From Burkholderiaceae bacterium (GTDB lineage: Bacteria; Pseudomonadota; Gammaproteobacteria; Burkholderiales; Burkholderiaceae): a stretch of 64,000 nucleotides of DNA. The DNA lies in assembly GCA_021166835.1 (NCBI GenBank), contig JAJPEN010000073.1, positions 1 to 64,000 on the forward strand. The letters are read 5' to 3'. Every line of letters starts with the position of its first letter. Position 1 is the stretch's first letter. The notes beneath the pieces are model-generated. The model was not told the origin of the DNA. It searched no databases and saw only the letters and a list, made by a program, of their open reading frames with translations. Shown here piece by piece: positions 1 to 64,000 of this stretch. The position numbers were made by a program, and so were the translations under genes.

Positions 1-57
1 TAGAGCATCAGCCTTCTAAGCTGAGGGTCACAGGTTCGAATCCTGTCGGGCAGGCCA
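1..57 (+). tRNA. tRNA-Arg (anticodon TCT), 5' end outside the window
   Basis: The anticodon loop CTTCTAA carries TCT. It is followed by a T arm with the GTTCGAATC core (about 32-46), a 3' acceptor strand at 47-53, discriminator G54 and an encoded CCA at 55-57. The 5' acceptor strand and part of the D arm lie before base 1, so the gene is partial only because of the window edge. It is 7 bases upstream of tRNA-His, probably in one transcript. Confidence 0.93.
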
Positions 58-64
58 TCCCGAT

Positions 65-140
65 GGTGGGCGTAGCTCAGGGGTAGAGTCCCGGATTGTG
101 ATTCCGGTTGTCGTGGGTTCGAATCCCATCGCCCACCCCA
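65..140 (+). tRNA. tRNA-His (anticodon GTG)
   Basis: Complete cloverleaf. An extra G at 65 matches the G-1 identity base of tRNA-His, and the acceptor strand GTGGGCG (66-72) pairs with CGCCCAC (130-136). The anticodon loop ATTGTGATT gives GTG, the T arm is GTGGGTTCGAATCCCAT, the discriminator is C137 and CCA is encoded at 138-140. It closely resembles Escherichia coli tRNA-His in the T and anticodon arms. Confidence 0.97.
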
Positions 141-147
141 AACAACT

Positions 148-169
148 CAAGAACTTGCGACAGTTCTTG
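148..169 (+). terminator. Hairpin after the tRNA genes, possible terminator
   Basis: CAAGAAC (148-154) and GTTCTTG (163-169) form a perfect 7-bp stem around an 8-base loop, directly between tRNA-His and the end of the convergent tetR-type gene. No T-run follows on either strand, so it may be only a processing or weak termination structure. Confidence 0.35.
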
Positions 170-198
170 CGGCGCTGCGGACAGGTTTCCAGCTTCTG

Positions 199-825
199 CT
201 AGCCGACCGCTTGAGTCGCCGACACGATGGCGTGCTCGACGCCCCCGAGGAATAGCTCGGCGGCCAGCGTTGCGAGGTCCTCCGGGGACAGCCGGCCTTT
301 CTCCGAGTACCAGTTGTCGGTCCAGTTGATCATCCCGAAGAAAAGCATGGCCAGGGGCCGGGTGAGATACGAGCGCTCGATCAGTTCGGGATGAATGCTT
401 TGCAGCAGACGTTCGACGGAGCGGATTATCCGCCGCTCGGCCGAAACGATGAACTCGCGGTCTTTCGGCGGCAGGAAGTCGATGTCGCGCACCAGAACCG
501 CATGCTGGTGCCTGGACGTGGATCGGGTGTAGCTCTCGATCAGCAGCCGGGTGAACGTCACGAACTTGTCCCGAGGGGCCTCCGAGCTGCCGAATGCCTC
601 GTCGGCAAGTTCCGAGACCGCGTCCAGGTGCTCCGTAAGCATGACGCGGAGAATCTCGGTCTTGGATTCGAAATAGTGATAAACGCCGGCCTTCGAGATA
701 CCGGCGCCATCCGCGATCTCGTTCATCGAGGCACTGGCGAATCCCTTCACGGCGAACAGCTTTGCCGCCGTCTCGAGGATGGTTTGCTTGACCGCATCGT
801 GTTCGTTGGACCGGCTTCGCGCCAT
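199..825 (-). CDS. TetR/AcrR-family transcriptional regulator
   Basis: A 208-residue protein of normal TetR length. The N-terminal helix-turn-helix spans about residues 13-58, with the recognition segment GISKAGVYHYF at 42-52. The C-terminal half is a helical ligand and dimer domain whose ligand cannot be read from sequence. It is transcribed leftward 24 bases downstream of the acyl-CoA ligase gene, in the same operon. Many relatives sense acyl-CoA esters, such as PaaR for phenylacetyl-CoA, and bind CCGACCGG-type palindromes. Two such sites lie in the ligase/mutase intergenic region. The inference is that it represses both divergent transcripts until the CoA ester of the substrate appears. 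Confidence 0.9.
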   Translation of the reverse strand: MARSRSNEHDAVKQTILETAAKLFAVKGFASASMNEIADGAGISKAGVYHYFESKTEILRVMLTEHLDAVSELADEAFGSSEAPRDKFVTFTRLLIESYTRSTSRHQHAVLVRDIDFLPPKDREFIVSAERRIIRSVERLLQSIHPELIERSYLTRPLAMLFFGMINWTDNWYSEKGRLSPEDLATLAAELFLGGVEHAIVSATQAVG

Positions 826-849
826 GACCTGTTGCCCTACGCCTTACGT

Positions 850-2172
850 TCAACTGCCGCGGCGATGGACCCGAATCGCCTTGGCTTCGTAACGCGGCAT
901 CGAACCCACGGGGTTGCACTCCACTCGGACGCGAATGCCCAGCCGGGAATGGATCTTGTGCGCGATCGCGCCCTCGATGTCGGCGTCCGGCAGAACGCAT
1001 GAAGGCTCCCGCTCGACAGCCACGGTGATCTCTTCGAGCAATTGCTGCTCGCCGTCGATGTAGATGTGCCAGGCCTCCTTCACGACGCCTTCGGTCTCGG
1101 CGATCAGGTCCTCGATCTGGGTCGGAAACACGATTACCCCGCGGATCTTGAGCATGTCGTCGCTGCGCCCGATGATTCGCCCGACCTTCGGCAGGCCTGC
1201 ACGGCCGCAGGGACAGTCGTACGGTTTGTCGGACAGGCGCACGAGATCGCGGGTTCTCCAGCGAACTACCGGGCTCGCCTCGCGCTCCAGCGTCGTAATC
1301 ACGACCTCTCCGACCTCACCGGGCGCGACCGGCTTCATGGTGACCGGATCGACGATTTCCGTGATGATGGTGTCTTCGTTGATCAAGTGCATCTCGTCGA
1401 CTTCGTGCGAATGAGGGCACGAAATACCGATCACCGGCCCGCCTGCCTCGGTCGGGCCGTAGATATTCTGCGCCATGAAGCCGGGGGGCATCTCCGCTTC
1501 CAGCTGATTGCGAAACGCGGCCGAGATCGACTGACCGCCGAAGACGCCCACACGCATCTTCCAGTCGCGACGCGGATCGACGTTCATGCTCTTGGCGAGG
1601 TTCACCAGCGTCATCAACCATAGCGGCGACAGGCTGCAAGCAGTGTACCGGTGGTCGGTGAGCCACTTCACGACCAGTTCGCCGCGCCCCGGTCCGATGG
1701 GGAAATTCACCGCACCGTAGGCGGAAAGCCCGATATCCATGGCCAGTCCGCCTATCCAGAGGCCGTAGCCGTAGCCCTGATACACGCGATCGTCCGGCCG
1801 GATCCCCGAGCATCGAAGAATGCGTGTCATCTGCCTCGGCAGAAGTTCGTTCAGGTCGCGATCCGTCAGACCGAAGAGCACCGGGAGGCCGGTCGTGCCG
1901 GAGGTGGCGACGAAGCGACGAACGTTCGCAATGTCGGTCGTCAGCATCGGAAACGGATAGAGAGCACGCAGGTCGCTCTTTTCCATCGTCGGCATCGACG
2001 ACAGGGCATCGAAGTCGCAAAGATCGCGCGGCGACATGCCGAATCGCCGAAAGTGCCGAACCCATTCCGGCGACGCCTGCAGGCGCTGTCCGAACACCGA
2101 GAGTCTTTCCCGCTGGATCGCGAGGATGCCCTCCCGGTCCAATCCCTCGATCTCGGGATGCTCGAATGTCAT
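850..2172 (-). CDS. PaaK-type acyl-CoA ligase (AMP-forming)
   Basis: A 440-residue adenylate-forming ligase of the phenylacetate-CoA ligase group, predicted to activate a carboxylic acid to its CoA ester with ATP. Visible motifs are the P-loop TSGTTG at 90-95, YGPTEAGG at 238-245, TRDL at 307-310 and the hinge GRSDDMLKIRG at 335-345. I place the start at 2172 rather than the longer in-frame ATG at 2274. A TTGACC/TATCGT promoter and an operator lie at 2231-2261, so the longer start would be upstream of transcription, and AGGGGAG precedes the chosen ATG. The 2-hydroxyisobutyrate-CoA ligase of B12-mutase loci belongs to this same group, which fits the divergent mutase genes. The acid itself is unknown. 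Confidence 0.88.
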   Translation of the reverse strand: MTFEHPEIEGLDREGILAIQRERLSVFGQRLQASPEWVRHFRRFGMSPRDLCDFDALSSMPTMEKSDLRALYPFPMLTTDIANVRRFVATSGTTGLPVLFGLTDRDLNELLPRQMTRILRCSGIRPDDRVYQGYGYGLWIGGLAMDIGLSAYGAVNFPIGPGRGELVVKWLTDHRYTACSLSPLWLMTLVNLAKSMNVDPRRDWKMRVGVFGGQSISAAFRNQLEAEMPPGFMAQNIYGPTEAGGPVIGISCPHSHEVDEMHLINEDTIITEIVDPVTMKPVAPGEVGEVVITTLEREASPVVRWRTRDLVRLSDKPYDCPCGRAGLPKVGRIIGRSDDMLKIRGVIVFPTQIEDLIAETEGVVKEAWHIYIDGEQQLLEEITVAVEREPSCVLPDADIEGAIAHKIHSRLGIRVRVECNPVGSMPRYEAKAIRVHRRGS

Positions 2173-2230
2173 TGCTCCCACGTTGCTCCCCTGAAAATTG
2201 TGTCCTTGCCGCCGGATGGTGCGAGAGGCG

Positions 2231-2331
2231 ACGATATCCAAGTCCGACCGGACGGTCAATATCGTGTAAGTCATACCTCGCAGTGGTCTAGGCAGGTGTA
2301 TTTATTGACCGCCCGGTCGGTTGGATATACA
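2231..2331. promoter_or_regulatory. Divergent promoters with paired TetR-type operators
   Basis: Site A, CCGACCGGACGGTCAATA, is at 2244-2261 on the + strand. Site B has the same 18 bases with one change (A to G) on the - strand at 2303-2320. Each site contains a TTGACC -35 element. Leftward, TTGACC (2254-2259) is followed after 17 bases by TATCGT (2231-2236). Rightward, TTGACC (2305-2310) is followed after 15 bases by TATACA (2326-2331). A repressor bound at either site would cover the -35 box. The adjacent TetR-type protein is the obvious candidate; that link is inference. Confidence 0.7.
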
Positions 2332-2416
2332 CTTCGCTGCACATCACCTGTGTCTATTCAGCCGCCGCCCCCTGCGGGGGAGGCAACCGCGAGCACACCG
2401 GAAGCGGAGAAGACCG

Positions 2417-4063
2417 ATGAAACGAGAAACCGATTACGGGTATTCGATCAAGAGCTACTACACGCCGGAAGACGTTCCGGAGTGGAGTTACGAGACGAAC
2501 CTTGGCGATCCAGGATCGTTTCCGTACACGCGGGGCTATCACGAGCAGGGCTACCGAAGCCGCATGTGGACCCAACGGATGACTGCGGGGCTGGGCACCT
2601 CGAAGGAAGCCAACAAGGTGCTGCACAAGTATCGCGAGATGGGCCAGCGAGGAGGCATGTGCGTCATCAGCGACCGGGTCTTCTCCTCCTGCATTGACCC
2701 CGATCATCCGCTGGGCCGACGCGAAGCGGGCGTGCTCGGGTGGCCCGGCTGCTCCTTGCTTGAGTTCGAGGAGTTGATGGACGGCGTCCCGCTGACCGGT
2801 CAATCGATCACGCTGCTCGGGTCGTCTGCCCCGTCGGCGCTTCGCCTGGCTTACGTCGTTGCGCTCGCCGAGAAGCGCGGCATCGACCCGAGGGAAGTGC
2901 ACGGCAGCGTCATCGAATCGCCGTTCGAGAACTACTTCGGGCAGACGGACGTCCAGCCTTTCGACCTCAATCTGAAGCTGTTCCTCGACGCTTCCGAGTA
3001 CGTGATTCGGAACGGTATCCGAATGCGCGCCTGCATCATCAGCCAGCACTTCCAGGAATCGGGCGGCAACAACGCGCAGGCAATCGCTATCGAGCTCTCG
3101 ATGCTGAAGGAGCTCTGTGGTCTGCTCGTGGACGAACGCGGCCTGGATTTCGATGATGTTGCGCTGCTTCCCTACGAACTGGTAAGCGTCGGCTCCAGGT
3201 TCTTCGAGGAAATCGCCAAGGTACGAGCGACCCGAAGAATGTGGGCGCGCATGGCAAGGGAGCATTTCAAGGCGAAGAAGGACAAGTCGTGCCAGTTGCT
3301 CATCGCCGTACATACGTCCGGTCGCACGATGACGTACCAGCAGCCGCTGAACAACATCGCCCGCTGCGCCATCCAGACGCTGGCCGGTGCCATCGCGGGT
3401 TGCACCGCACTTGACAACGCGACGCTCGACAACGCCTACGCCGAGCCCTCTGCTCTGGCGGCGCGCCTGTCGCTGAACACCCAGCACATCGTTGCCTACG
3501 AAACCGGGGCCGCGGACGTCGTCGATCCCCTGGCCGGATCCTATTTCGTCGAGTGCCTGACGAACAGGGTCGAGGAAGCGGCCTATCGGATTCTCGAGGA
3601 GATCGATTCACTCGGCGGCATGATCGCCGCGATCGAGAAGGGCTACATACAGAACATGCTGCGCGAAGAAGCGAACAAGAAGTTCCGCGAGCTCGACAGC
3701 AACGAGCGCCTCGTCGTCGGCGTGAATCATCTTCCGCTACCCGAGGGCGAGGAGGACTTCCCGATTCCCGTCCAGGAAGTGCACGCGAGCGACTCCGAAG
3801 AAATCGCTGCGCGAATGCAGCAATGGAAGCAGACGCGCGATGTGGAACTCGTGAACCGGACACTGACGCGGCTGCACGAGGATGCGCGGCGCGGCGAGCG
3901 CTTCAACCTCATGCCGTCGATCATCGAGGCGGTGAAGGCCTACGCCACAGCCGGCGAGGTGATGGGCGTCATTCGAATGGCGCGGGGCCTCGACTACGAT
4001 CCGTTCAAGATGATCGATTGCCCGTTCCCCCTCCGGGAAGCGGCAAGTGAGCCCGTCGCTTAA
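2417..4063 (+). CDS. Divergent B12-dependent acyl-CoA mutase, large (substrate-binding) subunit
   Basis: A 548-residue protein with the TIM-barrel half of the methylmalonyl-CoA mutase family and no B12 domain; that domain is the next gene. Family landmarks kept are FPYTRGYHEQGYRSR (about 35-49), the catalytic-site His in SQHFQESGG (His211, equivalent to His244 of the Propionibacterium enzyme) and the VDPLAGSY region. By hand alignment Tyr89 is replaced by Thr56, Arg207 by Gln176, the DLPT loop is absent (SDRVF) and the TIQND motif is SVIES. Gln at the Arg207 position is shared with isobutyryl- and 2-hydroxyisobutyryl-CoA mutases and argues against a second free carboxylate on the substrate. 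The start at 2417 follows GGAGA; a longer frame from 2321 is upstream of any sensible ribosome site. Substrate unknown. Confidence 0.88.
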   Translation: MKRETDYGYSIKSYYTPEDVPEWSYETNLGDPGSFPYTRGYHEQGYRSRMWTQRMTAGLGTSKEANKVLHKYREMGQRGGMCVISDRVFSSCIDPDHPLGRREAGVLGWPGCSLLEFEELMDGVPLTGQSITLLGSSAPSALRLAYVVALAEKRGIDPREVHGSVIESPFENYFGQTDVQPFDLNLKLFLDASEYVIRNGIRMRACIISQHFQESGGNNAQAIAIELSMLKELCGLLVDERGLDFDDVALLPYELVSVGSRFFEEIAKVRATRRMWARMAREHFKAKKDKSCQLLIAVHTSGRTMTYQQPLNNIARCAIQTLAGAIAGCTALDNATLDNAYAEPSALAARLSLNTQHIVAYETGAADVVDPLAGSYFVECLTNRVEEAAYRILEEIDSLGGMIAAIEKGYIQNMLREEANKKFRELDSNERLVVGVNHLPLPEGEEDFPIPVQEVHASDSEEIAARMQQWKQTRDVELVNRTLTRLHEDARRGERFNLMPSIIEAVKAYATAGEVMGVIRMARGLDYDPFKMIDCPFPLREAASEPVA

Positions 4064-4088
4064 CCCGGCCATACGGTAGGCAAGCGTC

Positions 4089-4502
4089 ATGAACAAGGGA
4101 AATGGGCTCAAGGTCATCGTCTCGATGATCGGTCTCGATGGACACACGACCGGCGGCGAAGTCGTGTCGATGATTCTCCGCGATGCCGGGTTCGAGGTCG
4201 TCTACCTCGGCGTCAACCAGACGCCGGAGATGATCGTCGATGCAGCGATCCAGGAAGACGTCGATGCGATCGGGATCAGTTCGCATGCATCGAACTATCC
4301 GCAGATCGAGCGACTCATGCAGCTGATGAAGGAGCGCGAGCTGGACGACGTTCCGGTGATCTGCGGAGGCAACATCCCTCCCCAACAGATCGAACGCCTG
4401 CTCGCAAGCGGTGTCGCAAGGATCTTCACTCCCGGCAGCGGCGCGGACGAGATCGTCGATTACTTGGCGGCAAACGCCCGGAAGTCGCAGGCTCATGGCT
4501 GA
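4089..4502 (+). CDS. B12-binding small subunit of the acyl-CoA mutase
   Basis: A 137-residue cobalamin-binding Rossmann-like domain. The DxHxxG motif reads D17-G-H19-T-T-G22, with His19 the expected lower axial ligand of cobalamin. The ISSHAS segment and ICGGNIP correspond to the S-x-L and GG motifs that hold the nucleotide tail. It lies 25 bases after the large subunit, and its length matches the separate small subunits of isobutyryl-CoA (IcmB) and 2-hydroxyisobutyryl-CoA (HcmB) mutases. It should form a heterotetramer with the 2417-4063 product. Its last codons overlap the start of the GTPase gene by 8 bases. Confidence 0.95.
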   Translation: MNKGNGLKVIVSMIGLDGHTTGGEVVSMILRDAGFEVVYLGVNQTPEMIVDAAIQEDVDAIGISSHASNYPQIERLMQLMKERELDDVPVICGGNIPPQQIERLLASGVARIFTPGSGADEIVDYLAANARKSQAHG

Positions 4503-5460
4503 TCCGCATAGCACCGATCGCCTCGTGGCCGAGGTGACTTCCGGCAATGTCCGCGCCGGCGCACGGTTGATCAGCCGTATCGAACACGCCGGTGAGGGCA
4601 TCGTTCCCGTTCTCCAGTCGCTGTATCGAGTGGGTGGACGATCCCGGATCATCGGCGTCACCGGTCCCCCCGGGGCGGGCAAGAGCACGCTGATCGACAA
4701 GCTGATCGGCCATTGGCGTAAGCGCGGCCTGCGAGTCGCGGTCCTGGCTGTCGATCCATCGAGCCCGTTCTCAGGGGGCGCACTCCTCGGCGATCGCCTG
4801 CGCATGACGGCTCACAGCGGAGACGATGGCGTATTCATACGCAGCATGGCCTCGCGTGGTCGCACAGGCGGTCTCGCCGCAGCGGCACGCGATGCGCTCG
4901 TCGTCCTGGATGCCATGCCGTGGGATGTCGTGCTCCTGGAGACCGTGGGCGTCGGGCAGAACGAGACTGAGGTCATGCGGCACGCTTCGGTCGTCGTCCT
5001 GGTGCAGACCCCCATGGGAGGCGACGACGTGCAAGCCGCGAAGGCCGGGATCATGGAAATCGGGGATGTCCTGGTCGTGAACAAGGCCGACCATCCCGAC
5101 GCCGATCGCACGGCGCGCATGTTGAGGGACGTAGTTGCCCGCAGTCGGCGTCTGCATCCGGATCGCGTCTGGGCACCTCCGGTTCTCAAGTCGCAGGCGT
5201 CCAGGAACGAGGGCGTCGTGGAGGTGACCGAGCAGATCGACCGTTTCTTCGCGGTACTGGGGGCGAATCCGGAATTCGCGAAGTCCAGGCAGCGAGAGCG
5301 GGCGAGGCACCGTGTCGGCCAGATCCTTCGGGAACTCCTCGATCGCCATCTGGACTCCGGCGACGGCGCGTGGCTGGACGAGATGAGCGAACCGCTCCTG
5401 TCGAGGACCGCCGATCCTTACTCCGTTGCGGAAGAGCTGCTGTCGCGCGTGGTCGCGTGA
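4495..5460 (+). CDS. MeaB/ArgK-family G-protein chaperone of B12 mutase
   Basis: A 321-residue G3E-type GTPase that loads intact adenosylcobalamin into, and ejects damaged cofactor from, B12 mutases. The P-loop GPPGAGKST is at 57-65, followed by the VAVLAVDPSSPFSGGALLGDR switch region, the Mg/switch segment ETVGVGQNETEV and the guanine-specificity motif NKAD. A longer in-frame ATG exists at 4411, but the 4495 start gives a typical MeaB N-terminus and an 8-base overlap with the B12 subunit, indicating translational coupling. Its placement confirms that the mutase pair is a functional AdoCbl enzyme rather than a relic. Confidence 0.95.
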   Translation: MADPHSTDRLVAEVTSGNVRAGARLISRIEHAGEGIVPVLQSLYRVGGRSRIIGVTGPPGAGKSTLIDKLIGHWRKRGLRVAVLAVDPSSPFSGGALLGDRLRMTAHSGDDGVFIRSMASRGRTGGLAAAARDALVVLDAMPWDVVLLETVGVGQNETEVMRHASVVVLVQTPMGGDDVQAAKAGIMEIGDVLVVNKADHPDADRTARMLRDVVARSRRLHPDRVWAPPVLKSQASRNEGVVEVTEQIDRFFAVLGANPEFAKSRQRERARHRVGQILRELLDRHLDSGDGAWLDEMSEPLLSRTADPYSVAEELLSRVVA

Positions 5461-5558
5461 CGCTACGGGACCACAGGTTTTTCGCCACTTCTTTGCACCC
5501 GGCCCGCAGGACGGTCGGCCATTCAGCGAAGTCATTCGTCACAAGACAGGAGACGGAC

Positions 5559-6737
5559 ATGAACTGGTTCGGAATCAGCGCCACCGCGTCGTGGATCGCG
5601 ACGGCAGTCGTTACCGCAACAGTCGTTACCGCAGGAAGCGCATACGCCCAGCAGGAACCCATTCGGATCGGGTCCTTTCTTGCGATCACGGGCCCGGCCG
5701 CCTTCCTCGGCGACCCCGAGCACAAGACCCTCCAGATGTACGTCGAACGGATCAACGCCGAAGGCGGCGTGCTGGGCCGCAAGCTCGAACTCGTCGTCTA
5801 CGACGCCGGGGGCGAGGCGGAGAAGGCGCGCACCTTCACCAAGCGCCTGATCGAGCAGGACAAGGCGCACGTCATCGTCGGCGGCTCCACCACCGGCGCT
5901 ACGATGGCGGCGGCGCCGCTGGTCGAGCAGGCGAAGATCCCGTTCATCTCGCTCGCCGGCGCGGTCGTCATCATCGAGCCCGTGAAGAAGTGGGTCTTCA
6001 AGACGCCGCATACCGATCGCATGGCCTGCGAAAAGATCTTCACGGACATGAAGGAGCGCAACCTGCAGAAGGTGGCGATGATCTCCGGTGCGGGCGGTTA
6101 CGAGAGGTCGCTGCGCGCCGAGTGCCTGAAGGTTTCCGGCAAGTACGGCATCGAAGTCGTCGCCGACGAGAGCTACGGCGCTGCCGACACCGACATGACG
6201 GCGCAGCTCGCGAAGATCAGGAACACCCCCGGGGTGCAGGCGGTGCTCAACTCGAGCTTCGGCCAGAGTGCAGCGGTCGTTACGAGGAACTACAGACAGG
6301 TCGGAATGAACCTGCCGCTGTACCAGACACACAGCGTCGCGTCGAAGGAGTACATCAAGCTCTCGGGCGATGCCGCCGAGGGCGTGCGCCTGCCGGCCGC
6401 GGCGCTGCTGGTCTCGGAGATCCTGCCCGACAACAACCCGCAGAAGCCGGTCGTCACCGCGTACAAGCGCGACTACGAAGCGAAGTGGAAGTCCGAGGTC
6501 TCCACCTTTGGCGGGCACGCCTACGATGGCCTGATGATCGTGGTCGAGGCGATCAAGCGCGCCGGCACGATCGACCCCGAGAAGGTGCGCGACGAGATCG
6601 AGAAGACGAAAGACTACGTCGGCACCGGCGGCGTCGTGAACATGTCGCCTACCGACCACATGGGGCTGGACCTGAGCGCCTTCCAGATGCTCGAAGTGCG
6701 CAACGGCAACTGGACTCTCGTCGACAACAGCCGCTGA
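5559..6737 (+). CDS. LivK-type ABC transporter periplasmic binding protein
   Basis: A 392-residue periplasmic binding protein of the branched-chain amino acid/amide class. A signal peptide of about 30 residues with a hydrophobic Ala/Val core ends near AYA-QQ. The mature chain opens with IRIGSFLAITGPAAFLGD and has the class signature INAEGGVLGRKLELVVYD. The start at 5559 follows AGGAGA; upstream in-frame codons are not credible. It lies 98 bases downstream of the GTPase gene, probably in the mutase operon. No permease or ATPase genes are nearby, so it either uses a transporter encoded elsewhere or acts as an orphan receptor. It probably captures the acid that the ligase and mutase process. Confidence 0.9.
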   Translation: MNWFGISATASWIATAVVTATVVTAGSAYAQQEPIRIGSFLAITGPAAFLGDPEHKTLQMYVERINAEGGVLGRKLELVVYDAGGEAEKARTFTKRLIEQDKAHVIVGGSTTGATMAAAPLVEQAKIPFISLAGAVVIIEPVKKWVFKTPHTDRMACEKIFTDMKERNLQKVAMISGAGGYERSLRAECLKVSGKYGIEVVADESYGAADTDMTAQLAKIRNTPGVQAVLNSSFGQSAAVVTRNYRQVGMNLPLYQTHSVASKEYIKLSGDAAEGVRLPAAALLVSEILPDNNPQKPVVTAYKRDYEAKWKSEVSTFGGHAYDGLMIVVEAIKRAGTIDPEKVRDEIEKTKDYVGTGGVVNMSPTDHMGLDLSAFQMLEVRNGNWTLVDNSR

Positions 6738-6767
6738 TCGTCCGCTCCCGAGCGGGCGCCAGCGCCT

Positions 6768-7697
6768 TCAGCGCCTGAGCGCCGAAACCACGCGGAACGA
6801 CATCGCCTCCGCCTGCGCCAGATAGATCGGCATCGCCTTCTCCGAGTTGCTGCGCCAGCGGATCGAGCGCACGCTGTCGAACCCGAGGGGCGCTCGCGTG
6901 CGCACCTTGCGGCGCAGCGCCGCGCGCAGGAACGAGACGCCCTCGTAGGTCGACTGCCCCAATGCGTTGAGCACCGGCGCGCGCTCTCCGAAGCGCGACC
7001 AGTAGCGTTCGCGGAAGGCGCCGTTGCGGTCGGTGTCGAGCGAGGCGAAGTATGCGGACGCGACGAACAGTCCCTCGGTGTGTTCGGGTCCGATCGCGAG
7101 CAGCCCGTTCTCCTCGATCGCGCACGACAGGCGCACTACCTTGCCGGCCATTCCCGATTCGCCGAAGGCGCGGCTGAACTCGACCGCGTCCTGGCCGACC
7201 AGCGACATCAGCACCGCTTGCGCGCGGGTGTCGCGGATCTCGTCGATGAGCCGTTGCACGTCGAGGGCGCCCATCGGAACGTAGCGGTTCGCCACGACTT
7301 CACAACCGTCGCGGCGCAGCGAATCGATTGCGATCGCATGCGAGCGTCGCGGCCAGCAGTAGTCGTTGCCCACGAGGAACCAGCGCCGCAGCCGGTAGCG
7401 TTCCGTCAGCGAAGCGAGCGCGGGCAGCAGCTGGTCCTGCGGGGTCTCGCCGATCGCCATCACGCCGGGAGGCAGCGGCCCTCCTTCGTAGAGCGGCGTG
7501 TAGACGAAAGGCACGGCGCTGCACAACGTCGCCGTCACGCGCTCGCGCACGGAGCTCGTGTGCATGCCGACGATCGACTCGACGGCATCGGCATCGATCA
7601 GCGCCTGCAGCTCCTCCTCGAGATCGAGCGATTCGTCGCTCGCGTCGACGACGGTGAGGACGACTCTCTTCCCTTCGACGCCGCCGGTGGCGTTCCG
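6768..7697 (-). pseudogene. 5'-truncated periplasmic binding-protein gene (AmiC/UrtA-like)
   Basis: An open frame of about 310 codons resembling the C-terminal four-fifths of an amide/urea-type binding protein. It begins at the family signature NATGGVEGKRVVLTVVD and continues through SIVGMHTSSVRERV, VPFVYTPLYEGG and WFLVGNDYCWPR. The first roughly 40 residues plus a signal peptide are missing. The in-frame sequence upstream (to 7868) is basic, Ser/Arg-rich and unlike an export signal. No good start with a ribosome site was seen near the homologous edge. It converges with the intact LivK-type gene. A cytoplasmic sensor version, as in AmiC, is the main alternative. Confidence 0.6.
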
Positions 7698-7950
7698 AGT
7701 ATATCGCTCGTCACAGGGACGTCTGGATGGCAACTGCGGACGAAGTGAACGACTGGTATCGGCGGAACTGCATGCCGGCGTAGCCCGCAGGCTTCGTTCC
7801 CGGTGGGTCGCGACCGGGATTCGGCGGCCAGCCGCGGATGGAGCCGGGCTTCGTTGCACCGACGACAAGCGCGTCGCCCGGCGTTCGGTTCGAGCCGCCC
7901 GTCGGCGCGCATGTGAAAGACTTCACGCGCGGGCCGAAAACGGCGGAACG
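7698..7950. other. Intergenic stretch, no recognised gene
   Basis: It lies between the truncated binding-protein frame and the diguanylate cyclase. One + frame from the ATG at 7733 encodes 18 codons up to a TAG and then stays open in the same frame, Gly/Pro-rich, to the TGA at 7952-7954. It looks non-coding or decayed. I saw no convincing promoter for the cyclase here. Confidence 0.4.
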
Positions 7951-9552
7951 ATGAACGCTACCGAGACCGCACTGCCAAGCGCTGCCGAGCGGGCACGAGC
8001 GGCGTTGCGCTATCTCGCCCAGCGCCGGCTGTCGCCGACGCCCGATCAGTATCACCGGGCCTGGGAGCGGGTGGGAGGCAACTCGTCCGACGAGGAGCGC
8101 CCGGGCGCGCCCGAGCCGGCGCCGCTCGGTCCGATCGTTGCCGAGGCGATGCGCTGGGTCGAGATCCCGCAGCGCAACTGGACCCGCGCACAGAAGAAGG
8201 ATGCGCTGCAGCGCGTGCTGAACCGTCCGTCCGACGGCTCGCGCCTGGCCTGCCGGCTCGCCTCGCTCCTCGACTCGTGGAAGCGCGACGAAGGCGCCGT
8301 GGTTGCGGACCCGAACGTGCTGGAGGTCGCCGACGGAGAGCATGAGGCCGATACGGCGATCGACTCCGTCACGACGCCCGACGTCGCGATCGATGCCGGG
8401 GCGGCCCCCGCCGCGGCTCCCGAGGCGGCCTGCGAGGCGGCCTGCGAGGCCACCTGCGAGGCGGCTCCCCTGATGCTCGCGGACATGCAGCGGACCGAGG
8501 CTGACAACCCGGCTTCCCGCGAAGCGACGCATGGCGAGACCGTCCGTCGCCTGCTCGGGGAGATGACGCGGCTGCTCGTTACCGTCTGCGAAACGGTGCC
8601 GACGCTCGTCGAGGAGGAGGCATGGGTACGTCGCCAGTTCGACGCCATCCGGGCGGCGCTCGAGCCTGCCGACAGGTACCCGGACCGGCGCGACCTCGCG
8701 CTCGCGCGCGACGTGCTGCGCCGGACGGCCGAGGAGCACCAGCGGCTGCTGAAGCTGCGCCGCGACTCGCTGCAGATGATGAAGTCGATGCTCGCGCAGT
8801 GCGTGGACTGGCTGCGCGCGCTCACCGAGTCGAGCGGCCGCTTCGGCGACAAGCTCGGCACGTACATGGAGCACATCCGCAACTCGCCCGACCTGGCCAC
8901 GCTCGCCGGCGTCGTCCATGAACTGATCGACGAGACGCGTTCGGTCTACGTCGAGTTCGACGCGTCGCGCAACGACTTCGCCGCCGCCGGCGAGCGTGCG
9001 CGCCAACTGCAGGACGAGGTCGAGCGCCTGGCCGGCGAGCTGGACAATGCCAGTGCGCTGGTCATGACGGATCACCTGACCCAGTTGCTGAACCGGCGCG
9101 GGCTCGAGCGTTCGTTCGACGACCTGTCGCGCTCGTGCCGGGAGGCGGCAGCGCCGCTGTCGCTCGCGCTGATCGACGTCGACGATTTCAAGCGGCTGAA
9201 CGATGCGCTCGGTCACCAGAAGGGCGACGAGGCGTTGCGCCATCTCGCGCGCGTGCTGTCCGGCAGCCTGCGGCCGACCGACGTCGTCGCGCGCTACGGT
9301 GGCGAGGAGTTCGTCGTGCTGCTGCCGTCGGTGCCCTTCGATCGGGCGCTCGACGTGATCCGTCGCGCGCAACGCGCGCTGACGAATGACGTCTACCTGA
9401 ACGGCGAAGAACGGATCTTCGTGACGTTCTCGGCGGGCGTGGCTCAATCGGACGGTTCGGAGTCGCTCGACGCCATCGTTCAACGGGCCGACGAGGCGAT
9501 GTATCGCGCCAAGCGGGCCGGAAAGAACCGGGTCTTTGCGGCGACCGGCTGA
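7951..9552 (+). CDS. Diguanylate cyclase with C-terminal GGDEF domain
   Basis: A 533-residue protein predicted to make c-di-GMP from two GTP. The C-terminal GGDEF domain starts at DHLTQLLNRRGLE. Its active-site loop is GGEEF at 450-454, and RPTD at 441-444 is the product-binding inhibitory RxxD site five residues upstream, so feedback inhibition is likely. The N-terminal 370 residues contain no domain I recognise: an Ala/Cys-rich low-complexity linker (about 150-175), then helical, probably coiled-coil sequence. No membrane segments are evident. The ATG at 7951 is chosen because upstream sequence in this frame lacks protein-like composition. It stands alone, but the window's HD-GYP and PilZ genes suggest a motility link. 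Confidence 0.88.
   Translation: MNATETALPSAAERARAALRYLAQRRLSPTPDQYHRAWERVGGNSSDEERPGAPEPAPLGPIVAEAMRWVEIPQRNWTRAQKKDALQRVLNRPSDGSRLACRLASLLDSWKRDEGAVVADPNVLEVADGEHEADTAIDSVTTPDVAIDAGAAPAAAPEAACEAACEATCEAAPLMLADMQRTEADNPASREATHGETVRRLLGEMTRLLVTVCETVPTLVEEEAWVRRQFDAIRAALEPADRYPDRRDLALARDVLRRTAEEHQRLLKLRRDSLQMMKSMLAQCVDWLRALTESSGRFGDKLGTYMEHIRNSPDLATLAGVVHELIDETRSVYVEFDASRNDFAAAGERARQLQDEVERLAGELDNASALVMTDHLTQLLNRRGLERSFDDLSRSCREAAAPLSLALIDVDDFKRLNDALGHQKGDEALRHLARVLSGSLRPTDVVARYGGEEFVVLLPSVPFDRALDVIRRAQRALTNDVYLNGEERIFVTFSAGVAQSDGSESLDAIVQRADEAMYRAKRAGKNRVFAATG
8422..8469 (+). repeat. 12-bp tandem repeat inside the diguanylate cyclase gene
   Basis: The unit GAGGCGGCCTGC occurs perfectly at 8422 and 8434. 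A degenerate copy (GAGGCCACCTGC) is at 8446 and a partial one at 8458. It encodes Glu-Ala-Ala-Cys repeats in the linker of the cyclase. Being a multiple of three, copy changes would keep frame. Confidence 0.8.
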
Positions 9553-10788
9553 TCAATCGGTCTTCGTCGGCGCGCCTTCCTTGTCCGCGCAACTGCGGAA
9601 GCCCGCGTAGATGTCGTTGCGCTCCGCGCCGAAGAAATTGCGATAGCGCGGATGGCGCATGCGCGGCGTGGTGGCGAACGACGCGCCGCGCAGAACCGGT
9701 CGGCCGTCGAACCACGGCGCGGAATAGGCGTGGTACGGATGCGACGAGAAGCCCGGGTACGGTGCGAACGCGCTCGACGTCCATTCCCAGACTTCGCCCC
9801 AGTGGAATGCGTCGCCCGCTTCGATCGCGGCACGTTCCCACTCGGCCTCGGTGGGCAGGCGGCGTCCGGCCCAGTTGCACCACGCGAACGCTTCGTGCTG
9901 CGTCAGGTGACAGGCGGGTAGCGTCGGGTCGAGCGCGATCCAGTCGCCGTTCCACCATCGTCGCCATTCGTGCGCCGTGCGCTCGAGGTAGCGCGGCGCG
10001 CGTTGCCGTCGGGAGCGCAGCCACTCGCGCCCGGCGTCGCTCCACCAGCGGTCCTGTTCGTAGCCGCCGGCTTCGACGAAAGGCAGGTATTCGGCCCAGC
10101 GAACGACTCGATCATCGATGCGATAGCCGGACATCTGCACCTCGTGCGCCCGACATTCGTTGTCGAAGGCGAAGCCCGCGTCGCCGAAGCCCAGGCGCCA
10201 CGGGCCGGCGTCGAACTCGATCGTCTGGCGTTTTCCGGTGAGCGAGGCTGGCGCGGGAGTTTCGGCGACTTCGAAGCCGAGCGCGTGCGCCATGTATGTT
10301 GCGGCTTCGTGATGCATGTCCTCGTGAAAGAGCGCCAGCCGGAAGAAATACAATCCCTCGTCGCTGCCGTCGGCAACGCGCAGCAGTCCGAGGGTGCGAT
10401 CGAGTTGCGTGCGCAGGTCGTCACGAGTCGCGTCCGCATCGGGCAGCGGCAGGTTCCAGCGCGTGGCGTGCGCGACCTTCGCCGAGTCGTAGAGGAGATC
10501 CGCTTCCTTTCGCACGCCCGGTTGGCGCGGTACGTCGGGATCCGCCAGCGCGCCGAGCGCGCGTTGTGGATTGCGTGCGATCCAGTATTCCTGGAACCAT
10601 CCGATGTGGCCCAGCTCCCACAGCGGCGGGTTCGATTCGGCGCTTCGTGGCACGACGAGCGTTTCGAGCTTTCGCTCGAAGGACGCGAAGGCCGCCAGCG
10701 TGTCGCGACGGCTCGCGACCAGCGCCTCGGCGAGCGCTTCGCTGCCGGCGCTGCGCATTGCGATGCCGGCGCTTCGATCATCGATCAT
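9553..10788 (-). CDS. senA: Selenoneine synthase SenA / EgtB-like iron enzyme
   Basis: A 411-residue protein with an N-terminal DinB-type helical domain and a C-terminal formylglycine-generating-enzyme-like fold, the EgtB architecture. The mononuclear iron triad is visible as His61 (LGHIGW) with His155 and His159 in HEDMHHE. The C-terminal domain shows RLPTEAEWERAA and GEVWEWTSSAF. EgtB makes the hercynyl-cysteine sulfoxide of ergothioneine, whereas the paralogue SenA joins hercynine to a selenosugar. I choose SenA because a senB-type gene starts 20 bases away on the other strand. EgtD, SenC and EgtC-like genes are not in the window. Alternative starts (for example Met11, position 10758) would leave more promoter room. 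Confidence 0.8.
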   Translation of the reverse strand: MIDDRSAGIAMRSAGSEALAEALVASRRDTLAAFASFERKLETLVVPRSAESNPPLWELGHIGWFQEYWIARNPQRALGALADPDVPRQPGVRKEADLLYDSAKVAHATRWNLPLPDADATRDDLRTQLDRTLGLLRVADGSDEGLYFFRLALFHEDMHHEAATYMAHALGFEVAETPAPASLTGKRQTIEFDAGPWRLGFGDAGFAFDNECRAHEVQMSGYRIDDRVVRWAEYLPFVEAGGYEQDRWWSDAGREWLRSRRQRAPRYLERTAHEWRRWWNGDWIALDPTLPACHLTQHEAFAWCNWAGRRLPTEAEWERAAIEAGDAFHWGEVWEWTSSAFAPYPGFSSHPYHAYSAPWFDGRPVLRGASFATTPRMRHPRYRNFFGAERNDIYAGFRSCADKEGAPTKTD

Positions 10789-10808
10789 TCGCGCCCCGAA
10801 CCATCGAA

Positions 10809-11765
10809 ATGAGGAAAGCGCAAGTCGTCATCGTGACACCGGCGAGCGCCGATGCCAACAACGGAAACTGGCGGACAGCGCAGCGCTGGTCGGGCTTTCT
10901 CGCCGACGATCATCGGGTGCGGGTGGCGAAGGAGTGGGACGACGGCGACGAAGCCCTGATGATCGCGCTGCACGCCCGCCGCTCGGCGACGTCGATCGCG
11001 GCGTGGCGCGCACGACATCCGACGCGACCGCTGCTGCTGGTGCTCACCGGCACGGATCTGTATCGCGACATCCCGGTCGACGGCGACGCGCGGCGCTCGC
11101 TCGAGTTGGCCGATCGGCTGGTCGTGCTGAACGAGCGTGGCCTGGCCGCGCTGCCCGAGCGATTCCGGCCCAAGGCGAGCGTGTTGCTGCAGTCGTGTCC
11201 GGCGCGCGTCCGCACAGCGAAGACGCAGCGGCTGCTGCGAGTGGTGATGGTCGGCCACCTGCGCGACGAGAAACGTCCGGACACCTTTTTCGAGGCCGTG
11301 CGCAGGCTCGCGGATCGTGCCGACATCGTGTTCGAGCACGTGGGCGCCGGGCTCGATCCGGCGCTCGCCGCCGAAGCGCGTGCGCTAATGGCGGGCGGCC
11401 TGCGCTATCGCTGGTTCGGCGCGCTCGGGCACGGGCGCACGCTGGCGCGGATCCGCACGGCGCACGTCCTCGTTCACGCGAGCCGCATCGAGGGCGGCGC
11501 GCACGTCGTGATCGAGGCGGTGCGCAACGGCACCGCGGTGCTCGCTTCGCGCATTGACGGCAACGTCGGCCTGCTCGGCGAAGACTACGGCGGCTATTTT
11601 CCGCTCGGCGATTCGGCGGCGCTCGCCGCGCTGCTCCGCAGGATGCGAGACGAGCCGGCATCGCTGGCGGCGCTGCAGGCGCAGTGCGATGCACGCGCGC
11701 CGTTGTTCGATCCGACTCGCGAGCGCGAAGCACTGCGGTCGATGCTCGACACCCTTCTGCGTTGA
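10809..11765 (+). CDS. senB: Selenosugar synthase SenB (TIGR04348-type glycosyltransferase)
   Basis: A 318-residue GT4-like glycosyltransferase whose opening, MRKAQVVIVTPASADANNGN followed by WRTAQRW, matches the TIGR04348 family as I recall it; that family was shown to include SenB. SenB makes a Se-glycoside from selenophosphate and a UDP-sugar for SenA. Glycosyltransferase features include LLVVLTGTDLY-like and VVMVGHLRDEKRPDTFFEA segments and the donor-site region SRIEGGAHVVIEAV. The ATG at 10809 gives the family's usual start; no strong ribosome site precedes it. It is divergent from senA with only 20 bases between starts. Selenophosphate synthetase (SenC/SelD) must come from elsewhere. 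Confidence 0.82.
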   Translation: MRKAQVVIVTPASADANNGNWRTAQRWSGFLADDHRVRVAKEWDDGDEALMIALHARRSATSIAAWRARHPTRPLLLVLTGTDLYRDIPVDGDARRSLELADRLVVLNERGLAALPERFRPKASVLLQSCPARVRTAKTQRLLRVVMVGHLRDEKRPDTFFEAVRRLADRADIVFEHVGAGLDPALAAEARALMAGGLRYRWFGALGHGRTLARIRTAHVLVHASRIEGGAHVVIEAVRNGTAVLASRIDGNVGLLGEDYGGYFPLGDSAALAALLRRMRDEPASLAALQAQCDARAPLFDPTREREALRSMLDTLLR

Positions 11766-11786
11766 CGCCGGGCGGTGCCGGAGGGC

Positions 11787-11852
11787 TTGCGGCGTTCGCC
11801 GTCTTCCGTACAATCGTCTTTGTACTTGAAAAGAATTTCAGCCTGCTGAAAT
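11787..11852 (+). promoter_or_regulatory. Promoter and two inverted repeats ahead of the iclR-type gene
   Basis: TTGCGG (11787-11792) is separated by 16 bases from TACAAT (11809-11814), a plausible sigma-70 promoter. GTACAA-N6-TTGTAC (11808-11825) is a perfect inverted repeat on the -10 element. ATTTCAG-N4-CTGAAAT (11835-11852) is a second perfect one ending 7 bases before the ATG. They are likely autoregulatory operators of the IclR protein. Confidence 0.6.
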
Positions 11853-11858
11853 CGTTCG

Positions 11859-12602
11859 ATGCCACTCGTACCGTCGGCCGAGCGCACGCTCAACCTGTTC
11901 GAAGCCTTCGAGGCGAGCGGCAAGCCGCTCGCACTCAGCGAGCTTGCGCAGCGCATGAACGTGCCCGTGAGCAGCTGCCACGGTCTGGTACAGACCCTCG
12001 TCGCGCGTGGCTACCTCTACGCGGTGAGCCGGCGCAAGGACTTCTATCCGACGCGACGGCTGTTCGACCTCGCACAGACGATCGTGCACAACGACCCCTT
12101 CCTCGAGCGGATCGGTTCCGAACTGCGGGTCTTGCGCGACGAAACGCGCGAGACGGTGATCCTCGGCAAGCGCCAGGGCGACGCCGTCCTCTATCTCGAC
12201 GTCGTCGAGGGGCCGCACACCGTGCGCTACACCGCCCGGCCGGGCGAATACAAGCCGCTCCATTCCAGTTCGATCGGGAAGGTGATGCTCGGCGCGCTGT
12301 CCGGCGATGCTCTCGCCGAGTGGCTGCGTTCGCACCCGTTGCCGGCGATCACGGGACGCACGCTCGTCGACGGCAAGCGCCTGCATCGCGATCTCGACGA
12401 AAGCCGCCGGCGCGGCTGGTTCATGACGCGCGGCGAGAACGTCGAGGACGTCACGGCGCTCGCCGTTGCGCTGTCGATCCGCGACGAGGTCTTCGGCCTT
12501 GCCGTCGCCGGCCCGTCGCATCGGATGGAGAAGCGCATCGACGATCTGGCTGCGCGAGTCGTCGCGGCGCGCCGGCGAATCGAGGAGGTGTTCCGCCAAT
12601 GA
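11859..12602 (+). CDS. IclR-family transcriptional regulator
   Basis: A 247-residue regulator with an N-terminal winged helix (about residues 5-65, with LALSELAQRMNVPVSSCHGL) and the C-terminal IclR effector-binding domain (about 75-245, including the SSSIGKVMLGAL segment). No clear Shine-Dalgarno precedes the ATG. The gene ends in an ATGA overlap with the crotonase gene, so regulator and enzymes are one transcript. The C-terminal domain probably senses the acid imported by the TRAP system or its CoA ester. Whether it activates or represses cannot be read from sequence. Confidence 0.93.
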   Translation: MPLVPSAERTLNLFEAFEASGKPLALSELAQRMNVPVSSCHGLVQTLVARGYLYAVSRRKDFYPTRRLFDLAQTIVHNDPFLERIGSELRVLRDETRETVILGKRQGDAVLYLDVVEGPHTVRYTARPGEYKPLHSSSIGKVMLGALSGDALAEWLRSHPLPAITGRTLVDGKRLHRDLDESRRRGWFMTRGENVEDVTALAVALSIRDEVFGLAVAGPSHRMEKRIDDLAARVVAARRRIEEVFRQ

Positions 12603-13387
12603 ACGGATACCGGCACCTGGGGATCGAGCGGCGCGACAGCGTGCTGCGCGTGACGATCGACCGACCCGAGCAGCGCAATCCGCTGAGTACCGAGGTGCTG
12701 GGCGAGCTGCGGCGGGCGTTCACCGAAGCGGCCGCCGACGACAGCTTGCGTGCGGCGGTCGTCACTGGCGCCGGCGAGAAGAGCTTCGCCGCGGGCGGCG
12801 ACCTCAAGGAGTTCGACAGGCTGCGCGGAACCGACGACGCCGAGCGGCTCTGGGCGCATGCGAACGAGGCGCTGCGCGCCGTGCGCGAGTTCCCGCTGCC
12901 GGTGATCGCCGCCCTGAACGGCGTTGCGCTGGGCGGCGGCGCCGAGCTCGCCGTCGCCTGCGATTTCCGCGTTGCGGCGCGACACGCGGCGATCGGTTTC
13001 GTGCAGGGCCGCCTGAACATCTGCACCGGCTTCGGCGGGGGCGCGGACCTCGTCGCGCTGGTGGGCGGGCAGCGCGCGCTCTCGATCCTGATCCGTGCCG
13101 AGACGATGGCTGCCGAGCAGGCACGCTCGATCGGCCTCGTCGACGAGATCGCCTCCGAAGGCGAATCGCTGGATGCATGCGTCGAGCGATTCCTCGAACC
13201 GATTCGCGCGCACGTTCCCCAGGTGCTGCGCGCGTTCAAGACGATCGCATCGGGTGACCGGCTCGCGTTGACGAGAGAACAGCGCGAGCAGCGCGAGCGT
13301 GCGGCGCTCGTCGCCACCTGGGTCCATCCCGATCACTGGCAGGCGAGCGACCGCTTCCTGTCGCGCAGCAAACGAGGAGCAGCATGA
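12599..13387 (+). CDS. Crotonase-fold enzyme lacking the second catalytic Glu (decarboxylase-like)
   Basis: A 262-residue enoyl-CoA hydratase/isomerase superfamily member. The oxyanion-hole regions are SFAAGGDLKEF and ALNGVALGGGAELAVACDF. In hydratases a second Glu lies in a PETxxGIIPG-type segment. Here the aligned stretch is VQGRLNICTGFGGGAD, with Gly where Glu should be. Loss of this Glu is also seen in methylmalonyl-CoA decarboxylase (ScpB/YgfG), which in E. coli sits beside the mutase Sbm. With a mutase gene overlapping its end by ATGA, a decarboxylase of a malonyl-CoA-type ester is the leading hypothesis. An ordinary hydratase is less likely. Confidence 0.85.
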   Translation: MNGYRHLGIERRDSVLRVTIDRPEQRNPLSTEVLGELRRAFTEAAADDSLRAAVVTGAGEKSFAAGGDLKEFDRLRGTDDAERLWAHANEALRAVREFPLPVIAALNGVALGGGAELAVACDFRVAARHAAIGFVQGRLNICTGFGGGADLVALVGGQRALSILIRAETMAAEQARSIGLVDEIASEGESLDACVERFLEPIRAHVPQVLRAFKTIASGDRLALTREQREQRERAALVATWVHPDHWQASDRFLSRSKRGAA

Positions 13388-15009
13388 ACCAGCGAAGCAC
13401 CGAAGCGCAGGCGCGGCCGCTTGCGCCCGGCGTCGGTACGGCGGTGCGCTCCGGCATCGAAGTGCCGGTCGTCGTCGATCCGACGCGCTTTCCCGTCGAG
13501 GATCCCGGAAAGCCCGGCGAGTTCCCGTTCACCCGCGGCATCTTCGCCGACGGCTATCGAGGCCGCTTGTGGACGATGCGGCAGTACTCGGGTTTCGGCA
13601 CCGCGGAGGAATCGAACGAGCGCTACCGGTTCCTCCTCGAGCGCGGCCAGACCGGACTGTCGGTCGCGCTCGACCTGCCCACCCAGTGCGGATTCGATCC
13701 CGACGAACCGATGGCCCGACCCGAGATCGGCAAGGTCGGCGTGTCACTGTCGAATCTCTCCGAGATGGAGATCCTGTTTCGCGGCATCGACCTCTCGCGC
13801 ATCTCGACGTCGTTCACGATCAACGGTACCGCGGCGATCCTCTATGCGATGTACATCGCCTGCGCCGACCGCACCGGTGTGCCGCGCGACAAGCTGACCG
13901 GCACGATCCAGAACGACATCCTGAAGGAGTACGTGGCGCGGGGAACGTGGATCTTCCCGGTGCGTCCGTCGATGCGGCTGATCTCGGACACGATCCTGTT
14001 CGGCAACCGCGAGACGCCGCGCTTCAACACCATCTCGATCGCAGGCGCGCACATGCGCGACGCGGGCTGCACGGCGGCCGAGGAGATGGCGTACACGCTG
14101 GCCAACGGACTCGCCTATGTCGACGAACTGATCCGCCGGGGCGGCAACGCCGACAGTTTCGCCCAGCGCCTGTCGTTCTTCTTCTACGTCCACATGGATC
14201 TCTTCGAGGAGATCGCCAAGTTCCGCGCGGGGCGTCGAGCATGGGCGCGGCTGCTGAAGGAGCGCTACGGCGTCACCGACCCGAAGGCGCAGATGTTCCG
14301 CTTCGGCGTCGTCTGCGGCGGCTCGTCGCTGGTGGCGCCGCAGCCGTACAACAACGTCGTTCGAGTGGCGATCGAGACGATGGCCGCGGTGATGAGCGGG
14401 GCACAGTCGATCTTCACCTGCGCGCTCGACGAGCCGTTCCAGATCCCCACCGAGTTCTCCGCCGAGCTTGCGCTGCGCACGCAGCAGATCGTCGCCTACG
14501 AGAGCGGGATCGCGCGTACCGTCGATCCGCTGGGCGGCAGCTATTTCGCCGAGCATCTCACGGACCGGATGGAGCAGCGCATCGATGCGCTGATGAAGGA
14601 GATCGAGGACTACGGCGGCGCGGTGAAGGCGATCGAGGACGGCTGGTTGCAGCTGCGCATCGCGCATCGCGCGCACGAGCGCAAGCTGCAGACCGACAGC
14701 GGCGAGCTGCCCGTCGTCGGTCTGAACTGCTTCCGCCATGAGAACCAGGCGGCAGCGCCCGAGGAAGTGTTCCGTGTCGATCCGCAGGCGAGCCGGCGGG
14801 TGCTCGAGAAGCTCGAGGCGGTGCGCGATCGGCGCAACCAAGCCGAGGTCGAGCGCGCGCTCGATCGCCTCGAACAGGCCGCGGGAGTCGACGACGAGAA
14901 CCTGATGCCCCATCTGATCGAATGCTGCCACGCCTACGCGACCGTCGGCGAGATGGTCGCGCGGTTGAAGGCGCAATGGGGCGAGTTCCGGGAGCCGGTG
15001 CGACTATGA
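13384..15009 (+). CDS. Methylmalonyl-CoA mutase-type large subunit
   Basis: A 541-residue TIM-barrel subunit of a two-subunit AdoCbl mutase. Aligned to the Propionibacterium enzyme it keeps Tyr89 (Tyr68 in RQYSGFGT), Gln197 (Gln176 in TIQNDILKEY), Arg207 (Arg186) and His244 (His223 in GAHMRDAG). The Arg-to-His spacing of 37 matches exactly. Tyr89 and Arg207 bind the free carboxylate of methylmalonyl-CoA, so the substrate should be a malonyl- or succinyl-type dicarboxylyl-CoA: methylmalonyl/succinyl, or ethylmalonyl/methylsuccinyl. ATGA overlaps on both sides couple it to the crotonase and the B12 subunit. No MeaB gene is in this operon; the one at 4495 might serve both mutases. Confidence 0.93.
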   Translation: MNQRSTEAQARPLAPGVGTAVRSGIEVPVVVDPTRFPVEDPGKPGEFPFTRGIFADGYRGRLWTMRQYSGFGTAEESNERYRFLLERGQTGLSVALDLPTQCGFDPDEPMARPEIGKVGVSLSNLSEMEILFRGIDLSRISTSFTINGTAAILYAMYIACADRTGVPRDKLTGTIQNDILKEYVARGTWIFPVRPSMRLISDTILFGNRETPRFNTISIAGAHMRDAGCTAAEEMAYTLANGLAYVDELIRRGGNADSFAQRLSFFFYVHMDLFEEIAKFRAGRRAWARLLKERYGVTDPKAQMFRFGVVCGGSSLVAPQPYNNVVRVAIETMAAVMSGAQSIFTCALDEPFQIPTEFSAELALRTQQIVAYESGIARTVDPLGGSYFAEHLTDRMEQRIDALMKEIEDYGGAVKAIEDGWLQLRIAHRAHERKLQTDSGELPVVGLNCFRHENQAAAPEEVFRVDPQASRRVLEKLEAVRDRRNQAEVERALDRLEQAAGVDDENLMPHLIECCHAYATVGEMVARLKAQWGEFREPVRL

Positions 15010-15422
15010 ACCCTCAGATCGAAAAGACCCCGCTGCGCGGCAAGCGGATACTCGTGGCCAAGCCCGGGCTGGACGGCCACGACGTGGGCGCCAAGGTGGT
15101 TGCGCTCGCACTGCGCGACGCCGGCGCCGAGGTCATCTACACCGGGCTGCGAAAGACGCCCGGCTACATCGCCCGCGTCGCTGTCGACGAGGACGTCGAC
15201 GCGGTCGGTCTGTCGATCCTCTCCGGCAGCCACAACGAACTCGTCGCCGACACGCTCGAGCAATTGCGGGAGCTGCAGGGCGAGGACATTCCGGTGTTCG
15301 TAGGAGGCACGATTCCCGCGCCCGATCAGCAGGGACTGCGCGAGCGGGGCGTGCGCGAGGTCTTCACCAGCGACATTCCGCTGGCCGACGTCGTCGCGGC
15401 GATCGCGAGGTTGCTGTCGTGA
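15006..15422 (+). CDS. B12-binding small subunit of methylmalonyl-CoA mutase
   Basis: A 138-residue cobalamin-binding domain with D23-G-H25-D-V-G28 (DxHxxG, His25 the cobalt ligand), GLSILSGSH and FVGGTIPAPD. The start at 15006 overlaps the stop of the large-subunit gene (ATGA), and its end overlaps the GTG start of the CoA-transferase. The separate small subunit differs from the fused enzymes of most proteobacteria and resembles the archaeal and IcmA/B arrangement. Confidence 0.95.
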   Translation: MNPQIEKTPLRGKRILVAKPGLDGHDVGAKVVALALRDAGAEVIYTGLRKTPGYIARVAVDEDVDAVGLSILSGSHNELVADTLEQLRELQGEDIPVFVGGTIPAPDQQGLRERGVREVFTSDIPLADVVAAIARLLS

Positions 15423-16543
15423 CGCTTCCGTTGCGTGGCAAGCGCATCATCGAGGTCGGGCACATGCTGATGGGCCCGTACTGCGGGATGCTGCTCGCCG
15501 ACCTGGGCGCCGAGGTGATCAAGGTCGAGCCGCCCGGAGGCGACATCGCGCGCAGCATCAGTCCGCACAGGATCGGGCCGCACAACGCGTATTTCGCCAG
15601 CCTGAACCGCGGCAAGCGCAGCGTCGTGCTCGATCTCGCCTCCGAAGACGGCCAGGCGGCCCTCGCGGCGCTGGTTCGCGATGCGCATGGCCTGGTCACG
15701 AACCTTCGACCCAAGGCGATCCGCAAGCTCGGGCTCACCTATGAACGGCTCCGGCAGTTCAATCCCAGGCTCGTCTGCGTCGCCCTCACGGGATACGGGC
15801 TCGACAGCCCCTTCGCCGAGCGGCCCGCGTACGACTACGTGATCCAGGCGCTCACCGGCATCATGTCGCTGACCGGCGATCCCGCCGGTCCGCCGACGAA
15901 GACCGGCTACTCGGCGGTCGACAACTCGGCCGGCATCATGGGCGCAGTCGGCCTGCTCGCCAAGCTCGTGCAGGGCGAGGGCGGGCAGGTCGACATCGCG
16001 ATGTACGACGTGATGCTCTCGCAGCTCAACTACCTCGCCGGTGCCTGGCTGAACGCCGGCGAGCGCGCCGGGCGTTACCCGGCGTCCGCGCATCCGTACA
16101 TCGTGCCTGCGCAGATCTTTCGCACCGCCGACGGCTGGCTGACGCTGTTCATCACGCACGACGATTTCTGGCGCACGTTCTGCCGGGAGATCGGTCGCGC
16201 GCAGTGGATCGACGACGAGCGCTTCGCGACGATGGCCGCGCGACGGAACAATCGCGACTTCGTGCTGCATTCGATCGGCGAGGTGCTCGCGGCCGAGCCC
16301 ACGAGTCGCTGGGTCGAGCGCCTGGCACCGCTGGGCGTCGTTGCGGCCGGCGTGGAGACGCTCGAGAACGCGCTGGCGAGCGAGCAGACCGCGGCGCGCA
16401 ACATGGTTGTCGAGATCGCGATCGACGGGGGCACGCTGCGCGTGGTCGGCAACCCGGTCAAGTTCTCCGATGCGCGGGACGACTTCCGCGCTCCGCCGCT
16501 GCTCGGCGAGCACGGTCCGTTCGCGGCGGAGAAGGCGGGGTAA
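15419..16543 (+). CDS. CaiB/BaiF-family (class III) CoA-transferase
   Basis: A 374-residue class III CoA-transferase, which moves CoA between acids through an aspartyl-CoA anhydride intermediate. Family markers are the N-terminal [29 protein letters not shown], the NRGKRSVVLDL block and GYSAVDNSAGIMGA, which holds the likely catalytic Asp. The start is GTG in a GTGA overlap with the B12 subunit. Donor and acceptor are not readable. Given the mutase and the dicarboxylate-type TRAP genes downstream, succinyl-CoA:dicarboxylate transfer is a reasonable inference. Confidence 0.92.
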   Translation: MTLPLRGKRIIEVGHMLMGPYCGMLLADLGAEVIKVEPPGGDIARSISPHRIGPHNAYFASLNRGKRSVVLDLASEDGQAALAALVRDAHGLVTNLRPKAIRKLGLTYERLRQFNPRLVCVALTGYGLDSPFAERPAYDYVIQALTGIMSLTGDPAGPPTKTGYSAVDNSAGIMGAVGLLAKLVQGEGGQVDIAMYDVMLSQLNYLAGAWLNAGERAGRYPASAHPYIVPAQIFRTADGWLTLFITHDDFWRTFCREIGRAQWIDDERFATMAARRNNRDFVLHSIGEVLAAEPTSRWVERLAPLGVVAAGVETLENALASEQTAARNMVVEIAIDGGTLRVVGNPVKFSDARDDFRAPPLLGEHGPFAAEKAG

Positions 16544-16645
16544 CGCCCACGGTCCCGCAGATGCCATACGAAGAAATTCCCGCCGCGATGCGGCGAGAAC
16601 ACCGACCGCCGGGCTGAAGGAACGGCGAACCACCGAGGAGGAATC

Positions 16646-17662
16646 ATGGGAAATCGATTCGCGAAGTACGGGACTGCGCTGATCGCCGCAGCGACCTTCA
16701 CGGTCGCCGGCGTCGCCGCCGCGCAGACGCTGAACCTGAAGATGGCGCACCAGTGGCCGCAGGACGAGTCCGACTACGTGATCGCAGCCGGCATCAAGTT
16801 CGCGCAGGAAGTCGAGAAGCGCACGAACGGACAGGTCAGGATCTCGATGTTCCCGGCCGAGTCGCTGGTGAAGGCGAGCGCCACGCACACGGCGCTGAAG
16901 AACGGGACGGTGGATCTTGCGATCTACCCGTACATCTACTCGGCGGGCGCAATCCCGCAGATGAACATGGTCCTGCTGCCGGGGCTGTGGCGCAATCACG
17001 ACGACGTGTTCGCCTTCCGCAACTCGGAGGCGTGGAAGCAGCTGGAGAAGAAGGCCGAAGACTACGGCTTCAAGACCCTGTCGTGGATCCAGATCTCGGG
17101 TGGCGTCGCCACGACCGGCAAGGAGATTCACGAACCGAAGGACGTCTCCGGAATGAAGCTGCGCGCAGCCGGCAAGTTCATGGAATTCGCGCTGCAGAAG
17201 GCGGGCGCGACGACGGTGTCGATGCCGTCGTCCGAGAACTACAGCGCGATGCAGACCGGCCTGCTCGACGGAATGTGGACGTCGTCGGGGTCGTTCGGCG
17301 CGTACCGGATGTACGAGGTCGCGAAGTTCTACAACTCTCCGGAGGACTACAGCGTCTACTTCACCATCGAGCCCATCGCGATCAGCATGAAGACCTGGAA
17401 CAGGCTCTCTCCCGAGCAGCAGAAGATCTTCGTCGAGGTGGGCCACAGCCTCGAGCAGCCGGCACTCGAAGGCGCGAAGCGCGAGGACAGGCGCGTGGCA
17501 GAGCTCTTCGCGAAGAACGGCGTGAAAGTCGAGAAGATGACCGAGGCGTCGTGGAAGAAGTGGCAGGACTGGTTCCGCCAGTACAGCTTCGAGAAATTCA
17601 AGGCCGACGTACCCGGCGGTGAGGAACTGCTGAAGGCTGCCGGCGGCGACGCGACCCGGTGA
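16646..17662 (+). CDS. dctP: TRAP transporter periplasmic solute-binding protein (DctP family)
   Basis: A 338-residue extracytoplasmic receptor of a TRAP transporter. The signal peptide ends near AAA-QTLNLKMAHQWP (about residue 27). DctP-family features include GVATTGKEIHEPKDVSGMKLRA, where the Arg in LRA normally binds the ligand's carboxylate. The ATG follows a strong GAGGAGGAA site. The 102-base gap after the CoA-transferase shows no hairpin, so transcription probably continues. The GTGA overlap with dctQ couples the receptor to the membrane subunits. Confidence 0.94.
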   Translation: MGNRFAKYGTALIAAATFTVAGVAAAQTLNLKMAHQWPQDESDYVIAAGIKFAQEVEKRTNGQVRISMFPAESLVKASATHTALKNGTVDLAIYPYIYSAGAIPQMNMVLLPGLWRNHDDVFAFRNSEAWKQLEKKAEDYGFKTLSWIQISGGVATTGKEIHEPKDVSGMKLRAAGKFMEFALQKAGATTVSMPSSENYSAMQTGLLDGMWTSSGSFGAYRMYEVAKFYNSPEDYSVYFTIEPIAISMKTWNRLSPEQQKIFVEVGHSLEQPALEGAKREDRRVAELFAKNGVKVEKMTEASWKKWQDWFRQYSFEKFKADVPGGEELLKAAGGDATR

Positions 17663-18177
17663 GCCCGAAAGACGCGAACGCGGCGGTGTCCGCGCCTCGC
17701 TCCGCGGCGACGTTGCGGTGGATCGCCGCGCTCACTCGCGTGTCGGGCGTCCTCGTCGGCATCGGTGCGTTCGCGATCGCGTTGCTCGTCACGTACGAGG
17801 TGCTCGCGCGCACTTTCTTCGGATCGACCACCGGCTGGGTCAGCGACGTCGCAACGTACCTGATGGGGTTCATCGCCTTCGGCGGCGCGGCCTACGCGCT
17901 CGCCGAGGGCGCCCACGTCGGTGTCGACCTCGTCGTCACGCGCGTTTCGCCTGCCACGCGCGCGATCCTCGCATGGACGGCGGATCTCGTCGTGCTCGCG
18001 GTCGTTTCGCTGCTCGCCTGGCTGAGTATCCAGTTCTGGTGGGAGGCATTCGAGAGCGGCGAGAAATCGTGGGGCCTCTTCGAGGTCGCGCTGTGGATCC
18101 CGTACTCGTTCTTCGCGCTGGGGATGCTCTGGCTGCTCGTCGTGCATCTCGCGCAGATGTTCGACCGACGACACTAG
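17659..18177 (+). CDS. dctQ: TRAP transporter small membrane subunit (DctQ family)
   Basis: A 172-residue protein with four predicted transmembrane segments (about residues 27-47, 62-82, 102-122 and 140-162). It has the DctQ-type segment GWVSDVATYLMGFIAFGGAAYAL. The start is GTG overlapping the dctP stop. It pairs with the DctM subunit encoded next to form the Na+- or H+-driven TRAP channel. Confidence 0.92.
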   Translation: MSPKDANAAVSAPRSAATLRWIAALTRVSGVLVGIGAFAIALLVTYEVLARTFFGSTTGWVSDVATYLMGFIAFGGAAYALAEGAHVGVDLVVTRVSPATRAILAWTADLVVLAVVSLLAWLSIQFWWEAFESGEKSWGLFEVALWIPYSFFALGMLWLLVVHLAQMFDRRH

Positions 18178-18205
18178 CTCCGGTATAAACGCACCCTACG
18201 AACCC

Positions 18206-19516
18206 ATGGAGATCTGGCTCGGACTGGCGATGTTCGCCGCGCTGATCGCGTGCCTCGCGATCGGCATTCCGGTCGCGTTCAGCCTGTTCGGCGTCGCGAT
18301 CGTTTCCCTGCTGCTGGTCGGCGGAGGAGTCGATGCACTCGGCCTGGTCGCTCCGACGCTCTGGGGCTCGGTCACGAGCTTCACCTTGACGGCGGTGCCG
18401 CTGTTCATCCTGATGGGCGCGATCATCTCCGCTTCGGGAATGGGGTCGCGGTTGTATGGATCGCTCGCCACGCTGCTGCATGGCGTTCCGGGCGGATTGA
18501 TGGTCGCGACGACCCTCGCGTGTACCGTGATGGCCGCGGTTTCCGGGTCGAGCGTGGCCACGGCAGGCGCCATCGGCCGGTTCTCGGTCGGCGAGATGCG
18601 TCGCTTCGGCTATCGCGACAGCGACTCCTGCGGCGCCGTCGCGGCGGGCGGCACGCTCGGCATCCTGATTCCCCCGAGCATTCCGATGATCGTCTACGGC
18701 ATCGTTGCCGAGCAGTCGATCGGCAAGCTGTTCATCGCAGGCATCGTCCCCGGGCTGATCATGGCCGCGGCATTCATGGCGTACCAGGTGCGCGCTGCGT
18801 TGCGGCGTGCGGCTGTCGCGCCGATGCCCGGGGAGACGGTTCGCGTCACCGCCCGCGACCGGCTCGCCGCGCTCCAGCACGTCGCACCGATCGTCGTGCT
18901 CATCTGGATCATTCTCGGTTCGATCTACCAGGGGATCGCGACGCCGACCGAGGCGGCGGCACTCGGCACGCTCGCCAGTCTTCTGCTGTCCGGAGTGATC
19001 TATCGCGAGCTGACGCTACGCAAGCTGATCGTCATCCTCGAGGACGCCGCGCGCGGCAGCGTGATGGTGCTGATGATCATTGCCGGCGCCATGGTGTTCG
19101 GCTACGTGATGACGACGACGCAGGTGGCGCCGGTGATCTCGCGAACCGTCGCCGGGCTCGACGTATCGCCGTGGCTGATCTTCATCGCGATCAACCTGCT
19201 GCTGATCTTTCTCGGCTGCTTCATGGAGACGCTGTCCATCATCGTGATCACGGCGCCGATCCTGATTCCGATCGTCTCCGCGTTCGGCTGGGATCTGATC
19301 TGGTTCGGCATCATCCTGACGATCAACATGGAGATGGCGCTGATCACGCCGCCGGTCGGGCTGAACCTGTTCGTCGTGCAGGGCGTCGTGCGCGACGTTC
19401 CGCTGGAGAAGATCATCCGCGGCGCGTTGCCCTACGTATTGATCATGATTGCCGTGCTGGCGCTCGTAGCCGTCTTCCCGCAACTGGCGACCGGGCTGGT
19501 CGGAAAAGTGCGCTGA
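18206..19516 (+). CDS. dctM: TRAP transporter large permease subunit (DctM family)
   Basis: A 436-residue, roughly 12-segment membrane protein of the DctM family, forming the transport channel. Diagnostic segments are GSSVATAGAIGRFSVGEMRRFGY, GGTLGILIPPSIPMIVYGI and ITPPVGLNLFVVQG near the C-terminus. The ATG at 18206 lies 28 bases after dctQ. With dctP and dctQ it makes a complete TRAP system downstream of CoA-transferase and mutase genes, so import of a C4-C6 mono- or dicarboxylic acid is likely. Confidence 0.95.
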   Translation: MEIWLGLAMFAALIACLAIGIPVAFSLFGVAIVSLLLVGGGVDALGLVAPTLWGSVTSFTLTAVPLFILMGAIISASGMGSRLYGSLATLLHGVPGGLMVATTLACTVMAAVSGSSVATAGAIGRFSVGEMRRFGYRDSDSCGAVAAGGTLGILIPPSIPMIVYGIVAEQSIGKLFIAGIVPGLIMAAAFMAYQVRAALRRAAVAPMPGETVRVTARDRLAALQHVAPIVVLIWIILGSIYQGIATPTEAAALGTLASLLLSGVIYRELTLRKLIVILEDAARGSVMVLMIIAGAMVFGYVMTTTQVAPVISRTVAGLDVSPWLIFIAINLLLIFLGCFMETLSIIVITAPILIPIVSAFGWDLIWFGIILTINMEMALITPPVGLNLFVVQGVVRDVPLEKIIRGALPYVLIMIAVLALVAVFPQLATGLVGKVR

Positions 19517-19518
19517 AG

Positions 19519-20739
19519 GTGGCGACCCGATCCGTCCCGGTGGTCATCGTCGCGACCCTCGTCGCGCAGACCATCGTCTCGATGGCCTCCCTGACGCTGC
19601 CCGTGCTGGCGCCCGCGCTCGCCGAAGTGCTCGACGTCGACGCCTCGACGATCGGCTACCAGGTGAGCATCGTCTATGCGGGCGCGATGGCGAGCGCGGC
19701 GGTCGGTGGCGGCGTCGTCGCGCGCCTGGGCGCCTGCCGTGCGACGCAGGCCGCCCTCGCATTCGTGGGCGCCGCGATGCTGTTCGCGATGGCGCCCTAC
19801 CTGGCCGCACTCGTCGTCGCCTCGCTGATGCTCGGCTTCGGCTACGGCACATCGAATCCGGCCGGCGCGCATCTGCTCACGCGTTTCACCCCGGCATCGA
19901 GCCGCAACCTGATCTTCTCGCTGAAGCAGACCGGCGTTCCGCTCGGCGGCATGGCGGCGGCACTCGTCGCGCCGCCCGTCGCGCATGTCTTCGGCTGGCG
20001 TGCGGCGCTGGCCGTCGTCCTGGGATGCGCGATCGCGATGCTGGCGCTGTTGCAGACGGTGCGGGCGGGCTGGGACGATGACCGGCTTTCCCCTGGCCGG
20101 CAGGGCGAAGCGCGCGAAGGTGCACGAGCGGGCCCCGGGGTCCTCGGCGGCATAGCCCTCGTCTGGGCGCGCCGCGAGCTTCGGTACCTGTCGCTGATGG
20201 CGCTGTGCTTCGCGGGCGTGCAGTTGTGCCTGATGACCTTCGCGGTGACGTTCCTGGTCAGGGAAGCGCACTACACCCTCGTCGAGGCCGGCGTGTTGTT
20301 GTCGATGGTGCAGTTCGCCGGTGCCGCCGGCCGCATCGTCTGGGGCTGGATCGCCGACCGGTTGCGGGCGAGTCGTACGACGCTGCTCGTGCTCGGCGCG
20401 CTGATGCTGCTCGCCACGATCGCCACGACGCAGATCGACGAGACCTGGAGCGCCGCCGCCACCGCCGTCGTCTTCGTCTCGATGGGCGCCACGGCGATCG
20501 GATGGAACGGCGTGTTCCTTGCCGAGGTGGCGCGCCTGGCGCCGGCAGGGGAGGCGAGCACCGCTACCGGCGGGGCGCTGTTCTTCACCTTCGGCGGGGT
20601 GTTGATCGGCCCGTCGTTGTTCGCGGCACTCTACTCCCGGCTGCACAGTTATGCTGCAACCTTTGCCGTTGCCGCGGCGCTTGCCGCGGTCGGCATGGCG
20701 TTCCTCTCCAGGGTCGGAAAATCGGAGGAGTCGAGATGA
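19519..20739 (+). CDS. MFS transporter
   Basis: A 406-residue major facilitator with about 12 hydrophobic segments split by a charged loop near residue 195. Features include the N-half loop GGGVVARLGACRATQ and WGWIADRLRASRTT after the seventh segment. I take the GTG at 19519, two bases after the dctM stop; no ATG in this frame gives a better N-terminus. It is a second transporter in an operon already holding a TRAP system, possibly exporting a by-product or importing a related acid. Substrate unknown. Confidence 0.85.
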   Translation: MATRSVPVVIVATLVAQTIVSMASLTLPVLAPALAEVLDVDASTIGYQVSIVYAGAMASAAVGGGVVARLGACRATQAALAFVGAAMLFAMAPYLAALVVASLMLGFGYGTSNPAGAHLLTRFTPASSRNLIFSLKQTGVPLGGMAAALVAPPVAHVFGWRAALAVVLGCAIAMLALLQTVRAGWDDDRLSPGRQGEAREGARAGPGVLGGIALVWARRELRYLSLMALCFAGVQLCLMTFAVTFLVREAHYTLVEAGVLLSMVQFAGAAGRIVWGWIADRLRASRTTLLVLGALMLLATIATTQIDETWSAAATAVVFVSMGATAIGWNGVFLAEVARLAPAGEASTATGGALFFTFGGVLIGPSLFAALYSRLHSYAATFAVAAALAAVGMAFLSRVGKSEESR

Positions 20740-21242
20740 AGATTTCGATGTACCAGGCCAGCGTTCCGCGCCTGGCCAACGTTCTCGAGAACCTGTCGAA
20801 CATCCTCGACAAGGCGCAGGCGCACGTCGACGCCGGACACGCCGACGTTGCCACGCTGATGAATTACCGGCTCGCTCCCGACATGTATCCGTTCTTCAAG
20901 CAGGTGCAGATCGCCTGCGACAAGGCGCGAAGCGTCGTGGCCCGCCTGACGGGCATGGAGGTGCCGCACTACCCCGACGACGAGAAGACCTTCGCCGAGC
21001 TGAAGGAGCGCATCGCGCGCACCGTCGCCTTCCTTCGCAGCGTGCCGCCGGAGCGCATCGACGGTACCGAGGACGACGAGATCGTGCTTCCGGTGACCGG
21101 CAAGGAAACCCGCTACAAGGGGATGCAGCTGCTGCTCGGGCATTCGATGCCGAACGTCTATTTCCACGCGGTCACCGCCTACAACATCCTGCGCCAGAAC
21201 GGCGTGCCGATCGGCAAGCGCGACTTCCTCGGGAATCCGTAG
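20736..21242 (+). CDS. DUF1993-family protein
   Basis: A 168-residue protein matching the DUF1993 family as I recognise it: MKISMYQASVPRLANVLENLSNILDKA at the start, the LAPDMYPFFKQVQIACDKA block and LGHSMPNVYFHAVTAYNILR near the end. The fold is thought to be a DinB-like four-helix bundle. The role is unknown. It starts in an overlap with the MFS stop behind GGAGGAG, so it is the last gene of the IclR operon and is followed by a convergent regulator. Confidence 0.88.
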   Translation: MKISMYQASVPRLANVLENLSNILDKAQAHVDAGHADVATLMNYRLAPDMYPFFKQVQIACDKARSVVARLTGMEVPHYPDDEKTFAELKERIARTVAFLRSVPPERIDGTEDDEIVLPVTGKETRYKGMQLLLGHSMPNVYFHAVTAYNILRQNGVPIGKRDFLGNP

Positions 21243-21294
21243 AGTCCGGAAGCCGCGCAGTCGCCCCCGTGTTCGCGGCCGCGCCGGGTGCGCC

Positions 21295-22053
21295 TCACTC
21301 CCCGGAGGGTTCCGTCTCGAGCCGCCATCGCGTCGCAAGCTCGAAGCGCTCGCCCGGATAGACGTTGATCGACACCGACAGCAGCCGGTCTTCGGTGTCC
21401 TTGTAGTAGCGCCGCGCGAGCAGGCCCGGGGTGCGCGGCTTCACCCCCAGCACGCGTGCGCTTGCCGCCGGAATCGAGATCGCGCCGACGACCTGTTCGG
21501 CCTCGGCGATGCGCTGGCCCGTGTGTTTCTCGACGAGCGCGTAGATCCACGCGCTTCCCTCGGCGAGATCGTCGCGGATGCCCGCGTGCTCGGGCGCTAC
21601 GTAGATGCGCATGTGCACCAGCGGAAGCTCGCCCTGCTCCGGGAAGCGGCAGGTGTCGAACTCGATCCAGCGCTGGCCGATCGGGCATCGCAGCAGCCGG
21701 GCCAGCTCCGCGTCGGCTTCGACTTCGCGCTCGCCGAGGCGGCGCAGCCGTGTCTGCTGCGTGTACTGCATGAGGTCGTGCAGCGACGACAGCGATGCGA
21801 CGTAACGGGCGCGAGGAACCTGCGCCAGCACGCGCGTGCCGACACCCTGGTGCCGCGACACCAGTCCCATCCCCGCCAGTCGCCGTACTGCTTCGCGCAC
21901 GGTATGCCGCGAGACGCCGAAGCGCCGGGCGAGTTGCGGTTCGGGCGGCAGCAGCGAGCCGACGGGAAACCTGCCCGACCGGATCTCGCGGACCAGCGTG
22001 TCAGTGAGCTGCCGATAGCGCGGCGCTCCGCTTTCGGATGCGAGTGCCGACAT
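21295..22053 (-). CDS. GntR-family regulator with UTRA domain (HutC subfamily)
   Basis: A 252-residue regulator. The N-terminal GntR winged helix covers about residues 10-78, with LARRFGVSRHTVREAVRRLAGMGLV followed by the wing SRHQGVGTRV. A UTRA small-molecule-binding domain follows (about 95-245). It is transcribed leftward two bases after the SDR gene. HutC-type proteins bind GT-N-TA-N-AC-like palindromes, and a GTAC-flanked palindrome at 22870-22895 lies between this operon and the divergent catabolic operon. It most likely controls both. Confidence 0.92.
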   Translation of the reverse strand: MSALASESGAPRYRQLTDTLVREIRSGRFPVGSLLPPEPQLARRFGVSRHTVREAVRRLAGMGLVSRHQGVGTRVLAQVPRARYVASLSSLHDLMQYTQQTRLRRLGEREVEADAELARLLRCPIGQRWIEFDTCRFPEQGELPLVHMRIYVAPEHAGIRDDLAEGSAWIYALVEKHTGQRIAEAEQVVGAISIPAASARVLGVKPRTPGLLARRYYKDTEDRLLSVSINVYPGERFELATRWRLETEPSGE

Positions 22054-22055
22054 GG

Positions 22056-22832
22056 TCAATACATGTAGTGGCCGCCGTTGACGTGGATGACCTGCCCGGA
22101 GACGAAGGCTCCCCGCTCGGAGCAGAGGAAGTCGCAGGCGGCGGCGACTTCGTCTGGCCTGCCGTAGCGGCCACAGGGGATTTCGCTTTCGAGCCGGGCC
22201 TTGTCCTGATGCGTGTACTGGGACCAGTCGCGGATTGTATCGATCGCACCCGGCGCGACGGTGTTCGCGGTGATGCCGTCGCGGCCGAACTCCCTCGCCA
22301 GTGCCATCGCGAGTCCGTGCAGGCCGGCCTTCGCCGTCACGTTGTGTGCGCGATCGGTGACGTGACCCCAGAAACCGTCGAAACCGGAAACGAGAACGAC
22401 GCGTCCCCACCGGCGCTGGCGCATCCGCGGAATCGCGTGGCGTGCCAGGTAGAACGCCGCGCTCAGGTTCGTGCGAAGCACCTCGTCCCAGTCGTGCGGA
22501 GTGATTTCGAGGAACGCCTGCTTGCGGCGGATCGCGACGTTCGAGATCGCGATGTCGACCGAGCCGAAGCGCTCCGCGGCACGATCGACCATCTCACCGA
22601 CCGCATCGTCGTCCGAGACATCGGCGATGCAGGCCATCGCGTCGGTTCCGATCGAGCGGATCTCGCGCGCCACGGCCTCCAGTGCGTCGCGGTCACGGTG
22701 TCCGTTGACGACGACGTTCGCGCCGAGGCGCGCGAGTGAAAGCGCGATCGCCCGACCGATGTTGCGGCCGGAGCCGGTGACGATCGCCGTTCGTCCCGCC
22801 AGTCCGTCGGCCGTGGCTGCTGGTTGCGGCAT
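22056..22832 (-). CDS. Short-chain dehydrogenase/reductase family protein, catalytic Tyr replaced
   Basis: A 258-residue classical SDR by length and fold. The NAD(P)-binding glycine motif TGSGRNIG, the DVSD adenine-ring segment and the SNVAIRR region (where NNAG is usual) are visible. The active-site segment is RAHNVTAKAGLHG where most family members have ANYxxxKAG. The catalytic Tyr is thus Asn and the preceding residue His, while Lys and the upstream Ser (VSGFDG) remain. The start at 22832 has GGGAGA seven bases upstream. It forms an operon with the GntR regulator. It may use His, be a non-redox SDR-fold enzyme, or bind ligand only. Confidence 0.88.
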   Translation of the reverse strand: MPQPAATADGLAGRTAIVTGSGRNIGRAIALSLARLGANVVVNGHRDRDALEAVAREIRSIGTDAMACIADVSDDDAVGEMVDRAAERFGSVDIAISNVAIRRKQAFLEITPHDWDEVLRTNLSAAFYLARHAIPRMRQRRWGRVVLVSGFDGFWGHVTDRAHNVTAKAGLHGLAMALAREFGRDGITANTVAPGAIDTIRDWSQYTHQDKARLESEIPCGRYGRPDEVAAACDFLCSERGAFVSGQVIHVNGGHYMY

Positions 22833-22869
22833 CGCGCATCTCCCGGTTGACATCGATCCGTGTTCGATC

Positions 22870-22895
22870 ATAACGTACGGACGTCCGTACATTAT
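22870..22895. promoter_or_regulatory. Large palindrome between divergent SDR-gntR and Bug operons
   Basis: The 16-bp core GTACGGACGTCCGTAC at 22875-22890 is a perfect palindrome. Flanking ATAAC and ATTAT extend it to 26 bp with one mismatched pair. It lies 38 bases before the SDR start and 51 bases before the Bug start, in the right place for one repressor dimer to act on both promoters. The UTRA-type GntR protein is the natural candidate. Confidence 0.75.
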
Positions 22896-22945
22896 CGGCG
22901 CCGCGAACAGACGGCGGCCACGGAAGCCATCCACCCGGAGGAGAC

Positions 22946-23914
22946 ATGAAGAAATCGTTCGTCGCGCTGCTCTTCGCCGCGCTCGCGCCGCTGATCCTGG
23001 CGCCCGCGTTCGCCCAGGGCTTTCCCAGCCACCCGCTGCGCCTGATCGTTCCGTATCCCCCGGGTGCGTCGACCGACATTCTCGGACGTGCGGTCGCCGA
23101 GAAGATGACGCAGAGCCTCGGGCAGCCGGTGGTCGTCGAGAACAAGGGCGGCGCGAGCGGCAACATCGGTTCGCAGCTCGCCGCCGCTGCCGCACCCGAC
23201 GGCTATACCTTCATGGTGGGAACCGACGCCACCCACGCGGCGAACTACCACCTCACCGCCTCGCCGCCCTTCCATCCGCTGAAGGATTTCACGCCCCTGA
23301 CCCTCGCGGTCTCCAATCCGATCGTGCTCGTCGTGCACCCGTCGGTTCCGGCGAAGAACATCGCCGAGCTGGTCGAGTACGTGAAAGCGCGCCCGGACAA
23401 GGGCGCCTTCGGCAGCTCCGGCATCGGCTCCCCGCACCATCTCGCCGGCGAGCTGCTCCGACAGATGAGCGGCGCGCCCTTCGTGCACGTCGCGTACCGG
23501 GGCGGCGGCCCGGCGATGACCGACGTGCTGGGCGGCCAGATCCCGATGGTCTTCGCGAGCGTCGTCACGGCGCTCCCCCACATCCAGGAAGGCAAGGTGC
23601 GCGCGATCGCCGTCACGACGACGAAGCGCTACGTGGGCCTGCCCGACGTGCCGACGATCGCCGAGACGATCCCCGGCTTCGAGATGAACTCCTGGCTCGC
23701 ATTCTTCGCTCCCGCCGGCCTGTCGCCGGAGCTCACGAAGAAGCTGAACGCCGAGATCGTCAAGGCGCTGGAGGATCCGGCCGTCCACGAGAAAATGAAC
23801 AAGGGAGGGCTCGTCGTGGTTGCCAGCTCTCCCGAGGAGTTCGCTGCCCAGCAGCGTCGTGACTTCGAGCAGCGCGGCAAGCTGATCCAGAGCGCGGGGA
23901 TCAAGGCCGAATGA
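22946..23914 (+). CDS. Bug/TctC-family periplasmic tricarboxylate-transporter receptor
   Basis: A 322-residue periplasmic receptor with a cleavable signal peptide ending near [23 protein letters not shown]. Bug-family hallmarks are the P-x-GG/GAST-D loop near residue 41, [12 protein letters not shown] and the DVPTIAE segment. The ATG follows GGAGGAGAC. tctB and tctA genes are encoded at the far end of the same operon, so this is a complete tripartite tricarboxylate transporter. The ligand is a carboxylic acid, not specifiable from sequence. Confidence 0.95.
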
Positions 23915-25062
23915 GGACCCCGTTGCCGCTTTCCGGAATCGTCGTCGTCGAGCTCGGTCACAGCATCGCCGGTCCGTTCGCCGGCCAGGTGCTGGCCGAC
24001 CTCGGGGCCGAGGTCGTGAAGATCGAGAAACCGGATGGCGACGACGCGCGCAAGTGGGGTCCGCCTTTCGTCGACGGCGCGGCCGCCACGTTCCAGTCGG
24101 TGAACCGCAACAAGCGTTCGGTCGTCGTCGACCTGCGGGACGAAGCACAGGTGGCGGAGCTCCTCCGCTTCATCGACGAGCGTGCCGACGTCGTGCTGCA
24201 GAACATGCGGCCGGGCCAGGTCGACGCGCTCGGCATCGGGGCGCAGGCGCTGCGCGCGCGCAAGCCGTCGCTCGTCTATTGCAACCTGGGCGCGTTCGGC
24301 TCGGTCGGTCCGCTGGCGGAGCGTCCCGGCTACGACCCGCTGATGCAGGCCTTCGGCGGGATCATGAGCGTCGTCGGCGAACCGGGCCGCCCGCCGGTGC
24401 GCGTGGGTCCGTCGGTGATCGACGCCGGCGCCGCGATGTGGGCGGCGCTCGGCATCGTCGCCGCGTTGCTGCATCGGCGCGAGACGGGCGAGGGGGCGAC
24501 GGTGGACGTTTCGTTGTTCGAGACCGCGGCGAGCTGGATGACGATGTACGCCGCGCAGTATCTGGCGAGCGGCGAGCTGCCGAAGAAGAACGGCTCGGGC
24601 CAGGCCGGTATCGTTCCCTATCGCGCATATCGCACAGCCGACGGCGATCTGGTCGTCGCCGCCGGCAACGATTCGCTCTTCCGGCGCCTTTGCGATGCGA
24701 TCGGCGAGCCCCAATGGGCCGAGGATCCGCGCTTCGTCGACAACCCGCATCGCGTTCGCAACGCCGACGCGCTCTACGCGTTGCTCGAGAACGTCTTCGC
24801 CAGCCGCAGCAACGACGAGTGGATCGGGGTGCTGGACGCCGCCGGCGTGCCGTGCGCCCCGGTGCAGGACGTCGGCGCGATGCTGCGCCACCCGCAGACC
24901 GAGGCGCTCGGGATGCTGCAGCGGGTACCGGGCAGTTCGATTCCGCTGATCGGCCTGCCGATCCGTTTCGACGGCGCGCGGCCGCAGCCGCGAAGCGCAC
25001 CCCCGTCGCTCGGGAGCAGCGACCTGAAGTCGCTTCTCGCACAGCGGAGGCACGAAGCGTGA
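23911..25062 (+). CDS. CaiB/BaiF-family (class III) CoA-transferase
   Basis: A 383-residue class III CoA-transferase with [33 protein letters not shown], the [13 protein letters not shown] block and [16 protein letters not shown] carrying the probable catalytic Asp. It starts in an ATGA overlap with the Bug gene and ends overlapping the GTG of the hydratase gene. It should activate the imported acid using an acyl-CoA donor. It is only moderately similar to the window's other CaiB protein, so the two serve different substrates. Confidence 0.93.
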
Positions 25063-25889
25063 AACTCGAAGGATCCGGATTGCGGGGGATGCGCGAGCTG
25101 CCTTTCTACGAGACGCTGCTGCTCGAGCGTCCGGAAACGCACCTGCTCGTCGTCACGCTGAACCGGCCGCAGGCGCTGAACGCGATCACGACGCAGATGG
25201 GGCTCGATCTCGTCGACCTGTGGACCAGACTCGCCGTCGACGCCGCCGACTGTCGCTGCGTCGTGCTGACCGGAGCGGGGGACCGCGCCTTCTGTGCGGG
25301 AGGCGACCTGAAGGAACGCCACGGCATGGACGATCTGCGCTGGCGCGCCCAGCACGAGATCTTCGAGCGTGCGTTCCAGACCTTGCTCGAGGTGCCGATT
25401 CCCGTCATCGCCGCGATCAACGGCCTGGCATTCGGCGGCGGCCTGGAGACGGCGCTCGGCTGCGACTTCCTCTACGCCGTGCGCACGGCGCGCTTCGCGT
25501 TGCCCGAGACGAAGATCGGCATCATCCCGGGCGGCGGCGGAACGCAGACGCTGGCGCGCGCCGTCGGAGAGCGGCGCGCGAAGGAACTGATCTTCCGCGC
25601 GGCGCCTTTCGATGCGCAGCAGGCGCTGGAATGGGGCGTCGTCAATCGCCTGAGCGAGCCGGGCTGCGTGCTCGACGACGCGCTGCAGACCGCCCGCGAA
25701 ATCGCCGCCAACGCGCCGCTGGCCGTCCGGCAGGCGAAGAAGTCGATTCACTGGGGTCTGCAGAGCGACCTCGCCACCGGCTACCGCTTCGAGATCGAGG
25801 CGTACAACCGGCTGGTCGGATCGGAAGACCGTCACGAAGGGGTTCGCGCATTCAACGAGAAACGCAAGCCGGAGTTCAAGGGACGATGA
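25059..25889 (+). CDS. Enoyl-CoA hydratase/isomerase family protein
   Basis: A 276-residue crotonase. Both hydratase glutamates are present: in [13 protein letters not shown] and in [31 protein letters not shown] forms the oxyanion hole, so water addition to an enoyl-CoA is a sound prediction. The GTG at 25059 has GGAGG eight bases upstream and a 4-base overlap with the CoA-transferase. An ATG at 25089 is a weaker alternative. Next to an HMG-CoA-lyase-like gene, a 3-methylglutaconyl-CoA-type hydratase is plausible. Confidence 0.93.
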
Positions 25890-26935
25890 GTTCAGAGGCA
25901 GCAGCCAACGGCAGGAGCGAAACGAAGCGCGCGGGCGACGGGCGCTGCGCGATGCCCGACGGGATCGACGTGCTCGTGCGGGAGGTCGGTCCGCGCGACG
26001 GTCTGCAGACGATCGGTGACTTCCTGCCCACCGAGGAGAAGCTCGACTGGATCCGCCGCGAGGCGGCCGCGGGCGTGCGCGAGATCGAGGTCACCTCCTT
26101 CGTGCCGCCGAAGCTGATTCCGCAGTTCGTCGACGCGGAACGCGTCGTCGCCGAGGCGATGAAGATCGACGGCCTCACGGTGCTGGCTCTCGTGCCGAAC
26201 CTGCGCGGCGCCGAGCGCGGCTTCGCGCTCGGCGTGCACAAGCTCGACTACGTGGTCTCGGTGAGCCGCACGCACAACCTGCGCAACGTCCGCCGCGAGC
26301 GCGAGGAGTCGCTCGCCGACTTCCGCCGCATCGTCGCTGCTCGCGACGCCGCCGGTGCCGGGACGATGCTCGCCGCCGGGCTGTCGACCGCGCTCGGGTG
26401 CTCCTACGAGGGACCGATCGCCGTCGACGAAGTCCGGCGCTGTGCCGCGGAGCTCGCGGCGGCGGGTGCCGACGAGATCATGGTTGCCGACACGGTCGGC
26501 TACGGCGACCCGACGCAGGTGCGCAAGGTGTTCCGCGCGGTGCTCGACGAGGTCGGCGACATTCCCGTGGCCGCGCATTTCCACGACACCCGAGGAACCG
26601 GCCTGGCGAACGTCGTCGCGGCGCTCGACTGCGGAATACGCCGCTTCGACGCGTCGCTCGCAGGGCTGGGCGGCTGTCCCTTCGCACCGGGCGCGACGGG
26701 GAACATCGTCATGGACGACCTGTGCTTCCTGCTCGATTCGATGGGTCTGCGAACGGGTGTCGATCTCGGGCGGCTGCTGGCCGTTCGCGAAGTGCTCGAG
26801 CGCAACCTGCCCGCAGATGAACTGCGCGGCGCGCTCGCACGCGCGGGATTGCCGGTGGGATACGTGCAGGCGGCGCAACGCGCGGGCGTCGGCGTCGACG
26901 CTACAGAACGAGATCTTGCGAGTACGAAGCCATGA
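25886..26935 (+). CDS. HMG-CoA lyase-like carbon-carbon lyase
   Basis: A 349-residue TIM-barrel enzyme of the DRE-TIM/HMGL family. The substrate and metal loop is [11 protein letters not shown] (about 32-42). [13 protein letters not shown] provides metal-binding His residues. The catalytic Cys lies in [14 protein letters not shown]. Such enzymes cleave 3-hydroxy-3-methylglutaryl-CoA or related hydroxyacyl-CoAs into acetyl-CoA plus a keto acid. The start overlaps the hydratase stop (ATGA), and the first 25 residues are a low-complexity extension. Its position after a hydratase fits hydration followed by cleavage. Confidence 0.93.
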
Positions 26936-28122
26936 ACGACGAACTGTCCCCGACGCACGCCGTCATCGACCTCGACGAAGACTACCCGGAGATCCGCGAG
27001 GGAGTGCGCCGTATCTGCGCCGACTTTCCCGGCGCGTACTGGCGCAAGCTCGACGAGATGGAGGCCTATCCGTCCGAGTTCGTGCGGGCGATGACCGAGG
27101 CGGGCTATCTCTCCGCGCTGATTCCCGAGGAATACGGCGGCACCGGGCTGCCGCTGCGCGCGGCCGGCGTGATCCTCGAGGAAGTGCATGCCGGCGGAGG
27201 CAACGCATCGGCCACGCATGCGCAGATGTACACGATGGGCACCGTGCTGCGTCACGGAAGCGAGGCGCAGAAGCGTCGCTATCTTCCGGAGATCGCCGCC
27301 GGCCGCCTGCGCCTGCAGGCCTTCGGCGTGACCGAGCCGACCACCGGGACCGACACGACGAAGCTCAAGACGCGCGCCGTGCGCGACGGCGACTCGTACG
27401 TGATCGACGGCCAGAAGATCTGGACCTCGCGCGCGCTGTATTCCGACCTGATGCTCCTGCTGGCGCGCACGACGCCGCTGGACGAGGTCCGGCGCAAGAC
27501 CGAAGGGCTGTCGGTGTTTCTCGTCGACATGCGCGCAGCGATCGGGAACGGCATGACGATCCGTCCGATCAAGGCGATGATCAACCACAACACCACCGAA
27601 GTGTTCTTCGACGGTCTCCGGATACCCGCCGACAGCCTCATCGGCGAGGAAGGAGGGGGATTTCGCTACATCCTCGACGGCATGAACGCCGAGCGGATCC
27701 TCGTCTCGCACGAATCGCTGGGCGACGCGAAATGGTTCGTCCGTACCGCTTCCCGGTACGCGAGCGAGCGCGTCGTCTTCGACCGGCCGATCGGGATGAA
27801 CCAGGGAATCCAGTTCCCGATCGCGCGGGCCTACGCACAGACCCAGGCGGCCGAGCTGATGCTGCGCAAGGCGGCCGCGCTGTTCGAGGCCGGACGACCT
27901 TGCGGGGAAGAAGCCAACCTCTCCAAGCTGCTCAGCTCGGAGGCGGCCTGGGAGGCGGGCGAAGCGTGCATGCAGACGCATGGCGGATTCGCCTATGCAC
28001 GCGAGTACGACATCGAGCGCAAGTGGCGGGAAGCGCGCGTGCAGCGCACGGCGCCCATCTCGACCAACCTGATCCTGGCGTACATCGCCGAGCACGTGCT
28101 CGGCATGCCTCGCTCGTACTGA
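26932..28122 (+). CDS. Acyl-CoA dehydrogenase family protein
   Basis: A 396-residue flavoprotein of the acyl-CoA dehydrogenase superfamily. LQAFGVTEPTTGTDTTKLKTRAV is the FAD/substrate block, GQKIWTSRA follows, and QTHGGFAYAREYDIERKWREARV is the C-terminal helix motif. The usual C-terminal catalytic Glu of YEGT is absent (VQRTAPIST). The base may instead be the Glu of NAERI, as in isovaleryl-CoA dehydrogenase. It is translationally coupled to the lyase gene (ATGA). It should introduce or reduce a 2,3 double bond in the CoA ester made by this operon. Confidence 0.92.
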   Translation: MNDELSPTHAVIDLDEDYPEIREGVRRICADFPGAYWRKLDEMEAYPSEFVRAMTEAGYLSALIPEEYGGTGLPLRAAGVILEEVHAGGGNASATHAQMYTMGTVLRHGSEAQKRRYLPEIAAGRLRLQAFGVTEPTTGTDTTKLKTRAVRDGDSYVIDGQKIWTSRALYSDLMLLLARTTPLDEVRRKTEGLSVFLVDMRAAIGNGMTIRPIKAMINHNTTEVFFDGLRIPADSLIGEEGGGFRYILDGMNAERILVSHESLGDAKWFVRTASRYASERVVFDRPIGMNQGIQFPIARAYAQTQAAELMLRKAAALFEAGRPCGEEANLSKLLSSEAAWEAGEACMQTHGGFAYAREYDIERKWREARVQRTAPISTNLILAYIAEHVLGMPRSY

Positions 28123-28125
28123 ATC

Positions 28126-29493
28126 GTGCCCGGTCTCACCGCGAGCCTGGCGGAATTCGTCGCGGCGCTCGATCCCGCCCGCGTTCCGGAGGAAGCGGCG
28201 CGCATCGTGCAGCGCGGCCTCGTCGATTGCTTCGGCGTGCTGTTCGCCGGGCGCGACGAGCCGGTCGTCCGGCTCGCCAGGTCGCTCGTCGCCGAAACGG
28301 ACGCGGGGCCGGCCTGGATTCTCGGCGACCGGGCGCGCTGTTCGGCGCCCGACGCCGCCCTGGTCGATGCCGTCGCGGCGCACGGGCTGGACTATGACGA
28401 CACGGGGCTCGATGGTCATCCGAGCGCAGTGCTCGTGCCCGCGGTCGTCGCACAATCCGCCCTCGTCGGCGCCGGCGGCGCAGAGTCGATCGCTGCGTAC
28501 GTCGCAGGCTACGAGACGTGGGCCGAACTCGTCTCGCGCGACGAGGACAGCCATCACGCGAAGGGCTGGCATCCGACGGCGGTATTCGGCACCGTGGCGG
28601 CGGCAGCGGCGGGCGCCGCTCTCGCGCAGCTCGACACCTCACGTGCCGCGCACGCCCTGGGCATCGCCGCGTCGATGGCGGCGGGCGTCGTCTCCAACTT
28701 CGGCTCGATGACCAAGCCGCTGCAGGTCGGCTTCGCGGCGAGCAACGGGCTCGTCGCGACCGAGCTGGCGCGGCGGGGCGCTACCGCCTCCATCGACGCA
28801 CTCGAGCATCCGCGCGGGCTTCTCGCGGCGCTCTCGCCCCGCGGGCGCGTGCGTCTGGACGGGCCGATGCGATCGGATGCCTGGCGGATTCTCGAGACCG
28901 GGTTGAGCATCAAGCGCTATCCCGTCTGCTACGCGGCGCACCGTGCGGTGGACGCGGCGCTGGCGATGCGCCAGTCGTTGCTTGCGCGCCTGGCCGACGT
29001 CGAACGAATCGATGTCGACATCGGCGTGGTGCAGGCGTCGATGCTGCGCTCGCACTCGCCGACGAACGCTTCAGACGCGAAGTTCAGCGTCGAGTTCTCG
29101 GTCGCCGCAGCGCTCGTGTTCGGACGACTCGGGCTCGCCGAGCTGACGGACGCGGTGGTGAACGAGCCGCAGGTGCGCGATCTCTCCGCACGGGTCCGCG
29201 TGCGGCCGATCGACGAGCGCGATCGGGTGGATCCGTTGTTCGCGCCCTTCGATCGATTGCGGGTGACGCTGCGCGACGGCTCGGTGCTCGCCTCCGCGCC
29301 GGTGCATCGGGCGAAGGGCCACGCGACGCTTCCGCTGAGCGACGAAGATCTGCGGCAGAAGTTTTTCGACTGCGCGCGTCGTTCGCTCGATGGCGATCGC
29401 GTCGAGCAGTGGTGGGAGGCATTGGCGCGCTTTCCGTCTGCGGGAGTGTCGGCACTGCACGCGATCGCCGAACCGGACGCTGCACGGCTGTAG
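28126..29493 (+). CDS. MmgE/PrpD family protein
   Basis: A 455-residue MmgE/PrpD protein, the family of 2-methylcitrate dehydratase and cis-aconitate decarboxylase. Family features are HGLDYDDTGLDGHPSAVLVPAV (about 85-106), GYETWAELV, GWHPTAVFGT and SNFGSMTKPLQVG. The GTG start is three bases after the dehydrogenase stop. It is predicted to be cytoplasmic and to dehydrate, isomerise or decarboxylate a polycarboxylic acid. MmgE/PrpD genes are common next to CaiB and TctC genes, and most have no assigned reaction. Confidence 0.92.
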   Translation: MPGLTASLAEFVAALDPARVPEEAARIVQRGLVDCFGVLFAGRDEPVVRLARSLVAETDAGPAWILGDRARCSAPDAALVDAVAAHGLDYDDTGLDGHPSAVLVPAVVAQSALVGAGGAESIAAYVAGYETWAELVSRDEDSHHAKGWHPTAVFGTVAAAAAGAALAQLDTSRAAHALGIAASMAAGVVSNFGSMTKPLQVGFAASNGLVATELARRGATASIDALEHPRGLLAALSPRGRVRLDGPMRSDAWRILETGLSIKRYPVCYAAHRAVDAALAMRQSLLARLADVERIDVDIGVVQASMLRSHSPTNASDAKFSVEFSVAAALVFGRLGLAELTDAVVNEPQVRDLSARVRVRPIDERDRVDPLFAPFDRLRVTLRDGSVLASAPVHRAKGHATLPLSDEDLRQKFFDCARRSLDGDRVEQWWEALARFPSAGVSALHAIAEPDAARL

Positions 29494-29571
29494 GATTCTG
29501 GACGGACCGGTATGCTTCCTGCCCGGGCAGGCCGGCAACGACGACAACGATCGGGGGGAGGAGGGTAAGTG

Positions 29572-30030
29572 ATGCGCATCCGCAATCAGCGCGACTTCCG
29601 GGCGGGCGCGATGTTCGTCGCCATCGGCGTCGCGTTCGCCGCTTTCTCGCAGTCCTACGCGCTCGGCACGCCGGCGCGCATGGGCCCGGGCTTCTTCCCG
29701 ACGATGCTCGGCGTGCTGCTCGCGCTGCTGGGAGGCGCGATCGTCGTGCGTTCGCTCGCCACCGGCGAGCGCAAGCCGATGGAGAAGGTGCGCTGGCGTG
29801 CGCTCGTGCTGATCCTGCTGTCGGTGCTCGTCTTCGCGGCCGGCCTGCCGCGCCTGGGCGTCGTCGTGTCGATCGCATTGCTCGTCGGAATCTCGTCGCT
29901 GGCCGCCGAGGACTTTCGCTGGAAGGAGACGCTCGCCTCGATCGTCGTGCTGATCGCGCTGTCGTGGCTCGTCTTCGTCAAGGGACTGGACCTGCAGTTC
30001 CCGGTCTGGCCCGTCTTCCTCGTCCATTGA
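29572..30030 (+). CDS. tctB: Tripartite tricarboxylate transporter TctB-family small subunit
   Basis: A 152-residue membrane protein with four hydrophobic segments and the TctB signature ALGTPARMGPGFFPTMLG near residue 30. I use the ATG at 29572, with a preceding GTG at 29569 in the same frame; GAGGAGG lies just upstream. It completes the transporter with tctA (next gene) and the Bug receptor at the front of the operon. Confidence 0.93.
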   Translation: MRIRNQRDFRAGAMFVAIGVAFAAFSQSYALGTPARMGPGFFPTMLGVLLALLGGAIVVRSLATGERKPMEKVRWRALVLILLSVLVFAAGLPRLGVVVSIALLVGISSLAAEDFRWKETLASIVVLIALSWLVFVKGLDLQFPVWPVFLVH

Positions 30031-30037
30031 GACGCCC

Positions 30038-31549
30038 GTGGAACTGCTCGCGAATCTCGGCCTCGGCTTCGCCGCTTCGCTCACCGCCACCAACGTCTTC
30101 TACTGCTTCGTCGGCGTTCTGCTGGGCACGCTGATCGGCGTGCTGCCCGGCATCGGGCCGCTGGCGACGATCGCGATGCTGTTGCCGATCACCTACCAGT
30201 TCGCCGACCCGACGACCGCGCTGATCATGCTCGCCGGCATCTATTACGGCGCGCAGTACGGCGGCTCGACCACGGCCATCCTGGTGAATCTGCCCGGCGA
30301 AGTCTCGTCGGTCGTCACGGTGCTCGACGGCTACCAGATGGCGAGGCAGGGCAGGCCGGGGCCGGCGCTGGCGATCGCGGCGATCGGCTCGTTCTTCGCC
30401 GGCACCATTGCCACGCTGCTGATCGCGGCCTTCGCGCCGCCGCTGGCCGAGGTCGCCTTCGAGTTCGGCCCGGCCGAGTATTTCTCGCTGATGGTGCTCG
30501 GCCTGATCGCCGCGGTGGTGCTCGCGCACGGCTCGATCCTCAAGGCGCTGGCGATGGTCGTCTTCGGGTTGCTGATCGGCATGGTGGGAACCGACGTCAA
30601 TTCGGGGGTCGCCCGCTTCTCCTTCGACATTCCCGAACTCACCGACGGCATCGAGCTGGCGGCGATCGCGATGGGCATCTTCGGCTTCGGCGAGATCATC
30701 GCGAACCTCGAGCAGGGCGAGGCGCGCGAGGTCTTCACGCGCAAGGTCGGGCGTCTTCTGCCCAGCGGCGCGGAGCTGCGCGCCTCGGCCGCGCCGATCG
30801 TGCGCGGCACCGCGCTCGGTTCGTTCCTCGGCCTGCTGCCCGGCGGCGGCGCCGTGCTCTCGTCGTTCACCTCCTACGCGCTGGAGAAGAAGCTCTCGCG
30901 CACGCCCGAGCGCTTCGGCAAGGGGGCGATCGAAGGCGTAGCCGGCCCGGAGTCGGCGAACAACGCCGGCGCGCAGACCTCGTTCATCCCGATGCTCACG
31001 CTGGGCATCCCGACCACGCCGACGATGGCGCTGATGATCGCGGCGATGATGATCCACAACATCCAGCCCGGTCCGCAGGTGATGACGAGCAACCCGACGC
31101 TGTTCTGGGGGCTGGTCACGTCGATGTGGATCGGCAACCTGATGCTGGTGATCCTGAACCTGCCGCTGATCGGGATCTGGATCCGGCTGCTCACCGTGCC
31201 CTATCGGCTGCTCTATCCGGCCATCCTGCTGTTCTGCTGCATCGGCGCGTACTCGATCAACAACAACGTCTTCGACGTGTACGTGACGCTGCCCTTCGCG
31301 ATCCTGGGGTACGTGTTCCGCAAGCTCGACTGCGAGCCGGCGCCGCTGTTGCTCGGCCTGGTGCTGGGCAGCCTGATGGAGGAATACCTGCGCCGCGCGA
31401 TGACGATCTCGCGCGGCGACTGGTCGGTGTTCGTCACGCGACCGCTGTCGGCGGCGCTGCTGGCGATCGCGGCGGCGCTGCTGCTGGCGGTGCTGCTGCC
31501 GGCGATCGCCCGCAAGCGCGAGCAGGCTTTCGCCGAGGAGGAGAGCTGA
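30038..31549 (+). CDS. tctA: Tripartite tricarboxylate transporter TctA-family permease
   Basis: A 503-residue permease with about 12 membrane segments. TctA hallmarks are GTLIGVLPGIGPLATIAMLLP, YYGAQYGGSTTAILVNLPGE, the mirrored GLLPGGGAVLSSF and GPESANNAGAQTSFIPMLTLGIP. The start is GTG, seven bases after tctB. It is the last gene of the operon and converges with a histidine-kinase gene 30 bases on. Confidence 0.95.
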   Translation: MELLANLGLGFAASLTATNVFYCFVGVLLGTLIGVLPGIGPLATIAMLLPITYQFADPTTALIMLAGIYYGAQYGGSTTAILVNLPGEVSSVVTVLDGYQMARQGRPGPALAIAAIGSFFAGTIATLLIAAFAPPLAEVAFEFGPAEYFSLMVLGLIAAVVLAHGSILKALAMVVFGLLIGMVGTDVNSGVARFSFDIPELTDGIELAAIAMGIFGFGEIIANLEQGEAREVFTRKVGRLLPSGAELRASAAPIVRGTALGSFLGLLPGGGAVLSSFTSYALEKKLSRTPERFGKGAIEGVAGPESANNAGAQTSFIPMLTLGIPTTPTMALMIAAMMIHNIQPGPQVMTSNPTLFWGLVTSMWIGNLMLVILNLPLIGIWIRLLTVPYRLLYPAILLFCCIGAYSINNNVFDVYVTLPFAILGYVFRKLDCEPAPLLLGLVLGSLMEEYLRRAMTISRGDWSVFVTRPLSAALLAIAAALLLAVLLPAIARKREQAFAEEES

Positions 31550-31579
31550 GAGCGGCGCGTCGCCGCGGCGCGGACGCGC

Positions 31580-33436
31580 TCAGCGGCCGAGGGTGAAGCG
31601 GAACCGGCTCCCGTCGCCCGGCCGCGAATCGGCCCAGATCGTGCCGCCGTGGCGCTGCACGATCTGCTGGACGATCGCCAGCCCGATGCCGGTGCCGGGA
31701 ACGTCGTCGTCCGGATGCAGTCGCTGGAAAGGGGCGAACAGGCGGTCGGCGTTCGCCGAATCGAAGCCCCTGCCGTTGTCGGCCACGCAATAGACCGTAC
31801 GCCCGCGCTCGTCGGTTTCCGCGTCGAAGCGGATCGACGCGATCGGTCGCTTCGACGTGTATTTCCACGCGTTCTCGAGCAGGTTCTGCAGCATCAGCCG
31901 AAGCAGGCCGGGGTCGCCTTCGACGACGAGCGAAGGCTCGCAGTGCACCTGCGCGGTGCGGGACGGATCCGCGCGCATCAGGTCGCGCACGATGTCCTGC
32001 GCGAGCCGGCCCAGGTCGACCGGAACGCGCTGCATGGGTTGCGTGGTCGAGCGCGCGAGCGCCATCAGCGCATCGATCATCCGTTCCATCCGCCCGGTGG
32101 CGGCGACGACCCGTCGCAGATGCGACTGCGCGTTCGGATCGAGTTGCGCGGCGTGATCCTCGAGCACGATGCGCGCGAATCCGTCGACGGCGCGCAGCGG
32201 CGCGCGAAGGTCGTGCGCGACGCTCCAGGCGAGCACGTCGAGCTGGTGGGCCTGCCGCTCGAGGTCCGCGACTCTCGTGCGCAGGACGTCGCCGGCGTCG
32301 GCCGCCTGGCGCAGTCGTTCGGCCTGCGCCGCGTTCGCGTCGAGCACGAGCACGAAGGCGCCGGAACCGTCGTCGAGCGGCTCGAGGCGCGCGATCGCCT
32401 CGGTGCGCGCGCCGTAGCGGTCGCGCACGACGAGCGTGCGGCGCAGCGGGCTGCGCTGCGCCAGCGCCTGCTGCAGCTCGTGCACCGCGTCGGCGTCGGC
32501 CGCCTCGAGGATCGGCCCGATCGTGCAGAGCCCGTCGCGCGCCCCGCCGGCGCCGGCCAGCGTCTGCGCGGCCGCGTTCATCCAGACGATCGGCGGCGGC
32601 CAGGGCGCGCGCGCGACGATGAAGACGCATTGGCTGGCGATGTCGGCCGCCGCCTGCAACGCCGCGTGTCGCGTCGTCGATGCGGCGTCGATCCGGCGCA
32701 CCGTGCCGCAGTAGCCGAGAAAACTGCCGTCGGCAGCGAAACGCGGTTCGCCGGATTCGATGACGCGGATCGTCCGGCCGTCGGCGCTCGTGCGTTCGAC
32801 GACGAGGTCGTCGTACGGTCGTCGGGCGGCGAGCGCCTCGAGCGCCGCCTGCCAGGCCTGCGGATCGACCGGCCGGGCCGCGTCCAGGTGCGGGCCGCCG
32901 ATCGGCGCCCATCGCTCGGCATTCGGCCACGACGGTTCGTACTCGATGCGCTGCACGCGCCCGTCGCGGTCGGTTTCCCAGTATCCGACGCGAGCCTGCC
33001 GCCGCACGACGGCGAGCTGGCGATTGCGGTCGACCAGCATCGCCTCGGCCGACTCGTTCAACGCCCCCAGCCGGTTCAGCGCGCCGGCAATCGGTTCGAG
33101 GACCGGTGCGCGCGGTCGGGCGCGAAGCCCGCGCTCGCCGATCGCGATGCGGGCCGCAGTCGCGGCCAGGCCGTCGAGCGCTTCTTCGGTGCGTGTCCAG
33201 CGCAGCCACGCGACCAGCGCGAAGCCGAGCGCGACGAAGGCGAGCGTGCCGGAGGCGAGCACGGCGAACCAGGGAAAGCCGGCCTCGATCGCCGGATTCG
33301 CCGCGGCAGCGTCCGCGCCGAGACGGTCGATCGCGAAGCGGATCGGCTGGAACGACAGGAACGCGGCCAGCACGGCCAGCGCCGCGAAGATCCACGCGCT
33401 GTTTCGAGCCGGGCTGACGGGGGCGGGAGAGGACAT
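31580..33436 (-). CDS. Membrane sensor histidine kinase with PAS-like domains
   Basis: A 618-residue kinase. Two membrane segments (about 14-34 and 58-78) flank a short periplasmic loop. PAS-like regions follow (about 140-230 and 260-365), then the HisKA H-box VAHDLRAPLRAVDGFARI with the phospho-acceptor His. The HATPase boxes are NLLENAWKYT (N), DNGRGFD (G1) and GTGIGLAIV (G2). Start 33436 lies two bases after the response-regulator stop, so the three signalling genes form one leftward operon. The signal is unknown. Its phosphotransfer partner may be the NarL-type regulator, although HisKA kinases more often pair with other regulator types. Confidence 0.9.
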   Translation of the reverse strand: MSSPAPVSPARNSAWIFAALAVLAAFLSFQPIRFAIDRLGADAAAANPAIEAGFPWFAVLASGTLAFVALGFALVAWLRWTRTEEALDGLAATAARIAIGERGLRARPRAPVLEPIAGALNRLGALNESAEAMLVDRNRQLAVVRRQARVGYWETDRDGRVQRIEYEPSWPNAERWAPIGGPHLDAARPVDPQAWQAALEALAARRPYDDLVVERTSADGRTIRVIESGEPRFAADGSFLGYCGTVRRIDAASTTRHAALQAAADIASQCVFIVARAPWPPPIVWMNAAAQTLAGAGGARDGLCTIGPILEAADADAVHELQQALAQRSPLRRTLVVRDRYGARTEAIARLEPLDDGSGAFVLVLDANAAQAERLRQAADAGDVLRTRVADLERQAHQLDVLAWSVAHDLRAPLRAVDGFARIVLEDHAAQLDPNAQSHLRRVVAATGRMERMIDALMALARSTTQPMQRVPVDLGRLAQDIVRDLMRADPSRTAQVHCEPSLVVEGDPGLLRLMLQNLLENAWKYTSKRPIASIRFDAETDERGRTVYCVADNGRGFDSANADRLFAPFQRLHPDDDVPGTGIGLAIVQQIVQRHGGTIWADSRPGDGSRFRFTLGR

Positions 33437-33438
33437 CT

Positions 33439-34071
33439 CTATTCGATCAGGCCGTGTCGAAGCGCGTAGGACGCCAGCTCCGCGTTCGTCGAGACGCCGA
33501 GCTTCTCGAGCACGCGCGCGCGATAGACGCTGACCGTCTTCGGCGACAGCGTCAGCGCCTCGGCGATCTCGGACAACCGGCGTCCGGAGGCGATCAGCAG
33601 CAGCGTCTGCAGTTCGCGGTCGGAGAGCTGCTCGTGACGCGCGCCGCCGCCGCTGCCGGTGACCGTATCGAGCAGCAGTTGCGCGACCTCGGGCGTCAGG
33701 TGCTTGCGGCCGGCGGCGACCGTTCGCACCGCTGCGACGATCTCGCGAGGTTCGGTCGTCTTGTTCAGATACGCCATCGCTCCGTTGCGCAGCGCCCGGA
33801 TCGCATACTGGTCTTCGGGGTACTGCGACAGCACGACGACGCGGGGCGCGTCCTCGTCGCCGGCCAGCGCCTTGAGCACGTCGATTCCGCTGCGGCCCGG
33901 CAGGTTCAGGTCGAGCACGAGGACGTCGACCGGCGTCTCGCGCAGCAGGCTGCGCAGCGACGCGTAGTCGCCGGCTTCGCCGACGATCTGGATGTCGCCG
34001 CACTCCGCGAGCGTCTCGCGCAGCCCGCGGCGGATCATCGCGTGATCGTCGACCAGCACGACGCGGATCAA
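33439..34071 (-). CDS. NarL/FixJ-family response regulator
   Basis: A 210-residue regulator. The receiver domain (1-120) has the acidic pair in LVDDHAM, the phospho-acceptor Asp in LVLDLNLPG and the conserved Lys in YLNKTTEP. The LuxR-type HTH (about 145-205) contains LSDRELQTLLLIASGRRLSEIAEAL and SPKTVSVYRARVLEKLGV. The start is TTG at 34071, supported by GGAGG upstream and a TTGA overlap with the preceding kinase gene. It most likely takes phosphate from that NarX-type kinase. Confidence 0.93.
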   Translation of the reverse strand: MIRVVLVDDHAMIRRGLRETLAECGDIQIVGEAGDYASLRSLLRETPVDVLVLDLNLPGRSGIDVLKALAGDEDAPRVVVLSQYPEDQYAIRALRNGAMAYLNKTTEPREIVAAVRTVAAGRKHLTPEVAQLLLDTVTGSGGGARHEQLSDRELQTLLLIASGRRLSEIAEALTLSPKTVSVYRARVLEKLGVSTNAELASYALRHGLIE

Positions 34072-35276
34072 CGCGCGACCTCCGTTTCGGCAGCGGCGGC
34101 CCGGTCGGCGAGCGGCATCGACAGCAGCACGCAGGTGCCGCGTTCGCCCGGCGAGACGTCGATCCATCCGCCCACGCGGCGCGCGCGCTCGGCCAGCCCG
34201 CGCAGGCCGAAGGAGTCGGCTTTCGCGAGCGCCTCGGGCGCAAGTCCGACGCCGTCGTCGACGACCTCCAGCGAGAGCTCGCCGGCGCCGACGATCAGGT
34301 CGATACGCACGGTGGACGCGTCCGCGTGCCGTGCCACGTTCGTCAGCGACTCCTGCAGCGTGCGGTAGACGGTCATCGCACGGGCGTCGTCGAGTTCGAC
34401 GGCGGCGACGTTGTGCGAGAACTTCACGTCGGCGCCCGTGGACCGCCGGAACTCGGCGATCTGCCAGTTCATCGCATCGAGCAGGCCCGCGTCGAGCACC
34501 GGCGGACGCAGGTTGCGCTGGATGCGTTGCGCCGACTGCATGATGCCGACGACCGTGCGCAGCGCGTGCCGCGCGCGCTCGGCTGACGCCGCATCGCCGT
34601 TGCGCTCGATCCACGACAGGTCCAGGCGCAGCGTCGTGAGCATGCCGCCGATGTCGTCGTGGATCTCGCGCGCGATCGCCGCGCGCTCGTCGTCGACCAC
34701 CGATTGCAGGTGCGCGTACAGCTCGTGCAGCCGCTGCTCGGAATGCGCGAGCGCGCGCGTGGCGCGCTCGCGCTCGCGACGAGCCTGCGCGAGCGACATT
34801 GCGTTGAGCAGCGCGGGCGCAAGGCGCGCGAGGCGTCCTTTCACGAGGTAGTCGTCGGCGCCGTTGCGCATCGCCGCCACCGCCGCTTCCTCGCCGAGCG
34901 TGCCGGAGACGACGAGGAACGGCAGGATGCGGCCGCTCGCACGCACGAGCTGCAACGCTTCGGTGCCGGAAAAGGCGGGCAGCTGATGGTCGGCGATCAC
35001 GGCGTCCCATTCGTCCGCTTCGAGCGCGTCGATGAGCTGGGCGCGCGTCTCGATCCGACGGGCGGCGACCGGCAGTCGATCGCGCGACAACGTCGCCACC
35101 AGCAACTCGTAATCGAGCTCCGAGTCTTCGAGCACGAGCAGGCGGAACGGCCGCTCCGCAGCGAGCGGTCCGGCGGTGTCGACGTTCAAGGTGCGAGAGC
35201 GTGGGGCCGCGACAGCGGAATTGTACGGTCTTCGCGGCGCTGTTCGGCGCATCCGTTTTCGGCGTCGCCGCGACAA
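34068..35276 (-). CDS. Cytoplasmic hybrid kinase: REC domain plus HisKA_3 histidine kinase
   Basis: An N-terminal receiver domain (LLVLEDSELD, phospho-acceptor Asp in VIADHQLPAFSG, Lys in YLVKGRL) is followed by a coiled-coil linker and a NarX-type dimerisation box, REIHDDIGGMLTTLRLDLSW. A HATPase domain with TLQESLTNVARHA and GLRGLAERARRVGG completes it. There are no membrane segments, so it is likely controlled by phosphorylation or by a partner. The annotated ATG at 35276 gives an Arg-rich 40-residue leader; a start near 35190 is quite possible. It overlaps the regulator gene by 4 bases. Confidence 0.87.
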   Translation of the reverse strand: MSRRRRKRMRRTAPRRPYNSAVAAPRSRTLNVDTAGPLAAERPFRLLVLEDSELDYELLVATLSRDRLPVAARRIETRAQLIDALEADEWDAVIADHQLPAFSGTEALQLVRASGRILPFLVVSGTLGEEAAVAAMRNGADDYLVKGRLARLAPALLNAMSLAQARRERERATRALAHSEQRLHELYAHLQSVVDDERAAIAREIHDDIGGMLTTLRLDLSWIERNGDAASAERARHALRTVVGIMQSAQRIQRNLRPPVLDAGLLDAMNWQIAEFRRSTGADVKFSHNVAAVELDDARAMTVYRTLQESLTNVARHADASTVRIDLIVGAGELSLEVVDDGVGLAPEALAKADSFGLRGLAERARRVGGWIDVSPGERGTCVLLSMPLADRAAAAETEVAR

Positions 35277-35287
35277 TCGCTCGGCCC

Positions 35288-35314
35288 TACAGCCGCAGCG
35301 TGTCGTGCCGATAA
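35288..35314 (+). promoter_or_regulatory. Sigma-28 (FliA) type promoter of the chemotaxis operon
   Basis: TACA at 35288-35291 (consensus TAAA) is followed after exactly 15 bases by GCCGATAA at 35307-35314, a perfect sigma-28 -10 box. It lies 60 bases before cheR and matches the elements before fliC and fliS in this window. Confidence 0.7.
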
Positions 35315-35374
35315 CGGGATAGCAGGCGTCCCGCTCGTTCGGCCGCTGCCTTACCGTCTTGCTTCCCAGTCCGA

Positions 35375-36238
35375 ATGCGCGCCGCTTCCCCCGCCTCGAC
35401 CCGGCCGGCCTCCATGCCGCCGGCCAGCGGCGATTTCATCATCGACCGCTCCGACTTCGAGCGCGTGCGTACGCTGATCCGCGAGCGCGCCGGCATTCAT
35501 CTGGGCGTCGCCAAGCAGGCGATGGTCTACAGCCGGCTGTCGCGCCGCCTGCGCGAACTCGGCCACCCGTCCTTTGCGAGCTACCTGCACTGGCTCGAAT
35601 CCTCCGCCGAGCCGGCGGCTCAGGACGAATGGCAGGAGTTCGTGAACTGCCTGACGACGAACCTCACGGCCTTCTTCCGCGAGGAGCATCACTTCGAGCT
35701 GCTTGCCGACGAGCTGCGGCGACGCGCCGGAAAGCGCGTGCACATCTGGTGCAACGCCGCCTCCACCGGCGAGGAGCCCTATTCGCTGGCGATGACCGTG
35801 GTCGAGACGCTCGGTGCGGGCGCCAACGTGCACATCACCTGCAGCGACATCAACACGAAGGTGCTCGAGACCGCCGCGCGCGGCGTCTATCCGGCCGACG
35901 TACGCGGACTGAGCGTCGAGCGGCTTCGCCGACATTTCCTGCGCGGCACCGGGGGGAACCAGGGCTTCGTCCGTGTGCGTCCCGATCTCGCGCGGCTCGT
36001 GTCGTTTCGCCTGCTCAATCTCAGCGACGGCCGCTGGAGGCTCGAAGAGCCGGTCGACATCGTGTTCTGCCGCAACGTCATGATCTATTTCGACGCCGCG
36101 ATGCAACGCAGTGTTCTCGAACGGATTCACGCGGCGATGTCGCCGGGCGGCTGGCTCTTTGCCGGCCACTCGGAGAACTTCGCCGGCTCGCGCGATCTGT
36201 TCCGCGCGCTCGGCAAGACCGTCTACGCGCGCGAGTGA
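35375..36238 (+). CDS. cheR: Chemotaxis protein methyltransferase CheR
   Basis: A 287-residue S-adenosylmethionine-dependent glutamate methyltransferase acting on chemoreceptors. The helical N-domain (about 20-95) leads to TTNLTAFFREEHHFELL (94-110), the SAM-binding IWCNAASTGEEPYS (124-137) and the C-terminal VFCRNVMIYF. It is the first gene of the che operon behind a sigma-28 promoter. An internal ATG at 35414 is an alternative start that removes a low-complexity leader. Confidence 0.96.
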   Translation: MRAASPASTRPASMPPASGDFIIDRSDFERVRTLIRERAGIHLGVAKQAMVYSRLSRRLRELGHPSFASYLHWLESSAEPAAQDEWQEFVNCLTTNLTAFFREEHHFELLADELRRRAGKRVHIWCNAASTGEEPYSLAMTVVETLGAGANVHITCSDINTKVLETAARGVYPADVRGLSVERLRRHFLRGTGGNQGFVRVRPDLARLVSFRLLNLSDGRWRLEEPVDIVFCRNVMIYFDAAMQRSVLERIHAAMSPGGWLFAGHSENFAGSRDLFRALGKTVYARE

Positions 36239-36240
36239 CG

Positions 36241-36921
36241 ATGACGCTGCCGCAACGATCGACGCCGACTCCTGCTTCGCACTCCTCGCGGCTCACGCGG
36301 CTGCGCGCGGCTGCCCGCCGGCCCGGCGAAGCATCGTTCTTCTGGTACGACTCCCATTTCGGCAACGATGCGGTCAAGGTGCTGCCCGGCGAGTACTTCG
36401 TGCACGCCGAGGACATCCTGATCATGACGACGCTCGGCTCGTGCATCGCCGTCTGCCTGTGGGATCGTGAACGGCGCATCGGCGGGCTGAACCATTTCAT
36501 GCTGCCCCAGGGCGCGAGCAGCGACGGGCGCTACGGATCGTACGCGATGGAGCTGCTGATCAACGAGATGCTGCGCCAGGGCGCCTCGCGCCCCGCGCTG
36601 GAGGCGAAGGTGTTCGGCGGCGCACAGGTCGTCGCCGGCATGGAAACGCTGAACGTCGGCGAGCGCAACACGTGGTTCGTGCTCGAGTACCTGCAGACCG
36701 AGCGTATTCCGGTCGTCAGCCGCGACGTGCTCGACGTGCATCCGCGCAAGGTCTGCTTCATGCCGGCCAACGGACGCGTCGTCGTCAAGCGGCTGCGGCC
36801 GACCAACGCGGCGGCGCTGCTGCAGCAGGACCGTGCCGCGGCGCAGCACGCGCAGCCGGTGGCGAGCACCGGGGGCAGCGTCGATCTCTTCGTCGATGCC
36901 GACGCGGGCAGGCGCCAATGA
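36241..36921 (+). CDS. cheD: Chemoreceptor glutamine deamidase CheD
   Basis: A 226-residue CheD. The catalytic Cys is in [11 protein letters not shown] and the His in [10 protein letters not shown], followed by [10 protein letters not shown]. It deamidates receptor glutamines and may bind CheY-type proteins. A Ser/Arg-rich extension of about 30 residues precedes the family core. It starts two bases after cheR and overlaps cheB by ATGA. Confidence 0.95.
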
Positions 36922-38111
36922 GCACCGCGCCCGCAGTCCGCCGGATCCGCGTGCTCGTCGTCGACGACTCGGCGCTCGTGCGCAGCCTGCTCACGCAGAT
37001 CATCGACCGCCAGCCCGATCTCGAGTGCGTAGGCGCCGCCGGCGACCCGCTGATCGCGCGCGAGATGATCCGCAGGCTCGATCCGGACGTGCTCACGCTC
37101 GACGTCGAGATGCCGCGCATGGACGGGCTCGATTTCCTCGGCCGGCTGATGCGGCTGCGTCCGATGCCGGTCGTCATGGTGTCCACGCTCACCGAACGCG
37201 GCGCGGAGGTCACGCTGCAGGCGCTCGAGCTGGGGGCGGTCGATTTCGTCGCCAAGCCGCGCATCGGCGTCGCCGGCGGGCTGGAGGCGCTCGCCGGCGA
37301 GATCGTCGAGAAGCTGCGCATCGCGGCGCGCGCGAGGCTGCGGCCCGTGCGAAGGGCGGCGGGCGCCGGCGCGCCGGCGGGCTCGGCGGCGCCGGCGACT
37401 TCAGCGGGGTCGGCGACGTCGGCTGCGCCGGCTGCGCACGGCACTGCGCCCGCGCGGTCCGGCGTGGCGCTGCCGCCGCAATTCGCAGCCCGGCGCTGGT
37501 TGACCACCGAGAAGCTCGTCTTCATCGGCGCCTCGACCGGGGGCACCGAGGCGACGCGCGAAGTGCTCGTGCAGTTGCCCGCCGACTTCCCCGCGATCCT
37601 GGTCACGCAGCACATGCCGGCAGGCTTCACGGCGAGCTACGCGGCGCGCCTGAACTCGCTGTGCCGGATCGCCGTCAAGGAAGCGGTGGACGGCGAGCGC
37701 ATCCTGCCCGGGCACGCGTACATCGCGCCCGGCGGCCTGCATCTTTCGGTGCAGCGCAGCGGCGCGAACTACGTGGCGCGGGTGGACGACAGCGAGCCGG
37801 TGAACCGGCACCGCCCGTCGGTCGAGGTGCTGTTCCGTTCGGCTGCGCGCGTGGTCGGCGCCAACGCGATCGGCGTCATGCTCACCGGGATGGGTGCCGA
37901 TGGCGCCAGAGCGATGCGCGAGATGCGCGATGCCGGCAGCTGGAACGTTGCGCAGGATGAATCGAGCTGCGTGATCTTCGGAATGCCGCGCGAGGCGATC
38001 GCGCACGGCGCAGTGCACGAGGTGCTGCCTCTTTCGGCAATCGCGGCGCGCCTGATCGAACGGATCCGCAGCGGGCGCGCCAGTGCGCCTGCTGCCTTGC
38101 AGGCGGAGTGA
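36918..38111 (+). CDS. cheB: Chemotaxis response regulator / methylesterase CheB
   Basis: A 397-residue CheB. The receiver domain (about 10-125) has Asp62 in [10 protein letters not shown] as phospho-acceptor. A long Ala/Gly/Pro/Ser linker (about 140-185) joins it to the methylesterase domain, with Ser in [11 protein letters not shown], His in TQHMPAGFT and Asp in [10 protein letters not shown]. It demethylates receptors when phosphorylated by CheA. The start overlaps the cheD stop. Confidence 0.96.
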
Positions 38112-38115
38112 CACG

Positions 38116-38502
38116 ATGGACGACGAACCGACGAGCGGCGCGCTGCCGTTGCCGCTGGTGGCCGATATACAGGAAGGGTTGGTTGCCGCCTGCAACGATC
38201 TCGATCGGCTGCGCGACCTCCTCGACGACGCGTTCGGATCGCTGCTGGCGATCCTTCCGCTCGAAGTGGCGCCGCTGGGCGGGGACACGAGAACGGCGGT
38301 CACTTCGATGCAGTTCCACGATCTCGGCGTGCAGCTGATCGCGCACACCAGGAAGCGGCTGCAGTTCTGCGCCGACCGGCTTGCGCAGGATGCGTTCGGC
38401 TTCGACGAGGACGGCGAAGCGGCGATCGAGCCGGTTCGCCTTCGAGCCAATCCGGTGACCTGCGCCGAGATGGACGCGGGCTCGGTCGAGCTGTTCAGCT
38501 GA
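38116..38502 (+). CDS. Small CheZ-like protein of the che operon (function unproven)
   Basis: A 128-residue, mostly helical protein I cannot assign to a named family. The segment SMQFHDLGVQLIAHTRKRL resembles the active-site helix of CheZ (QDFHDLTGQVV in this window's own CheZ): the D-xxx-Q pair needed for CheY-P dephosphorylation is kept (DLGVQ). The N-terminal half could form the helical hairpin. It lies between cheB and cheY, 4 bases after cheB. The C-terminal DAGSVELFS tail is acidic and could bind CheY. The start at 38116 is preferred over 38083, which lies inside cheB. Confidence 0.8.
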   Translation: MDDEPTSGALPLPLVADIQEGLVAACNDLDRLRDLLDDAFGSLLAILPLEVAPLGGDTRTAVTSMQFHDLGVQLIAHTRKRLQFCADRLAQDAFGFDEDGEAAIEPVRLRANPVTCAEMDAGSVELFS

Positions 38503-38527
38503 CGGAGAAGGTGCGGGAGAAAAAGAC

Positions 38528-38908
38528 ATGCAGACGATTCTCGCTGTGGACGATTCGGTGTCGATGCGGCAGATGGTGTCCTTCACGCTGCGCGGCGCAG
38601 GCTTCGACGTCGTCGTCGCGGTCGATGGCCAGGACGCGTGGGACAAGTCGAGCTCGTGCAGCTTCGATCTCGTGCTCACCGACCAGAACATGCCGCGTCT
38701 GGACGGGATCGGACTCACGCGCAAGCTGCGGGGGCTGCCGCAGTACCGCTCGACGCCGATCCTCATCCTCACCACCGAGTCGGGCGACGACATGAAGCGC
38801 GCCGGCCGCGAGGCGGGGGCCACCGGATGGATGGTCAAGCCCTTCGATCCGGCCAAGCTGGTCGAGGTGATCCGCAAGGTCATGCCCGATTCGGGGAACC
38901 GGCAATGA
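38528..38908 (+). CDS. cheY: CheY-like single-domain response regulator
   Basis: A 126-residue stand-alone receiver: acidic pair in LAVDDSVS, phospho-acceptor Asp in LVLTDQNMPRLDG, Thr in LILTTES and Lys in WMVKPFDP. It overlaps cheA by ATGA, so it is the CheA-coupled member. A second CheY is encoded at 43864. One may drive the motor and the other act as phosphate sink or in adaptation. Confidence 0.94.
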   Translation: MQTILAVDDSVSMRQMVSFTLRGAGFDVVVAVDGQDAWDKSSSCSFDLVLTDQNMPRLDGIGLTRKLRGLPQYRSTPILILTTESGDDMKRAGREAGATGWMVKPFDPAKLVEVIRKVMPDSGNRQ

Positions 38909-41076
38909 GCGGGACGACTTCGACGCCGGGCGGCGGCTCGCTCGACCTCAGCCAGTTCTTCCAGGTCTTCTTCGAGGAGGCCGCCGAGAATCTCGAGCGC
39001 ATGGAGCAGCTCCTGCTCGGGATCGACCTGCAGGCGGCCGACGACGAGACGCTGAATGCGATCTTCCGTTGTGCGCATTCGGTGAAGGGAGGCGCCGCGA
39101 CTTTCGGCTTCTCCGATCTCGCCGATCTGACCCACGACATGGAGACGCTGCTCGACCGGCTGCGCCGTCGCGAGCTGGTGCCCAGCGTCGCGATGGTCGA
39201 CGTGCTGCTGCAATCGGGCGACGCGATGCGCGCGCACCTGGACCGCTACCGATCCGGCGCCGAGGGGAACGGCGTCGACGACGCGGGGGTGCGCGCGAGC
39301 CTGCGTTCGCTCGCCGAAGGCGGGCAGGCGAAGGCGGCGACGCCGGTCGCGACACCGGCCGCAGCGCCTGTGGCGGCGCCGCTTCCCGACGCCGCCGGCA
39401 CGAAGGAAGTCGACGCGCCGGTCGCCGCGGCCGAGCCGCGCGTGCTCGAGCTCGTGGTCGGGCCTCTCGAAGCGCCCGAGCAGGCCGACCAGCTGTTCGA
39501 GCTGTTCCGCGAGATCGAGGATCTCGGGACGATCGAGCGGCTCGATGCGGGACAGGCGGCCGAAGGAATCCGGCGCTTCCGCGTGCACACCACGAGCTCC
39601 GACGCCGATCTGCTGGATCTGTTCACTTTTCACGTCGACCGCGAACGGGTGCGGCTGCAGCCGATCTCCGACGGCTACGGCTTTCACGAGGGCGCACCCG
39701 GCGCTCCGGCGCCGCAGGCGGCAACCGTCGATCCGCAGCCGTTCGCCCCCGGCGCCGAAGCGACCTTGCCCGATGCGAGCGATGCCGACTTCGCCGGCGC
39801 GCGCGGCGCCGGGCCGGCGCCGGCGGAGCTCACCGTCGATCGGCGTGCGCCGGCCGGCGCCCAGGCCGCGCGCGCCGCGGCCAGCGAGGCGTCGACGCTG
39901 CGCGTGTCGGTCGACAAGGTCGATCAGCTGATCAATCTGGTCGGCGAGCTGGTGATCACGCAGGCGATGCTCGCGCAGAACAGCGCGCGCCGGGATGCCG
40001 CCGCGCAGGAGCAGATGGCGGCGGGTCTGGCCGACCTCGAGCGCAACACGCGCAACCTGCAGGAATCGGTGATGTCGATCCGCATGATCCCGATGTCGGT
40101 CGTCTTCAACCGCTTCCCCCGGATGCTGCGCGATCTGGCCGGCCGCCTCGGCAAGAAGGTGGATTTCGTCACGCGCGGCGAAGCGACCGAACTCGACAAG
40201 GGAGTCGTCGAGAAGATCATCGACCCGCTCACGCACCTGGTGCGCAACAGCTGCGACCACGGGATCGAGCTGCCGCACGAGCGCGCGGCCAGCGGCAAGG
40301 CCGAGACCGGGACGATCTCGCTGGCGGCGTCGCACCAGGGCGGCTCGATCGTCATCGAAGTGTGCGACGACGGCCGCGGCCTTTCGCGCGCGCGTCTGCT
40401 GGCCAAGGCGCGCGAGCGCGGCATCGAGGTCTCCGACGCGATGCCCGACGCCGACGTGTGGAACCTCGTCTTCGCGCCGGGCTTTTCGACGGCCGACGCG
40501 GTCACCGACGTCTCCGGGCGCGGCGTCGGCATGGACGTCGTGAAGAAGAACATCGTCGCGCTCGGCGGCACGGTCGAGATCGACTCGTGCGAAGGGCGCG
40601 GCATGAGCGTGAAGGTGCGTCTGCCGCTCACGCTCGCGATCATGGACGGAATGAGCGTCGCCGTCGGTCGCGACTGCTACATCGTCCCGCTCGCGTCGGT
40701 GGTCGAATCGTTCCAGATGCGCGATGCGACGGTGCGCACGATCGGCGGCGGCGGGCGCGTCGTGCAGGTGCGCGACGAATACCTGCCGGTGGTCGACCTG
40801 AAGCAGGTCTTCGCGGTGCCGGCGCACGGCGCGCCGGCCGAGATGCCGATCATGGTCGTCGTCGAGAGCGAGGGCCGGCGCGCCGCGCTCGTCGTCGACG
40901 CGCTCGTCGGCCAGCAGCAGGTGGTCGTGAAGAACCTGGAGACGAACTACCGGCGCGTCGACGGCATCTCCGGCGCGACGATACTCGGCGACGGGCGCGT
41001 CGCGCTGATCCTCGACGTCGGCTCGCTCGCGCGCCGTGCAAGCGAGCTGCGCGGGGCGTCCCAATGGGTGCATTGA
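38905..41076 (+). CDS. cheA: Chemotaxis histidine kinase CheA
   Basis: A 723-residue CheA. The Hpt domain has His58 in RCAHSVKGGAATFGF. An Ala/Pro-rich linker leads to a CheY-binding P2-like region (about 180-250) and a second linker. Dimerisation helices begin at LRVSVDKVDQLINLVGELVITQA. The HATPase domain has HLVRNSCDHGIE, VCDDGRGL and GRGVGMDVV. The C-terminal CheW-like domain includes YIVPLASVVES. It is the central kinase linking receptor arrays to CheY and CheB. Confidence 0.97.
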   Translation: MSGTTSTPGGGSLDLSQFFQVFFEEAAENLERMEQLLLGIDLQAADDETLNAIFRCAHSVKGGAATFGFSDLADLTHDMETLLDRLRRRELVPSVAMVDVLLQSGDAMRAHLDRYRSGAEGNGVDDAGVRASLRSLAEGGQAKAATPVATPAAAPVAAPLPDAAGTKEVDAPVAAAEPRVLELVVGPLEAPEQADQLFELFREIEDLGTIERLDAGQAAEGIRRFRVHTTSSDADLLDLFTFHVDRERVRLQPISDGYGFHEGAPGAPAPQAATVDPQPFAPGAEATLPDASDADFAGARGAGPAPAELTVDRRAPAGAQAARAAASEASTLRVSVDKVDQLINLVGELVITQAMLAQNSARRDAAAQEQMAAGLADLERNTRNLQESVMSIRMIPMSVVFNRFPRMLRDLAGRLGKKVDFVTRGEATELDKGVVEKIIDPLTHLVRNSCDHGIELPHERAASGKAETGTISLAASHQGGSIVIEVCDDGRGLSRARLLAKARERGIEVSDAMPDADVWNLVFAPGFSTADAVTDVSGRGVGMDVVKKNIVALGGTVEIDSCEGRGMSVKVRLPLTLAIMDGMSVAVGRDCYIVPLASVVESFQMRDATVRTIGGGGRVVQVRDEYLPVVDLKQVFAVPAHGAPAEMPIMVVVESEGRRAALVVDALVGQQQVVVKNLETNYRRVDGISGATILGDGRVALILDVGSLARRASELRGASQWVH

Positions 41077-41114
41077 GCCCGCACATTTTCCCCTGAAAGA
41101 AAGGAAGACATCCG

Positions 41115-41642
41115 ATGAACGCCACAGTCGCGATCCCATCCGTCCAGAACGTTGCGCACGGCGCGGCGGGAGAGGGCGAAGCCGCGTCCCGCATCCGCGA
41201 GTTCCTCGCGTTCAAGCTCGGCAACGAGGAATACGGGATCGACATCCTGCGCGTGCAGGAGATCCGGTCGTACGAGGAGCCCACGCGCCTGGCGAACGTT
41301 CCCGAGTTCATCAAGGGCGTGGTCAACCTGCGCGGCGTCATCGTGCCGATCGTCGACATGCGGCTGAAGTTCAGGCTGGACGAAGCGAAATACGACCACT
41401 TCACCGTCGTCATCGTCCTGAACATCGGTTCGCGCGTCGTCGGCATGGTGGTCGATTCGGTGTCCGACGTGATCACGCTGACGCCCGAGCAGCTGCGTCC
41501 GGTACCCGAATTCGCCTCCAGCGTCGATGCCGACCACCTGCTCGCGATCGGGGCGATCGACGACCGGATGCTGATCCTGGTCGACATCGAGAAGCTGATG
41601 ACGAGCGCCGACATGGGGCTCGTCGAGCCCGCCATTCAGTAA
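41115..41642 (+). CDS. cheW: Chemotaxis coupling protein CheW
   Basis: A 175-residue CheW-domain protein linking receptors and CheA, with [41 protein letters not shown] and [16 protein letters not shown]. An AGGAAG site precedes the ATG. It lies between cheA and the receptor gene, 38 bases after cheA. Confidence 0.97.
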
Positions 41643-41676
41643 GAGCAAGCCCGCCGCCCTCGTCCGGGAGAACGTG

Positions 41677-43851
41677 ATGTCCTGGCTGCACCGGATCCGC
41701 CTCTGGCAGAAGTTCCTCGTGCTCGGCGCGCTCGCGCTGGTCATGATGGCGCTGCCCACCTCGCTGTACCTGCTTCGCGTCGCCGACGACGTCCGCACCG
41801 CCGAGCGCCATGTCGACGGTGCCGCATACGCGATCGCGCTGCAGAAGGTGATCCAGCGCGCCCAGATCCACCGCGCCGTCGTAGCCGGGTCGCTCGGCTC
41901 CGAGGCTTCGCTCTCCGCGTTGTGGCAGGACGACAACGAGGCGCTGAAGTCGCGGCGGCCGGCCGCGCGCACCGCGCTCGTCGAGTCGATCGAAGCGTTC
42001 GAGGCGCGTCTGGCACAGGCCCCGCTTTCGTCGGCGCTCACCGCGGTGTGGCAGGAGGGGCAGCAGCGCTGGGCCTCGCTCGATCGGGCGCTCGCCTCGG
42101 GCGAGCTGAAGTCCGCCGAGAGAAGCACGCGGCTGCACATCGAGTGGATCGGTTCCCTGCTCGCGCTCTCCGGGCAGATGCTCGAGGAGTTCGGCCTGAC
42201 GCTCGCGCCGGAGCGCGACAGCAATGCACTCGTCGACGCATCGTTGCTGCACGTGCCTCTCGCCGCCGAGGCGCTGGGCCGGATCCGCGCATTCGGCACG
42301 ATCGCGCTCGTCGAGAAGAGTCTGTCGTACGACGGCCGCGCGGCGCTCACCGCGATGAGAGAGCGGGTCGACGAGCGCCTGGCCGAAGCGCAGCACAGCC
42401 TGGCGATCGCCTATGCCGCCGACCCGGCGCTGAAGGGCCAGCTCGACGGCGTCGTTTCCGCCATGAAGGACAAGGTGCGGGCCACGCTCGCCGTCGTCGA
42501 CCAGCGCCTGATCGGCGCGCAGCAGCTCGATCTGCCGAGCGACGAGTACCTGCGGGAGATCACTTCGACGATCGACAGCCTGTACGCCTTCGACGAGGCG
42601 GCGACGGCGGCCCTTTCCGCGCTGTTCGATGCGCGCGCCGCCGAGCTGCGCCGCACCGCGTTCGTCGTGGTCGGCGTGCTGTTGGCGATTCTCGCTGCGT
42701 CGTTGGCGCTGATGATCGTCTTCGTCCGCAGCCTGACGGTTCCGATGGACGAAGCCGTGTCGATGGCACGTTCGATCGCCGAGGGGAATCTCGATGTGAC
42801 GCTGCGCCCCCGGGGCGACAACGAGATCGGTCAGCTCGTCCAGGCGCTGGTCGCGATGAAGGAGCGGATCGGCGAGGTGGTTGCCGAGGTGCGCCGGCAT
42901 GCGGAAGGCGTCGCCGCGGCGAGCGCGCAGATCGCGCAGGGCAACTCCGACCTCTCGTCGCGCACCGAGCAGCAGGCGAGCACGCTCGAGGAGACCGCCG
43001 CATCGATGGAGGAACTCAGCACGACCGTGCAGCAGAACGCCGACAACGCGCACCGCGCCGACGAGCTCGCGCGCGGGGCGAGCGGGGTCGCCGTCTCGGG
43101 CGGGAAGGTCGTCGGCGAGGTCGTCGACACGATGAAGGAGATCAACGAGAGCTCGCGGCGCATCGCCGACATCATCAACGTGATCGACGGTATCGCCTTC
43201 CAGACCAACATCCTCGCCCTGAATGCGGCGGTCGAGGCCGCGCGTGCCGGGGAGCAGGGACGGGGCTTCGCCGTGGTCGCCGGCGAGGTGCGCAATCTCG
43301 CGCAGCGCTCGGCCGACGCAGCGCGCGAGATCAAGGGGTTGATCGGAGCCAGCGTCGAGCGCGTCGAGCGCGGCACGAAGCTGGTCGACCGCGCCGGCGC
43401 GACGATGCAGGACGTGGTCGCATCGATCCGCAGCGTCACCGACCTGATGGGCGAGATCAGCAGCGCGAGCTCCCAGCAGAGCGCCGGCGTGTCGCAGGTG
43501 AACGAAGCGGTGAGCCAGATGGACCAGGCGACGCAGCACAACGCAGCGCTCGTCGAGGAGAGCGCGGCGGCCTCGGCGAGCCTCGAGATGCAGGCGCAGG
43601 AACTGCTGCGCGCGGTCGCCGTCTTCCGTCTCGACGCGGACGCGTCGCCGCTGCACGCTGGCCGTCCGGCCGCGGCGTCCTTCGCCGGCCCGCCTGCAGA
43701 TGCGGCCGCGATCGGCGTCGAACGCCGGGGACCGGACCGCGCGACGAACGTCTCGCGCCTTCCGGCGCGCACGGCGGCTGCCGACGGCGAGCACGCGATG
43801 CGCAACGACGACGCCACGGCCGACGAATCCCCTCGTGCAATGCGCGCCTGA
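41677..43851 (+). CDS. Methyl-accepting chemotaxis protein
   Basis: A 724-residue transmembrane chemoreceptor. TM1 (about 10-32) and TM2 (about 325-347, FVVVGVLLAILAASLALMIVF) enclose a helical periplasmic sensor of about 290 residues. A HAMP domain and the signalling domain follow, with hairpin tip DGIAFQTNILALNAAVEAARAGEQGRGF. The C-terminus ends without the NWETF-type pentapeptide that tethers CheR/CheB. Ligand unknown; the long four-helix sensor suggests direct ligand or binding-protein sensing. A GTG at 41674 precedes the ATG. Confidence 0.95.
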   Translation: MSWLHRIRLWQKFLVLGALALVMMALPTSLYLLRVADDVRTAERHVDGAAYAIALQKVIQRAQIHRAVVAGSLGSEASLSALWQDDNEALKSRRPAARTALVESIEAFEARLAQAPLSSALTAVWQEGQQRWASLDRALASGELKSAERSTRLHIEWIGSLLALSGQMLEEFGLTLAPERDSNALVDASLLHVPLAAEALGRIRAFGTIALVEKSLSYDGRAALTAMRERVDERLAEAQHSLAIAYAADPALKGQLDGVVSAMKDKVRATLAVVDQRLIGAQQLDLPSDEYLREITSTIDSLYAFDEAATAALSALFDARAAELRRTAFVVVGVLLAILAASLALMIVFVRSLTVPMDEAVSMARSIAEGNLDVTLRPRGDNEIGQLVQALVAMKERIGEVVAEVRRHAEGVAAASAQIAQGNSDLSSRTEQQASTLEETAASMEELSTTVQQNADNAHRADELARGASGVAVSGGKVVGEVVDTMKEINESSRRIADIINVIDGIAFQTNILALNAAVEAARAGEQGRGFAVVAGEVRNLAQRSADAAREIKGLIGASVERVERGTKLVDRAGATMQDVVASIRSVTDLMGEISSASSQQSAGVSQVNEAVSQMDQATQHNAALVEESAAASASLEMQAQELLRAVAVFRLDADASPLHAGRPAAASFAGPPADAAAIGVERRGPDRATNVSRLPARTAAADGEHAMRNDDATADESPRAMRA

Positions 43852-43863
43852 AAGAGGAAAACG

Positions 43864-44256
43864 ATGCCCCGAACCGACCTGAGATTCCTGATCGTCGACG
43901 ATTTCTCGACGATGCGAAGGATCGTGCGCAGCCTGCTCAAGGAGATGGGCTACCAGAACGCCGACGAAGCCGAGGACGGCCAGGCGGCGATGGCCAAGCT
44001 GCGCTCGCAGCCCTTCGATTTCGTCGTGTCCGACATCAACATGCCGAACATGAACGGCTTCGAGCTGCTGCAGGCCATCAAGGCGGACGACGCACTCAAG
44101 CACCTGCCGGTGCTGATGGTCACCGCCGAAGCACGCAAGGAAGACATCGTGCAGGCCGCGCAGAGCGGCGCCGCCGGCTACATCGTCAAGCCCTTCACCA
44201 AGGCGACGCTCGAAGAGAAGATCGGCAAGATCATGCAGCGCTACGCCGCGGCATGA
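43864..44256 (+). CDS. cheY: Chemotaxis response regulator CheY
   Basis: A 130-residue receiver very close to classical Che[21 protein letters not shown] at the start, Asp in [20 protein letters not shown] and Lys in [14 protein letters not shown]. It is followed by cheZ, as in enteric bacteria, so this is the probable motor-binding CheY, acting on FliM. Confidence 0.97.
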
Positions 44257-44308
44257 GCCCGGCGTCCGGCACAACAACGAGAACGAAGAAGCGGAGCGAA
44301 GAACCCTC

Positions 44309-44947
44309 ATGAACCATGCGCGAACCGAGAGCCGGCCGGCCGTCGAGCCGGAAGTCGTTGCCGAGATCGCCTCGCAGGTGTTCCAGCAGCTCGGCCACCT
44401 CACGCGCGAGCTGCACGACTCGCTGCAGGAGGTGAGCGTGATGTCGCGGCTGCAGAGCGCGGTCAGCGGACTGCCCGACGCGCGCAGCCGGCTCGACTAC
44501 ATCGCGCGCAAGACGGGCGAAGCGGCCGACAGGGTGCTCAACTCGGTGGATCAGGCCAAGCTCGAGAACACGCGGGCCGGCGAATCGACGCGCCGCATCG
44601 CCGAGTCGATCCAGGTCGACCCGGTGCGCGCGGTCGCCAGCGGCGCGCTGCTCGGCTTCGTGCAGGAGATCGACGAGGCGATGCAGCGCGTGGACCGGCA
44701 CCTCACCGACATCATGATCGCGCAGGACTTCCACGACCTGACGGGGCAGGTGGTCGCGAAGGTCGTCGCGCTGGCGAGCGATCTCGAGGACAACCTCGTG
44801 CGGCTGCTCGTCCAGGTCGCGCCCGCGACCGTTTCGGGCCCGGCCGACGCCGAGGCGCTCGCCGGACCGGTCGTCGATGAGCGCGCTCCGGACGTCGTCT
44901 CCAGCCAGGGCGAGGTAGACGACCTGCTCGCCAGTCTCGGGTTCTGA
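44309..44947 (+). CDS. cheZ: CheY-P phosphatase CheZ
   Basis: A 212-residue CheZ: a long helical hairpin with the active-site helix IMIAQDFHDLTGQVV supplying the Asp and Gln pair. The C-terminal tail VDDLLASLGF is the CheY-docking peptide. It lies 52 bases after cheY. It ends the CheY-P signal at the motor. Confidence 0.96.
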   Translation: MNHARTESRPAVEPEVVAEIASQVFQQLGHLTRELHDSLQEVSVMSRLQSAVSGLPDARSRLDYIARKTGEAADRVLNSVDQAKLENTRAGESTRRIAESIQVDPVRAVASGALLGFVQEIDEAMQRVDRHLTDIMIAQDFHDLTGQVVAKVVALASDLEDNLVRLLVQVAPATVSGPADAEALAGPVVDERAPDVVSSQGEVDDLLASLGF

Positions 44948-44967
44948 ACGGCGCCGGAGGCTCGAGC

Positions 44968-46251
44968 GTGCGCGAGAGGATTCGCGTCGACCGACTCGAG
45001 ATCGGCATGTACGTCGAGTCGCTGTGCGGGAAATGGATCGATCATCCTTTCTGGCGCACGCGCTTCCTGATTCGCGACGAGCGCGAGCTGGCGTCGCTGC
45101 GCGCCAGCGGCGTGGCCGAGTGCTGGATCGATCGGTCGAAGGGCGTTGCCTGCCCCGTCCGCCCGGCTGAAACCGCTTCGCAGGCCGCGCACGACGGCGC
45201 CGGCGAAGTCGCGGAGGCCGAAGCCGGCGGCCCCGGCGAGCCGGCGGGCGGCACCCCGGGCGACGAGCCCGCTGCGCGCGTGCGCTACGAGGAAGAAGTC
45301 GAGCGTGCTGCGGTCGTCTGCGCGCAGGCCGCGCGCGCCACGCAGTCGCTGTTTCGCGAGGCGCGGCTCGGCCGCGCGATCGAGCTCGAGCGCTGCGCCG
45401 AGGTTGCGCAGCAGATCGCGGAATCGGCCACGCGGCATCCGGCGGCGCTCGTCTCGCTGGCGCGCGTGCGCACGCACCACACCTACACCTTCATGCATTC
45501 GGTGGCCGTCTGCGCGCTGATGACCTCGCTGGCGCGGCAGCTCGGCTTCGACGAAGCGGCAACCCGCGATGCCGCGCTGGCGGGGCTGCTGCACGACATC
45601 GGCAAGGCCGGCATCGGGCTGGAGATCCTCGACAAGCCCGGCAGGCTCGTCGACGAGGAGTTCGTCACGATCAAGAGGCACTCCGAGATCGGATACCGGA
45701 TGCTGTGCGACAACTCGGCGACGAACGAGGTGGTGCTGCTCGCGTGCCTGCATCACCACGAGCGTTTCGACGGCAACGGCTATCCGGCCGGCCTTGCCGG
45801 CGAGGCGATCCCCTACGCTGCACGGCTGAACGCGGTATGCGACGTCTACGATGCGATCACGTCGGCGCGCCCGTACAAGCAGGCGTGGGATCCCGCCGAG
45901 TCGATCGCGAAGATGGCTGCGTGGACGAAGGCCGGGCAGTTCGATCCCGCGGTGTTCCGCGCTTTCGTCAACATGCTCGGCATCTATCCGGTCGGTTCGC
46001 TCGTGCGGATGAAGTCCGAGCGGCTCGCCATCGTCGTCGACCAGAATCCGCGCCTTCCGGCGCAGCCCTGCGTCAAGGTGTTCTGGTCAGCGCGCAGTTC
46101 GGTTCCCGTGCGCCTCGAGCGCATCGACCTGTCGGCCCCCGGCGTCGCAGACCGCATCGTCGCGCGCGAGTCGAACGCGCAGTGGGGCTTCCGGCACCTG
46201 CCCCAGCTGCTGATCGGCGAGGAGACGTACCGCAGGTTCGCGGGGGCGTAG
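44968..46251 (+). CDS. HD-GYP c-di-GMP phosphodiesterase
   Basis: A 427-residue protein with an N-terminal DUF3391-like segment (1-65), an acidic Gly/Pro/Ala linker and an HD-GYP domain (about 165-345). Metal and catalytic motifs are RTHHTYTFMHSVAV, GLLHDIGKAGIG and HHHERFDGNGYPAGLAGEAIP. It is predicted to hydrolyse c-di-GMP, favouring motility. The GTG at 44968 has GGAGG eight bases upstream. It closes the che operon and converges with fliR. Confidence 0.94.
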   Translation: MRERIRVDRLEIGMYVESLCGKWIDHPFWRTRFLIRDERELASLRASGVAECWIDRSKGVACPVRPAETASQAAHDGAGEVAEAEAGGPGEPAGGTPGDEPAARVRYEEEVERAAVVCAQAARATQSLFREARLGRAIELERCAEVAQQIAESATRHPAALVSLARVRTHHTYTFMHSVAVCALMTSLARQLGFDEAATRDAALAGLLHDIGKAGIGLEILDKPGRLVDEEFVTIKRHSEIGYRMLCDNSATNEVVLLACLHHHERFDGNGYPAGLAGEAIPYAARLNAVCDVYDAITSARPYKQAWDPAESIAKMAAWTKAGQFDPAVFRAFVNMLGIYPVGSLVRMKSERLAIVVDQNPRLPAQPCVKVFWSARSSVPVRLERIDLSAPGVADRIVARESNAQWGFRHLPQLLIGEETYRRFAGA

Positions 46252-46285
46252 CTCGGTTCGCCCTCAGTTAGCCCTCAGTTCGCTT

Positions 46286-47047
46286 TCAGCTCGCCCACGC
46301 CACCAGCAGGCGCTCGATCAGCAGCGCGAAGGGCTGCTGCATCAGCGGCATGGCCAGCGTGAGCAGAACGAGCCCTGAGCCGATCGTCACGGGAAAGCCG
46401 ATCGCGAAGATGTTCAGCTGCGGTGCGATCCGCGAGACGACGCCCAGGCCGAGGTTGACGAACAGCAGCAGCGCCATGAACGGCAGCGCGATCATCACGC
46501 CGAGCTCGAAGACGCCGGCACCGAGCGGGGCCGGCTGCATCCGTCCGATCCAGTCGCCGAGCATCGTCGCCGGGGGGACCACGTCGAAGCTGTGCACGAC
46601 GGCGGCCACGAGCAGCACCGGCCCGTTGATCGCGATGAAGGCCCACAACGACAGCGTGTTGAGCAGGCGGCTGACACCGTTGACCTGGCCGCTGTCCGGA
46701 TCGAAGAAGCCCGCGAACGAAAGGCCCATCTGCAGGCCGATCGTCTCGCCCGCCACTTCGACCGCGGCGAGCACGACGCGCGCGACGAAGCCGATCGCGA
46801 AGCCGACCAGCGCCTCGCCCGCCACCGCGAGCCAGCCGGCGGGCGACGCGATGTCGAGCGCCGCGGCGGGCGGGATCAATGGCGCGACGAGCGCGGCGAC
46901 GGCGAGCGAGACCGCAACGCGAAGGCGTACCGGCACCGAGCGCTGCGAGAGGATCGGCGCGCTGGTGAACAGCCCGAGCACGCGGAAGAACGGAAGCAGC
47001 AGCGCGCCGAGCCAGGCGAGCAGCTGCGTCTCGCCGACCGTGATCAC
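46286..47047 (-). CDS. fliR: Flagellar export apparatus protein FliR
   Basis: A 253-residue inner-membrane protein of the FliPQR export gate with about six hydrophobic segments. It has the family segment FFRVLGLFTSAPILSQRSVPVRLRV and the QMGLSFAGFFDPDSGQ loop. The start is GTG at 47047 in a GTGA overlap with fliQ. It is the last gene of the leftward operon. Confidence 0.95.
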   Translation of the reverse strand: MITVGETQLLAWLGALLLPFFRVLGLFTSAPILSQRSVPVRLRVAVSLAVAALVAPLIPPAAALDIASPAGWLAVAGEALVGFAIGFVARVVLAAVEVAGETIGLQMGLSFAGFFDPDSGQVNGVSRLLNTLSLWAFIAINGPVLLVAAVVHSFDVVPPATMLGDWIGRMQPAPLGAGVFELGVMIALPFMALLLFVNLGLGVVSRIAPQLNIFAIGFPVTIGSGLVLLTLAMPLMQQPFALLIERLLVAWAS

Positions 47048-47328
47048 GGCACCGGCGAGCCGAGGATGGCCGTCGGAATTCCGACGAGGACGCGCTGCAG
47101 GTAGTCGACGAGCAGCGCGAGCATCCACGGCCCCGCGATCATCAGCGTAACGGCGATCGCGACCAGCTTGGGCAGGAACGACAGCGTCGCTTCGTTGATC
47201 TGCGTGAGCGCCTGCAGGACGCTGACGACCAGCCCCACCGCCAGCGCGGCGAGCAGCACCGGCGCGGCCGCCGCGAGGAGGATCTCGAGTCCCTGGCGGC
47301 CGAAGCCGAGCACCGATTCGGGCGTCAT
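47044..47328 (-). CDS. fliQ: Flagellar export apparatus protein FliQ
   Basis: A 94-residue protein with two transmembrane helices, typical FliQ length, with LVVSVLQALTQINEATLSFLPKL between them. It forms part of the export gate with FliP and FliR. It lies 7 bases downstream of fliP. Confidence 0.96.
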   Translation of the reverse strand: MTPESVLGFGRQGLEILLAAAAPVLLAALAVGLVVSVLQALTQINEATLSFLPKLVAIAVTLMIAGPWMLALLVDYLQRVLVGIPTAILGSPVP

Positions 47329-47335
47329 TGCGGCG

Positions 47336-48124
47336 TCACCCGAAGCTGGTCACGAGCGAGCCGATGAGCAGGTTCCAGCCGTCGGCGAGCACGAACAGGA
47401 TCAGCTTGAAGGGCAGCGCGACCAGCACCGGCGAGAGCATCATCATCCCCATCGACATCAGCACGCTGGCGACGATCAGGTCGATCAGCAGGAACGGCAC
47501 GAAGACCATGAAGCCGATCTGGAACGCCGTCTTCAGCTCGCTGATGACGAAGGCGGGGATCACGATGCGCATCGGCAGCGCCTCGTCGTCCGACGCCGGC
47601 TCGTAGCGCGCGATGCGCGCGAAGAGCGAGACGTCGGTCTCGCGCGTCTGGCGCAGCATGAACTCGCGCAGCGGCGCGCTGCCGCTGGCGAGCGCCTGCT
47701 CCATGTTCATCCGCTGCTCCGACCAGGGTTTGTACGCGTCGGCATAGAGGCGGTCGAAGGTCGGCCCCATCACGAAGAAGGTGAGGAAGAGCGCGATGCC
47801 GACGAGCACCTGGTTCGGCGGGCTGGACTGCAGGCCGAGCGCCTGGCGCACGAGCGAGAGCACGATGATGATGCGGGTGAAGCTCGTCATCAGCAGCAGC
47901 ATCGCCGGCAGGAACGACAGCGCGGAGAAGAGCAGCATCGTCTCTACCGGCACCGAATACGTGGTGCCGGTGGGGCCGCTCGAGCTGTTCAGGGTGAGCA
48001 GCCCCTGCTGCGCCTGTGCGGCGGAGGCGGCGAGCAGCAGGGCCGCCGCGAAGACGCGACGTGCGCCTGCGAGCGCCGCGTCGCGTACGCGCGCGGCGGC
48101 GGCTTCAGCGGTTGCGGGTCGCAC
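47336..48124 (-). CDS. fliP: Flagellar export apparatus protein FliP
   Basis: A 262-residue FliP with a cleavable-type N-terminal signal (to about AQA-QQG), then LSFLPAMLLLMTSFTRIIIVLSLVRQALG and the C-terminal VPFLLIDLIVASVLMSMGMMMLSP. It is the core of the export gate. The start is GTG at 48124, overlapping the end of fliO by 20 bases. Confidence 0.96.
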   Translation of the reverse strand: MRPATAEAAAARVRDAALAGARRVFAAALLLAASAAQAQQGLLTLNSSSGPTGTTYSVPVETMLLFSALSFLPAMLLLMTSFTRIIIVLSLVRQALGLQSSPPNQVLVGIALFLTFFVMGPTFDRLYADAYKPWSEQRMNMEQALASGSAPLREFMLRQTRETDVSLFARIARYEPASDDEALPMRIVIPAFVISELKTAFQIGFMVFVPFLLIDLIVASVLMSMGMMMLSPVLVALPFKLILFVLADGWNLLIGSLVTSFG

Positions 48125-48443
48125 GATGCGAGATGGAGCGAAGAACGTCGCCGAAGCCGGTACCCGCGACCGGCAAGGCCTCGGGATCGATGTCGGCCGG
48201 GGCCTCGTCGAGTTCGGCGAGAGTGGTGATCGACTGCGCGGTGATGCCGACGACGAGCCATTTGCGATCGGCGCGCACCAGCGCGATGCGTTCGCGCGCG
48301 CCGACCGGAACCGCCGCGACGATGCCGAGTGCCGCGCCGCGCGCGCCTGGCGACGCGGGGCCGCGGCGCACGAGCCACGCAGCCAGCGGCAGCGCGCCGA
48401 GGATCAGCGCGAGCGCGACGAGCGACGGCCACGTGGAGGTCAT
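48105..48443 (-). CDS. fliO: Flagellar protein FliO
   Basis: A 112-residue single-pass membrane protein. The N-terminal hydrophobic segment (about 8-26) is followed by the cytoplasmic part VGARERIALVRADRKWLVVGITAQSITTLAEL, typical of FliO. It assists FliP assembly. Four bases separate it from the fliN stop. Confidence 0.93.
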   Translation of the reverse strand: MTSTWPSLVALALILGALPLAAWLVRRGPASPGARGAALGIVAAVPVGARERIALVRADRKWLVVGITAQSITTLAELDEAPADIDPEALPVAGTGFGDVLRSISHRATRNR

Positions 48444-48447
48444 CGGC

Positions 48448-48906
48448 TCAGCCGCGGTTGATCCGGCGCACCCGCTCGTTCGGGGTGACGATGTCGGTGA
48501 GCCGGATGCCGAACTTGTCGTTGACGACGACGACTTCGCCCTGCGCGATCAGGCAGCCGTTGACGAGAACGTCCATCGGTTCGCCGGCGAGCGCGTCGAG
48601 CTCGATCACCGAGCCCTGCGCGAGCTGCAGGATGTGCTTGATCGGAATCCGCGTGCGCCCGAGCTCCACGGTGAGCTGCACCGGGATGTCGAGGATCATG
48701 TCGATGTCGTTGCGCGCATCGCTCGTCGTGCCCGACAGCCGCGGAAAGAGCTGCGATGCGTCGCCCGCGCTCTCCACCGTGGTCACGCCGGCGGACGCGC
48801 TGGCGCTCGCGGCGTGCGCAGCAGCCGAGCCGTTCTGCTCGGCGAGCGCTGCCGCCCATTCGTCGTCGACGGCGTTCGCCGCTGCGTGCGGGTTATCGGT
48901 CGTCAT
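48448..48906 (-). CDS. fliN: Flagellar motor switch protein FliN
   Basis: A 152-residue FliN: a variable Ala/Ser-rich N-terminus (1-65), then the SpoA domain with DIPVQLTVELGRTRIPIKHILQL and VNGCLIAQGEVVVVNDKFGIRLTDIV. The ATG at 48906 has GGAG six bases upstream and overlaps the fliM end by 14 bases. It is a C-ring component. Confidence 0.96.
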   Translation of the reverse strand: MTTDNPHAAANAVDDEWAAALAEQNGSAAAHAASASASAGVTTVESAGDASQLFPRLSGTTSDARNDIDMILDIPVQLTVELGRTRIPIKHILQLAQGSVIELDALAGEPMDVLVNGCLIAQGEVVVVNDKFGIRLTDIVTPNERVRRINRG

Positions 48907-49891
48907 GCGCAACTCCGGGTTCGTCCTGGCCGGTGAGAAAGGATTGCACCTTGATCGCGTAGCGTCCGCTGGAGACGCCGTAGCGGCATTCGAAGACCGA
49001 GACGCCGTCGACTTTCGCCACCAGCGTCTCGTTCAGGTCGAGTTCGATGAAGTCGCCCGCTTTCAGATCGATCAGGTCGGCGACGCTCGCGCGCGCGTGG
49101 CCGAGCTCGGCCACCAGCTCGACCTCGGCCGACTGGATCTGCTGCGAGAGCTTGACGACCCAGCGACGGTCGCTCGTATGCGAGTCGCCGGCGAGCGTCG
49201 AGTACAGCGTCTCGCGGATCGGCTCGAGCGTCGAGTACGGAATGCACAGGTGCATCGCGCCGCCGACGTTGCCGATCTCGAGATCGAAGCGGGCGGTGAC
49301 CACGATCTCCGAGGGCGTCGCGATGTTCGCGAACTGGGGCTGCATCTCCGAGCGCGTGTACTCGAGCTCGATCGGATAGACGCCCGACCACGCCTTGCGG
49401 TACTCGCCGCAGACCACCTCGAGCATGCGCTCGATGATCCGCTGCTCGGTGGCCGAGAAGTCGCGCCCCTCGATGCGCGAATGCACGCGTCCGTCGCCGC
49501 CGAACAGCGAGTCGACGATCGCGAAGACCAGCTGCGGCTCGCAGATCAGCAGGCCGGCGCCGCGCAGCGGCTTGATCTGCATGATGTTGATGTTGGTGGG
49601 CACTACGACGTCGCGCAGGAACGCCGAGTACTTCTGCACCTTCACCGGCCCGACCGAGATCTCCGGGTTGCGGCGCATGAAGTTGAACAGCCCCACGCGC
49701 AGGTTGCGCGCGAAGCGCTCGTGCACCAGCTCGAGCGTGGGCATGCGCCCGCGGACGATTCGTTCCTGCGTCGCGAGATCGTAGGGCCGGATGCCGACGG
49801 CCGATTCGCTGCCGTCCGTCTCGGGCGCGTCGCTCGAGCCTTCGAGCAGCGCGTCGACTTCGTCCTGCGAGAGGAATTGTCCCGCCATCAT
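48893..49891 (-). CDS. fliM: Flagellar motor switch protein FliM
   Basis: A 332-residue FliM. The N-terminal LSQDEVDALLEG (about 7-18) is the CheY-P docking peptide. The middle domain carries LLICEPQLVFAIVDSLFGGDGR with the FliG-binding GGDG-type loop. A C-terminal SpoA domain is present. It converts CheY-P binding into motor reversal. Confidence 0.97.
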   Translation of the reverse strand: MMAGQFLSQDEVDALLEGSSDAPETDGSESAVGIRPYDLATQERIVRGRMPTLELVHERFARNLRVGLFNFMRRNPEISVGPVKVQKYSAFLRDVVVPTNINIMQIKPLRGAGLLICEPQLVFAIVDSLFGGDGRVHSRIEGRDFSATEQRIIERMLEVVCGEYRKAWSGVYPIELEYTRSEMQPQFANIATPSEIVVTARFDLEIGNVGGAMHLCIPYSTLEPIRETLYSTLAGDSHTSDRRWVVKLSQQIQSAEVELVAELGHARASVADLIDLKAGDFIELDLNETLVAKVDGVSVFECRYGVSSGRYAIKVQSFLTGQDEPGVAHDDR

Positions 49892-49922
49892 CGTTCGTGC
49901 TCCGCGGCCCGCCTCGTCCCGC

Positions 49923-50423
49923 TCACTGGACGATGAAATGCGAGAAGTGCACGGCGGCGATCGGCTTCGGCCGATCGGCGTCTTTCGAGCCGGACCAGCC
50001 GAGCTCGGCGGCCGTGCTGTCGGCGATCTGCGCGGCGAGCTGCTTCTTTCCGTCGAGCGTGAGCAGCTCTTCGCTCTTCTTCGACGACAGCAGCAGCAGC
50101 ACCGAATTGCGCACCGACGGCATCACGGCGCGCAATGCCTTGTCGACGTGCTCGTCGGCGACCTCGAGGGTCACCCCGACCTGCGCGAAACGCTCGCCGC
50201 CTTCGTCGGCCAGGTTCACGGTGAACTGTTCGAGCGAGACGAAGATCGGCTCGCGTTTCTTCGCCGGCGCCTCGGCCTGTGCGGCGTCGGCGCCGCCGAG
50301 GAACCGCGTGGCGGCGACTCCGCCCCCGGCGAGCGCGACCGCCACTATGGCGATCAGCGTCCATTTCTTTCCCCGGCTCGCGCGCGGGGCTACGGTTGCT
50401 GCTGCGGACGCTGCTTCGGACAT
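49923..50423 (-). CDS. fliL: Flagellar basal body-associated protein FliL
   Basis: A 166-residue single-pass protein. One transmembrane helix lies at about 20-40 and the periplasmic stomatin-like FliL domain carries FVSLEQFTVNLADEGGERFAQVGVTLEVA. I start at 50423 (GGAG upstream) because the frame upstream is Arg-rich and overlaps a likely operator region. It supports stator function. The 137-base gap to fliK suggests its own promoter. Confidence 0.94.
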   Translation of the reverse strand: MSEAASAAATVAPRASRGKKWTLIAIVAVALAGGGVAATRFLGGADAAQAEAPAKKREPIFVSLEQFTVNLADEGGERFAQVGVTLEVADEHVDKALRAVMPSVRNSVLLLLSSKKSEELLTLDGKKQLAAQIADSTAAELGWSGSKDADRPKPIAAVHFSHFIVQ

Positions 50424-50517
50424 CGGTGCTCCGGCTGGAATCGATCTGTCGGTTCGCGCGGACCCTTCAGGCCCGACGCGACGGAGTCGATTCTCGGCCG
50501 TGGAGCCGCGCTGCAAA

Positions 50518-50552
50518 GCGCGATAAGAGAGGTCGCCGCGGCGCTATTCGCG
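50518..50552. promoter_or_regulatory. Inverted half-sites upstream of fliL (FlhDC-like)
   Basis: GCGCGATAAG (50518-50527) faces GCGCTATTCGCG (50541-50552) as an imperfect inverted repeat. The right half-site, read as CGCGAATAGCGC, matches both halves of the repeat between fliF and fliE, suggesting the same class II flagellar activator. FlhD4C2 sites contain AATAGCG-like half-sites; assignment is by resemblance only. Confidence 0.4.
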
Positions 50553-50560
50553 TCGCGTCG

Positions 50561-51793
50561 TCAGGCGTAGACGTCGAGCAGGCTGCGGCGCAGCGCGATG
50601 CGCCGTGCGTCGCCGGCGGCGTCGCGTCCGTCGGTGGCCGGGGCGGCGCCGCTGCGCGAGAGACCGCCGTCGGCGCTCGCGCCCGCATTCCCGTCCGCGC
50701 CGGCTTCGGCGTGCGCGCCTCCGTCGGAGACGCTGGTGTCGCCGAGCGTCAGCCCGCGTTCGGCGAGCAGATCCTTCAGGATCGGCAGCGACTGTTCGAT
50801 CGCCTGGCGTGTCTCGGGTTGCACGGCCGAGAACGCGACGCGCGTCGATTCGCCGCTCAGCGTGAGCTCGATGCGCACCGGCCCGAGATCGGGCGGCTGC
50901 AGCTGGATCTCCGCGCGTTCGATGCCGGCGGCGCCGAGCATCGCGACCTCGGCCGCGAAGTGGGCAGGAAATGCGGCTGCGTGCAGCGGTGTCGCGATCG
51001 CGGCGGCGTGCAGGGTCGGCGCGTGCGTCGGCGCGTGCGCGGATGGCGCCGATGCACCGCGCGGCGATTCGAAAAGACCGGCGCCGCTCGCCGAGGCGGC
51101 GCGCGCCTGAGCCAGCTGTGCAGCGAAATCGTGCGACGCGCGCGCGGCGGCGGCATCGGAGGAGGATGCAGCGGAGGCGTTGCCGGCGGAGTCGACCGAA
51201 GCATCGGCGCCGAAGAGGGTCGACGCCGGCGCGTCGTTCGTGCCCGCGTCGACCGCATCGGCGTCGGCGCCTGCGTCCGCGCTTGCCTTCGTCGTTGCCG
51301 CGAGCGGTGCATTGCGCCCTTCGGACTGCGTGGCGCCGAGCGAGGCGGCGCGCAACGCCGCGTCTTGCGCGGACGCGAGCGCGTCGCCGTCCGCAGCGGC
51401 GGCGGATGCCGGCGTATCGCCGCCCGCTACGGCCGCGGGGACCGGCTCGGCAACCGATGCGGGAACCGGCGCGTGAATCGCGATCGACCCGGCATCGGCC
51501 GAGGCGAGCAACGCGGCCACCGCGTCGGTGTCCATGGCGGAGTCGTCGCGCGCTGCGGCTTTCGCGTCGTCCGGAGTTTCGGTCTCGGGATCGTCCCGCG
51601 CTTCGGCTTCGGCGGCCCGCTCCAGTGCGCGCGACATCGTCGTGCCGAAGCGTTCGCCCGGCGCGCGCGAGGCGTCGCCCGGCGTCTTCGATGCGCGTGC
51701 TTCGCCGGCCGGACGAGCGCTGCCGGCGGCGAGCGCATCGCGCAGTACGCCTCGATCGGCCGGCGTTCGTGGCGAGGCAGGATTGGTCGTCAT
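50561..51793 (-). CDS. fliK: Flagellar hook-length control protein FliK
   Basis: A 410-residue protein with a long Ala-rich, low-complexity N-terminal ruler part (1-270). The conserved C-terminal core is AEIQLQPPDLGPVRIELTLSGESTRVAFSAVQPETRQAIEQSLPILKDLL (about 300-345). GGAGGAGAG precedes the ATG. It measures hook length and switches export specificity through FlhB (not in the window). Confidence 0.93.
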   Translation of the reverse strand: MTTNPASPRTPADRGVLRDALAAGSARPAGEARASKTPGDASRAPGERFGTTMSRALERAAEAEARDDPETETPDDAKAAARDDSAMDTDAVAALLASADAGSIAIHAPVPASVAEPVPAAVAGGDTPASAAAADGDALASAQDAALRAASLGATQSEGRNAPLAATTKASADAGADADAVDAGTNDAPASTLFGADASVDSAGNASAASSSDAAAARASHDFAAQLAQARAASASGAGLFESPRGASAPSAHAPTHAPTLHAAAIATPLHAAAFPAHFAAEVAMLGAAGIERAEIQLQPPDLGPVRIELTLSGESTRVAFSAVQPETRQAIEQSLPILKDLLAERGLTLGDTSVSDGGAHAEAGADGNAGASADGGLSRSGAAPATDGRDAAGDARRIALRRSLLDVYA

Positions 51794-52233
51794 TTCTCTC
51801 CTCCGTTGCGTCGCGTGGCGCTGCGAGCGGCGATTTCGTCGGTTTCGCGCTGCGCGATGCGTTCGCGCCGGCGCACGTCGGCCTCGTCGCGCCGCGCCTG
51901 CAGGGTGCGGAATGCGAGCAGCCGCTGCTGGCGCTCGACGAGCTCGGCGCGGCGTCGTTCGATGGCCTCCTGCAGCCCGCTGCGCACCCGCGTCTGCTCG
52001 TCGATCGCGCCGTCGAGCCTGCGGGCGAAGCGCTCGCGCACGCGCAGCAGGGCAGGGGCGATCTCGACACGTTGCGCCGCGGCGCGCGCCTGCTCGTCGC
52101 GGTACGACGACAGCGTGTCGAGCGTGCGCTGCGCGGCTTCGGCGTCGCGATGCGCGCCTGCCACGCGCAGCGCCGCGTCGTCGCGCACGCGCTGCGCCTG
52201 CTCGATCAGCGTATTCAATGCGCGCCGCTTCAT
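51790..52233 (-). CDS. fliJ: Flagellar export chaperone FliJ
   Basis: A 147-residue, highly charged, Arg-rich coiled-coil protein without Cys or Trp, as expected for FliJ, which sits in the FliI hexamer. It overlaps fliI at its start and fliK at its end by ATGA. The sequence is weakly conserved; position is the main evidence. Confidence 0.9.
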
Positions 52234-53645
52234 GCGGCCGCAGGATCGAGGAGCGCCGCGAGCGCGGCGCCGGCCGAGGCGAGATCGCAGCGCTCGGCCA
52301 GATCCTGCTGCAGGAAGCGCTGCATCGCCGGGTGCAATGCGATCGCGCGATCCGTCTCGGCATCGGTTCCGGGCACGTACGCCCCGACCGAGATCAGGTC
52401 GCGGCTGCGCTGGTACTGCGACCAGAGCGACTTGAAGCGGCGCGCGTTCGCCTGCGCGGCAGGCGTCGTCACGCTCGTCATCACGCGCGAGATCGACTGT
52501 TCGATGTCGATCGCCGGATAGTGCCCCGCATCGGCGAGCAGGCGGCTGAGCACGAAGTGCCCGTCCAGGTGCGAGCGCGCCGAATCGGCGACCGGATCGT
52601 GCGGATCGTCGCCCTCGGCGAGCACGGTGTAGAAGGCCGTGATCGAGCCGACGCCGTTGGCGCCGTTTCCGGTACGCTCGATCAGCAGCGGCATGCGCGC
52701 GAACACCGACGGCGGATAGCCCTTGGTGGCCGGCGGCTCGCCGATCGCCAGCGCCACTTCGCGCGCGGCCATCGCGTAGCGCGTGAGCGAATCCATCAGC
52801 AGCAGCACGTGTCGTCCCCGGTCGCGAAAATGCTCGGCGATCGCCGTCGCGTAGACCGCTCCCTGCATGCGCGCCAGCGGCGGCGAATCACCGGGGGCGG
52901 CGACGACGACCGAGCGGCGCAGTCCCTCGGCGCCGAGGATGTCGTCGATGAATTCCTTCACTTCGCGGCCGCGCTCGCCGATCAGCCCGACGACGATCAC
53001 GTCGGCCGAGGTGTAGCGGGCCATCATGCCGAGCAGCACGCTCTTGCCCAGGCCCGCTCCGGCGAACAGTCCGAGCCGCTGGCCGCGGCCGACGGTGAGC
53101 ATCGCGTTGATTGCGCGCACGCCGGTGTCGAGCGGCTGGCGCACCGGCTCGCGCTCCATCGCGTTGATCGGACGCGCGTTGACCGGTCGCATCGCGACAT
53201 CGGCGAGCGAACCGCGCTTGTCGAGCGGTGCGCCGCCGGCGTCGATGACGCGGCCGAGCAGGCCGTCGCCGATCGGCAGCTGGCGCATCCGGTCGATCGC
53301 GCGGCGTCGCGGATGCGAGAGCGCGTGCAATCGCGCGGCGCGTACCGGCGACTCCACCGGCGTCACGAGCGCGCCCGGCGACAGGCCGAGCGTTTCGCCG
53401 GTGGGCATCAGGAACAGGCGGTCTTCGGAGAAGCCGACCACCTCGGCTTCGACCGGGACTGCGTCGTGCGCATCGTCGCTTTGCGAGACGAGGCACAGGC
53501 TCCCCACCGGAAGGCGCAGCCCCGAGGCCTCGAGAACGAGTCCTGCCGCGCGCACCAGCCGGCCCTGCACCGCGAAGGGCGCCGCCGACGACAGCAGCGC
53601 GCGCTGGTTCGCGAACAGCGCCGCCCACTCCGGCGCGAGGATCAC
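52230..53645 (-). CDS. fliI: Flagellum-specific ATPase FliI
   Basis: A 471-residue export ATPase related to F1-beta. Walker A lies in [21 protein letters not shown] and Walker B in [38 protein letters not shown] and [27 protein letters not shown] follow. It forms the cytoplasmic hexamer with FliH and FliJ, and overlaps fliH and fliJ by 4 bases. Confidence 0.97.
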
Positions 53646-54382
53646 GTGTGGCCGCCTTCGGCGGGCGTGCCGACCACGCCGACCGCGCCGGCTGCGTCGC
53701 CCGCGGCGCCGGCGCGATCGGCGAACCCGAGCGCCGCCAGCGTGCGCCGCCAGCGCGTCTCGACGGTCGCGTCGACGCGAGCGCGCGGCGTTTCGATGCG
53801 GCAGCCGCCGGCGGCGATCGATGCGTCGGCGACGATCTCGCAGTTCGCGTTCGCCAGGCGCGCACCGAGCTCGTCGCGAACGAGCGCGGCGTCGGATGGA
53901 TTCAGGTGCAGGTGCATGCGCACCGATTCGTCGACGACGCTGGCGAGCGCTTCCTGCACGACGGGAACGATCGTCTCCGGGCGCAGCGCGGGGGTCGCGC
54001 GAAGCGCGTGCCGTGCGATCTCGATCGCGAGCGCGACGACGTCGTCGGCGGCTTCGCGTTCGATCGCCTGCATCCGCTGCGCGAAGGCGGCGACGAGCGA
54101 CTCGATCCGCTGCGCGAGCGCGCCGCCGGCCGCCTTCTGCGCGGCTTCGTGCTCGGCCTGCGCATGCGCGATGCCGGCCTGGAAGCCGCGCTGGAATCCG
54201 TCGGACAGCCCCGACTTGCGTCCGGCCGCGTAGTCCGGCGCCGTCGCCGACGAAGGAGCGCGTCTCGTCTCGTCGTGGCGACCGGCGCCGGAGGCGAGCG
54301 TTCCCATCGGGAACGGCGCATAGCCGTCCAGCCGCTCGGAAGCGATGATCCGGCTCGTTCCGCGCGCCTCAAACGAAGGCAT
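53642..54382 (-). CDS. fliH: Flagellar assembly protein FliH
   Basis: A 246-residue FliH: a glycine-spaced helical stretch [20 protein letters not shown] (about 62-81) and a C-terminal stator-like domain with [16 protein letters not shown] and [14 protein letters not shown]. It inhibits and positions FliI at the C-ring. Its start overlaps the end of fliG by 14 bases. Confidence 0.94.
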
Positions 54383-55364
54383 CTTCGCCTCCGCCGCCCA
54401 GCACGATCTGCCCCTCGTCGGCCAGGCGGCGCACCGTCTTGAGGATTTCCTTCTGCTCGGTCTCGACCTCCGAGAGCCGCACCGGACCCTTCGATTCGAG
54501 ATCCTCGCGCATCGTTTCGGCGGCGCGCTGGCTCATGTTGCGGAAGATCCGTTCGCGCAGCTCGGCGTCGGCTCCCTTGAGCGCGACGATCAGCGACTCG
54601 TTCGCGATCTCGCGCAGCAACAGCTGGATCGCACGGTCGTCCAGGCGGTTCAGGTCGTCGAAGGTGAACATCTGGTCGGCGATGCGCTGCGCCAGGTCGG
54701 CGTCGTGCTCGCGGATCGCATCGAGCACGGCCGTCTCGTTCGAGCCGCCGAAGAAGTTCATGATCTCGGCGGCCGCTTTCGTCCCGCCCAGTTTCTTGCG
54801 CTTGAGCTTCTCGCCGCCGGCCAGCACCTTCGTCAGCACGTCGTTGAGCTCGCGCAGCGCATTCGGCTGGATGCCGTCCAGGGTGGCGATGCGCAGCATC
54901 ACGTCGTGGCGCAGCCGTTCGGCGAGGTGCATCAGCACCGCGGAGGCCTGGTCGCGCTCGAGGTGAACGAGGATCGACGCGATGATCTGCGGATGCTCGT
55001 TGCGGATCAGCTCGGCCACCGACTGCGGGTCCATCCACTTCATGCTCTCGATGCCCGAGACGTCGCCGCCCTGCAGGATGCGCTCGATCAGCAGCCCCGC
55101 CTTGTCGTCGCCCAGGGCACGGCGCAGCACCGCGCGGATGTATTCGTCGGTATCGGCGACGAGCGTGCTCAGGTCGCCGGCGTCGTTCTGGAAGCGCGCG
55201 AGCACCGAGTGCAGCCGCTCGCGGCTGGTGGCGCGCGTTCGCGACATCGTCTCGCCGATCTTCTGCACTTCCTTCGGCGCTAGGTGCCGGAACACCTCGG
55301 CGGCGGCGTCCTCGCCGAGCGCCATCAGCAGGATCGCCGCGTCGGCCAGTCCCTGTTCGCTCAT
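54369..55364 (-). CDS. fliG: Flagellar motor switch protein FliG
   Basis: A 331-residue FliG: N-domain (MALGEDAAAEVFRHLAPKEVQKIG) binding FliF, middle EHPQIIASILVHLERDQASAVL motif and C-terminal torque helix LREIANESLIVALKGADAELRERIFRNMSQRAA with charged residues facing MotA. The ATG overlaps the stop of a preceding 9-codon frame. AAGGAG lies in that frame. Confidence 0.97.
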   Translation of the reverse strand: MSEQGLADAAILLMALGEDAAAEVFRHLAPKEVQKIGETMSRTRATSRERLHSVLARFQNDAGDLSTLVADTDEYIRAVLRRALGDDKAGLLIERILQGGDVSGIESMKWMDPQSVAELIRNEHPQIIASILVHLERDQASAVLMHLAERLRHDVMLRIATLDGIQPNALRELNDVLTKVLAGGEKLKRKKLGGTKAAAEIMNFFGGSNETAVLDAIREHDADLAQRIADQMFTFDDLNRLDDRAIQLLLREIANESLIVALKGADAELRERIFRNMSQRAAETMREDLESKGPVRLSEVETEQKEILKTVRRLADEGQIVLGGGGEDAFV

Positions 55365-55419
55365 CGCGCGAAGGCTCCTTCTTCGTTCATCGCGCGTGCG
55401 CTCCCGCTTCGTTCATCGC
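55342..55419 (-). repeat. Three 26-nt copies of the fliG start region, with two 9-codon upstream ORFs
   Basis: Starts at 55416, 55390 and 55364 are spaced exactly 26 bases apart. Reading leftward, the first frame (55387-55416) encodes MNEAGAHAR and the second (55361-55390) MNEEGAFAR. fliG itself begins MSEQGLAD. Each short frame ends in an ATGA overlap with the next start, and each copy contains a GGGAG or AAGGAG ribosome site for the following one. The fliF stop lies 13 bases before the first ATG. The array looks like tandem duplication of the fliG initiation region, kept as a chain of coupled mini-ORFs. Confidence 0.8.
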
Positions 55420-55429
55420 GGCAATGCGC

Positions 55430-57091
55430 TCACGCGCCCTTCGACTCGGCACTGACCCAGCTGCGCACGACGTTGGCCACCGTCGACGGGTTCTCGCGAG
55501 CGGTCTTGAGGATGTCCTCCTGGCGCGAGGCGGACGGCAGCGCCTTCGGCGCGGACGCCGGCTCGGGCAGCTGCAGCGGATCGTCGACCTGCGCGGCGAT
55601 CGCGTGCGCGCGCGGCTGCGCACGGGCGGCGGCCTTCAGGGCGGGGCGGATAAACGCGAAGATCACGATCAGCGCGAGCGCGACCAGGCCGAGCTGCTTG
55701 CCCAGGTCGCGTGCGAGCGCGAGGTTGTCGGGCTGGCGCCACAACGGCAGCTCGACCTCCTTCGCCACCTCGATCTCGGTGAAGGGCGCGTTCACGACGT
55801 TGATCGAGTCGCCCCGCTCGGACACGAAGCCGATCGCCTCGCGCACGAGCGACTGCACGTTCTGCAGCTCCTCGGCGGTCAGGGGAGTGCGCGTCACCTT
55901 GCCGTCGGCATCGACCGAGCGCCGATGGTCGACGACGACGGCCGCGCTCAGCCGCTTGATCGTGCCGGTGGCGTTGCGCGTGACGCGTACCGTCTTGTCG
56001 ACTTCGTAGTTCGTCACCGATTCGCGGCGCGCGTTTGCGGGGGGCGTGCCGTCGGCGCCGGCCGCCGCGCCGGCGGCGCGCGTGGCCTGTGCCGGCCCGT
56101 TCACCGGCGCCGTCGTCGCCTGCGGAGGCTGGTTCGACAGCGCGCCGGGGACGCCCTGTCCGAGCGCGGCGTCGCCGGTGGGCGCCTCGACTTTCTGCTG
56201 GCTGCGCACCGCGGCGGGCTCGTTGCCCTGGTTCGGCCGGTACTGCTCGGCGGTCGACTCGCTCTGCGTGAAGTCGATGTCGGCGGTGACCTGTGCGCGC
56301 ACGTTGCCCGCCCCGACGATCGGCTCGACGATGTCGAGCACGCGCTGGTTCAGCGTCGACTCGATGCTGCGCAGGTAGTTCAGCTGCGTGGCGTCGAGAC
56401 CGTTCGCCGCGACGTCGCTGTCGGACGACAGCAGCGCGCCGCTCTGGTCGATGACGCTCACCTGCTTCGGCGAGAGGTTCGGCACCGACGCCGCCACCAG
56501 GTGCACGATACCGGCCACCTGCGCGCGGTCGATCTGCCGGCCCGGATGCAGCGACAGGAGCACCGACGCCGACGGCTTCTGCTGTTCGCGCAGGAAGCCG
56601 TTCTGCGTGGGCAGCGCCAGATGCACGCGCGCGCTCTGCACGGCGGCGATCGACTGGATCGAGCGTGCAAGCTCGCCCTCGAGCCCGCGCTGGAAGTTCA
56701 GCCGCTCCTGGAACTGCGTGACGCCGAATTTCTGGTTCTCGAGCAGCTCGAAGCCGACGGTGCCGCCGCGCGGCAGCCCCTGCGAGGCGAGCTTCAGGCG
56801 CGCATCGTGCACGCGGTCTTCCGGAACGAGGATCGCCGCGCCGCCGGGGGCGAAGCGGTACGGCACGTTCATCTGCGTGAGCGCCGCGATGATCGCGCCG
56901 CCGTCCTTGTCCGTCGTGTTCGCGAAGAGCACGCGCCAGTCGGGCTCGCGCGACCACAGCACCGCGACGGCGAGGATCGCGACCAGCGCGGCGACACCGG
57001 CGGCGGCCATCCACTTGCGCTTCGGCGGGATGGCGGCGAACGCGGACAGCGGGGCGGCGGGTGTAGTCAGGCTTCGGGCAGCGGCTTCCAT
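55430..57091 (-). CDS. fliF: Flagellar M-ring protein FliF
   Basis: A 553-residue MS-ring protein. TM1 (about 29-48) precedes the EscJ/YscJ-like ring domains with FANTTDKDGGAIIAALTQMNVPYRF and AVQSARVHLALPTQNGFLREQQKPSASVLLSL. TM2 is near residue 460. The C-terminal FliG-binding tail includes VANVVRSWV. It is the first gene of the long leftward operon, divergent from fliE. Confidence 0.97.
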   Translation of the reverse strand: MEAAARSLTTPAAPLSAFAAIPPKRKWMAAAGVAALVAILAVAVLWSREPDWRVLFANTTDKDGGAIIAALTQMNVPYRFAPGGAAILVPEDRVHDARLKLASQGLPRGGTVGFELLENQKFGVTQFQERLNFQRGLEGELARSIQSIAAVQSARVHLALPTQNGFLREQQKPSASVLLSLHPGRQIDRAQVAGIVHLVAASVPNLSPKQVSVIDQSGALLSSDSDVAANGLDATQLNYLRSIESTLNQRVLDIVEPIVGAGNVRAQVTADIDFTQSESTAEQYRPNQGNEPAAVRSQQKVEAPTGDAALGQGVPGALSNQPPQATTAPVNGPAQATRAAGAAAGADGTPPANARRESVTNYEVDKTVRVTRNATGTIKRLSAAVVVDHRRSVDADGKVTRTPLTAEELQNVQSLVREAIGFVSERGDSINVVNAPFTEIEVAKEVELPLWRQPDNLALARDLGKQLGLVALALIVIFAFIRPALKAAARAQPRAHAIAAQVDDPLQLPEPASAPKALPSASRQEDILKTARENPSTVANVVRSWVSAESKGA

Positions 57092-57127
57092 GGCGCGCAG
57101 TATCGGGCGAGGCGGCGCGAACTCGAG

Positions 57128-57162
57128 CGCGAATAAGCGGGCGCCGATGCCGCTATTTCGCG
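57128..57162. promoter_or_regulatory. Inverted repeat between fliF and fliE (FlhDC-like)
   Basis: CGCGAATAAGCGG (57128-57140) and CCGCTATTTCGCG (57150-57162) form a 13-base inverted pair with 11 matches around a 9-base spacer, almost midway between the divergent starts (57091 and 57224). The half-site resembles the AATAGCG elements of FlhD4C2 sites. It probably activates both basal-body transcripts. Confidence 0.5.
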
Positions 57163-57223
57163 TCCCGGGCGTGGGCGGTCGGGGTCAAGATGCGTTCGTC
57201 GCTGCCGAGGGAGTTCGACGACG

Positions 57224-57577
57224 ATGGACGTACGCTTTCCCGCCTTCCAGAACCTGCTCACGACCGCGACGTCGGGTTCGACGGGCGTGGCCGGCGTCGG
57301 CGCGCGCGGATCGATCGGCTCGCCGACGGGCGCGACCGGCGGGAGCGAATCGACGGCCTCGTTCTCCGGCGCGCTGACCGACGCGCTTCAGGGCGTGAGC
57401 CGGCTGCAGGAAGACAGCGCCGCGCTGCAACGCCGCTTCCTGATGGGCGACGAAGGCGCAAGCCTCGAGCGCACGATGATGGCGATGCAGAAGTCGCAGG
57501 TGGCGTTCCAGGCGGCGCTTACCGTGCGCAACCGGCTGGTGTCGGCATATACGGACATCATGAACATGCCGGTGTGA
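57224..57577 (+). CDS. fliE: Flagellar hook-basal body protein FliE
   Basis: A 117-residue FliE: Ser/Gly-rich N-terminus (13-45) and the conserved C-terminal SLERTMMAMQKSQVAFQAALTVRNRLVSAYTDIMNMPV. It joins the MS ring to the proximal rod and is needed for export-gate function. It is the only basal-body gene here transcribed rightward. Confidence 0.96.
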   Translation: MDVRFPAFQNLLTTATSGSTGVAGVGARGSIGSPTGATGGSESTASFSGALTDALQGVSRLQEDSAALQRRFLMGDEGASLERTMMAMQKSQVAFQAALTVRNRLVSAYTDIMNMPV

Positions 57578-57747
57578 GGTCAGACGCCGCGCCGGGATAG
57601 GTGCAGCGTAAATCGGCGTCGCTCGCCATCCGATCGGATCATTGGTTCCGACGGCACATCGGCTCTGATCGGACAAATGTCCTATCGACAGAAACGCCGC
57701 GGGTCGGCGATAAGAACGGATCGTTCGTTGTTCGACTATCGCACTAA

Positions 57748-58146
57748 GTGGTATATTATTTGCCGCGGGTATTTCGCACCCGAACCTTCACCCGCTGGAT
57801 GGTGAAGGCCGGCGTTGCGGACAACGCACTACTTGAAGCAGTCAGCGAGATGGCACAGGGCCTCGTCGACGCCGAGTTGGGCGGCCACGTAGTGAAGAAG
57901 CGCGTTGCATTACCGGGTCGCGGCAAGCGCGGTGGCGCCAGAACCATCGTGGCGACGAACCACGGGCGGTGCTGGTTCTTCCTGTACGGATTTGCCAAGA
58001 ACGAGCGAGCCGACATCGACAAGAACGAGTTGGAGGCGCTTCAGCAAGTGGCGGCAGAACTGATCGGGTTCGACGATCACCGACTGGCAATTGCGCTGGC
58101 TGCGGGCGAGATCATGGAGGTTTGTCGTGACCACGACCAGACGTAA
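57748..58146 (+). CDS. RelE/HigB-like toxin of a type II toxin-antitoxin pair
   Basis: A 132-residue basic protein of the COG4737-type RelE-like family: RVFRTRTFTRWMVKAGV near the start, AQGLVDAELGGHVVKKRVALPGRGKRGGARTIVAT and CWFFLYGFAKNERADIDKNELEALQQVA. It is presumed to cleave mRNA at the ribosome. The start is uncertain: the GTG at 57748 overlaps a TATATT -10-like box (57752-57757, with TTGTTC 18 bases upstream), and a TTG at 57760 gives a more usual N-terminus. It looks less GC-rich than the flanking flagellar genes. The toxin-first order is that of higBA. Confidence 0.85.
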   Translation: MVYYLPRVFRTRTFTRWMVKAGVADNALLEAVSEMAQGLVDAELGGHVVKKRVALPGRGKRGGARTIVATNHGRCWFFLYGFAKNERADIDKNELEALQQVAAELIGFDDHRLAIALAAGEIMEVCRDHDQT

Positions 58147-58447
58147 GAGCCGCGTTCTAAGCGAGATGCATGAGACCGCCTGCGGTCTTCACGGCGCCGG
58201 ACTTATCGACAGGCGACGCATGAGCGAGTTCGATGCGTTGTGTCACATCGACGTGCATGAGATGCCTCCGCAACAGATCAAGGCGCTGCGAGAAGGAGTT
58301 CGATTGAGTCAGGCAGTGTTCGCAGCAGTGCTCAATACCAGCGTATCGACCGTGCAGAAGTGGGAAGTCGGCGACAAGAAGCCGAGCGGTCCATCGCTCA
58401 AACTCCTTGATCTGCTCAAGCGAAAGGGTCTGGACGCGTTGCTTTGA
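58127..58447 (+). CDS. XRE-family HTH antitoxin
   Basis: A 106-residue protein with a C-terminal Cro/C1-type helix-turn-helix (about 45-95: IKALREGVRLSQAVFAAVLNTSVSTVQKWEVGDKKPSGPSLKLLDLL), the form of antitoxin paired with RelE-like toxins (HigA/NadS-like). The GTG at 58127 has GGAGG seven bases upstream and overlaps the toxin gene by 20 bases, so the two are co-translated. It presumably neutralises the toxin and represses the operon. Confidence 0.87.
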   Translation: MTTTRRKSRVLSEMHETACGLHGAGLIDRRRMSEFDALCHIDVHEMPPQQIKALREGVRLSQAVFAAVLNTSVSTVQKWEVGDKKPSGPSLKLLDLLKRKGLDALL

Positions 58448-58491
58448 CGTGGTACCGATGAGCGCGTGCGGCGGTGCGTCTGGTAGGCGCA

Positions 58492-59277
58492 CTACTCCCG
58501 CCGCAGCCGCTTCTCGATGTCGATCACGTACATCTGCACGCGCCGCAGCACGTCGCTGGGCATCGCGTGGAAAGCGAAGGCCACGCGCCGTGCGCCTTCG
58601 AGCGCCGGATCCTCGTAGACGCCGCGCACCACCAGCTCGCACGGAATCACGAGCGTGTCCGCCGCCTCGATCCGGCTGTGGCGCCAGATGCGCCCGCGCG
58701 AGGGCGCCGGCTCCTCGTCCGACATCCGGATCGACAGTCCGCCCGCGCTGAGATCGATCAGCGGGTGGCGCAGCTCGCGTCCCGCGCCCAGACGCTGCAC
58801 GCAATGCGCGTCGTCCCCGGCGGGCGGGCGCACGCGGAATGCGTCGCGGCGCTGCAGCCGATAGACCTCGGCGGGCACCGGCGTGCGCAGAGTCGTCCAG
58901 GCGGACTCCGCGGCCGACGCGGGAGAGTCCGTCGCAGGCGGCGCCGGCCCTTCCTCCAGCGTCAGCGGCTCGAGGCGGAACTGCGTCTTCACGTTCTCCG
59001 GAAACGACACGCCCGTCGCGAAGCGCGCTTCGCGCAGCGCCTGCGCACTGCGCGCCTGGCCCGAAGCATCGAACTCGACGCCGTCGGTGTCGACGTGAAC
59101 GATGCGCGTGACGAGCGCATCGTCGATGCGGTCTTCCGGGTAGAGCGTGACGAGCGCGCGCCGCGTCATCAGTTCGCGCAGCACCGCGCGAACGGCGAAG
59201 GCGCCTTCGATGCGGAATTGCGGCTCCAGCGCATCGGGTGCGTCGGGGCCGATCGGCGAGTGGGCTTCGTGCGGCAT
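58492..59277 (-). CDS. ycgR: Flagellar brake protein YcgR (PilZ domain)
   Basis: A 261-residue c-di-GMP effector: N-terminal YcgR domain (about 20-135) and C-terminal PilZ domain with RRDAFRV (RxxxR) and DLSAGGLSI (DxSxxG), both needed for c-di-GMP binding. Loaded YcgR slows the motor through FliG or MotA. It links the window's cyclase and HD-GYP genes to motility. It has its own TTGACA promoter. Confidence 0.94.
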   Translation of the reverse strand: MPHEAHSPIGPDAPDALEPQFRIEGAFAVRAVLRELMTRRALVTLYPEDRIDDALVTRIVHVDTDGVEFDASGQARSAQALREARFATGVSFPENVKTQFRLEPLTLEEGPAPPATDSPASAAESAWTTLRTPVPAEVYRLQRRDAFRVRPPAGDDAHCVQRLGAGRELRHPLIDLSAGGLSIRMSDEEPAPSRGRIWRHSRIEAADTLVIPCELVVRGVYEDPALEGARRVAFAFHAMPSDVLRRVQMYVIDIEKRLRRE

Positions 59278-59297
59278 TTGGGATCGACGAGCGCCGG

Positions 59298-59326
59298 ATC
59301 ATTTCCGCTCGTCGGGGCGCTGTCAA
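59298..59326 (-). promoter_or_regulatory. Sigma-70 type promoter of ycgR
   Basis: On the - strand a perfect TTGACA (59321-59326) is followed after 17 bases by AATGAT (59298-59303), 20 bases before the ycgR start and 21 bases past the fliT stop. No sigma-28 box was seen here. Confidence 0.6.
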
Positions 59327-59347
59327 GCGCCGCGGACGGTGTCGCGG

Positions 59348-59722
59348 TCAGAGAGGGCGGTTTCGTGCGTCGTGCCGGCCGCCGTCGAACATCGAGTCGA
59401 GCCAGCCGCTGACGGGGTCGGAGAGCCGGCGCAGGTCGGCGTCGACGGCCACCAGGCGCTTGAGGATCCGAAGCCGTTCACGGCGCTGCTCCGCGTCGAG
59501 CGTATCGGGGCCGCCGGCGCGCGCGACGCCGTCGGCGAGCGTGCGGATCGTCGAACCGAGGTCGCCGACGCGTGCCCAGTTGCCCGCGCGACCCGCCTCC
59601 AGCATCTCGAGCGCGACGAACTCGATCTGGCGATAGCGATCGATCAGCGGCAGCGAGCGAAGCGCGGCCGGCTTGCGGGGGGGCCGGCTGCGTGCGCGCA
59701 TGCGGCGGCGGCGATCGTTCAC
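59348..59722 (-). CDS. fliT: Flagellar protein FliT
   Basis: A 124-residue, Arg-rich, helical protein in the FliT position after fliS. The segment LIDRYRQIEFVALEMLEAGRAGNWARVGDLGSTIRTL resembles the FliT chaperone core, which binds FliD and, in enterics, FlhDC. The ATGA overlap with fliS fixes the start at 59722. Similarity is weak, so the assignment rests mainly on position. Confidence 0.82.
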   Translation of the reverse strand: MNDRRRRMRARSRPPRKPAALRSLPLIDRYRQIEFVALEMLEAGRAGNWARVGDLGSTIRTLADGVARAGGPDTLDAEQRRERLRILKRLVAVDADLRRLSDPVSGWLDSMFDGGRHDARNRPL

Positions 59723-60201
59723 GCCGCGGGCAGCGCCGCGCCACGCGCAGCCGCGGAAACGGGCGCAGCCGCCGCCCCGCCGGCAGCGGAGCCGCGCACC
59801 TGCGAGGCGATGCGTTTCCAGGCGTCGCGCAACTGATCGAGCATGCCGCTCACCTCGGCGTATTTCGCGTCGTCGTTCGACAGGTTTGCCTGGAGCAGCC
59901 GATGGGTCATGTACTGGTAGAGCGATTTCAGGTTTACGGCGAGCTCGCCGCCGCGGGGATCGAGCGAAGCTTTCAGGCCCTCGTCGAGGATGCGCACGGC
60001 GCGACCGGTGGCTTCGCCCTTGGCCGGAATGCGTCCGTCGCGCAGCGCGCTTCGCGCCTGGGCGATCGCGTCGGCGGCGCCGTCGAGCAGCATCTCGATG
60101 AGCTTGTGCGGGTCGGCCTGCGCCACGGAAGTCTCCAGATCGAGGTTGCGATACGAGGAGGCGTAAGCGGTGGAAGCGAAACTGCGAGGGGAGGCGAACA
60201 T
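59719..60201 (-). CDS. fliS: Flagellin chaperone FliS
   Basis: A 160-residue FliS: AYASSYRNLDLETSVAQADPHKLIEMLLDGAADAIAQAR at the N-terminus, LKSLYQYMTHRLLQAN in the third helix and a low-complexity Ala-rich tail. It binds the C-terminus of flagellin and blocks early polymerisation. Confidence 0.96.
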   Translation of the reverse strand: MFASPRSFASTAYASSYRNLDLETSVAQADPHKLIEMLLDGAADAIAQARSALRDGRIPAKGEATGRAVRILDEGLKASLDPRGGELAVNLKSLYQYMTHRLLQANLSNDDAKYAEVSGMLDQLRDAWKRIASQVRGSAAGGAAAAPVSAAARGAALPAA

Positions 60202-60234
60202 GCGGCGGCGTCCTTGCGATGACCGATGTTTCCG

Positions 60235-60261
60235 TTATCGGCCGTTCGTCGCCCGTCTTGA
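60235..60261 (-). promoter_or_regulatory. Sigma-28 promoter of fliS
   Basis: On the - strand TCAA (60258-60261) is followed after exactly 15 bases by GCCGATAA (60235-60242), 34 bases before the fliS start. This is a perfect -10 and a three-of-four -35. Confidence 0.7.
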
Positions 60262-60302
60262 TGCGCCCGGCCCGCGGAAATCCGCGGACCGCGTCCCGCG
60301 TC

Positions 60303-61712
60303 TCAGTTCTGCGAGCTGTTGTTCAGGTTGTTCAGCAATCCTTCCACGCCGGCGAAGGATCCGGTGATGCGCGACAGATTCGCATCCAGCGCGGTGTATT
60401 GGCGGGTCAGGCGCTTCTGGATGTCGGCAAGCCTTGCTTCCATGCGCTCCTGTTCCTTTTCCGCGCTGCGTTGGCGCGCCTTCAGCGATTCGGTGGCGCT
60501 CGGCACCGTTCCTTCCGGATCGAGCAGCTGGCCGATGCGCTCCACGAACCGATGCGCGAGGCCCTTTTCCTCGGATGCGCTGCCGATCGCGCCAAAGAAC
60601 GAACGCAGCTTGTCGGGCGAGGCGAGTGCCGTCGTGATCTTCGATTCGTTGACGGCGAGGGAGCCGTCGCGCTGCAGCTCGATGCCGATCGAGTTCAGGC
60701 TGTTCGGCGATCCGTCTCCGATCGTCGTGCGAAGGAGGTCGCGCATCTGCTGCTGCACGCGTACGGCGATCTGGTTGCCCTGCAGCGGACCGGCCGTCTT
60801 CGTCGAGGCGTCGTAGCGCGTCTGGTCGGCGATCAGCTTGTTCAGATCGTTGTAGGCCTTGACGAATGCGTCGAGCGATGCGCGCATCGCCTTCGCGTCG
60901 CTGGAGACACCGATGTCGATCGGTGCGGCCGTCTGTCGCTTCAGCTCGAGCGTGACGTTCTCGATCACTCCCTCGAGGCGATTGCCGGCGGCCGAGACGA
61001 CGAGTCCGTCGATCCTGACCGAGGCGTCGCTCGCGGTCTGCGTGCGCTGCATGCCGCTGCCGGAGACCGGGTCGTGCGCGAGCGCCGACAGGCCGGTGGC
61101 CCCCGGATCGTCGGCGGCGATGGCGAAGGCCTGCGCGGCGCCGGTCTCGGCGCTGCGCAGCATCAGGCGTTGACCGGAGCCGTCCGCCACGAGCGACGCC
61201 GTGACGCCGGCATTTGCCGCGTTGATCGCGTCGCGCACCTGCGCGAGCGTCGAGCCCGCGGCGATCGTGATCGACGTTTCGGGGCGTTTCGGATCCGCGG
61301 TGAAGTTCGTGCCGGCGGGGTCCAGCGCTCCCATCTGGATGCGCAGCGTGCCCGAGCCGACGACCGCGTCGGCCGACGCGTAGGGCGAGCTTGCCAGCGT
61401 CTGTCGGCCGGCGAGGGAGAGCACCTCGATCGAGTACGAGCCGGCGATCGCGCCGCTGCCCGCGGTTGCCTTCACGTAACTCTCGTCGCTGCTCGTCGCG
61501 CTGGCTGCCTTCCAGGTCTCGTTGCGTGCGAGATTGCGCGCGGCGTCCTGGAAGGTGGAGAGCGCGGACTGCATCTTCCCCCACGCAGAGAGCTGGGTCT
61601 GGATTCCCGAGAGCCTGGTCTCGATGGCCTGCATCGGCCGCTGCTCGATCTGCATCAGTTGGGAAACGATGCTGGCGACGTCGATGTTCGATGTGCCGCT
61701 GATGGTGGCCAT
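60303..61712 (-). CDS. fliD: Flagellar hook-associated protein 2 (cap) FliD
   Basis: A 469-residue cap protein: N-terminal MATISGTSNIDVASIVSQLMQIEQRPMQAIETRL, FliD_N to about 100, and the C-terminal FliD domain with LNSIGIELQRDGSLAVNESK and a coiled coil before NNLNNSSQN. AGGAG precedes the ATG at 61712. It caps the filament and folds incoming flagellin. Confidence 0.96.
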   Translation of the reverse strand: MATISGTSNIDVASIVSQLMQIEQRPMQAIETRLSGIQTQLSAWGKMQSALSTFQDAARNLARNETWKAASATSSDESYVKATAGSGAIAGSYSIEVLSLAGRQTLASSPYASADAVVGSGTLRIQMGALDPAGTNFTADPKRPETSITIAAGSTLAQVRDAINAANAGVTASLVADGSGQRLMLRSAETGAAQAFAIAADDPGATGLSALAHDPVSGSGMQRTQTASDASVRIDGLVVSAAGNRLEGVIENVTLELKRQTAAPIDIGVSSDAKAMRASLDAFVKAYNDLNKLIADQTRYDASTKTAGPLQGNQIAVRVQQQMRDLLRTTIGDGSPNSLNSIGIELQRDGSLAVNESKITTALASPDKLRSFFGAIGSASEEKGLAHRFVERIGQLLDPEGTVPSATESLKARQRSAEKEQERMEARLADIQKRLTRQYTALDANLSRITGSFAGVEGLLNNLNNSSQN

Positions 61713-61822
61713 GAGGCGACTCCTGCTGGAAGGACGGGCCGTGCGAGCCGGCGGGAGCCTGCGGCGCGGTCGTCGATGGGGAACTCTACGGGCTGTGGAC
61801 GGCGGCGAACGGCCGATCAACG

Positions 61823-61858
61823 GCAAACGGCCGGCGCTTATCGGCGCCGGCCGTTTGC
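61823..61858 (-). terminator. Strong hairpin between fliC and fliD carrying a sigma-28 -10 box
   Basis: A perfect 15-bp inverted repeat (61823-61837 with 61844-61858) with a 6-base loop lies 61 bases after the fliC stop. This is consistent with an intrinsic terminator or 3' stabiliser, though no T-tract follows. Read on the - strand, the loop region spells GCCGATAA (61838-61845), the sigma-28 -10 box, without a good TAAA 15 bases upstream. It may double as a weak fliD promoter. Confidence 0.6.
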
Positions 61859-61919
61859 GTTCGGACGGGAAAGCGGGGCGGCCGCTGAGGAGGCCTCACC
61901 GTCTCGCCCCGTTCTCCGA

Positions 61920-62801
61920 TCAGCGCAGCAGCGACAGGACGTTCTGCGGCACCGCGTTGGCCTGCGAGAGCATCGCCATGCCGGCCTGCTGCAGGACCTG
62001 CGCTCGAGACAGGTTCGCGGTTTCGGAGGCGAAGTCGGTGTCCATGATGCGGCCGCGTGCGGCTGCCTGGTTCTCCACGTTCACCTGCAGGGTCGCGATG
62101 GCCGACTCGAAGCGGTTCTGCACGGCACCGTAGGTCGCGCGCTGCGAGTTGACGTAATCGAGCGTCTTGTCGATGTCGGCGATCGCGTTGCGGGCGGCCG
62201 TTGCTCCGGTCGTTCCGCTCCCGGCGATCGTCGACGTGGTCGTCACCGTCTTGAGAGCGACCTGCGCAGTTCCGAGGGTCGCGCCGCTCGTGCCGGCGCT
62301 GCCGCCGGTGAGGTTGGCGCCCGCGACTTCGATCTGATCCAGCGTCGACGTTCCGGCGCCTACCTGGAAGGTGAGCGACGCGCTTCCGGAGAACAGCGCG
62401 GTGCCGTTGAATTTCGTGCCCTGGAGCACCCGGTCGATTTCCTTCTGGAGCTCGCCGAACTCCTTGTTGAGGCTGGCGCGATCGTCGGAGCTGTTCGTCG
62501 CGTTGGCCGACTGCACGGCCAGTTCCCGCATGCGCTGGAGCATGTCGCCGACCTTGCCCAGCGCGCCTTCCGCGGTCTGTGCCAGGGAGATGCCGTCGTT
62601 GGCATTGCGGATCGCGACGTTCATTCCGCGCACCTGCGCGTTCATCCGCTCGGCGATCGCCAGGCCGGCCGCGTCGTCCTTCGCGCTGTTCACGCGCAGA
62701 CCGGACGACAGCCGCTGAATGGAAGTGGCCAACGCGTTCTGCGTGGTGCTCAGGTTCCGCTGCGCGTTGAGCGAGATGACGTTCGTGTTGATTTGAGCCA
62801 T
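61920..62801 (-). CDS. fliC: Flagellin FliC
   Basis: A 293-residue flagellin. The conserved D0/D1 N-terminus is MAQINTNVISLNAQRNLSTT, with RLSSGLRVNSAKDDAAGLAIAERM. The C-terminus has ASETANLSRAQVLQQAGMAMLSQANAVPQNVLSLLR. The central part is very short (about 160-205, Thr/Gly/Ser-rich), so the outer D2/D3 domains are nearly absent. Transcribed from a perfect sigma-28 promoter, with AGGAG before the ATG. Confidence 0.98.
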   Translation of the reverse strand: MAQINTNVISLNAQRNLSTTQNALATSIQRLSSGLRVNSAKDDAAGLAIAERMNAQVRGMNVAIRNANDGISLAQTAEGALGKVGDMLQRMRELAVQSANATNSSDDRASLNKEFGELQKEIDRVLQGTKFNGTALFSGSASLTFQVGAGTSTLDQIEVAGANLTGGSAGTSGATLGTAQVALKTVTTTSTIAGSGTTGATAARNAIADIDKTLDYVNSQRATYGAVQNRFESAIATLQVNVENQAAARGRIMDTDFASETANLSRAQVLQQAGMAMLSQANAVPQNVLSLLR

Positions 62802-62888
62802 TTGCCGAACTCCTGCCGTGATCGTGAAGTTTTCGTTCGGCGGGGTTGCGGCCTCGCCGGGATTGCGGGGATGTCCCCGGTCCCTGCG

Positions 62889-62915
62889 TTATCGGCGGTC
62901 CCGGCAGCGACTTTA
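62889..62915 (-). promoter_or_regulatory. Sigma-28 promoter of fliC
   Basis: On the - strand TAAA (62912-62915) and GCCGATAA (62889-62896) are separated by exactly 15 bases, a full match to the sigma-28 consensus, 88 bases before the fliC ATG. The rest of the 234-base gap (62802-63035) shows no other gene. Confidence 0.88.
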
Positions 62916-63035
62916 GAAACGGCGCAGGGGCCTTCAAGAAGCGGCTCGAAACCGCGCCTGTTCAGGCGACCACGGAGCCCCGACCCGGCGGATGATCGGC
63001 ACGACCGCACCGCTGCCCACTCTGGAGGAAAGGCC

Positions 63036-64000
63036 GTGTACGTGACGGAAGGTGACCGGCAACGGTTGTCCCTCATCGATCAGCTGCTGCGCGAACAGCG
63101 TCACGAAGAGCTCGAGCGCGTGGTCGGCGAGCTGTTCGATCACGGTTTGCTGAACACCGCATCGCTCGATGCGGCGCGCGCCTTGAATCTCGCGCCGACG
63201 GTAATCCTGCTCGCTACGCTGGGCGTGGAGAACCTGCCGGCTCCCGGCGACTGCGCAACCTGGCTGGAAACGTATCGATCACTCGGCAGGAAAGCCGAGA
63301 CCGAAGGCTTTCGCCGTCTTCCGCAAGGGCTGCCGATCAGGTGGGTCGTGCGCAATCTGATGGCCGACGGCGCCCCGGAGACCAGGTCGCTGAGTCGATG
63401 CAAGGGCAAGCCCCGCGCGTGGGTGTCGGCCTTCGAGCTCGCCGTCGATCAGCGCCGCTTCGATCTGGTGGAGCACCTGACCGCGCACCGGCTCGCGCAA
63501 AAAGCTTCCGCCGAGGAGTGGCTGCTCGTCGTTCGCATGCTGATGGAACGTCGTCCGCTGCTGGAGACGTATCGCGACACCGCGCCGCTGGCCCGGAGCA
63601 TCGAGCGCATCCGCAAGGGCCTGCCCGCCGTTCCCGCTACCGCGGTCGCCCGCAGCGCGCTCGCGGCCCACGCTGCGCAGTATTTCCTGCAGTCGGGAGA
63701 ATACGCGCAGGCCATCGTCGCAGGCGGGCTCGCGACGGCACCCTCCCACCGTTGGCTGCGGGCGGTTACGCTCGCGGAAGCTCACTGCCACGCCGGCGAC
63801 CTGCCGCGCTGCATCGAGTGGGCCGACGAGGCGCTGAGCGTGGCGGGGCTGGCGCATCAGCAGGAGGAGTTCAGGCAGGCGCGCGAAACGGCCGAACTGC
63901 GGAAACAGTTCAATCCGCCCTTCGATCCGGTCGCCGCCGCCCGGGCGCTGGTGGCGCTGCAGGAGACGCTCGAGCCCCGCGGTCACAAGGCGTTCCTGGT
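63036..64000 (+). CDS. Protein beside flagellin, 3' end outside the window; possible LicD-type transferase
   Basis: Translation from the GTG at 63036 (GGAGGAAAGG just upstream) stays open for 321 codons to the window edge. Residues 1-280 are helical and Leu/Ala/Arg-rich, probably TPR-like repeats (QYFLQSGEYAQAIVAGGLATA, LAEAHCHAGDLPRCIEWADEAL). The last visible stretch, FDPVAAARALVALQETLEPRGHKAFLV, resembles the lead-in to the SGTLLG motif of LicD-like nucleotidyltransferase-fold proteins, but the motif itself is cut off. Divergent from fliC, it could modify flagellin or a surface glycan. Coding status is firm; the family call is tentative. Confidence 0.75.
   Translation, partial: MYVTEGDRQRLSLIDQLLREQRHEELERVVGELFDHGLLNTASLDAARALNLAPTVILLATLGVENLPAPGDCATWLETYRSLGRKAETEGFRRLPQGLPIRWVVRNLMADGAPETRSLSRCKGKPRAWVSAFELAVDQRRFDLVEHLTAHRLAQKASAEEWLLVVRMLMERRPLLETYRDTAPLARSIERIRKGLPAVPATAVARSALAAHAAQYFLQSGEYAQAIVAGGLATAPSHRWLRAVTLAEAHCHAGDLPRCIEWADEALSVAGLAHQQEEFRQARETAELRKQFNPPFDPVAAARALVALQETLEPRGHKAFL

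Follow-up and report, generated by a model that had tools for sequence, protein, structure and literature searches.

The window (the whole 64,000-nucleotide stretch analysed here) carries an AdoCbl-dependent acyl-CoA mutase locus belonging to an apparently uncharacterised clade, and we propose, with somewhat less than even confidence, that the genes there make up an inducible module for the catabolism of an alpha-branched acyl-CoA. In the proposed mechanism, an acid would be imported and converted to its CoA ester by a PaaK-type ligase, after which the AdoCbl mutase, composed of a large and a B12-binding subunit and serviced by a MeaB GTPase, would shift the CoA-carbonyl group onto the adjacent carbon. 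The presumed direction is from an alpha-branched to a less branched acyl-CoA, which would then undergo beta-oxidation. No paper treating this clade was recognised in the literature searched, although this absence is unproven because most subscription journals lay outside the search.

Organization of the mutase locus

Open reading frames and family annotation bear out the divergent arrangement of ligase, split mutase, and GTPase that the initial annotation had described at positions 850–5460. The minus strand carries a TetR-family regulator (199–825, with the Pfam domains TetR_N and TetR_C_24) and the PaaK-type acyl-CoA ligase of 474 residues (850–2274), assigned by family matches, Pfam, and PDB comparison. 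On the plus strand, the 548-residue large subunit of the mutase (2417–4063; Pfam, PDB matches, trees, and alignment) is followed by the 137-residue B12-binding small subunit (4089–4502; Pfam and alignment), in which the DxHxxG motif reads LDGHTTG, and by a MeaB-type GTPase chaperone (4495–5460; family matches and Pfam). Next comes a substrate-binding protein with a Peripla_BP_6 domain, of the type found in branched-chain-amino-acid ABC systems (5559–6737; Pfam), and the neighbours of the locus are known only from window base 1 rightward.

The palindromic, TetR-operator-like site GACCGCCCGGTCGGT lies at 2307–2321, between the divergent genes. The sequence ACCGNNCGGT is found in the 350 bp that precede the mutase in 5/39 sequences (L007, L008, L009, L010, and the window) and is absent from this interval in the other 34, with 0.34 occurrences expected from mononucleotide shuffles that preserve base composition only. 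No cobalamin riboswitch reached the Rfam gathering score in the window, where the only matches were two tRNAs.

Active-site residues of the two subunits

The mutase possesses the MM_CoA_mutase domain, the DxHxxG B12-binding domain, and the active-site His of the superfamily. Alignment of the clade revealed that Thr56, Ile84, Gln176, and His211 are invariant in 158/158 rows, and the residues read earlier as Thr at Tyr89, Gln at Arg207, Ile at the Asp of 2-hydroxyisobutyryl-CoA mutase (HCM), and a retained His211 all align as claimed. Because R49, T52, and R54 are conserved together with His211 in 158/158 rows and DxHxxG is retained in 36/36 clade small subunits, the sequences indicate that the protein is likely a working mutase. 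The large subunit also has a DR motif with Arg87, a candidate substitute for Arg207.

Whereas these large-subunit replacements held, the earlier reading had overlooked altered positions in both subunits, which are newly noted here for the clade. The Gln330 position (His299 in the window) is His in 157/158 rows, and the Lys604 position of the small subunit is Met or Val in 36/36 loci, with Met (Met12) in the window; we take both positions to be adenosyl contacts. The Phe287 position is Leu in the clade. These alignments suggest a roomier acyl pocket, with Thr at Tyr89, Gln at Arg207, and Leu at Phe287, and a changed adenosyl site, with His at Gln330 and Met/Val at Lys604. All that Gln in place of Arg207 suggests is a substrate with no carboxylate at the position found in methylmalonyl- or succinyl-CoA; the monocarboxylyl-CoA substrate put forward in the initial annotation is thus not established, and a longer dicarboxylyl-CoA is another possibility.

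A methylmalonyl-CoA mutase acting on propionyl-CoA from methyl branches would agree with the family membership, and methyl-branched acids could plausibly yield propionyl-CoA. This assignment is nevertheless extremely improbable: the carboxylate-binding pair Tyr89/Arg207 is replaced by Thr56/Gln176 in 158/158 rows, and the Sulfuritalea genome G004 has another mutase that scores 1279 bits with the NCBIfam model for methylmalonyl-CoA mutase, whose cut-off is 876. For isobutyryl-CoA mutase/IcmF, a Phe and Gln pair is expected and Thr and Gln were found, while the IcmF model gave 117.5 bits against a cut-off of 1500. The mutase shares with IcmF (4xc6, 5cjw) the fold and the Gln at the Arg207 site, but it is not fused to the GTPase, has Thr for Phe, and is 24–25% identical over the aligned part.

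Comparison with HCM revealed a closer likeness, since the HCM structure 4r3u is the best PDB match both by sequence and by structure. HCM likewise has Gln at the Arg207 site, and a split mutase with an AMP ligase and MeaB is also found in Methylibium (plasmid copy L051). The closest gene layout found, however, is that of Xanthobacter autotrophicus Py2 and not the 2-hydroxyisobutyrate layout invoked in the initial annotation. A variant of HCM is still very unlikely. The Asp at HcmA position 117 presumably has a role in that enzyme, and Ile84 replaces it in 158/158 rows; the window mutase further differs in having Thr for Ile, Gln for Tyr243, and a changed Lys604 position. The clade is separate, and neither a lyase nor a 3-hydroxybutyryl-CoA dehydrogenase is present among the six annotated genes (199–6737).

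Phylogenetic position and the pivalyl-CoA mutase

The separate, well-supported clade envisaged earlier was recovered in both trees, and in the second it stands apart (100/100, stem 1.55) from the MCM, HCM, IcmF, iaa-context, and Xanthobacter pivalyl-CoA mutase rows. Because the clade is separate, the mutase does not lie inside a characterised clade, the placement named at the outset as contrary to a new enzyme. Both trees have long branches. The first retained 31/38 clade loci and the window after 10 rows (7 of them clade loci) were dropped, and the second retained 21 clade loci and the window after 21 rows were dropped, comprising 17/38 clade loci (truncated, overextended, or redundant), L043, L047, L048, and one short MCM fragment. 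Six of 12 distant clade loci entered the trees, L037 and L038 are apparently one contig in two assemblies, and ethylmalonyl-CoA mutase and Streptomyces-type IcmA are represented only by rows MeaA-like in length and by unnamed Streptomyces rows. Sequence records that carry members of the clade are named Sulfuritalea, Sterolibacterium, Magnetospirillum, Desulfosporosinus, Syntrophus, and Syntrophorhabdus; one homologue belongs to Magnetospirillum sp. 15-1, a denitrifier available in culture (PMC7285207). In the order of G004 the clade mutase was found in 1/200 genomes, G004 itself, the centre of that survey.

Xaut_5043 of X. autotrophicus Py2 (locus Xaut_5034–5045), which we take to be pivalyl-CoA mutase, raises the possibility that the window enzyme is its functional equal, a mutase of the pivalyl-CoA/isovaleryl-CoA type that acts on short aliphatic acids with a quaternary alpha carbon. 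The two loci share TetR, small-subunit, large-subunit, MeaB, PaaK-like and AMP ligase, and branched-chain-type ABC genes. In both enzymes Gln precedes the active-site His and DLPT is missing, the latter as the initial annotation had noticed for the window, and both have at the Tyr89 site a residue smaller than Tyr or Phe (Leu in Xanthobacter, Thr here). Sisterhood with Xaut_5043 is not rejected (AU p 0.152), though the free tree puts the two apart. However, Xaut_5043 is 32% identical to the window mutase, lies on another branch of the free tree, and has Asn rather than Gln at the Arg207 site; Xaut_5044 keeps the Lys at the Lys604 position where the clade has Met/Val; and the ligases are 26% identical. 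We regard this equivalence as rather unlikely.

Gene neighbourhood across the clade

Neighbours were counted at 38 clade loci by tblastn (E 1e-12, at least 45% of the query, up to 10 kb on each side), with many flanks ending at contig ends. The small subunit was found near the mutase in 36/38 loci and MeaB in 23/38. The ligase neighbour pointed out earlier recurs in 23/38 loci, 20 at at least 57% identity and 3 at 29–40%, and its divergence tracks that of the mutase (Mantel r 0.89, n 19; 19/22 loci after three truncated ones were dropped), a correlation to which whole-genome kinship could contribute. TetR relatives were present in 25/38 loci, at 57–69% identity in 7, 44–45% in 2, and 26–39% in 16, and those in the last group may be unrelated. 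Peripla_BP_6 relatives (25–66% identity) were detected in 10/38 loci, LivG in 11/38, and DctM in 8/38. The neighbours differ at some Deltaproteobacterial loci, which include MmgE/PrpD (4/38) and a fumarate-reductase-like flavoprotein (2/38); glutaryl/methylsuccinyl-CoA interconversion was considered for these loci and set aside as unsupported.

Linkage to aromatic-CoA reductase genes

Class I benzoyl-CoA reductase subunit C was above cut-off in 15/35 clade genomes versus 5/200 genomes of the order of G004 (Fisher P 1.8e-10), an imperfect control because the 35 clade genomes span several orders. A four-subunit complex resembling 3-methylbenzoyl-CoA reductase lies within ~25 kb of the mutase in 5/35 genomes (G006, G011, G013, G015, and G016); this MbdONQP-type linkage was not seen in the remaining 30 genomes or in the window, where no BcrC-type gene was found. 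All four subunits (C, B, A, and D) are encoded in the five, and in G013 they are directly upstream on the same strand. The C subunit matches MbdN (9g87) better than BzdN in G016 (610 vs 87 bits) and in G013 (530 vs 106 bits), and the B subunit of G016 matches MbdO (524 bits). Proximity of a BcrC-type gene (within ~25 kb in 5 genomes vs 0.75 expected, P 0.001) was calculated without correction for kinship from 53 matches chosen by hand, weaker ones being left out, and the five linked genomes represent few lineages and so are not independent. In a survey of the order of G009 (297 genomes), 6 genomes had the mutase, 10 had an MbdN-like gene (E 1e-90), and 3 had both (P 0.0005), which leaves 7/10 MbdN-like genomes without the clade mutase; five of the six mutase genomes (G006, G009, G012, G014, and G019) were known beforehand, and G292 was new.

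Our most specific guess, confined to the reductase-linked part of the clade, is that the mutase would convert 2-methylglutaryl-CoA to adipyl-CoA. The enzyme would then be an AdoCbl-dependent 2-methylglutaryl-CoA mutase for anaerobic degradation of methylbenzoate or methyl-alicyclic acids, with the adenosyl-binding Gln/Lys pair replaced by His and Met/Val, a reading that we consider unlikely as it stands. According to PMC4424350, 3-methylbenzoyl-CoA is converted to 3-hydroxy-6-methyl- or 3-hydroxy-4-methylpimelyl-CoA, and by our own derivation thiolysis of the latter would yield 2-methylglutaryl-CoA. Compared with methylmalonyl-CoA, this compound has its carboxylate displaced outward by two carbons. 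Direct beta-oxidation of 2-methylglutaryl-CoA is also possible, and the mutase reaction was not found in the literature searched. The mbd pathway of Azoarcus sp. CIB likewise has a TetR regulator, an ABC transporter, a CoA ligase, and an MbdON-type reductase (PMC4424350), but PMC4424350, PMC4268860, and PMC5874301 do not use the word mutase in their main texts, the original mbd cluster paper falling outside this comparison. Against the 2-methylglutaryl-CoA reading, 28/35 clade genomes, mostly metagenome assemblies that are perhaps incomplete, have no MbdN-like gene at at least 60% identity, and 20/38 loci have a PaaK-type ligase instead; at the reductase-linked loci L006, L013, L015, L016, and L017, no PaaK-type ligase was found at at least 35%.

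An aryl-branched substrate, with 2-phenylpropionyl-CoA rearranged to 3-phenylpropionyl-CoA and feeding benzoyl-CoA, may be conceived by analogy with the iaa mutase. IaaGH, a split mutase, serves indoleacetate degradation in anaerobic aromatic catabolism, according to PMC8360864. The window ligase is nearest to phenylacetate-CoA ligases (best PDB match 2y27, 207.9 bits), and the enrichment of reductase subunit C would also suit an aryl substrate. PaaK-type ligases, however, also activate aliphatic acids, as in the 2-hydroxyisobutyryl-CoA synthetase 6hdw (110.6 bits to the window ligase), and general annotation of the neighbours recognised no gene for aryl-propionate metabolism near the clade. 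An aryl substrate is improbable. Membership in the iaa mutases themselves was rejected because G004 carries both an iaa-context and a clade mutase, on different branches. The iaa-like-context rows, assigned by gene order and N-termini, form another 100/100 group and, unlike the clade, retain Tyr89 and Arg207.

Implications

Few AdoCbl acyl-CoA rearrangements are known to us, and a module for alpha-branched acyl-CoA of the kind proposed here would add a new specificity represented by this clade. The altered adenosyl positions (His299, and Met/Val at Lys604) would provide a natural test of Co–C bond activation in the family, and the reductase linkage opens the lower pathway of 3-methylbenzoyl-CoA to direct testing.

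A divergent split mutase locus

The initial annotation had described a divergent B12 mutase locus, an observation that our analysis of genes, residues, and clade confirmed and sharpened. A TetR regulator (199–825) and a PaaK-type ligase (850–2274) lie on the minus strand, while the plus strand carries the large (2417–4063) and small (4089–4502) subunits of a split AdoCbl acyl-CoA mutase, a MeaB-type GTPase (4495–5460), and a branched-chain amino-acid-type periplasmic binding protein (5559–6737). The starts of ligase and mutase are separated by 142 bp, with a palindromic site between them (2307–2321). The same gene kinds occur at the Xanthobacter Py2 plasmid locus, which we take to be the pivalyl-CoA mutase locus, and the window locus is thus a module of known kind. 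Positions 1–137 (plus strand) hold two tRNA genes, of which the first is truncated by the edge of the window.

A second mutase gene group lies at 11859–19516 (plus strand), with an IclR-type regulator, an enoyl-CoA hydratase-like stretch near 12600, a large subunit (13384–15009), a small-subunit ORF (14922–15422), a CaiB-type CoA-transferase (15419–16543), a TRAP DctP (16646–17662), and a DctM (18206–19516), all coordinates being on the plus strand. Its large subunit retains Tyr89/Arg207, has Ala for Tyr243, and clusters with rows from loci L080, L081, and L091 in a separate 100/100 group. The selenoneine biosynthesis genes senA (9553–10788, minus; NF041186, 499.5 bits, cut-off 420) and senB (10296–11765, plus; TIGR04348, 438.6 bits, cut-off 300) are arranged divergently. 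One more possible acyl-CoA catabolic cluster, at 23911–28122 (plus), comprises a CaiB-type CoA-transferase, a stretch resembling enoyl-CoA hydratase near 25254, and an acyl-CoA dehydrogenase.

Phylogeny and distribution of the clade

Of the 7997 candidates scored in the protein search, 2235 reached E 1e-20 or lower; among the matches listed, 120 in number, identity is 75% or more throughout. On genome contigs, 38 loci showed 67–82% identity, while the remaining 12 did not exceed 39%. The clade was kept apart at 100/100 in trees with methylmalonyl-CoA mutase (MCM), 2-hydroxyisobutyryl-CoA mutase (HCM), the Xanthobacter enzyme, fused isobutyryl-CoA mutase (IcmF), MeaA-like, and iaa-context (indoleacetate operon) rows, IcmF and MeaA-like rows being present in only one of the two trees. 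In that tree, the clade groups (99/98) with six rows (Paraburkholderia, Novosphingobium, Terriglobia, genome G018, and two Deltaproteobacterial), all lacking His in the His244 column. Sisterhood of the clade and the pair of Xanthobacter rows was not rejected (AU test, p 0.152). Related mutases without this His are found at L040, L042, L059, L064, L065, and L079 (Novosphingobium, Terriglobia, Paraburkholderia, G013, G027, and G018). L065 (883–9248), on a Deltaproteobacterial contig of G027, holds a row of three mutase large subunits, called by BLAST, together with ORFs judged from their N-termini, three of them small-subunit-like and one MeaB-like; G027 has 13 mutase matches in total.

The clade is sparse in the surveyed orders: of 200 genomes in that of G004 (Sulfuritalea), G004 alone has it, and of 297 in that of genome G009, six have it, five of them known beforehand.

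Active-site residues

The earlier residue assignments, with the active-site His kept, Thr for Tyr89, Gln for Arg207, and Ile for the Asp of HCM, hold throughout the clade. Thr56, Ile84, Arg87, Gln176, Arg204, Gln210, and His211 are each present in 158/158 rows, and Tyr253 and His299 each in 157/158. The Thr56 column holds Phe in the 5req chain, titled Y89F mutant, which anchors it directly as the Tyr89 position; the remaining MCM numbers are presumed assignments. In the small subunits, the MCM Lys604 position is Met at 29 and Val at 7 of 36 loci, and Met also in the window, a new observation. Of the reference small subunits, 14 gave a recognisable motif, and 12 of these have Lys, the exceptions being Paraburkholderia (Met) and one Deltaproteobacterial copy (Arg); the pattern did not recognise the fifteenth, IcmF, which stands outside this count. 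DxHxxG is retained in 36/36 clade small subunits. The Gln330 and Lys604 positions are presumably adenosyl contacts, and with His at the former and the latter changed, these contacts would be altered in both subunits.

Neighbouring genes

Within up to 10 kb per side of the mutase at 38 loci, we found a small subunit at 36, TetR at 25 (9 at 44% identity or more), MeaB at 23, PaaK-type ligase at 23 (20 at 57% or more), LivG at 11, and DctM at 8. Ligase divergence between pairs of loci follows that of the mutase (Mantel r 0.89, P 0.0002; n = 19 of 22). In Deltaproteobacterial clade loci the mutase partner is an AMP ligase; two also contain a fumarate-reductase-like flavoprotein, and four (L021, L030, L032, and L034) an MmgE/PrpD protein, which in L032 is closest to IRG1/cis-aconitate decarboxylases. 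TRAP transporter genes are present at three of the four MmgE/PrpD loci.

Possible link to 3-methylbenzoyl-CoA reductase-like genes

Class I benzoyl-CoA reductase subunit C scored above cut-off in 15/35 clade genomes versus 5/200 in the order of G004. In 5/35 genomes the mutase and a complete four-subunit reductase complex are no more than about 25 kb apart (0.75 expected, P 0.001), the complex lying directly upstream in G013. These subunits resemble 3-methylbenzoyl-CoA reductase: the G016 C subunit scored 610 bits against MbdN versus 87 against BzdN, the G016 B subunit 524 against MbdO versus 68 against BzdO, and the G013 C subunit 530 against MbdN. Homologues of the G016 C subunit occur at 61–100% identity in 7/35 genomes (G006, G011, G013, G014, G015, G016, and G019) and at 48–51% in three more; in the order of G004, none of the 200 genomes surveyed has such a gene at E 1e-90. 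The scanned part of the cluster proteins gave no NCBIfam match to ring-cleaving hydrolase/dehydrogenase models of the benzoyl-CoA pathway.

According to the published account, the upper pathway of 3-methylbenzoyl-CoA yields 3-hydroxy-6-methyl- or 3-hydroxy-4-methylpimelyl-CoA, and Orf1–9 are assigned to the lower pathway (PMC4424350). Thiolysis of the 4-methyl isomer would give 2-methylglutaryl-CoA, and migration of the CoA-carbonyl group of that product onto its methyl carbon would produce adipyl-CoA, that is, isobutyryl-to-butyryl chemistry with a longer side chain. Such a reaction would fit the loss of Arg207.

The initial annotation had proposed a new specificity for a monocarboxylyl-CoA. 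A new specificity is plausible and is backed by the separate clade, but the substrate need not be a monocarboxylyl-CoA. Against an aromatic link, 28/35 clade genomes lack the G016 C-subunit homologue at 61–100% identity, and in the order of G009 the clade mutase is missing from 7/10 genomes with an MbdN-like gene. The other partners at Deltaproteobacterial loci, and the lack of ring-cleaving hydrolase and dehydrogenase matches among the cluster proteins scanned, also speak against it. G011 carries two clade copies, one adjoining a PaaK-type ligase and the other inside the reductase cluster. Taken together, these distributions suggest that a single substrate or pathway may not account for the whole clade.
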